Shown here: piece after piece, positions 1 through 20,483 of the stretch | Layout of the letters: each line of letters opens with the position of its first letter | Position numbering within the stretch: the stretch's first letter is position 1 | Source of the DNA: a virus | DNA: 20,483 nt | IMG/VR virus record: IMGVR_UViG_3300047551_003342 | Location: 1 to 20,483 of that record | Reading direction: 5' to 3' (one strand) | The notes under the pieces: generated by a model | Seen by the model: only the letters and a program-made list of their open reading frames with translations | What the model was told of the DNA's origin: nothing | Databases searched by the model: none | Made by a program: the position numbers and the translations under genes

Positions 1-955
1 TCCAACCTTAGGGATTACTGACCCTAATAATTTATACGAAGCACCAACTACAGTTAGAATTGGTGACGGCGTACTAGGACCTCCTTCATTTGCAAACAGA
101 GGTACAGCATTTGCCAGTGCTACTGCTAGTTTAGATACAGGTGACGGCTATGCTGATAATTTCCAAAGCGGAAGTTTTATAGGCGTAAAACGTTTAACAG
201 ATACTCCCTCAGCTGGAGCAAATGTGGTTTTTGCCACACAACCTAATACTGTTTATAAACTTGTTCAAGTTTTGAGTTTATCAGGCACTACACAAGGTGC
301 TCAGTCTGCCTTCTTTCAAATAAGTCCAGATATGAGCGTTTTCAATAGCCCAGCAGATGAAACAGGTATTACAACTAGAATTAGATATAGTCAGGTTAGA
401 CTAACTGGACATGATTTCTTAGACATTGGCACTGGAAGCTTTGACGAAACAAATTATCCAGGTGGTACACCAGAAAATGTTCCTAATCAAGCAAATGAAA
501 CAGTAGATAATAATGGTGGCCGTGTATTTTACACTAGTACTGACCAAGATGGTAATTTTAGAGTGGGAGAGCTTTTCACAATTGAACAAAGCACAGGTAT
601 TGCTACTTTAAATGCAGATGCATTTAACATTGCTGGATTATCTGAACTTACACTTGGTGCAGTAACACTTGGTGGAAGCTCTGCTACTATTACTGAGTTT
701 TCTACTGATCCATTCTTTACAGCAGACAGTGATAGTGTTGTTCCTACGCAACGTGCTATAAAAAGCTATATTGCAGCACAAATTGGTGGTGGTGGTGCTT
801 CTTTGAATGTAAATAGTGTAGTGGCTGGATTTATCTATATAGCTGGTACTCAAATTACAACTACAACAGGCGCACAAATAAATATGAAGGCTAACTTTAA
901 TTTCCAATCTGGGGTGACAGGATTACCGATAGCATGGAATTACTTTTTAACATAA
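1..955 (+). CDS. Large virion structural / tail-fibre-like protein, 3' end only
   Basis: The reading frame is open from position 2 to the TAA at 953-955, so this is the C-terminal ~317 residues of a gene that begins upstream. A GTG at 224 is only an internal codon. The visible part is rich in Thr, Ser, Gly, Asn and Ala with few Cys or Trp, which is typical of beta-rich phage fibre shafts. It contains stretches such as DQDGNFRVGELFTIEQ and DSVVPTQRAIKSYIA that I recognise as a style common in large structural proteins of T4-like cyanophages; this is memory, not a search. It heads a plus-strand run of fibre-type genes. The exact virion position is not determinable. Confidence is high that it is coding and structural, lower for the fibre role. 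Confidence 0.75.
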   Translation, partial: PTLGITDPNNLYEAPTTVRIGDGVLGPPSFANRGTAFASATASLDTGDGYADNFQSGSFIGVKRLTDTPSAGANVVFATQPNTVYKLVQVLSLSGTTQGAQSAFFQISPDMSVFNSPADETGITTRIRYSQVRLTGHDFLDIGTGSFDETNYPGGTPENVPNQANETVDNNGGRVFYTSTDQDGNFRVGELFTIEQSTGIATLNADAFNIAGLSELTLGAVTLGGSSATITEFSTDPFFTADSDSVVPTQRAIKSYIAAQIGGGGASLNVNSVVAGFIYIAGTQITTTTGAQINMKANFNFQSGVTGLPIAWNYFLT

Positions 956-966
956 TGGAGACCTAA

Positions 967-1290
967 ATGGCAACAGGAAGATTAGGGGCAATAGATTTAA
1001 CCTCAACAAGCGCAACAGAAGCTTATGCTTGCCCTGCTACTACCTTTTCAGTAGTTAGTGTAAATATTTGTAATAGAACTGCATCAGCAGTTACAGTAAG
1101 TCTAGCTTTAGCTACTACTACCTCGCCCGCAAACGGTGAATATTTAGAATATCAAACCAGTGTAAGTGCTAACGGAGTTCTTGAAAGAACAGGAATAGTC
1201 ATGGATGCTGCTAAAAAAATTGTAGTAACAGCAGGAACAGCTAATGCTCTAAGCGTTGTAGTCTATGGCATAGAAACTGCAACAGCTTAA
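967..1290 (+). CDS. Small conserved virion structural protein
   Basis: This 107-residue protein starts at an ATG preceded by GGAG at 957-960, with good spacing. It is small and beta-rich (many Val, Thr, Ala) and has no signal peptide or membrane segment. The opening MATGRLGAIDL and the closing VVVYGIETATA match my recollection of a small conserved structural protein found beside fibre genes in T4-like cyanophages. It lies 11 bases after the preceding structural gene and 14 bases before the next fibre gene, consistent with one late transcript. The molecular role is unknown; a small beta-sandwich decoration or fibre-attachment protein is possible. Confidence 0.7.
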   Translation: MATGRLGAIDLTSTSATEAYACPATTFSVVSVNICNRTASAVTVSLALATTTSPANGEYLEYQTSVSANGVLERTGIVMDAAKKIVVTAGTANALSVVVYGIETATA

Positions 1291-1304
1291 TTAAGGATAA
1301 TATT

Positions 1305-2312
1305 ATGGGACGTAGAACAAGCAGTGGCTTTGTAGGAACAGGAGGCAACCTAGGAGCCATCGTTCCAACTGGTGCAGGAAACACCTTAAGCACTTCAGCT
1401 CTCAATCAAAATTTAATACTTGATCCAAATGGGTCAGGTTTAACGCAGGTTGTTAGAATAGCAGAAGCTAGAGGAGATGGTACGAACCAAGGTGTTATAA
1501 GATTTTATAATACTGCTAATACTCAATACAGTGGATTTCAACAACCGGCAGCGGCAACAAATACAGTGACCTACACTTTGCCTGACGGTGCCCCAGGTAC
1601 TAATGGATATCTATTATCTTCAACAACTACTGGCGTCTTAAGTTGGATTGCAACTCCATCAACAGGGTTGACTTTTACAAATGATACAACGACAAACAGC
1701 ACATTTTATCCTGTAATAACTTCATCTACTGCCAACCCAGTTTTAGCAGTTAATAGATCGGATACAAAATTAACATTTAACCCATCAACAGGTACGTTAT
1801 TTTCTACCATAGGACAGTTTCCAGATATAATTGGTAATACCGCAGCAGCTTCATCTGGAACTGCAAGTCTTACAATTAGAGGCACAAGCAGTGGTACTAA
1901 AAATTTAGGTAACGGCGGAAGCATTGCTATGACAGATGGTGTGCCTTCTAGCACTACTCTTACTGGCACATTAGTCGTTACAGGCGGAGTAGGTATAAGT
2001 GGTCAATTAACAGCAGCAACATTAGTAGAAACATCAAGTGTAAGATTTAAAGAAAATATTGAACCTATCAAAGACGCTCTATCTAAAATTTTAAATTTAA
2101 ATGGTGTAATTTATGATAGAAAAGACGAATCGTCTCTGAGAGAAGCAGGATTAATTGCTGAAAATGTTAATGAGCATATACCAAATGTTGTAACCAAAGA
2201 CGATGAGGGTAATGTGTATGGACTGCAATATACAAAATTGGTGGCTTATCTAGTAGAAGCAGTTAAAACTCTTAAAACAGAGTTAGATGAATTAAAGTTA
2301 AGGACAGCATGA
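1305..2312 (+). CDS. Tail-fibre protein with C-terminal S74 intramolecular chaperone domain
   Basis: The protein has 335 residues. Residues 1-240 are a Thr/Ser/Gly-rich, low-complexity beta-type shaft. Residues ~243-335 form a peptidase S74 (endosialidase-type) intramolecular chaperone: SSVRFKENIEPI at 244-255 contains the Ser245 and Lys249 arrangement of the self-cleavage site, followed by AGLIAENV and a GLQYTKLVAYLVEAVK helix leading into a C-terminal coiled coil. In this family the chaperone trimerises the fibre and is then released by autocleavage before the conserved Ser. The ATG at 1305 has an AAGGATA ribosome site. The stop codon lies one base before the next gene's ATG. The fibre role is well supported; the receptor is unknown. 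Confidence 0.88.
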   Translation: MGRRTSSGFVGTGGNLGAIVPTGAGNTLSTSALNQNLILDPNGSGLTQVVRIAEARGDGTNQGVIRFYNTANTQYSGFQQPAAATNTVTYTLPDGAPGTNGYLLSSTTTGVLSWIATPSTGLTFTNDTTTNSTFYPVITSSTANPVLAVNRSDTKLTFNPSTGTLFSTIGQFPDIIGNTAAASSGTASLTIRGTSSGTKNLGNGGSIAMTDGVPSSTTLTGTLVVTGGVGISGQLTAATLVETSSVRFKENIEPIKDALSKILNLNGVIYDRKDESSLREAGLIAENVNEHIPNVVTKDDEGNVYGLQYTKLVAYLVEAVKTLKTELDELKLRTA

Positions 2313-2313
2313 T

Positions 2314-2751
2314 ATGGCATCACTACAAAATACAAGTATTCTAGGTACGCTTTCTTATTACCGCACTGAAAATGCGCAAACCGCTAATTACATATTGGCA
2401 CTTTCAGATCATGGTAGAGTTGTTTCATTCTCAGGAGCCTTAGGACAAACTGTTACAGTTCCTAATGATTCTACTGTGAATTTTCCTGTAGGTGCTGTAG
2501 TTTACATAAACAAAGTTGGATCTGGCACAGTAACATTAGCAGCAGCAGGTGGTGTTAGTCTTAGTAAAACTGGAAATTTAGGCAGTTCAGAGGAACTATA
2601 CATTAGAAAACGAGCAGCAAATACATGGATTGTTGTTGATATCCCAAAAAATCCAAGTGCTACCACATCTGGGACTGTATCACAATCCAGTACAGGAGCT
2701 TATACGGTTCAAACATTTACTGGTGCCGGTAGTCTTACAGTACAGGCATAA
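2314..2751 (+). CDS. Small tail-fibre-associated structural protein
   Basis: The 145-residue protein starts at an ATG one base after the previous stop, with AAGGAC inside the upstream gene's last codons as the likely ribosome site. The composition is Thr/Ser/Gly/Val-rich with little charge. Residues ~35-110 look like a compact beta domain (ALGQTVTVPNDSTVNFPVG, then YINKVGSGTVTLAAAGGV) similar in style to repeated domains in phage fibres. The last ~30 residues form a Ser/Thr-rich tail ending in GAGSLTVQA. I do not recognise a catalytic motif. Position between the S74 fibre and the glycine-rich protein argues for a fibre or adhesin component. The specific role is unknown. Confidence 0.65.
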   Translation: MASLQNTSILGTLSYYRTENAQTANYILALSDHGRVVSFSGALGQTVTVPNDSTVNFPVGAVVYINKVGSGTVTLAAAGGVSLSKTGNLGSSEELYIRKRAANTWIVVDIPKNPSATTSGTVSQSSTGAYTVQTFTGAGSLTVQA

Positions 2752-2763
2752 TAGGAGCAAAAG

Positions 2764-3783
2764 ATGCCATTTATAAAAAGTATTAGAAAAAGAGTTGATA
2801 GAGAAAATAATCTAGCTCAATATGTTGAAGTAGTTGGCGGCGATGTTGTTTATACAGCAGGAGGCTATAAAATACATATGTTCACTACAGTAGGGCAACA
2901 CAACTTACAACTCAAAGTCAAAGACAATTTAAAACACGCACCTGACACTGTCAAGAATTATCTTATCAGTGGATCTAATTTAAATACCGAATTTTTAGCC
3001 ATTGGTGGCGGTGGTGGGGGTGGTGCCCGTCATAGTGGTGGCGGTGGCGCTGGCGGCCTTGTAGAAAGCACAGCTGGTGCTATTTCAGGAAATGTATCTA
3101 TCTCAGTAGGTGGCGGTGGAAATGGCGGAGTCAATGAAGGATTTGGACAAAATGGGCAAAACACTACTTTCAGTACTGTGACTGCTATTGGTGGTGGTGG
3201 TGGATCAACATGGGACCCTGCCTTTGGACCTGGAACAGGTTCTACAGGTGGTTCGGGCGGTGGTGGCAGTCAAAACGGAGGTGGTGGTGGTCCAGCAAAT
3301 CAACCTTCACCGAATCCATTAGGTGGTGTAGGTTATGGGTTTAGGGGAGGAAACAGTATTCATAGCCCCCCAACAGTTCATGTATGGGCAGGTGGTGGTG
3401 GCGGCGCAGGTGGTGCTGGTGCAGACGGCCCAGCATATATCCCTCAGTCTCAGTCACCACCTGGCGGCCCTGGGCGCCAAAGCTCAATAACTGGTACCAA
3501 CTATCATTGGGCTGGTGGTGGAGGTGGTGGAACCTGGAACGGGAACACCGGCGGCCAAGGCGGTAACGGTGGCGGTGGCGGTGGCACAGGTGGTCCAGCA
3601 GGAACAGGTGGTCCAGGACTTAATGTTGGACAAAATGGCCAAAATGCTGGCCCACAGGCTCAAGGTACAATAGGAGGACAGGGAGGAAACAACACCGGTG
3701 GCGGCGGCGGTGGAGCCAATCAAGTTCCGAGCACAGGTGGTAGAGGAGGTCCGGGTATCGTAGTGGTTAGATATCTAACATAA
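2764..3783 (+). CDS. Glycine-rich tail-fibre adhesin-like protein
   Basis: The 339-residue protein starts at ATG 2764 behind AGGAGCAAAAG. Residues 1-80 form a normal, charged N-terminal domain (MPFIKSIRKRVDRENN...). From about residue 81 to 330 it is dominated by Gly runs of four to seven, separated by short Asn/Gln/Ser/Thr/Pro segments, and it ends in a beta strand, GIVVVRYLT. Glycine-rich motifs presenting variable loops are known in T-even gp38-type adhesins and in other phage receptor-binding proteins, so a distal adhesin role is plausible; this is inference from composition and position. The bases of this region are visibly more GC-rich than the neighbours because of GGN codons. Reverse-strand ORFs across it are composition artefacts. 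Confidence 0.75.
   Translation: MPFIKSIRKRVDRENNLAQYVEVVGGDVVYTAGGYKIHMFTTVGQHNLQLKVKDNLKHAPDTVKNYLISGSNLNTEFLAIGGGGGGGARHSGGGGAGGLVESTAGAISGNVSISVGGGGNGGVNEGFGQNGQNTTFSTVTAIGGGGGSTWDPAFGPGTGSTGGSGGGGSQNGGGGGPANQPSPNPLGGVGYGFRGGNSIHSPPTVHVWAGGGGGAGGAGADGPAYIPQSQSPPGGPGRQSSITGTNYHWAGGGGGGTWNGNTGGQGGNGGGGGGTGGPAGTGGPGLNVGQNGQNAGPQAQGTIGGQGGNNTGGGGGGANQVPSTGGRGGPGIVVVRYLT
3001..3730 (+). repeat. Glycine-codon low-complexity tract within the adhesin gene
   Basis: The DNA is an imperfect GGT/GGC/GGA triplet tract in several blocks (for example around 3003-3055, 3190-3212, 3264-3295, 3391-3420, 3511-3530, 3568-3590, 3695-3718). Blocks are separated by non-repetitive loops. It encodes the polyglycine segments of the adhesin-like protein. 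Such tracts are prone to slippage and recombination, which would vary loop spacing. Confidence 0.7.
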
Positions 3784-3786
3784 TTT

Positions 3787-4356
3787 ATGGGTAAAGTTTT
3801 ACTAAAAAGTTTTTACCATATTTCGAAGTTCAAATACCACGAAGACCTTAAAGAAGAACTAACTAGAATACTTGAGGAAGCAAGCAGTGAAGAACTAAAT
3901 GCTCCTCAAGCAGAAGTCTATATTTCTAGATGTGATTGGCAAAAAGCTAAAGATTTTAATAGACCATGGGTATCTTTTTTAAGAAAAAAATTGTTTGAAC
4001 ATATGTTAGAGATCTATGAAGATCTCGGATACGATGGATTCACTCTTCATGAAATATGGTTTCAGCAATATTTTACTAATGCTATGCACGGTTGGCACAC
4101 ACATAGTGGTAATTTTACCAATGTTTATTATGTTGATTTGCCTAATAACTCATCAAAAACATGCATCTTATGTCCTTTTGACCAAAAAAGTGTTATTGAA
4201 CTTGATGTAAAAGAAGGTGATATTGTAGTTTTTCCTAGTTTTGTTATTCACCAAGGTCCTAAAAATCTAAGTCAATATAAAAAAACTATTATATCATACA
4301 ACACAAATGTTACATACTCAGATGCAATTTATGCTAATCATGTAGGAATAAAATAA
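3787..4356 (+). CDS. 2OG-Fe(II) oxygenase-like protein (2OG-FeII_Oxy_5-like)
   Basis: The 189-residue protein has a jelly-roll-type oxygenase signature in its second half: HGWHTHSGNFTNVYYVDLP at 101-119, then GDIVVFPSFVIHQGP at 144-158 and KKTIISYNTN at 165-174. Candidate iron ligands are H104 and H106 (an HxH arrangement, as I recall for the 2OG-FeII_Oxy_5 family, rather than HxD) and H155; K165 or K166 may bind 2-oxoglutarate. The family hydroxylates protein or small-molecule substrates; this substrate is unknown. It starts three bases after the adhesin gene with no clear ribosome site, and its stop overlaps the next start (TAATG). It is on the fibre strand, opposite to the large tailoring operon. 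Confidence 0.7.
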   Translation: MGKVLLKSFYHISKFKYHEDLKEELTRILEEASSEELNAPQAEVYISRCDWQKAKDFNRPWVSFLRKKLFEHMLEIYEDLGYDGFTLHEIWFQQYFTNAMHGWHTHSGNFTNVYYVDLPNNSSKTCILCPFDQKSVIELDVKEGDIVVFPSFVIHQGPKNLSQYKKTIISYNTNVTYSDAIYANHVGIK

Positions 4357-4739
4357 TGCCAATATTTAAATCGAACAAGAATATATTTGTTGATAATGGA
4401 GAGTACTTTGAATCAAAATGGATGGCCCAAGATACTATTTATTGGCCTCCTACTAAACCCTGGAGCTATGAAAGAGAATTAAACATAGATGACATAGACA
4501 TTTGGGAAGTCATCTATGAAGGGAACTTTGGAATTTATGCTGCATATTCCCCAGAAGCAGAATTTTACATGATTTTTCCGTTTTATTGGATGGCTAGTAA
4601 CGGGTTTAAGATAGAAACCTTTTATGGAAAAGATGCGTCAATTAGAACATGGAAAAGGGCCAAAGAATTAAACATAGACCTTTCTGTTATAGAGTATTGG
4701 TTAGATTCAGACGAATATGAAAAATATATGAAGGCTTAA
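4356..4739 (+). CDS. Trp-rich conserved protein of unknown function, copy A
   Basis: The 127-residue protein starts at the ATG of a TAATG overlap with the oxygenase gene. It carries seven Trp residues (22, 30, 36, 50, 78, 99, 115) and is acidic and aromatic, without signal peptide or membrane segment. Residues 44-75 contain IDIWEVIYEG, FGIYAAY and EAEFYMIF, and residues ~85-110 contain IETFYGKDA...RAKELNIDL. The same pattern recurs in the protein at 14404-14736, so the two are paralogues. I do not recognise a function. Its stop overlaps the convergent stop of the tailoring operon by three bases, so it forms the left edge of the cassette. Confidence 0.65.
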   Translation: MPIFKSNKNIFVDNGEYFESKWMAQDTIYWPPTKPWSYERELNIDDIDIWEVIYEGNFGIYAAYSPEAEFYMIFPFYWMASNGFKIETFYGKDASIRTWKRAKELNIDLSVIEYWLDSDEYEKYMKA

Positions 4740-5326
4740 ATTTCGGGAGATAAGGTAGTTAGATTGAAAACAGCAGTAAGTCTTCCCTCTTTACTTTGAT
4801 TCTTTAGTACTTCGTGATTTAGCCAACCTGGCCATATTAATACAAGACCTTCTTCTGGAGCAATATCGTACCATTGCCAATTAGCTTGATTAGATTCTAT
4901 TACAGGTAAATTGACAACTTTGTTATGAAATCTAGGGTCATGGAATCTTATCTTTGATGATCCTTCAGGCACCCGCAAATATACTATACCAGATAGTGTA
5001 GTATTGGGGTGTTCGTGAGCTGCATGAAAATCACCTTCAAACATTTCACTAAAAAATACTTCACTATATAAATTGATTTGTTTGTAACCTAGCGATCCTA
5101 AATATTTTTTACCAATTTCTTTGGTGTAATTACTAAAAAACCCTAATTCTGACAATAGCATGTGATCTTTACTATAAGTGGTTTTATATCCCCATGTATT
5201 AGTATTGTTTTCAGGTACGGCAATTATTTTTTCAGCAATAGGTAACAACCTTTTAACTAGATCTTTATCAACAAATCCGCCTATGACTGTGGGAAAAAGG
5301 TTCAAGTGTGTCATTACATGTTTCAT
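4736..5326 (-). CDS. 2OG-Fe(II) oxygenase, 2OG-FeII_Oxy_5 family
   Basis: The 196-residue protein shows a clear family pattern: HAAHEHPNTTLSGIVYLRVP at 101-120, FHDPR at 128-132, then EEGLVLIWPGWLNHEV at 158-173 and GRLTAVFNL at 181-189. Likely iron ligands are H104 and H106 (HxH, usual for this family as I recall it) and H171; R182 is the likely 2-oxoglutarate salt-bridge residue. Members are frequent in marine T4-like phages, and their substrates are generally unknown. It is the last gene of the nine-gene minus-strand operon and starts in a TAATG overlap with the gene upstream. Family assignment is strong; function within the cassette is inferred only. Confidence 0.85.
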   Translation of the reverse strand: MKHVMTHLNLFPTVIGGFVDKDLVKRLLPIAEKIIAVPENNTNTWGYKTTYSKDHMLLSELGFFSNYTKEIGKKYLGSLGYKQINLYSEVFFSEMFEGDFHAAHEHPNTTLSGIVYLRVPEGSSKIRFHDPRFHNKVVNLPVIESNQANWQWYDIAPEEGLVLIWPGWLNHEVLKNQSKEGRLTAVFNLTTLSPEI

Positions 5327-5985
5327 TAAATGCGTCTCATTTCCGATATAGGATATTTTAAATTACATTCTCCAATGTTGTATTGAACTCCGTGAAAAAA
5401 ACTTATTAAAGTTAATCTATCTTCTGTAGTTGTACCCATATATGGTTGGGCAGCATGATACGATCTTGCATCAAATAAAACTAATCTATTGTATTTTGAT
5501 TTTATTATTATACTTTCGTCAAACTTACTATTGTTTAGATCTTTAGTGTCTTTTAATTTTTCTAGATCTTTATATTCCTTATAATTTTGAAAATAATTTA
5601 CTTTTTCAACTTGGTCGTTTAAAGCTTTTGAATATTGGTCTATAGGCGTAAATATGGAGGTTCCGCAGTTTTTATGTTTGCTCAAATAGACTATACAGGT
5701 GAATTCATTTTCATCTTGATGAACCCAACCATCGTGTTCTAAACCTTGAGGCACTTTTTGAAAATGAGTAGCAGTCCTCCAAAATAATTTTTTATAATCA
5801 TTCGGGTATAGCAGGGATAGAATCTTCTCGTTAACCCAAATAAAGAATTCATTATCTGTATGATGCAATGATGGAGTTCTTAATCCTGGGTAAAAGTTAG
5901 GTGCATATTCTTGCTTATTAGCATATTCCACAATACTATCTGGGTCGTCAAAAAAATTGTCAATACATAATAAAGGCCATAACAT
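5326..5985 (-). CDS. DUF6445-like 2OG-Fe(II) oxygenase-type protein
   Basis: The 219-residue protein has a complete oxygenase motif set: WVHQDENEFTCIVYLS at 87-102 (H89, D91), CGTSIFTP at 107-114, then NRLVLFDARSYHAAQP at 166-181 (H177) and DRLTLISFF at 189-197 (R190). This HxD...H...R layout and the WVHxD plus YHAA spacing resemble DUF6445, which I recall as often encoded near tryptophan-halogenase-like genes in bacteria; that should be verified by search. Residues 115-160 form a charged insertion. AGGA sits upstream of the ATG and the gene is three bases from the carbamoyltransferase. It probably acts on the same substrate as its operon neighbours. Confidence 0.75.
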   Translation of the reverse strand: MLWPLLCIDNFFDDPDSIVEYANKQEYAPNFYPGLRTPSLHHTDNEFFIWVNEKILSLLYPNDYKKLFWRTATHFQKVPQGLEHDGWVHQDENEFTCIVYLSKHKNCGTSIFTPIDQYSKALNDQVEKVNYFQNYKEYKDLEKLKDTKDLNNSKFDESIIIKSKYNRLVLFDARSYHAAQPYMGTTTEDRLTLISFFHGVQYNIGECNLKYPISEMRRI

Positions 5986-5988
5986 AAT

Positions 5989-7506
5989 TTATTTTCCTAA
6001 AATCTTATTTCCAATTACAAGATAATCTAAATCACTTTGCCAAAAAAACTCAATTACATCTTTTTGATGAGCTGCGATCGGCCTGCCATTTACATTAAGG
6101 CTGGTATTTAATAGGACAGGGCATCCAGTTAGGTTAAAAAAAGTGTTTATAAGATTATAAAATGACTTGTTATTTTTATCAACACACTGCACACGACATG
6201 TTCCATCTATATGAGTTATTTCTTTTAAAGAATCACTTTTAACTTTATATGTATAAAGCATAAAATTATCTTCAAATGGAATTTCAAAAAAATCTTGACT
6301 TAGTTTTGAAATCATACTTGCCCCAAAAGGTCTATAGTTTTCTCGTTTTTTAATCTTATTGATTCTACTTTTCATGCCATCGATTCTAGGATCAGCAAGT
6401 ATAGATCTATTTCCTAAAGCTCTCGGACCAATTTCACCATTTCCTTGATACCACGCTATTATTTTTCCTAAAGACAAAAGTCTAGCAGTTTCATGAATGG
6501 TCGTTTCACTAGGAAAATCAGCATCTTCATCAGATTGAACATAGGGGAAATTTTCAATTTCGAATTGAGGCAAATTATTAATTTTCCGCAAAAATTCTAT
6601 CCCTCCTAAACTTAATCCATCGTCTCCGCAATGAGGAGGTATAATTAAATTTGGAAATACAGTTTTTAACTTTGTATTCCATATGATATTTTGAGCTACC
6701 CCGCCTGTATATGAAATATAATCTGATATATTAGCATGTTCTTTAAAAAAATTACAAATCATTTCACCTATATAGAAATGAACTGTAGCAGCCCAATCTA
6801 AGGCAGAATGACAGGCTAAGCGTTCATCATTTTTAAACTTTATCCAATCATTAAAATTAAAAACATTTTCTTGATAATAAAAATTATGACTTGACAAATA
6901 ATTTTCTATAAAATTAAAGTTAATTTTTCCGTGAGATTGTAAAGACATGAGTTTTCCTGCTGTATCTAAACCATCTATAGGATTTGCAGCTTTTGTTCTA
7001 GGAATTCCTAAAAAGTCACCTAATTCAACTATTTTTCTACCAATTGAATCTGATTCATTTAGCGAACCTCTTTTCAACAATTTATCTTGTTTGATTATAG
7101 ACCATGAAGTTCCTGTATCAGCATCACCTGCTCCATCTATAACAAAATGAATAGAAGGTTCTTCTTTGTGTAACATCCAAGTGCTTAAGGAATGAGCATA
7201 ATGATGATCTAATCTGTAAACGACTGACTTTGAAGGAAATAAATCATATTCTATATATGGAAAAATATCTTGTGATGCATTTGGCAAATTATATTTGTGC
7301 GGTTCTAGTATAACAGCAATTTGATCAACAGTTCTATAATCTAAATTCCAAATTCTTTTAACTACATCTCTCCACTCCCATAAATTATTGAAAGCATGAT
7401 GTTTTATTTGAAATTCTCTTTCGGATCTGTAATATCTAACAATTTTGCCATCAAAATATGAAATATTACTGTCATGCCCGCAAAGTCTTAGGGATAATAA
7501 TTTCAT
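5989..7506 (-). CDS. Carbamoyltransferase, NodU/CmcH (HypF C-terminal/YrdC-like) family
   Basis: This 505-residue protein has the family landmarks in order: SLRLCGHDSNISYF at 5-18, DHHYAHSLSTW at 100-110, FVIDGAGDAD at 121-130, TGGVAQNIIWN at 267-277, DDGLSLGG at 295-302, WYQGNGEIGPRALGNRSIL at 352-370, ENYRPFGASM at 389-398 and LLNTSLNVNGRPI at 465-477. Family enzymes transfer a carbamoyl group from carbamoyl phosphate, via carbamoyl-adenylate, to a hydroxyl or amine of a sugar, antibiotic or other acceptor. It is slightly shorter than the usual 550-600 residues but no motif is missing. ATGA overlap with the upstream halogenase implies translational coupling. The acceptor is unknown; a hydroxyl made by one of the neighbouring oxygenases is an attractive guess. 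Confidence 0.9.
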   Translation of the reverse strand: MKLLSLRLCGHDSNISYFDGKIVRYYRSEREFQIKHHAFNNLWEWRDVVKRIWNLDYRTVDQIAVILEPHKYNLPNASQDIFPYIEYDLFPSKSVVYRLDHHYAHSLSTWMLHKEEPSIHFVIDGAGDADTGTSWSIIKQDKLLKRGSLNESDSIGRKIVELGDFLGIPRTKAANPIDGLDTAGKLMSLQSHGKINFNFIENYLSSHNFYYQENVFNFNDWIKFKNDERLACHSALDWAATVHFYIGEMICNFFKEHANISDYISYTGGVAQNIIWNTKLKTVFPNLIIPPHCGDDGLSLGGIEFLRKINNLPQFEIENFPYVQSDEDADFPSETTIHETARLLSLGKIIAWYQGNGEIGPRALGNRSILADPRIDGMKSRINKIKKRENYRPFGASMISKLSQDFFEIPFEDNFMLYTYKVKSDSLKEITHIDGTCRVQCVDKNNKSFYNLINTFFNLTGCPVLLNTSLNVNGRPIAAHQKDVIEFFWQSDLDYLVIGNKILGK

Positions 7507-8933
7507 TTTAAATATGTAATGTATGATTTATTTTGCAACAAATTACTGTTTTCTTTAATTAGAGATTGATTTGTTTTATCTTGCAATATTTCGTTCTGAG
7601 CTTGCTTCGGAGTTATTATATCTAAGCCTGCTGCTATATAATTCCATAAACATACTGCGGGTGATCCTATCATTCCACTAATAGATAAAAAACCTGGAAT
7701 TTGTGTTTTTGCCTTATCTAAATATGACTTAGCTCCCTTGCTTATAATTTCATTTCTTGCTATATTTTTCCAAAATTCAGTATCAGATCTTTTTCCTTGA
7801 TAATGAAATGAGATAAAATCCATGGTTAAATCATACAGACGAGATATCTGTTCATTGTATGAATCAATTTTTGTGTTGATAATAGTATAGTTTTTTTCCT
7901 CATGCAAATATTCTTTACAAAAGAATAGCAGCTGACAAATTGTGGTATGTATTGATGTAGCCTCTAATGGTTCAACAAAAGAAGCAGCAAGTCCTAAACT
8001 AAGAACATTATTCTTCCAACAAACCTCATTTCTACCAGATTCAAAATTAATAAATTTTATTGGGTCTATTTTTTTGCCAATATAAGCTTCAACTTCTGCC
8101 TGTGCTGCTTCGTAAGTTACAAAGTTTTTGTCGAATACATACCCACATCCTTTTCTTGTTTTTAATGGAATTTCCCACATCCAACCAGATGAAAGGGCAG
8201 TTGCTGATGTATAAGGCCTAGGAGTATCTCCATCGTAAGGTAATATAAATGGCATAGCAGTATTCACTGGTAAAATATCTTTATATGAGTGCCACTCTAC
8301 TGAAAGTTTTTTCATTAAAATTCTTGATAGACCTGAACAATCTATAAAAAAATCTGCTGTAATAGTATCTCCAGAATCTAAAGTTAAAAATGAAATGTGA
8401 TCATTTTCTACATCTATATTTGAAACTACAGCATCAATGTGCTTTACCCCATCTTGAGAACAAACACTTTTAAAAAATTTTCCTACCTTATGACCATCAA
8501 AATGTACTGCTGCCGAATATGTTGTTTCTTTTTGACTAAATAATTTTCCTAGTCCGCTGGCTAAATGCATTTTCTCCTTGCCATAATTAGCAAGTGCAGA
8601 TTTAAAATTGTCATCACTATAATTAGTCCAGGTGTCACTACAATCAATCGGAGCAAAATATCCAGAACTATCTCCTGTCCAATTTTGATGATATATTCCT
8701 AATTTAATTGTACCGTCTGTCTCATTTAGAAATTCTTCTATAGAAATTTTCCTATTAAAAAAATTTCCGTTTAACAAGTCAATCATAGACCCTGTAGAAC
8801 CTTCTCCTGCTCCAATTATACCTATTTTTGAAGATTCGATAACAGTAATATCGTGTTTATTTGGTTGTGAATTAGAAATAAAATAAGCAGCGATCCAGCC
8901 TGCTGTTCCTCCTCCTACTATAACTATTTTCAT
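7503..8933 (-). CDS. Flavin-dependent tryptophan halogenase-like protein (third in operon)
   Basis: The 476-residue protein contains the FAD fold GGGTAGW at 7-13, a Lys in GTIKLGIYHQNW (K77) at the place of the catalytic Lys of PrnA/RebH, the halogenase signature WMWEIP at 251-256, and FVEPLEATSIH at 319-329 with E324 matching the second active-site acid. The chloride-site segment reads EATS rather than the ESTG of PrnA. Enzymes of this type use reduced FAD, O2 and halide to make hypohalous acid and halogenate electron-rich aromatics or other substrates. The gene overlaps both neighbours by four bases (ATGA). Substrate and preferred halide cannot be read from the sequence. Confidence 0.88.
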   Translation of the reverse strand: MKIVIVGGGTAGWIAAYFISNSQPNKHDITVIESSKIGIIGAGEGSTGSMIDLLNGNFFNRKISIEEFLNETDGTIKLGIYHQNWTGDSSGYFAPIDCSDTWTNYSDDNFKSALANYGKEKMHLASGLGKLFSQKETTYSAAVHFDGHKVGKFFKSVCSQDGVKHIDAVVSNIDVENDHISFLTLDSGDTITADFFIDCSGLSRILMKKLSVEWHSYKDILPVNTAMPFILPYDGDTPRPYTSATALSSGWMWEIPLKTRKGCGYVFDKNFVTYEAAQAEVEAYIGKKIDPIKFINFESGRNEVCWKNNVLSLGLAASFVEPLEATSIHTTICQLLFFCKEYLHEEKNYTIINTKIDSYNEQISRLYDLTMDFISFHYQGKRSDTEFWKNIARNEIISKGAKSYLDKAKTQIPGFLSISGMIGSPAVCLWNYIAAGLDIITPKQAQNEILQDKTNQSLIKENSNLLQNKSYITYLK

Positions 8934-10456
8934 TCTTGTCTCAATATATTCAAAAATTCATCATGATCGTAACTTCTCATAGTTACACTTTGTAAGTTTG
9001 ACTTGAAACTCTGGACAAAATCATGACTAATGTTTTCCTTTATATTATATGTTAAAAATTCTTTTTCTATAATATGTCTAGGGAAATATTCAATTCCGCT
9101 GCCTACAAGTAGCCAGCTAAACATTGGAAAGTTAAAATACTTATAATTTTCTATCATGGAAGGAGTTCTATTCTTATATAAATCTAAGAGTTCATATAAT
9201 AAAGGTGACAAAATATTTTTCTCTCTAAATTCAATCCAAAATTTACTATCATTTCTATTAGTAAGGTAATGAAATTGTACTAGAGCTAGAATACTTGCAA
9301 TATTTTTACTAAATTCTATATTATATTCTTCTATAGCAGATTCATCCTGCATTACAATCCCAGATATATGCTCTGTTAATAAATTTAAACTGATAACTGT
9401 GATCCAAATTGATGTTGCCTCTAGTGGTTCTAAAAAACCTGAACTCAGCCCTATAGCTAGTACATTCTTATTCCAAACTTTTTCGAAATATCCCGAGTCG
9501 AAATTCAAACATCTAGACACCTCTGGGCGAAATCCTAAAAAACTTGTTACCTCGTCGTAGGCTTGATCTTGGTTAATATAATCACTGTCAAAAACATACC
9601 CGCAGCCAAATCGATTTCCTACAGGAGTTTTCCACATCCAACCATACTTTAATGCTATAGATTCTGTGTATGTAGGAGTGGTACTTTCATTTTGAATAAA
9701 AAAAGGAATTGCTTTTTTAACAGGCAAAAAATTACTGAAAGAATTAAATTTAGACTTATAGGTTTTTTCTACAAATAATCTATTGAATCCACTACAGTCA
9801 AATATAAAATCTACTTCATATTTTTCCCCGCTAGATAAAATTATTTTTTCTACACATCCTTTCTCATTCAACTCAGATGCTATTACTTTGCCATTTATAA
9901 ATTCTATACCCCTTTCTGTGCCTTTATACTTTAAAAAATCAGCTACTTTTTTAGCATCAAAATGTAGGCCAAAGGCTGCATAATTATCAGTTAAAGTTCC
10001 TTGTTCAAACGGAACTTTATTAGCATATGACAAGATACTGCTTAGATGTAGATCTTCAACAGAATTTGAATAATATAATCCATATAGTCCCAGCAAAGAT
10101 TTGTGATTCGGCAAGCTAATTTTTTTAGATGAATAATAATTTTTATTGCTACCTAAAAATAAATCATATTCATCTTTTACATTAAATCCATGATGATAGA
10201 TATCATTTTTACCAGACCAATTTGTAAATCTCGTGGCATTTTTTAAGGTAGCTCCGCAATTAATCACCATTTCTGATAAAGTTATATCTAAATAAGCAAG
10301 CATATCTAGCAAAGCTGGAGTTGTACTCTCACCTACTCCGATTATTCCAGTGGTTAAGTCTTCTATAACTTGTACAGTTGCTTTGGGAAAATATTTATTA
10401 CAGAACAATGCTGCAAGATTACCAGAAGTTCCTGCTCCTACAATTGTTATATTCAT
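8930..10456 (-). CDS. Diverged flavin-dependent halogenase-like protein (second in operon)
   Basis: This 508-residue protein follows the same plan: GAGTSGN at 7-13, VGEST at 41-45, ATLKNATRFTNW at 69-80 with K72 as the candidate catalytic Lys, WMWKTP at 273-278, and FLEPLEATSIW at 341-351 with E346. Two hallmarks deviate: the W that normally ends GxGxxGW is Asn, and the I of WxWxIP is Thr. It shares the EATSI segment and the GCGYVFD segment with the third halogenase, so these two are closer to each other than to the first. No strong ribosome site is visible; it starts three bases after the preceding stop. It may be an active halogenase with unusual specificity or a flavin enzyme doing different chemistry. 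Confidence 0.82.
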   Translation of the reverse strand: MNITIVGAGTSGNLAALFCNKYFPKATVQVIEDLTTGIIGVGESTTPALLDMLAYLDITLSEMVINCGATLKNATRFTNWSGKNDIYHHGFNVKDEYDLFLGSNKNYYSSKKISLPNHKSLLGLYGLYYSNSVEDLHLSSILSYANKVPFEQGTLTDNYAAFGLHFDAKKVADFLKYKGTERGIEFINGKVIASELNEKGCVEKIILSSGEKYEVDFIFDCSGFNRLFVEKTYKSKFNSFSNFLPVKKAIPFFIQNESTTPTYTESIALKYGWMWKTPVGNRFGCGYVFDSDYINQDQAYDEVTSFLGFRPEVSRCLNFDSGYFEKVWNKNVLAIGLSSGFLEPLEATSIWITVISLNLLTEHISGIVMQDESAIEEYNIEFSKNIASILALVQFHYLTNRNDSKFWIEFREKNILSPLLYELLDLYKNRTPSMIENYKYFNFPMFSWLLVGSGIEYFPRHIIEKEFLTYNIKENISHDFVQSFKSNLQSVTMRSYDHDEFLNILRQE

Positions 10457-10459
10457 AAT

Positions 10460-11056
10460 TTATATGACTGACTTTTTACCTAGAGTTTCTCTTTTGTCAA
10501 ATTTCCAACTGCTATATGGTCCATTTTGATCTACAAAATGAAAAAATCCTTGTAAATGCCAAGACTCATCACTTCCAGTATGTAATTTATCTCTATAATG
10601 TGGTAATTCACAGCCTTTATAAATTACTAAATCTCCAGGCTCTAATACAATACTATTTCCATCCATAACGATTGGCCATGAGTAGTTTGATGGAATATAT
10701 TCATAATTTATACACAGCGTTGCAGATATTTCACAAGATTCTCTGTCTGTATGTATTTCTAAATCATCACCATCATAATACATTCTATAATACGAGTATG
10801 TAGGATGTAGGCTATAACCTGTATTTTTTTCAATTATATAACGTAATTCAAGTAAAATAGTTTCCATTAAAGGATCCCCATATTTACTATAAGCATACAT
10901 GGCTTGAGGATCTCCAAAAAATTTTGAATTTTCTTCTTTCATTTGGTCGAAAAAAACATACTGCGTGATTATATCTAAAAATTTTTGGTCAAAAACTTTT
11001 GAAACTTTACAATATCCAGTATTTTTAAAAATATCTTTATTATTTAGAGATTCCAT
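10460..11056 (-). CDS. Putative 2OG-Fe(II) oxygenase
   Basis: The 198-residue protein has DLEIHTDRESCEISATLCIN at 98-117, giving H102 and D104 as an HxD pair, and EPGDLVIYKGCELPHYRD at 139-156, giving H153 as third ligand. The usual distal Arg or Lys is not obvious; R155 or a residue in WHLQGFFHFVDQNGPY (166-181) might serve. The closing NGPYSSWKFDKR recalls uncharacterised oxygenase-like proteins of marine T4-like phages. An AAGGAATTAAT ribosome site precedes the ATG. Operon position between a 2OG oxygenase and a halogenase suggests a role in the same tailoring path. Fold assignment is likely; activity is less certain than for its neighbours. Confidence 0.68.
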   Translation of the reverse strand: MESLNNKDIFKNTGYCKVSKVFDQKFLDIITQYVFFDQMKEENSKFFGDPQAMYAYSKYGDPLMETILLELRYIIEKNTGYSLHPTYSYYRMYYDGDDLEIHTDRESCEISATLCINYEYIPSNYSWPIVMDGNSIVLEPGDLVIYKGCELPHYRDKLHTGSDESWHLQGFFHFVDQNGPYSSWKFDKRETLGKKSVI

Positions 11057-11065
11057 ATTAATTCC

Positions 11066-11692
11066 TTATAGTTGCCTATCTTTAATCCATGTCACTAGAG
11101 CATACTTAATGCCAGATTTGATAGGATGTGCAATATGAGCATAGGCAAAATTACTTGGAAATAATATTAGCATACCTGGCTCAGGTTTAATTTTAATTTT
11201 ATGTGCGGTGAATTCTATTTCACCACCTTCATAATCATTATTTAAATAACATACTGCTGAAATAGCTCTTCCTATACCTGTGCCTCCATCATAATGCCTC
11301 TTGTACTGCTCATTATGATAGTATTTTAACATTGCGTAACCTTCATGATATAGCGTCTCATTAATGTGATATTTTTGAGCATATGGAATACTTGTAGCAT
11401 AAAGAAGCATGGCAAATTGATTATGAATATTTTGTAAGACAGGATTGTTTTCGTTCATTGCACCTTCAGTAACATTTATAATTTTATTTGTTCTATAAGT
11501 TTGATTCGATCCTTCTAATACAGTGCCTGCTTTGGTCCAGAAAACGTCACTATTGTTTTCTATCTCATTTTCTATCATTTGAATTGTTTTATCTGGATGC
11601 GGCCAGGCATTCTCAAAAATGTCTATACAACCTGCAACCGTAGTGCTTGGTTGAAGATTACCTGGAAATATCCCGTTTATTACATTTGCCAT
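11066..11692 (-). CDS. Prolyl-4-hydroxylase-type 2OG-Fe(II) oxygenase
   Basis: I start this gene at the ATG at 11692 (208 residues) because AAAGGA lies six bases upstream and the preceding stop is ten bases away. A longer frame to 11746 would need a TTG and would overlap the upstream gene by 44 bases. The second half has the P4H-type core: QYKRHYDGGTGIGRAISAVC at 129-148 (H133, D135), YLNNDYEGGEIEF at 149-161, EPGMLILFPS at 171-180 and AHIAHPIKSGIKYALVTW at 185-202, where H186 and K196 align with the metal His and the 2-oxoglutarate base. Known relatives hydroxylate proline or free amino acids and peptides. The substrate here is unknown. Confidence 0.82.
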   Translation of the reverse strand: MANVINGIFPGNLQPSTTVAGCIDIFENAWPHPDKTIQMIENEIENNSDVFWTKAGTVLEGSNQTYRTNKIINVTEGAMNENNPVLQNIHNQFAMLLYATSIPYAQKYHINETLYHEGYAMLKYYHNEQYKRHYDGGTGIGRAISAVCYLNNDYEGGEIEFTAHKIKIKPEPGMLILFPSNFAYAHIAHPIKSGIKYALVTWIKDRQL

Positions 11693-11702
11693 TTCATGTC
11701 CT

Positions 11703-12329
11703 TTATAATCTATACCCAATAAGCTGGGTAATTGTATATCTGCCAAAATTTTTATTTCTATTCAACTCATACATTTCAACTTCTTCAACTGCGTGTTCTA
11801 ATATTGAAGGAAATATAACAGTTCTGTTGTTTTGACATTTAATTTTTACCTCGTCCTCTATAACAAAATCACCGCCTTCAAATCTTTTAGGCTCTTGAAA
11901 AAACCAAGAACAAACTGTTACAGAAGCATCATCTGCATGAGATTTGTAGTAATCTGAGTCTTCATAATAACTTATAAGGGTTGAATCGGCTGTGCTCTTT
12001 AATATATGTCTAAAGTATATGTCTATATCTATTAATTTAGATACAAGATCCGCATTAAAAATTTTCCTATTCTCGTGCAAAATATCACTAAATTTTCTAT
12101 CTACATACATATCGTCTAAAAAAAGACCTTTATTTTTCTTTTTAAAAAAAACCTCTTTTGAATTAGGATCGATAATATTTGCACTTCCTGTTTTGTCAGG
12201 AGGATTAAGCTTATCTCTTTTAGAAATAAAATTTAGTTCTGCCCATATATTAGACATTGCCTGTTCATCGTAGTAATTATCAATAACTACTACTGGTAAC
12301 CTTTTCACTTGAAAATTTTGTATTTTCAT
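11703..12329 (-). CDS. 2OG-Fe(II) oxygenase
   Basis: The 208-residue protein has a textbook C-terminal oxygenase core: YYEDSDYYKSHADDASVTVC at 121-140 (H131, D133), RFEGGDFVIE at 149-158, NNRTVIFPSILEHAVEEV at 167-184 (H179) and GRYTITQLIGYR at 196-207 (R197). The N-terminal ~110 residues are a helical, charged region typical of P4H-like small oxygenases. It overlaps the first halogenase gene by four bases (ATGA), so translation is probably coupled, and no separate ribosome site is evident. It is the second gene of the operon. Hydroxylation or oxidative modification of the same acceptor as the halogenases is inferred from context only. Confidence 0.82.
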   Translation of the reverse strand: MKIQNFQVKRLPVVVIDNYYDEQAMSNIWAELNFISKRDKLNPPDKTGSANIIDPNSKEVFFKKKNKGLFLDDMYVDRKFSDILHENRKIFNADLVSKLIDIDIYFRHILKSTADSTLISYYEDSDYYKSHADDASVTVCSWFFQEPKRFEGGDFVIEDEVKIKCQNNRTVIFPSILEHAVEEVEMYELNRNKNFGRYTITQLIGYRL

Positions 12330-13894
12330 AATTTGTAGATATGTCTTTTTAAAAATTCGTAATGAGTAGGTAATTTATCTATCACCTGCAAAATTTCTTT
12401 CTTCTTTTCCAAATAAAAATTCCTAACACTTTGGATTTCATCATATGCTGAGGGATTTCTATAAACTGCTAACCTAGCTTGAGAATGAGAAATCGGAGTT
12501 AGCCCCATTCCAGTTAAGATAAAAGTTTCTCCTGCTGGGAACGATCTATCTAATTCGTTAGTTATATTAAGTCTAAGCATTGTTTCAGAAGCGTTTTTTC
12601 TAAATTCAGCATCTAAATTATAAATTTTAGGTGCATATTTTATTTCTCTAGTAACGTGTCTCCAATATTCAGTATCGTCCCGTTGGCTCATAGCATAGTG
12701 TAAAGATACAAATTGTTTAAATCCTTCTAATTCTTCTCTAGCTGCAAAATTCCAACCATCTATGTCGAATTGATTGTAATAACCATTTCTTTTAGATAAT
12801 GTTGCTTCTAGACGCATAATGTTTTCATGAGTAGTTAATAAGCCTGTTGATTCTAATGGTTCAATAAATCCTAGTGCTAGTCCTATAGAACAAACATTTT
12901 TAATCCATGGTTCTTTTTGAACTCCGTGACGAATATCTATATGCCTAAATTCTAACTGCTCTACATGACAACCTTGCTTTACTAGATGACTTTTGAATTC
13001 TTTTTCTGCATTTTCTTTGTCGGTAAATTTGCTACTATAAACATATCCTGTACCCTTCCGAGTAAAGGTAGGAATATTCCACACCCAACCATTTTCTATC
13101 GCGGTACAATTAGTTATTGGTTCTAGTTCCTTATCTATATTATTGTATGGAATAGTAGTAGCAATTGCTTTATCATTCATCAAAACATCGCCGAAGCTTA
13201 AAAATTCAGATTTCATTACTTTTTCTATAAGCAATTTTGAAAAACCTGATGCATCAATGTATAAATCAGCTGATAATAAAAGTCCTTCTTTAGTAGTTAA
13301 ATGAGATATTGATCCATCTATGTTTTGTCTTACATCGACTATTGTATCTTCTACATGACGAACTCCATAGGGCAATGCTATTTTATCTCTTAGAAAGATG
13401 CCAAACTTTTCAGCGTTCATATGATAGGCAGTGTCAAGATGAAAGTTAAATCCCGGAATTTCACCCTCTTTATTAAATGTCATCTTGCTTTTATCTGCCA
13501 TTAGCACTTGATGTACAAACATTTCAGCAAAATCAGTTACTGGTAAAGTGTATTTGTTTAAAGCCTGATGCCAATACCAATCCATAATTCCGTACTTGGT
13601 ACCATCTAAATTGAATGCACCAAACGGATAATGAAAATATGAGCCTTTTACCCTAAAATCTGTAAATTTAATAGTAGTTTTATAAGTAGCATCACAAGCA
13701 GGCATCCAATCTTCATCTTTAAGCTCTAAGCTATCTAAATATTTGTTAATTTGGCCTAAAGTTGATTCGCCCACACCGATAGTGCCTATTTTTTTCGACT
13801 CTATTAGGGTAATATCTAAAAATTTTAACTTTTTAGCAAGATAGGCAGCAGTCATCCATCCTGCACTGCCCCCGCCGACGATTAATATTTTCAT
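12326..13894 (-). CDS. Flavin-dependent tryptophan halogenase-like protein (first in operon)
   Basis: The 522-residue protein is the most canonical of the three halogenases: GGGSAGW at 7-13, VGEST at 41-45, CDATYKTTIKFTDF at 67-80 with K72 as the catalytic-Lys counterpart, WVWNIP at 270-275 (WxWxIP) and FIEPLESTGL at 343-352 with E348 and the ESTG chloride-site segment seen in PrnA/RebH. The C-terminal half holds the usual FVSLHYAMSQRDDTEYW-type helix. Related enzymes are known from marine cyanophages, including VirX1, a viral halogenase reported to iodinate many substrates. It leads the nine-gene operon, about 20 bases behind a late-type promoter on the minus strand. No flavin reductase partner is encoded nearby. 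Confidence 0.92.
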   Translation of the reverse strand: MKILIVGGGSAGWMTAAYLAKKLKFLDITLIESKKIGTIGVGESTLGQINKYLDSLELKDEDWMPACDATYKTTIKFTDFRVKGSYFHYPFGAFNLDGTKYGIMDWYWHQALNKYTLPVTDFAEMFVHQVLMADKSKMTFNKEGEIPGFNFHLDTAYHMNAEKFGIFLRDKIALPYGVRHVEDTIVDVRQNIDGSISHLTTKEGLLLSADLYIDASGFSKLLIEKVMKSEFLSFGDVLMNDKAIATTIPYNNIDKELEPITNCTAIENGWVWNIPTFTRKGTGYVYSSKFTDKENAEKEFKSHLVKQGCHVEQLEFRHIDIRHGVQKEPWIKNVCSIGLALGFIEPLESTGLLTTHENIMRLEATLSKRNGYYNQFDIDGWNFAAREELEGFKQFVSLHYAMSQRDDTEYWRHVTREIKYAPKIYNLDAEFRKNASETMLRLNITNELDRSFPAGETFILTGMGLTPISHSQARLAVYRNPSAYDEIQSVRNFYLEKKKEILQVIDKLPTHYEFLKRHIYKL

Positions 13895-13899
13895 AAATA
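13892..13899 (+). promoter_or_regulatory. Candidate late promoter for the 13938 gene
   Basis: CATAAATA matches seven of eight positions of the T4 late promoter TATAAATA. It would start transcription near 13905, giving a leader of about 33 bases before ATG 13938. The motif overlaps the start codon of the divergent halogenase gene. Confidence 0.6.
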
Positions 13900-13919
13900 A
13901 CTATGTTCTCTCTTAGACA

Positions 13920-13927
13920 TATTTATG
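13920..13927 (-). promoter_or_regulatory. Candidate late promoter for the tailoring operon
   Basis: The minus strand reads CATAAATA, an exact copy of the plus-strand motif at 13892-13899. Transcription would start near 13914, about 20 bases upstream of the first halogenase ATG. This is the only good promoter seen for the nine-gene operon. Confidence 0.62.
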
Positions 13928-13937
13928 GGGCACCTAA

Positions 13938-14399
13938 ATGGACAACAAAATTTTTGTAAATCTAAACTTTAATGAAAAAACTATCACATTCGATCATGCA
14001 CACTTAACAGCAAAACAGAGTAATCTTTCTTTCAAAATTATTAAAGGTGAAAACCCTGAAAATTTAAAATTTGGTTTTAAGTTTTACGAGGGAGCAGTTT
14101 TAAAATCTGAAGAAGAATACTATTATGGTAATGCAGTAGTTGCCCCAACTTGGTCAATTGAACCTCCTATAGACATATCTGTTTTAGTGAAACATCAAAT
14201 AACCGTATGGATGGAAATTAATGGTGAGCGTATAGAAAATTCTTATACGGTAGAAAACATTTTACCACTTCAGCCATTTCCTTCTTGGTCTTGGAATTTA
14301 CTAACTCAAACTTGGGAGGCTCCGATTCCTCATCCTAATAATAATCAACCATTAGGATGGGACGAATCAAGAAAAAGTTGGGTTTTAAGAACTCTTTAA
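13938..14399 (+). CDS. Trp-rich virion/fibre-type protein
   Basis: The 153-residue protein starts at ATG 13938 with GGGG at 13927-13930 as likely ribosome site. Residues 1-110 form a beta-rich domain (FVNLNFNEKTITF, LSFKIIKG, HQITVWMEING). The C-terminal ~40 residues hold PFPSWSWNLLTQTWEAPIPH at 113-132 and LGWDESRKSWV at 139-149. Trp occurs at 72, 91, 117, 119, 126, 141 and 148. The PxPSWxWN...WEAP...W pattern is one I associate with structural proteins of T4-like cyanophages. It is divergent from the first halogenase gene, with face-to-face promoters in the 43-base gap. Being Trp-rich and adjacent, it is a conceivable halogenation substrate, but nothing in the sequence proves this. Confidence 0.68.
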   Translation: MDNKIFVNLNFNEKTITFDHAHLTAKQSNLSFKIIKGENPENLKFGFKFYEGAVLKSEEEYYYGNAVVAPTWSIEPPIDISVLVKHQITVWMEINGERIENSYTVENILPLQPFPSWSWNLLTQTWEAPIPHPNNNQPLGWDESRKSWVLRTL

Positions 14400-14403
14400 T
14401 AGT

Positions 14404-14736
14404 GTGTTAGTCTGTTTAAAAACTACAGAAGAAATTTTAGATAATGTGTGGGAATCACCTCAAAAATTCTTTATAAATTATCCTAATTTTAATTATTCAA
14501 ACATTGAAAAATTAGATATCGATAATGTTGTTTTATGGGAAGAAATTTTTTATATACCAGGCGGAATAGGAATTTATTCTGCATGGAAACCATATGCTGA
14601 ATTTTATATATTAACGCACAATTTGTTTTTAAAAAAAGAATTTATTGAAAAATTTTATAGTCTCCAAACACTTTTAGATCGTTGTAAAGAATTAGACGTT
14701 CAACTTCAAACTGACCTAATTTGGACACCTAACTAA
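14404..14736 (+). CDS. Trp-rich conserved protein of unknown function, copy B
   Basis: The 110-residue protein most likely starts at GTG 14404, four bases after the preceding stop; an in-frame stop at 14386-14388 prevents a longer start, and no strong ribosome site is visible. Residues 39-71 (IDNVVLWEEIFYI...GIGIYSAW...AEFYILT) and 81-101 (IEKFYSLQTLLDRCKELDVQL) align with residues 44-75 and 86-109 of the 127-residue protein at 4356-4739, so the two are paralogues in the same orientation at either side of the tailoring operon. The N-terminus is diverged between copies. Function is unknown. Its 3' end overlaps the convergent small gene by eight bases. Confidence 0.6.
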   Translation: MLVCLKTTEEILDNVWESPQKFFINYPNFNYSNIEKLDIDNVVLWEEIFYIPGGIGIYSAWKPYAEFYILTHNLFLKKEFIEKFYSLQTLLDRCKELDVQLQTDLIWTPN

Positions 14737-14980
14737 ATTTGATTTTGAAAAGAATAAAATGTTTTTGAGTATTAAATATGATTTTGTAATAATGGTTATG
14801 ATCATCTTTCAAAAGTTTTGCTCCGAAAGTTTTCATCCAATAATACTCTAAAGCTTTAAATTTATTTGACTTTTTTAAAATTTCTTTAGAATAATGTTTT
14901 AAAATATGTACATTTGCTCTTACAAACATGTTGCAAAGTTTGTTATTATTACAAATTAATAATTCATTATCATCTTGCAT
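14729..14980 (-). CDS. Small basic protein of unknown function
   Basis: The 83-residue protein starts at ATG 14980 behind a strong AAGGAC ribosome site, which argues that it is real. It is rich in Lys, Asn, His and aromatic residues, with no recognisable motif, signal peptide or membrane helix. It overlaps the upstream 91-residue gene by 11 bases and the convergent Trp-rich gene by eight bases. It is the last gene of the minus-strand gp14-gp15 transcript. A small regulatory or accessory function is possible but not supported by anything visible. Confidence 0.55.
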   Translation of the reverse strand: MQDDNELLICNNNKLCNMFVRANVHILKHYSKEILKKSNKFKALEYYWMKTFGAKLLKDDHNHYYKIIFNTQKHFILFKIKFS

Positions 14981-15245
14981 TGTCCTTCTTCCATTGATTT
15001 AATTTTTTATCTATAAGTCTTCGAAGATTTAATAAGTCTTCTTTTGTTTCTAGTGAGATAGGACTAATTCTATTATTATTTGATAAATTTCCGTGCTGCA
15101 TATCAAACAATTTTACTTTCTGTTTTAATTGTCCTAATAAATTTAACAATTCTTTTTTAGTTGTTTCATCATCTATCTGTTGTATATTTTGTTGGAAAGT
15201 ATTGTACTCATTAATAAAATTTGGGCTTTTCTCTAAACTAAACAT
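14970..15245 (-). CDS. Small coiled-coil protein of unknown function
   Basis: The 91-residue protein starts at ATG 15245 after a strong GGAGG ribosome site and in a TAATG overlap with the Nudix gene. It is charged and helical throughout, with heptad-like segments at residues ~15-50 (EYNTFQQNIQQIDDE, KKELLNLLGQLKQKVKLFD) and 65-90, so it is probably a short coiled coil. The pattern 'MFSL...NFINEYNTFQQNI' and 'LLGQLKQKVKLFDMQH' resembles small conserved proteins next to neck genes in T4-like cyanophages, from memory. Function is unknown. Confidence 0.62.
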   Translation of the reverse strand: MFSLEKSPNFINEYNTFQQNIQQIDDETTKKELLNLLGQLKQKVKLFDMQHGNLSNNNRISPISLETKEDLLNLRRLIDKKLNQWKKDNAR

Positions 15246-15685
15246 TATAAAACCTCCATTATATCTATGATAGTCTGTATCTTTGTTTGTAAAATTTTAT
15301 TTCTCAAACTTAATTCTAATCCTTTGTGTAAAGGCTTTGGCAAACTGTTTAAATGAAACCAGCCCCACCCAGAGTGTTCTTGACTAATTATAGGCAAAAA
15401 TTCTTTATCTACTATACAAAAATAAGTATGGAAATTAAATAATGAATCATTACTAACAAATCTTTCCAGAGGTAATGTTTTTCGTATCACTGGTTTTAAA
15501 CCCAATTCTTCTTCAATTTCCCTTAGCAGTCCTTGCCATGCTGTTTCACCACATTGGTTAGTTCCGCCAACTAGCCCCCAACGACCTGCATGTTTTCCTG
15601 TGTTTTTTTGTAACAACAAAAACCGTTGCGACTCTTTAGCACAAACCAAAGCGCCACTACAATCTATTAAAGTGCTAGTCTCCAT
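15245..15685 (-). CDS. Nudix hydrolase
   Basis: The 146-residue protein has a perfect Nudix box at 41-63: G41, E47, then R55-E56-I57-x-E59-E60-x-G62-L63, fitting GX5EX7REUXEEXGU. Upstream RWGLVGG and downstream FHTYFCIV fit the family's beta strands. These enzymes hydrolyse nucleoside diphosphates linked to another moiety, such as oxidised dNTPs, ADP-ribose, dinucleotide polyphosphates or RNA caps; the substrate here is not evident. The ATG overlaps the end of gp15 by 19 bases and has only a weak ribosome site. Finding it inside a structural transcript suggests late expression. It is intact and family-typical in length. Confidence 0.9.
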   Translation of the reverse strand: METSTLIDCSGALVCAKESQRFLLLQKNTGKHAGRWGLVGGTNQCGETAWQGLLREIEEELGLKPVIRKTLPLERFVSNDSLFNFHTYFCIVDKEFLPIISQEHSGWGWFHLNSLPKPLHKGLELSLRNKILQTKIQTIIDIMEVL

Positions 15686-17310
15686 GAATTCTTTTTATAA
15701 TCACCCTCAAATGATTTTACCCAAGTAACACCGTTCCATTTGTACTGTGTGCCTGTATAGTAATTAGTCTGATAAATGATTATGTCTGTTTTTTCACTGC
15801 TTGAAAATAGTGTTATCCAATTAGTTCCATTCCACATCACAATATCGTTAGTGTAGGCTGTAGGGTCACTACCATCTGTGTTTTTCCAAGCATCAGGACC
15901 GTCGTCATTAAGATTTAGTGAATAGGTCACTACACTTCCAATTGGAATCATTGCAGTTGTTACAATAACATAAATTCCAGCGTTATTCAAAGCAGTATCT
16001 TGTGCAACTTCTACACCATTTACAAAGACGTTTGCTTCATAAACATCGTCATAATTCACACCTGTAGAAACCTTTTTGGTTTTCACTGTGGTAGTAAATG
16101 TGTCACGTACTCCCCCGCCAACATTATCTACTAACAAATACCGTATGCCAGTAGTAATAGTTTGATCTGTATTTTCCCCGTTTGGTCTTTTTGGATTAAA
16201 AGTTGTAGGATCAACTACTGCATCAAAGGTCCCCTTACCAGTAGCACTGCTATATCCCGTATCAATTTCGTTTATCAAACCGTTATTGTCTATATAGTTA
16301 TTACTTGGGAAGCTATCAGCGTCCCATTCTGCAATCATAATGGTGTCATCTAGAGGATGATAACTAAGCGTACCTATTACTTCTGATCCATCGTCCTGAG
16401 ATAAAAATATCTTACTTAAACCTTCTGTAAATGTTCCAGGTGTTTGATCTATAGCTTGCTTCCAAGATAAATCATTACTTGCTCCGGTTTGATTACTGTG
16501 TAAATATATTCTATTTTCTACAACTGTGATATCAAATGCACCAGCTGTAATTGTTTGAGTATAAAGCAGATTACTTGGAACCCTTTCGTCACTGGCAGGA
16601 TCGTTACCCCAACCGTCTAGATAATTACCATCACCACTACTAATAGCTCCATAGACACTGGCGATTATTTTTGTCACAACACCTAGCTTCTTGACCTTTA
16701 CAGGTGGGCTTAGATATATCGGAGTTTGAAGGGTAATAGTAGCTATGTCAATGGCACTATTCACACCTACTGGCACTGTTCTAGAGCTAAACAAAACGTC
16801 GGTAAGCTCTACTACTGTTAGGCTTGTCCAATCTATATAGTTATCTGTGGTTTGAATCTCAAGGCTAGGATTAAACAAGACTAAGATCTGTTCAAGGATT
16901 TGAAGCTTTTGATCCGTGTTGCTCGACCAAATATCTACCTTTATTTTGAGATTAAAAGGTGTAGGCATCAATCTTTCAACAGTATAATTAGCACCTTGCG
17001 TACTTGTATATTCACCGGTGTTGTTATCTACGCCACGCTCTCTAATATGTAATTTACTGACAAAATATGGATCGCTTAATCTTGTACGATCTAATGACAG
17101 CTCATTTATATACACTGCAATCTTAGGACAACTTGGCAAAGTATTTTCACTGTTTTGATTCACAATGTTAGCCACCTGACGATCAGCATCGCCATACATA
17201 ACTGGAATTCTAACCAGGGCACCGTCACCGTATTTGACTACAAAGTTACTGAGTAGTCTAATTACTTGAATAAGATAGCGTCTTATCTGTCCGTCATAAA
17301 AGTACTGCAT
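15667..17310 (-). CDS. gp15: Tail sheath stabiliser and completion protein, T4 gp15-like
   Basis: The 547-residue protein begins QYFYDGQIRRYLIQVIRLLS (2-21), matching the YFYNSSFRRY start of T4 gp15, and carries LMPTPFNLKIKVDIW with TDQKLQILEQILVLFNPS (114-149), matching the T4 gp15 SPIKMIYELSIFT...QIVEQILPYFQP region. It is twice the length of T4 gp15 (272 residues as I recall). Residues 1-222 carry the core and the remaining ~325 residues are an extension ending in Trp-rich WNGTNWITLF and YKWNGVTWVKSFEG segments. gp15 forms the ring that caps the tail and joins it to the neck. The ATG overlaps the gp14 stop (TAATG), so the two are coupled. Confidence 0.85.
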   Translation of the reverse strand: MQYFYDGQIRRYLIQVIRLLSNFVVKYGDGALVRIPVMYGDADRQVANIVNQNSENTLPSCPKIAVYINELSLDRTRLSDPYFVSKLHIRERGVDNNTGEYTSTQGANYTVERLMPTPFNLKIKVDIWSSNTDQKLQILEQILVLFNPSLEIQTTDNYIDWTSLTVVELTDVLFSSRTVPVGVNSAIDIATITLQTPIYLSPPVKVKKLGVVTKIIASVYGAISSGDGNYLDGWGNDPASDERVPSNLLYTQTITAGAFDITVVENRIYLHSNQTGASNDLSWKQAIDQTPGTFTEGLSKIFLSQDDGSEVIGTLSYHPLDDTIMIAEWDADSFPSNNYIDNNGLINEIDTGYSSATGKGTFDAVVDPTTFNPKRPNGENTDQTITTGIRYLLVDNVGGGVRDTFTTTVKTKKVSTGVNYDDVYEANVFVNGVEVAQDTALNNAGIYVIVTTAMIPIGSVVTYSLNLNDDGPDAWKNTDGSDPTAYTNDIVMWNGTNWITLFSSSEKTDIIIYQTNYYTGTQYKWNGVTWVKSFEGDYKKNSWRLAL

Positions 17311-18605
17311 TAAAAATCAGCCTTTGGTTTAAGTGCTTTACTAAGCGGTTGTCTTTGTTCAACTGTTTCACCTGCTATTGTTGAAGTTGTAGTGTTGTTG
17401 ATAAATCCTGTTCTAGTTGTCTTTCTTGTATCAGTATTGGTTAGAGTGTGGCGAACAGCGTCCTCACGCTTGATCCATCTACTACCATTATATCGAAATA
17501 ATCTATTTGGCATAAAGTCTGTTCTTAGGAAATAATCACCTTCTGTGGCACTAGTAGGAAAACTGATGCCATGACCAAAATCAACACCATTGTCTGGTAT
17601 TCCGTCGCCAAGTAGGTAACCAGAATAGCCAGTACGATTAGGACGTTCAGCTACACGGCTTGTATCTATAGTAGTAAGGCTAGCATCTAGAGCACTTTCA
17701 TCTATGGTCTTAAGCTCTGGGTTACCATTTGCATCTACAGCCAAGGTGTAGAAATGTTGTGTTTCATATCCACTCTTAGGTGCATCTGCTTCGGCTTGAG
17801 CTATGATAGCATCATTGATCTCAAGACTTTTAGCCTGTGTGCTAACAGTTTCTTGTATAGAAGTTCCTCCATAAACAGTATAATAACTGGAATTAGGAGG
17901 AGGGTTACCTGTAGTAATTGCCGTAACAGTGTAAAGAGTACCTTGATACCTTATTATTTGCCCAGGTAGATATGTAGTAGTTTCATCATAATCTCCAACA
18001 TAGTTAGCATCTTCATCTGTAGGTCTAGTTAGGATATCTGCATACTGCTGACTATCCATGATCTTTTTCAGTTTTAACCTATATAAATGTGGATACCAAG
18101 TGCGGCTAAATCCTTCAGCAGCACGACCTACATCTTCTATAACATAAAATCTTGGCAAGCTAGTATCAAAGCTGTTAAGTGCAAATTCGTCTCTTAGATG
18201 TGGCAATTCTAGCACATCACCTGTCAAAGGTTTTCTACCTATGGTAGTAATCATGTCATTGATATGTACTGTCATAAACAGTGTTTCATTATCAATCATT
18301 AAGCCAAACTGACTAAGGTTAAAATCTAAGTCAGCTACATTATAAATGCCTCTTATACGATAAATTGAAGAATCATATTTACGATCTCTATTTTCTAAAA
18401 ACAATAGGTCTTGTATGTTAGTTTCTCTAAGCACATCATAATGCGGCTGATCAGCAGTGGCATCTTCTGTGCTAGGATTTAAAGGACCTATGTATTTGTG
18501 ATAATGAACATCCGTACCGCCCATCTGAAACATTTCAGAAATATTGCGATCTATAAACTTATAGTCATTACCTTTTTCTGGACGGTAAAGTGATAAACGT
18601 GGCAT
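17310..18605 (-). CDS. gp14: Neck protein, T4 gp14-like
   Basis: I start this at ATG 18605 (431 residues, MPRLSLYRPEKGND...), the start style I remember for marine T4-like gp14; the frame extends to a TTG at 18674, but that would run into the divergent gp13-like gene. Residues ~99-160 (QFGLMIDNETLFMTVHIND, RKPLTGDVLELPHLRDEF, RFYVIEDVG) align by eye with the T4 gp14 FGMQVQDEVTL...EGDLIYFP...EINWVE region. Residues 201-246 contain a YLPGQIIRYQGTLYTV...YY module like small carbohydrate-binding or fibre domains, and residues ~365-385 contain FRYNGSRWIKRED. gp14 forms the collar joining head and tail. Almost no leader and no ribosome site precede this ATG. Confidence 0.72.
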   Translation of the reverse strand: MPRLSLYRPEKGNDYKFIDRNISEMFQMGGTDVHYHKYIGPLNPSTEDATADQPHYDVLRETNIQDLLFLENRDRKYDSSIYRIRGIYNVADLDFNLSQFGLMIDNETLFMTVHINDMITTIGRKPLTGDVLELPHLRDEFALNSFDTSLPRFYVIEDVGRAAEGFSRTWYPHLYRLKLKKIMDSQQYADILTRPTDEDANYVGDYDETTTYLPGQIIRYQGTLYTVTAITTGNPPPNSSYYTVYGGTSIQETVSTQAKSLEINDAIIAQAEADAPKSGYETQHFYTLAVDANGNPELKTIDESALDASLTTIDTSRVAERPNRTGYSGYLLGDGIPDNGVDFGHGISFPTSATEGDYFLRTDFMPNRLFRYNGSRWIKREDAVRHTLTNTDTRKTTRTGFINNTTTSTIAGETVEQRQPLSKALKPKADF

Positions 18606-18612
18606 AGTACAA

Positions 18613-18619
18613 TATTTAG
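18613..18619 (-). promoter_or_regulatory. Candidate late promoter for gp14
   Basis: The minus strand reads CTAAATA, a variant I recall for late promoters of T4-like cyanophages. It ends eight bases upstream of ATG 18605, so the predicted transcript would be almost leaderless. It sits back to back with the plus-strand motif at 18622-18629. Confidence 0.4.
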
Positions 18620-18621
18620 CG

Positions 18622-18629
18622 AATAAATA
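18622..18629 (+). promoter_or_regulatory. Candidate late promoter for gp13-like gene
   Basis: AATAAATA matches the T4 late promoter TATAAATA at seven of eight positions. Transcription near 18635 would leave a ten-base leader that still contains GGAG before ATG 18645. Confidence 0.55.
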
Positions 18630-18644
18630 TATGGGGAGATCCAT

Positions 18645-19406
18645 ATGAACGACAATCCGCAAGAAGAACGCCAAAAAGTATTTGATTACTGCCGTACAAT
18701 GCTAGGTGACGGAATGATTGACGTTGAATTGGATCCTGTTCATTATGAAACTGCTTTGAGTAGAACCTTGGCTAGATTTCGCCAGCGTAGTCCAAACTCT
18801 GTTGAGGAAAGTTATGCTTTTATAACACTAGAAAAAGATGTAAATGATTATAAGCTTAGTGAAGAAATTATCAACGTACAAAGCGTATTCAGACGCACAC
18901 TTGGATCTAGAACAGGAGGCGGTACTGGTACTAACTTTGAACCATTCAATCTGGCTTACACGAACACTTATCTGCTAAACTCTACCATGTTAGGTGGTAT
19001 AGCCACATATTTTTTATTTGCTAGTTATCAAGAAATGATAGGTAAGATGTTTGGCAGCTTCATAGAATTTCAATGGATCCCCTATAGTAGAACCCTACGA
19101 ATACTACAGCGTCCATTTACAGAAGGTGAAGTGCTAATGTTGCGTTGCCAAAATTATAGACCTGATTTTGTATTGATGAATGATATATATGCTCAGCAAT
19201 GGATCAAAGATTATACATTGGCTACCTGTAAAATTATGTTAGGTGAAGCACGTAGTAAGTTTGCTAATATTGCAGGGCCACAAGGTGGCGGACAACTTAA
19301 CGGTGGAGATCTAAAGTCAGCAGGCAAAGAAGAGTTAGAAAAGCTTGACAAAGAATTAGAAACACTAATACCAGGTGGTACTGGTTATACATGGGTGATA
19401 GGATAA
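18645..19406 (+). CDS. gp13: Neck protein, probably T4 gp13-like
   Basis: The 253-residue protein starts at ATG 18645 behind a strong GGGGAG site at 18633-18638. It opens with a helical segment (EERQKVFDYCRTMLGDGMID) followed by VELDPVHYETALSRTLARFR, a layout I associate with gp13-type neck proteins of T4-like cyanophages, where a similar 'YC...LG...V.ID..AL..Y' start occurs. The middle part (GGIATYFLFASYQEMIGKMF, FIEFQWIPYSRTLRIL, LMLRCQNYRPDF) looks like a compact structural fold, and the C-terminus is charged. It is divergent from gp14. The neck assignment rests on memory of the family and the neighbourhood, not on an exact motif. Confidence 0.6.
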   Translation: MNDNPQEERQKVFDYCRTMLGDGMIDVELDPVHYETALSRTLARFRQRSPNSVEESYAFITLEKDVNDYKLSEEIINVQSVFRRTLGSRTGGGTGTNFEPFNLAYTNTYLLNSTMLGGIATYFLFASYQEMIGKMFGSFIEFQWIPYSRTLRILQRPFTEGEVLMLRCQNYRPDFVLMNDIYAQQWIKDYTLATCKIMLGEARSKFANIAGPQGGGQLNGGDLKSAGKEELEKLDKELETLIPGGTGYTWVIG

Positions 19407-19762
19407 TGAAAATACGCGAAATATTAAATGAAAAAACTGAAAAGAAATTACCTAAAAACAGCAGACGTTCTGCACCCCATGCCAAACAATTCCAAGATAT
19501 TGACCAATATTATGGTATGTATAGATTTGGAGTAGCAATGGCTAAAGCACCAGACGGTGATACTCCTAAAGAAGGTCCGGCCAAAGATGTTCCAGCAGTA
19601 TGGATGTATAGTAAAGGCGAAGAAGAGATTGTAAATCGAGCTGCTAAAAACCAAGGTATATCTGGTAAAACTATAGTGGCTAAAGGTCCAAGTGAAGAAC
19701 TTAAATCTACAAATACCACAAGTCCAGTAGCTAAGCCAAAACAAAACAAATATGGTGTATAA
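19406..19762 (+). CDS. Small conserved protein downstream of neck gene
   Basis: I choose ATG 19406 (118 residues, MKIREILNEKTEKK...) because it forms a TAATG overlap with the gp13-like stop and has ATAGGATA just upstream; an ATG at 19391 would add five residues and overlap by 16 bases. The N-terminus is basic and the C-terminal half is Lys/Pro/Ser/Thr-rich and probably disordered. The segment QFQDIDQYYGMYRFGVAMAK near residues 28-47 resembles a motif I recall from small uncharacterised proteins of marine T4-like phages. No enzyme motif is visible. A role in head or neck assembly is possible from location. Confidence 0.65.
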   Translation: MKIREILNEKTEKKLPKNSRRSAPHAKQFQDIDQYYGMYRFGVAMAKAPDGDTPKEGPAKDVPAVWMYSKGEEEIVNRAAKNQGISGKTIVAKGPSEELKSTNTTSPVAKPKQNKYGV

Positions 19763-19765
19763 ATC

Positions 19766-19794
19766 TTGACAGTAAGATAAAAATCATATAAAAT
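19766..19794 (+). promoter_or_regulatory. Sigma70-type promoter before dNMP kinase
   Basis: TTGACA at 19766-19771 is an exact -35 consensus. TAAAAT at 19789-19794 follows after a 17-base spacer and matches TATAAT at five of six positions. The downstream gene begins at 19817 with an AAGGAG ribosome site, so the leader would be about 15 bases. Confidence 0.72.
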
Positions 19795-19816
19795 ATAGTG
19801 TCACTAAGGAGATACT

Positions 19817-20483
19817 ATGATTATAGGATTCGTCGGATTCATTGGTTCTGGCAAAGATACAGCAGCAGATTATCTTGTTAATTTTCATGGATTTAGACGA
19901 GATAGTTTTGCTAATACTCTCAAAGACGCAGTGGCCGCAGTGTTTGGCTGGGATAGAACATTACTAGAAGGAAGAACAGCAGAAAGTCGGGCTTGGCGAG
20001 ATCAAGTAGATTTTTGGTGGTCAAATAGACTAGGGAAACAGATTACACCTAGGTGGGTACTTCAACATTGGGGTACAGAAGTTCTTCGAAACAACTTCCA
20101 TGATGATATATGGATCGCTAGTCTAGAAAATAGACTACGCAAGACCACAGACAATATTGTAATCAGTGATGTAAGATTTCCTAATGAAATTAAAGCTATC
20201 CATAATGCCAACGGGCTAGTGATTAGAGTAAAACGAGGACCTGATCCTGACTGGTATCAAGATGCTGCTAATGTTAATTCTGGACCTACAAATATGAGTT
20301 GGTCTATTAGTAAGTACAAAATTAAAGAACTAAACATACATGCCAGTGAAACTAGTTGGATAGGAGGCAACATTGACAAGGTAATTGATAACGATTCTAG
20401 TATAGATGCCTTATTTTCAGAACTTAATAGTCTGGTCGAAGGTCACCTTGACGCCAATAAATCCCTTCTTTCTGAAGCACACG
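19817..20483 (+). CDS. gp1: Deoxynucleoside monophosphate kinase, T4 gp1-like, 3' end outside the window
   Basis: The frame is open from ATG 19817 to the window edge (222 codons), so the C-terminus is missing. The N-terminal GFIGSGKDTAAD at residues 7-18 is a P-loop. FRRDSFANTLKDAVAAVFGW (31-50), RWVLQHWGTEVLR (83-95) and ENIVISDVRFPNE-like text, here DNIVISDVRFPNEIKA, follow the order known from T4 gene 1 dNMP kinase. This enzyme phosphorylates dGMP, dTMP and hydroxymethyl-dCMP in T4 and feeds phage DNA synthesis. A strong AAGGAG site and its own sigma70-type promoter precede it, fitting early expression while its neighbours look late. Confidence 0.88.
   Translation, partial: MIIGFVGFIGSGKDTAADYLVNFHGFRRDSFANTLKDAVAAVFGWDRTLLEGRTAESRAWRDQVDFWWSNRLGKQITPRWVLQHWGTEVLRNNFHDDIWIASLENRLRKTTDNIVISDVRFPNEIKAIHNANGLVIRVKRGPDPDWYQDAANVNSGPTNMSWSISKYKIKELNIHASETSWIGGNIDKVIDNDSSIDALFSELNSLVEGHLDANKSLLSEAH

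Follow-up and report, generated by a model that had tools for sequence, protein, structure and literature searches.

Organization of the locus

The window, i.e. the whole stretch of 20,483 nt from a marine phage analysed here (positions 1 to 20,483 of IMG/VR record IMGVR_UViG_3300047551_003342), carries nine ORFs arranged back to back on the minus strand at 4736-13894. These encode three flavin-dependent halogenases (FDHs) of family PF04820, five 2OG-Fe(II) oxygenase-like proteins and one NodU/CmcH-type carbamoyltransferase. Such an operon had been described in an earlier, sequence-only reading of this DNA, and the ORFs, Pfam matches and motifs agree with it. The spacings between successive ORFs are -1, +3, -4, -4, +3, +9, -44 and -4 bases. 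The mechanical ORF start of gene 7 is a TTG at 11746; if the gene begins instead at an in-frame ATG at 11692, the overlap of 44 is replaced by a 10-base gap, and the junctions include three ATGA overlaps and one TAATG, which matches the four overlaps and the gaps of ten bases or fewer reported earlier. Promoter-like matches in the window are at background (74 versus 68 expected).

The cassette lies, as first described, inside a tail-fibre/neck region. On one side are genes for an S74-peptidase-type tail fibre protein (1305-2312, plus strand; PF13884, E 6e-12; tail fibre PHROGs) and a glycine-rich tail protein of PF21722 type (2764-3783, plus strand; PF21722, E 5e-12; 32% Gly), a candidate adhesin and candidate substrate. 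On the other side are gp15, a virion protein in the gp14 position, and gp13. A NUDIX hydrolase gene (15245-15685, minus strand; PF00293, E 5e-16) is a shared marker of the gp15-side border, and is the same neighbour in loci L010, L012, L024, L040 and L045. Three genes had been overlooked previously: the glycine-rich gene, a sixth 2OG-Fe(II) oxygenase-like gene that starts 3 bases downstream of it (3787-4356, plus strand; PF13759, E 4e-8; phrog_81, E 6e-26), and a gene for a small Trp-rich protein, designated 'w' (13938-14399, plus strand; phrog_7759, E 2e-5). A gene for a 127-aa protein (4356-4739, plus strand) converges on the cassette end with a 4-base overlap, and is paralogous to that for a 110-aa protein at 14404-14736 (plus strand; BLASTP 34%, E 5e-11). 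This pair, together with 'w', brackets the operon.

The bracketing paralogues, and a GC content of ~30-33% in the cassette against ~36-46% for most flanking tail genes, would suit a swap-prone tail-fibre/neck border, at which FDH, 2OG oxygenase and carbamoyltransferase genes gather and move together with fibre genes, their products having no action on the fibres. The shortened FDH copies present in some arrays of relatives, and a carbamoyltransferase that varies in presence and place, also fit this explanation. It is nevertheless considered unlikely, as the catalytic motifs are kept in the window ORFs, and gene order in relatives (see below) is too regular to be expected from random accumulation.

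Halogenases

FDH-A is encoded by the first operon gene (12326-13894), FDH-B by 8930-10456 and FDH-C by 7503-8933, all on the minus strand. The PF04820 profile covers most of each protein (E 9e-113, 2e-96 and 4e-91, respectively), and each retains an intact GxGxxG, active-site Lys and EPLE(S/A)T. WxWxIP is present in FDH-A and FDH-C, and FDH-B has WMWKTP at this position. All three are predicted flavin-dependent halogenases of family PF04820.

The best solved relative of FDH-A is VirX1 (6qgm; E 4e-135 over 99% of the length, with catalytic Lys and Glu conserved), to which it is nearer than to bacterial Trp halogenases (455 bits versus 266 for the next solved structure). It shares 57% identity with the FDH of locus L011, and groups with those of L010 and L011 (100*). 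FDH-B and FDH-C fall outside the VirX1 clade; they belong to another clade, of 18 members, and match bacterial FDHs with higher scores. FDH-B is nearest to HTVC008M PrnA (38% identity), and the pattern scan contained no relatives of it. FDH-C belongs to a short FDH clade, grouping with the L044/L035 FDH; its relatives also stand alone, in freshwater loci L271-L283. Structure 5uao, presumably MibH, is only low-ranked among the structure matches of the window FDHs, and is not their closest.

Since at least 2010, the prnA and 2OG genes of cyanophages have appeared in lists of metabolic genes whose purpose is unclear. According to this published reading, the enzymes would be products of auxiliary metabolic genes whose substrates are free metabolites of the host (tryptophan, indoles, phenolics or pigments), with halogenated or hydroxylated small molecules formed during infection. 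In vitro, VirX1 accepts many free aromatics as halogenation substrates (PMC8407142), and some phage FDHs are situated away from tail genes, such as the VirX1-type FDH of S-H35, which sits among replication and recombination genes. Against this, no scaffold synthase, precursor peptide or transporter was recognised among the window ORFs (ORF list, Pfam and PHROG searches), as the earlier remark on a missing precursor synthase had indicated; the core synthase or precursor peptide which, beside tailoring genes, denotes a natural-product cluster is thus not seen in the window. The 5-12 divergent oxygenases found beside one fibre operon would seem to exceed the needs of any single known pathway. Finally, an enzyme of free metabolites would hardly be expected to show a near-invariant tie to a tail-fibre family that was not found in phages lacking a VirX1-type FDH. 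A metabolic role is therefore regarded as rather unlikely.

Oxygenases

The oxygenase-like genes of the operon, all on the minus strand, are 4736-5326, the last gene (PF13759, E 8e-23); 5326-5985, a DUF6445/2OG-like gene (PF20043, E 1e-15; PF13640 sub-threshold); gene 6, 10460-11056 (phrog_2954, E 9e-44); gene 7, probably 11066-11692 (PF13640, E 5e-14); and 11703-12329 (PF13640, E 2e-7). 2OG Pfam matches are above cut-off for 4736-5326, 11066-11746 (the TTG ORF of gene 7) and 11703-12329. HxD...H Fe ligands are carried by all four of 5326-5985 (HQD...H), gene 6, gene 7 (HYD...H) and 11703-12329 (HAD...H). Both 4736-5326 and the sixth gene, 3787-4356, have HxH...H, not HxD/E...H, despite their PF13759 match.

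Gene 6 has no Pfam match. HxD...H.R is kept across its family (23 sequences), and its AlphaFold model (pLDDT 92) is matched by Foldseek to the prolyl-4-hydroxylases 4j25/4iw3, PHD2 and PBCV-1 vCPH. This suggests a double-stranded beta-helix, with a predicted fold like that of enzymes that hydroxylate proline in proteins; the PHROG name 'ferrochelatase' looks wrong. Profile searches of each protein confirm the families first assigned to the nine genes, with motif and model standing in for a Pfam match in the case of gene 6, and with a sub-threshold 2OG match in that of 5326-5985.

Carbamoyltransferase

The product of 5989-7506 (minus strand; phrog_1601, E 3e-142) contains both the N-terminal Kae1-like domain (PF02543, E 4e-12) and the C-terminal domain (PF16861, E 5e-56), and is a predicted NodU/CmcH-type carbamoyltransferase. 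Its C-terminal half matches GdmN and TobZ, which, with decarbamoylnovobiocin carbamoyltransferase, are its nearest solved relatives; all are small-molecule enzymes. A carbamoyltransferase gene is present in just 4/80 FDH loci; only two relatives occurred in the viral-contig scan, and in isolates the gene is usually encoded elsewhere and mostly unlinked. In S-CAM9 and Sf-FS3 it is several kilobases away from glycosyltransferase genes. This neighbourhood and the small-molecule relatives could indicate that the enzymes act on sugars or lipopolysaccharide, either at the host surface or in a fibre-borne glycan, and serve, for example, in superinfection block or release. This seems quite improbable: no glycosyltransferase was recognised in the window by Pfam and PHROG searches, FDHs have aromatic rings, not sugars, as targets, and the link between FDHs and fibres would be left unexplained.

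Linkage to glycine-rich tail-fibre genes

The nearest relatives of FDH-A, in loci L010/L011, have a glycine-rich fibre of one family, termed GLA. In a viral-contig scan anchored on GLA, not on FDH, with a query that was itself built from FDH loci, a small protein and an FDH are encoded downstream in 64/64 informative loci (3 kb of sequence or more), 60 of which also have oxygenase genes. The order glycine-rich gene, small protein, FDH holds down to ~41% adhesin identity. Amongst 50,697 phage records, GLA is present in 20, every one of which has a VirX1-type FDH; the small protein is found in the same 20, with one further weak match. S-RIM44 records without a VirX1-type FDH are also without GLA.

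PF21722-type genes were meant to serve as a plain negative control. At 24 informative loci, oxygenases follow in 21 and an FDH in three. FDH linkage is therefore not merely a property of tail loci; as these loci also carry oxygenase arrays, the model was widened to include them. In placement tests on long contigs, FDHs lie closer than expected to the nearest 2OG gene (mean 2.2 genes versus 7.9 expected, P ~2e-4; 12 contigs) and to the nearest glycine-rich gene (P ~8e-4). From FDH-A as anchor, a glycine-rich gene was detected within six genes in 38/80 loci, many of which are short contigs. Some contigs of relatives hold four FDHs and 10-12 oxygenases.

The linkage expected by the sequence-only reading is thus borne out in part. 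FDHs and 2OG oxygenases are linked in relatives; the carbamoyltransferase, mostly encoded elsewhere, and FDH-C, whose relatives also occur alone, do not clearly share this linkage, and a single fixed pathway of nine genes is not supported. Of the acceptors proposed at that stage, a phage virion protein is favoured by the data, given the genetic link between FDHs and glycine-rich tail-fibre genes. The glycine-rich fibre partner of FDH/2OG arrays appears to be unreported: no halogenase or oxygenase link to glycine-rich or tail-fibre proteins was found in the literature searched, which did not include the original VirX1 paper.

Properties of the glycine-rich and small proteins

Within ~10 kb of the window FDHs are the glycine-rich gene, the 'w' gene and six 2OG-like genes; there is no adjacent GLA-type gene. 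As its own glycine-rich gene is of the PF21722 subtype and on the opposite strand from the cassette, the coupling of adhesin and enzymes in the window is argued from relatives. Genes of the PF21722 type regularly have a small-protein gene and a 2OG array after them.

For the GLA model (pLDDT 83), the top structural match is the fibre 7ypx of cyanophage Pam3 (E 2e-7, TM ~0.54-0.57), and a tail-fibre fold is predicted. His, Tyr and Trp account for 4.6, 4.5 and 1.1% of FDH-linked GLA cores, versus 0.4, 2.3 and 0.3% of PF21722 cores without FDH, differences which may be family traits; the sequences are also not independent. PF21722 proteins near an FDH have higher His and slightly higher Tyr. Trp is not higher in these proteins (P 0.59), and a Trp-specific signal was rejected.

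In alignment A1, 'w' has seven invariant columns, four of them Trp, and in relatives its gene follows the glycine-rich gene. It was rejected as an obvious substrate for a Trp halogenase, since glycine-rich loci that lack an FDH often encode 'w' as well, and its Trp residues are thus not FDH-specific. It is a candidate fibre chaperone and possibly a substrate. The second type of small protein, 't', is FDH-linked in isolates, and so stays a candidate substrate or chaperone. Sequence profiles of neither small protein match a fibre chaperone in the PDB, so position and size are what suggest a chaperone role. Small-protein alignment A4 offered no stretch fit for scanning.

A proposed role in tail adhesin modification

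The explanation considered somewhat more probable than not is that the nine genes supply the enzymes of a system for post-translational modification, by the phage, of its own glycine-rich tail adhesin. The 2OG-Fe(II) oxygenases would hydroxylate side chains of glycine-rich fibre proteins, or of a co-encoded small protein. The FDHs, supplied with reduced flavin by the host and with halide by seawater, would place halogens on exposed side chains of His or aromatic residues, and a subset of the newly formed hydroxyls may be capped by the carbamoyltransferase of the window phage. The outcome would be a receptor-binding tip that is chemically diversified or stiffened. This proposal draws on gene content, intact motifs, linkage and order in relatives, cross-genome co-occurrence, and the predicted folds of GLA and gene 6; from these we infer the adhesin as substrate, the residues modified, the order of reactions, a GLA-like action of the window PF21722 protein, and the benefit.

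Several observations weigh against adhesin modification. The window adhesin is of a subtype that is usually found without FDH, and its gene and the cassette are on different strands; some FDHs are solitary, and fewer than half of the FDH-A loci have a detected glycine-rich gene; the carbamoyltransferase is mostly unlinked elsewhere. Shared transfer within a tail-fibre hot spot could also account for the linkage of FDHs and fibres.

It is conceivable, if a little short of probable, that marine phages more widely possess dedicated post-translational chemistry for receptor-binding fibres, with hydroxylase arrays, VirX1-type halogenases in many lineages and, here, a carbamoyltransferase installing halogenated and hydroxylated, possibly carbamoylated, residues on glycine-rich adhesins. 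If so, receptor binding would be diversified or hardened beyond the genetic code, a new way for phages to shape their host-binding surface, and a viral halogenase would, to our knowledge for the first time, have been assigned a role. As the genetic link to a single tail-fibre family is nearly perfect, a concrete and cheap test in cultured phages is at hand.

Comparison with known systems

MibH, SrpI and ChlH set a precedent for FDHs whose substrates are peptides or proteins of ribosomal origin (PMC10858898, PMC12518702); unlike these RiPP pathways, the window has no visible leader or precursor peptide. PBCV-1 vCPH, and the bacterial P4H that acts on EF-Tu, have a fold in common with the gene 6 model, and vCPH is a precedent for a virus-encoded enzyme hydroxylating protein. 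Their identity with gene 6 is ~8-19%, and they have no FDH or carbamoyltransferase counterpart.

In the Pam3 pair of tail fibre gp24 and chaperone gp25 (7YPX/7YFW), a glycine-rich domain of the fibre is assigned to receptor recognition, and gp25 has 162 aa (PMC9608196), about the length of the small proteins encoded after glycine-rich genes here. The likeness of fibres concerns the GLA model.

The combination of enzymes, previously thought distinctive, is not itself novel, and nor is a halogenase/hydroxylase layout beside tail fibres: syn9, S-RIM44, P-RSM6 and S-CREM1 have similar arrays, with the same enzyme classes tightly packed and adjoining tail-fibre genes. In contrast to the window, they have one or two FDHs ('tryptophan halogenase') and no adjacent carbamoyltransferase, and share a strand with the GLA fibre genes, whereas the window array is inverted relative to its own fibre operon. 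The glycine-rich fibre proteins of syn9 are gp38 and gp39.

By sequence, FDH-A is in the same family as VirX1 of cyanophage Syn10 (PDB 6QGM), a well-characterised viral enzyme which has a large, accessible active site and is without an assigned biosynthetic cluster or natural substrate (PMC8407142). The window differs from Syn10 in its three FDHs, its carbamoyltransferase and its other glycine-rich subtype. In Syn10, the genes for the VirX1-type FDH (114.0-115.6 kb), small protein (117.1-117.6 kb) and GLA (118.5-119.3 kb) are grouped. If adhesin modification is correct, the natural substrate of VirX1 would be the neighbouring fibre protein or the small protein.

Gene content and setting of the operon

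ORF mapping of the window, which covers all 20,483 bases of the record, placed nine near-gapless ORFs on the minus strand at 4736–13894. Three match the flavin-dependent halogenase (FDH) family PF04820 in Pfam (FDH-A, 12326–13894; FDH-B, 8930–10456; FDH-C, 7503–8933), with active-site motifs intact except for a single deviation in FDH-B. Another three match 2OG-Fe(II) oxygenase (2OG) families, one matches both carbamoyltransferase domains, and ORF 5326–5985 combines a DUF6445 match with a sub-threshold 2OG match. Gene 6 (10460–11056) has no match in Pfam. HxD...H.R is kept across its family (alignment, n=23), and the closest structures to its predicted model (pLDDT 92) are protein-acting prolyl hydroxylases: Pseudomonas P4H, including the EF-Tu complex, followed by PHD2 and the PBCV-1 collagen hydroxylase. 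Judged by this predicted fold, the PHROG name 'ferrochelatase' for gene 6 is misleading. Three PHROGs of 2OG-oxygenase-like proteins, phrog_2954, phrog_1644 and phrog_274, bear the names 'ferrochelatase', 'minor coat protein' and 'DNA endonuclease V', which are also present in cyanophage record annotation.

The ORF map, Pfam matches, motifs and gene 6 model uphold the nine-gene operon of FDHs, oxygenases and a carbamoyltransferase described in the sequence-only reading, which overlooked a sixth 2OG-like gene (3787–4356), 3 bases past the glycine-rich tail gene, and a small Trp-rich gene (13938–14399, plus strand; phrog_7759), whose start is 43 bases from that of FDH-A. The GC content of the operon is below that of most flanking sequence. 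Two small plus-strand genes bracketing the minus-strand block, 4356–4739 and 14404–14736, are paralogues (34%, E 5e-11), as though this segment had entered a fibre operon by insertion or arisen inside one by duplication.

The operon is flanked on one side by an S74 tail fibre and a glycine-rich protein, and on the other by NUDIX, gp15, a gp14-position protein and gp13. The gp15 homologue (15667–17310) is extended, at 547 aa, and nearest to those of the jumbo T4-like phages Phosso, Atu_ph07 and PA5oct, not Kyanoviridae, which suggests that the window derives from a marine jumbo phage. A gp15 and NUDIX border recurs beside an enzyme array of this kind and glycine-rich genes in other viral contigs, e.g. 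L045 and L012, and in a 354-kb contig (L223) an FDH module lies close to gp15.

The carbamoyltransferase is the odd member of the nine, since in isolates it lies elsewhere, neighbouring head genes, psbA or replication genes, and it is rare at FDH loci (4/80). It is found within or beside 2OG genes in pelagiphage HTVC008M and in loci L077, L084 (where it is apparently split) and L091. In HTVC008M (L092, 7562–9000), curli genes annotated CsgF, CsgG and CsgB lie about 5 kb from the carbamoyltransferase and 2OG genes.

Linkage to glycine-rich tail genes

Relatives of FDH-A were mapped on 80 contigs, many of them short; no more than six genes away, 58 of these have oxygenases and 38 a glycine-rich ORF. 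For long contigs, testing of gene placement gave P values of about 2e-4 for oxygenases and 8e-4 for glycine-rich genes. Viral contigs were also scanned from the opposite starting point, with the glycine-rich family GLA (alignment A3) and not FDH as the anchor; matches extended to about 41% identity. A small protein and an FDH lie downstream of GLA in 64/64 loci with at least 3 kb of downstream sequence, and oxygenases in 60 of these, counts that, like the others in this section, are non-independent, as many contigs are related and the GLA profile was derived from FDH loci. In the 11 GLA loci without FDH, the sequence stops soon past the glycine-rich gene (longest remainder 1.9 kb). GLA is present in 20 of 50,697 phage records, all 20 of which encode a VirX1-type FDH (VirX1 being the FDH of cyanophage Syn10); those 20 records also have the small protein, which has just one other match, a weak one. 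Four further records have such an FDH without GLA (Sf-CH11, Sf-CH1a, S-B64 and S-H35). That of Sf-CH11 is still inside a 2OG cassette, downstream of a long structural gene, and that of S-H35 is isolated amid replication genes. Genetically, the VirX1-type FDH, the small protein and the GLA fibre are strongly coupled.

With the second glycine-rich type, PF21722, oxygenases follow in 21/24 loci whereas FDH does so in 3/24. From these counts, glycine-rich tail proteins appear to be accompanied in general by oxygenase arrays, with FDH as a frequent addition that is near-obligate with GLA. In loci L239–L268, a phrog_7759 protein, small and Trp-rich, regularly comes after the PF21722 tail gene together with several oxygenases, even where FDH is absent, a pattern that reaches beyond FDH loci. 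Loci L086 and L068 contain several consecutive glycine-rich tail genes with small proteins interleaved; in L086 an FDH gene lies between them on the opposite strand.

Possible substrates

Several observations favour a protein as the substrate. The model of GLA matches the fibre of cyanophage Pam3; in that fibre, host recognition has been assigned to the glycine-rich domain, and the chaperone that goes with it (PMC9608196) is about the same size as the small proteins of glycine-rich loci. Gene 6 resembles protein hydroxylases, the active site of VirX1, which has no assigned cluster, is large and open (PMC8407142), and RiPP pathways include FDHs that halogenate proteins and peptides (PMC10858898, PMC12518702). 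His, Tyr and Trp are higher in FDH-linked glycine-rich cores than in cores without FDH; among PF21722 proteins alone, His is higher and Tyr slightly so, but Trp is not. This enrichment is suggestive only, because glycine-rich families differ in other ways too. It is somewhat more likely than not that the fibre is the substrate of these enzymes, with the carbamoyltransferase as a possible member of the pathway; if the enzymes act on the phage's own fibre, a scaffold synthase would be unnecessary.

FDH-A groups with the FDHs of GLA contigs L010 and L011. For the window, the case for fibre modification takes one step more than for its relatives, because its own glycine-rich gene (2764–3783, plus strand) is of the PF21722 type and on the opposite strand from the operon. 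The three FDHs may lack one common substrate, since FDH-B has few relatives and some relatives of FDH-C have no tail neighbours. In viral contigs L271–L283, which going by metagenome number are presumably from freshwater, neither oxygenases nor glycine-rich genes were detected next to the FDH-C-related gene.

Comparison with known phages

Contigs L036 and L037 carry four FDHs and 10–12 oxygenases. Extra FDH copies in L010 (G001:39340–40365), L045 (G021:6696–7745) and L064 (G031:7899–8996), with a mid-profile gap and open frames of 379–409 aa, are probably decaying or divergent duplicates. The published accounts found treat phage FDH and 2OG genes as separate metabolic genes. The combination as such is not novel: syn9, S-RIM44 and P-RSM6 each encode a pair of adjacent FDHs and S-CREM1 a single one, and in all four an array of 2OG-type genes comes next, adjoining the tail fibres.
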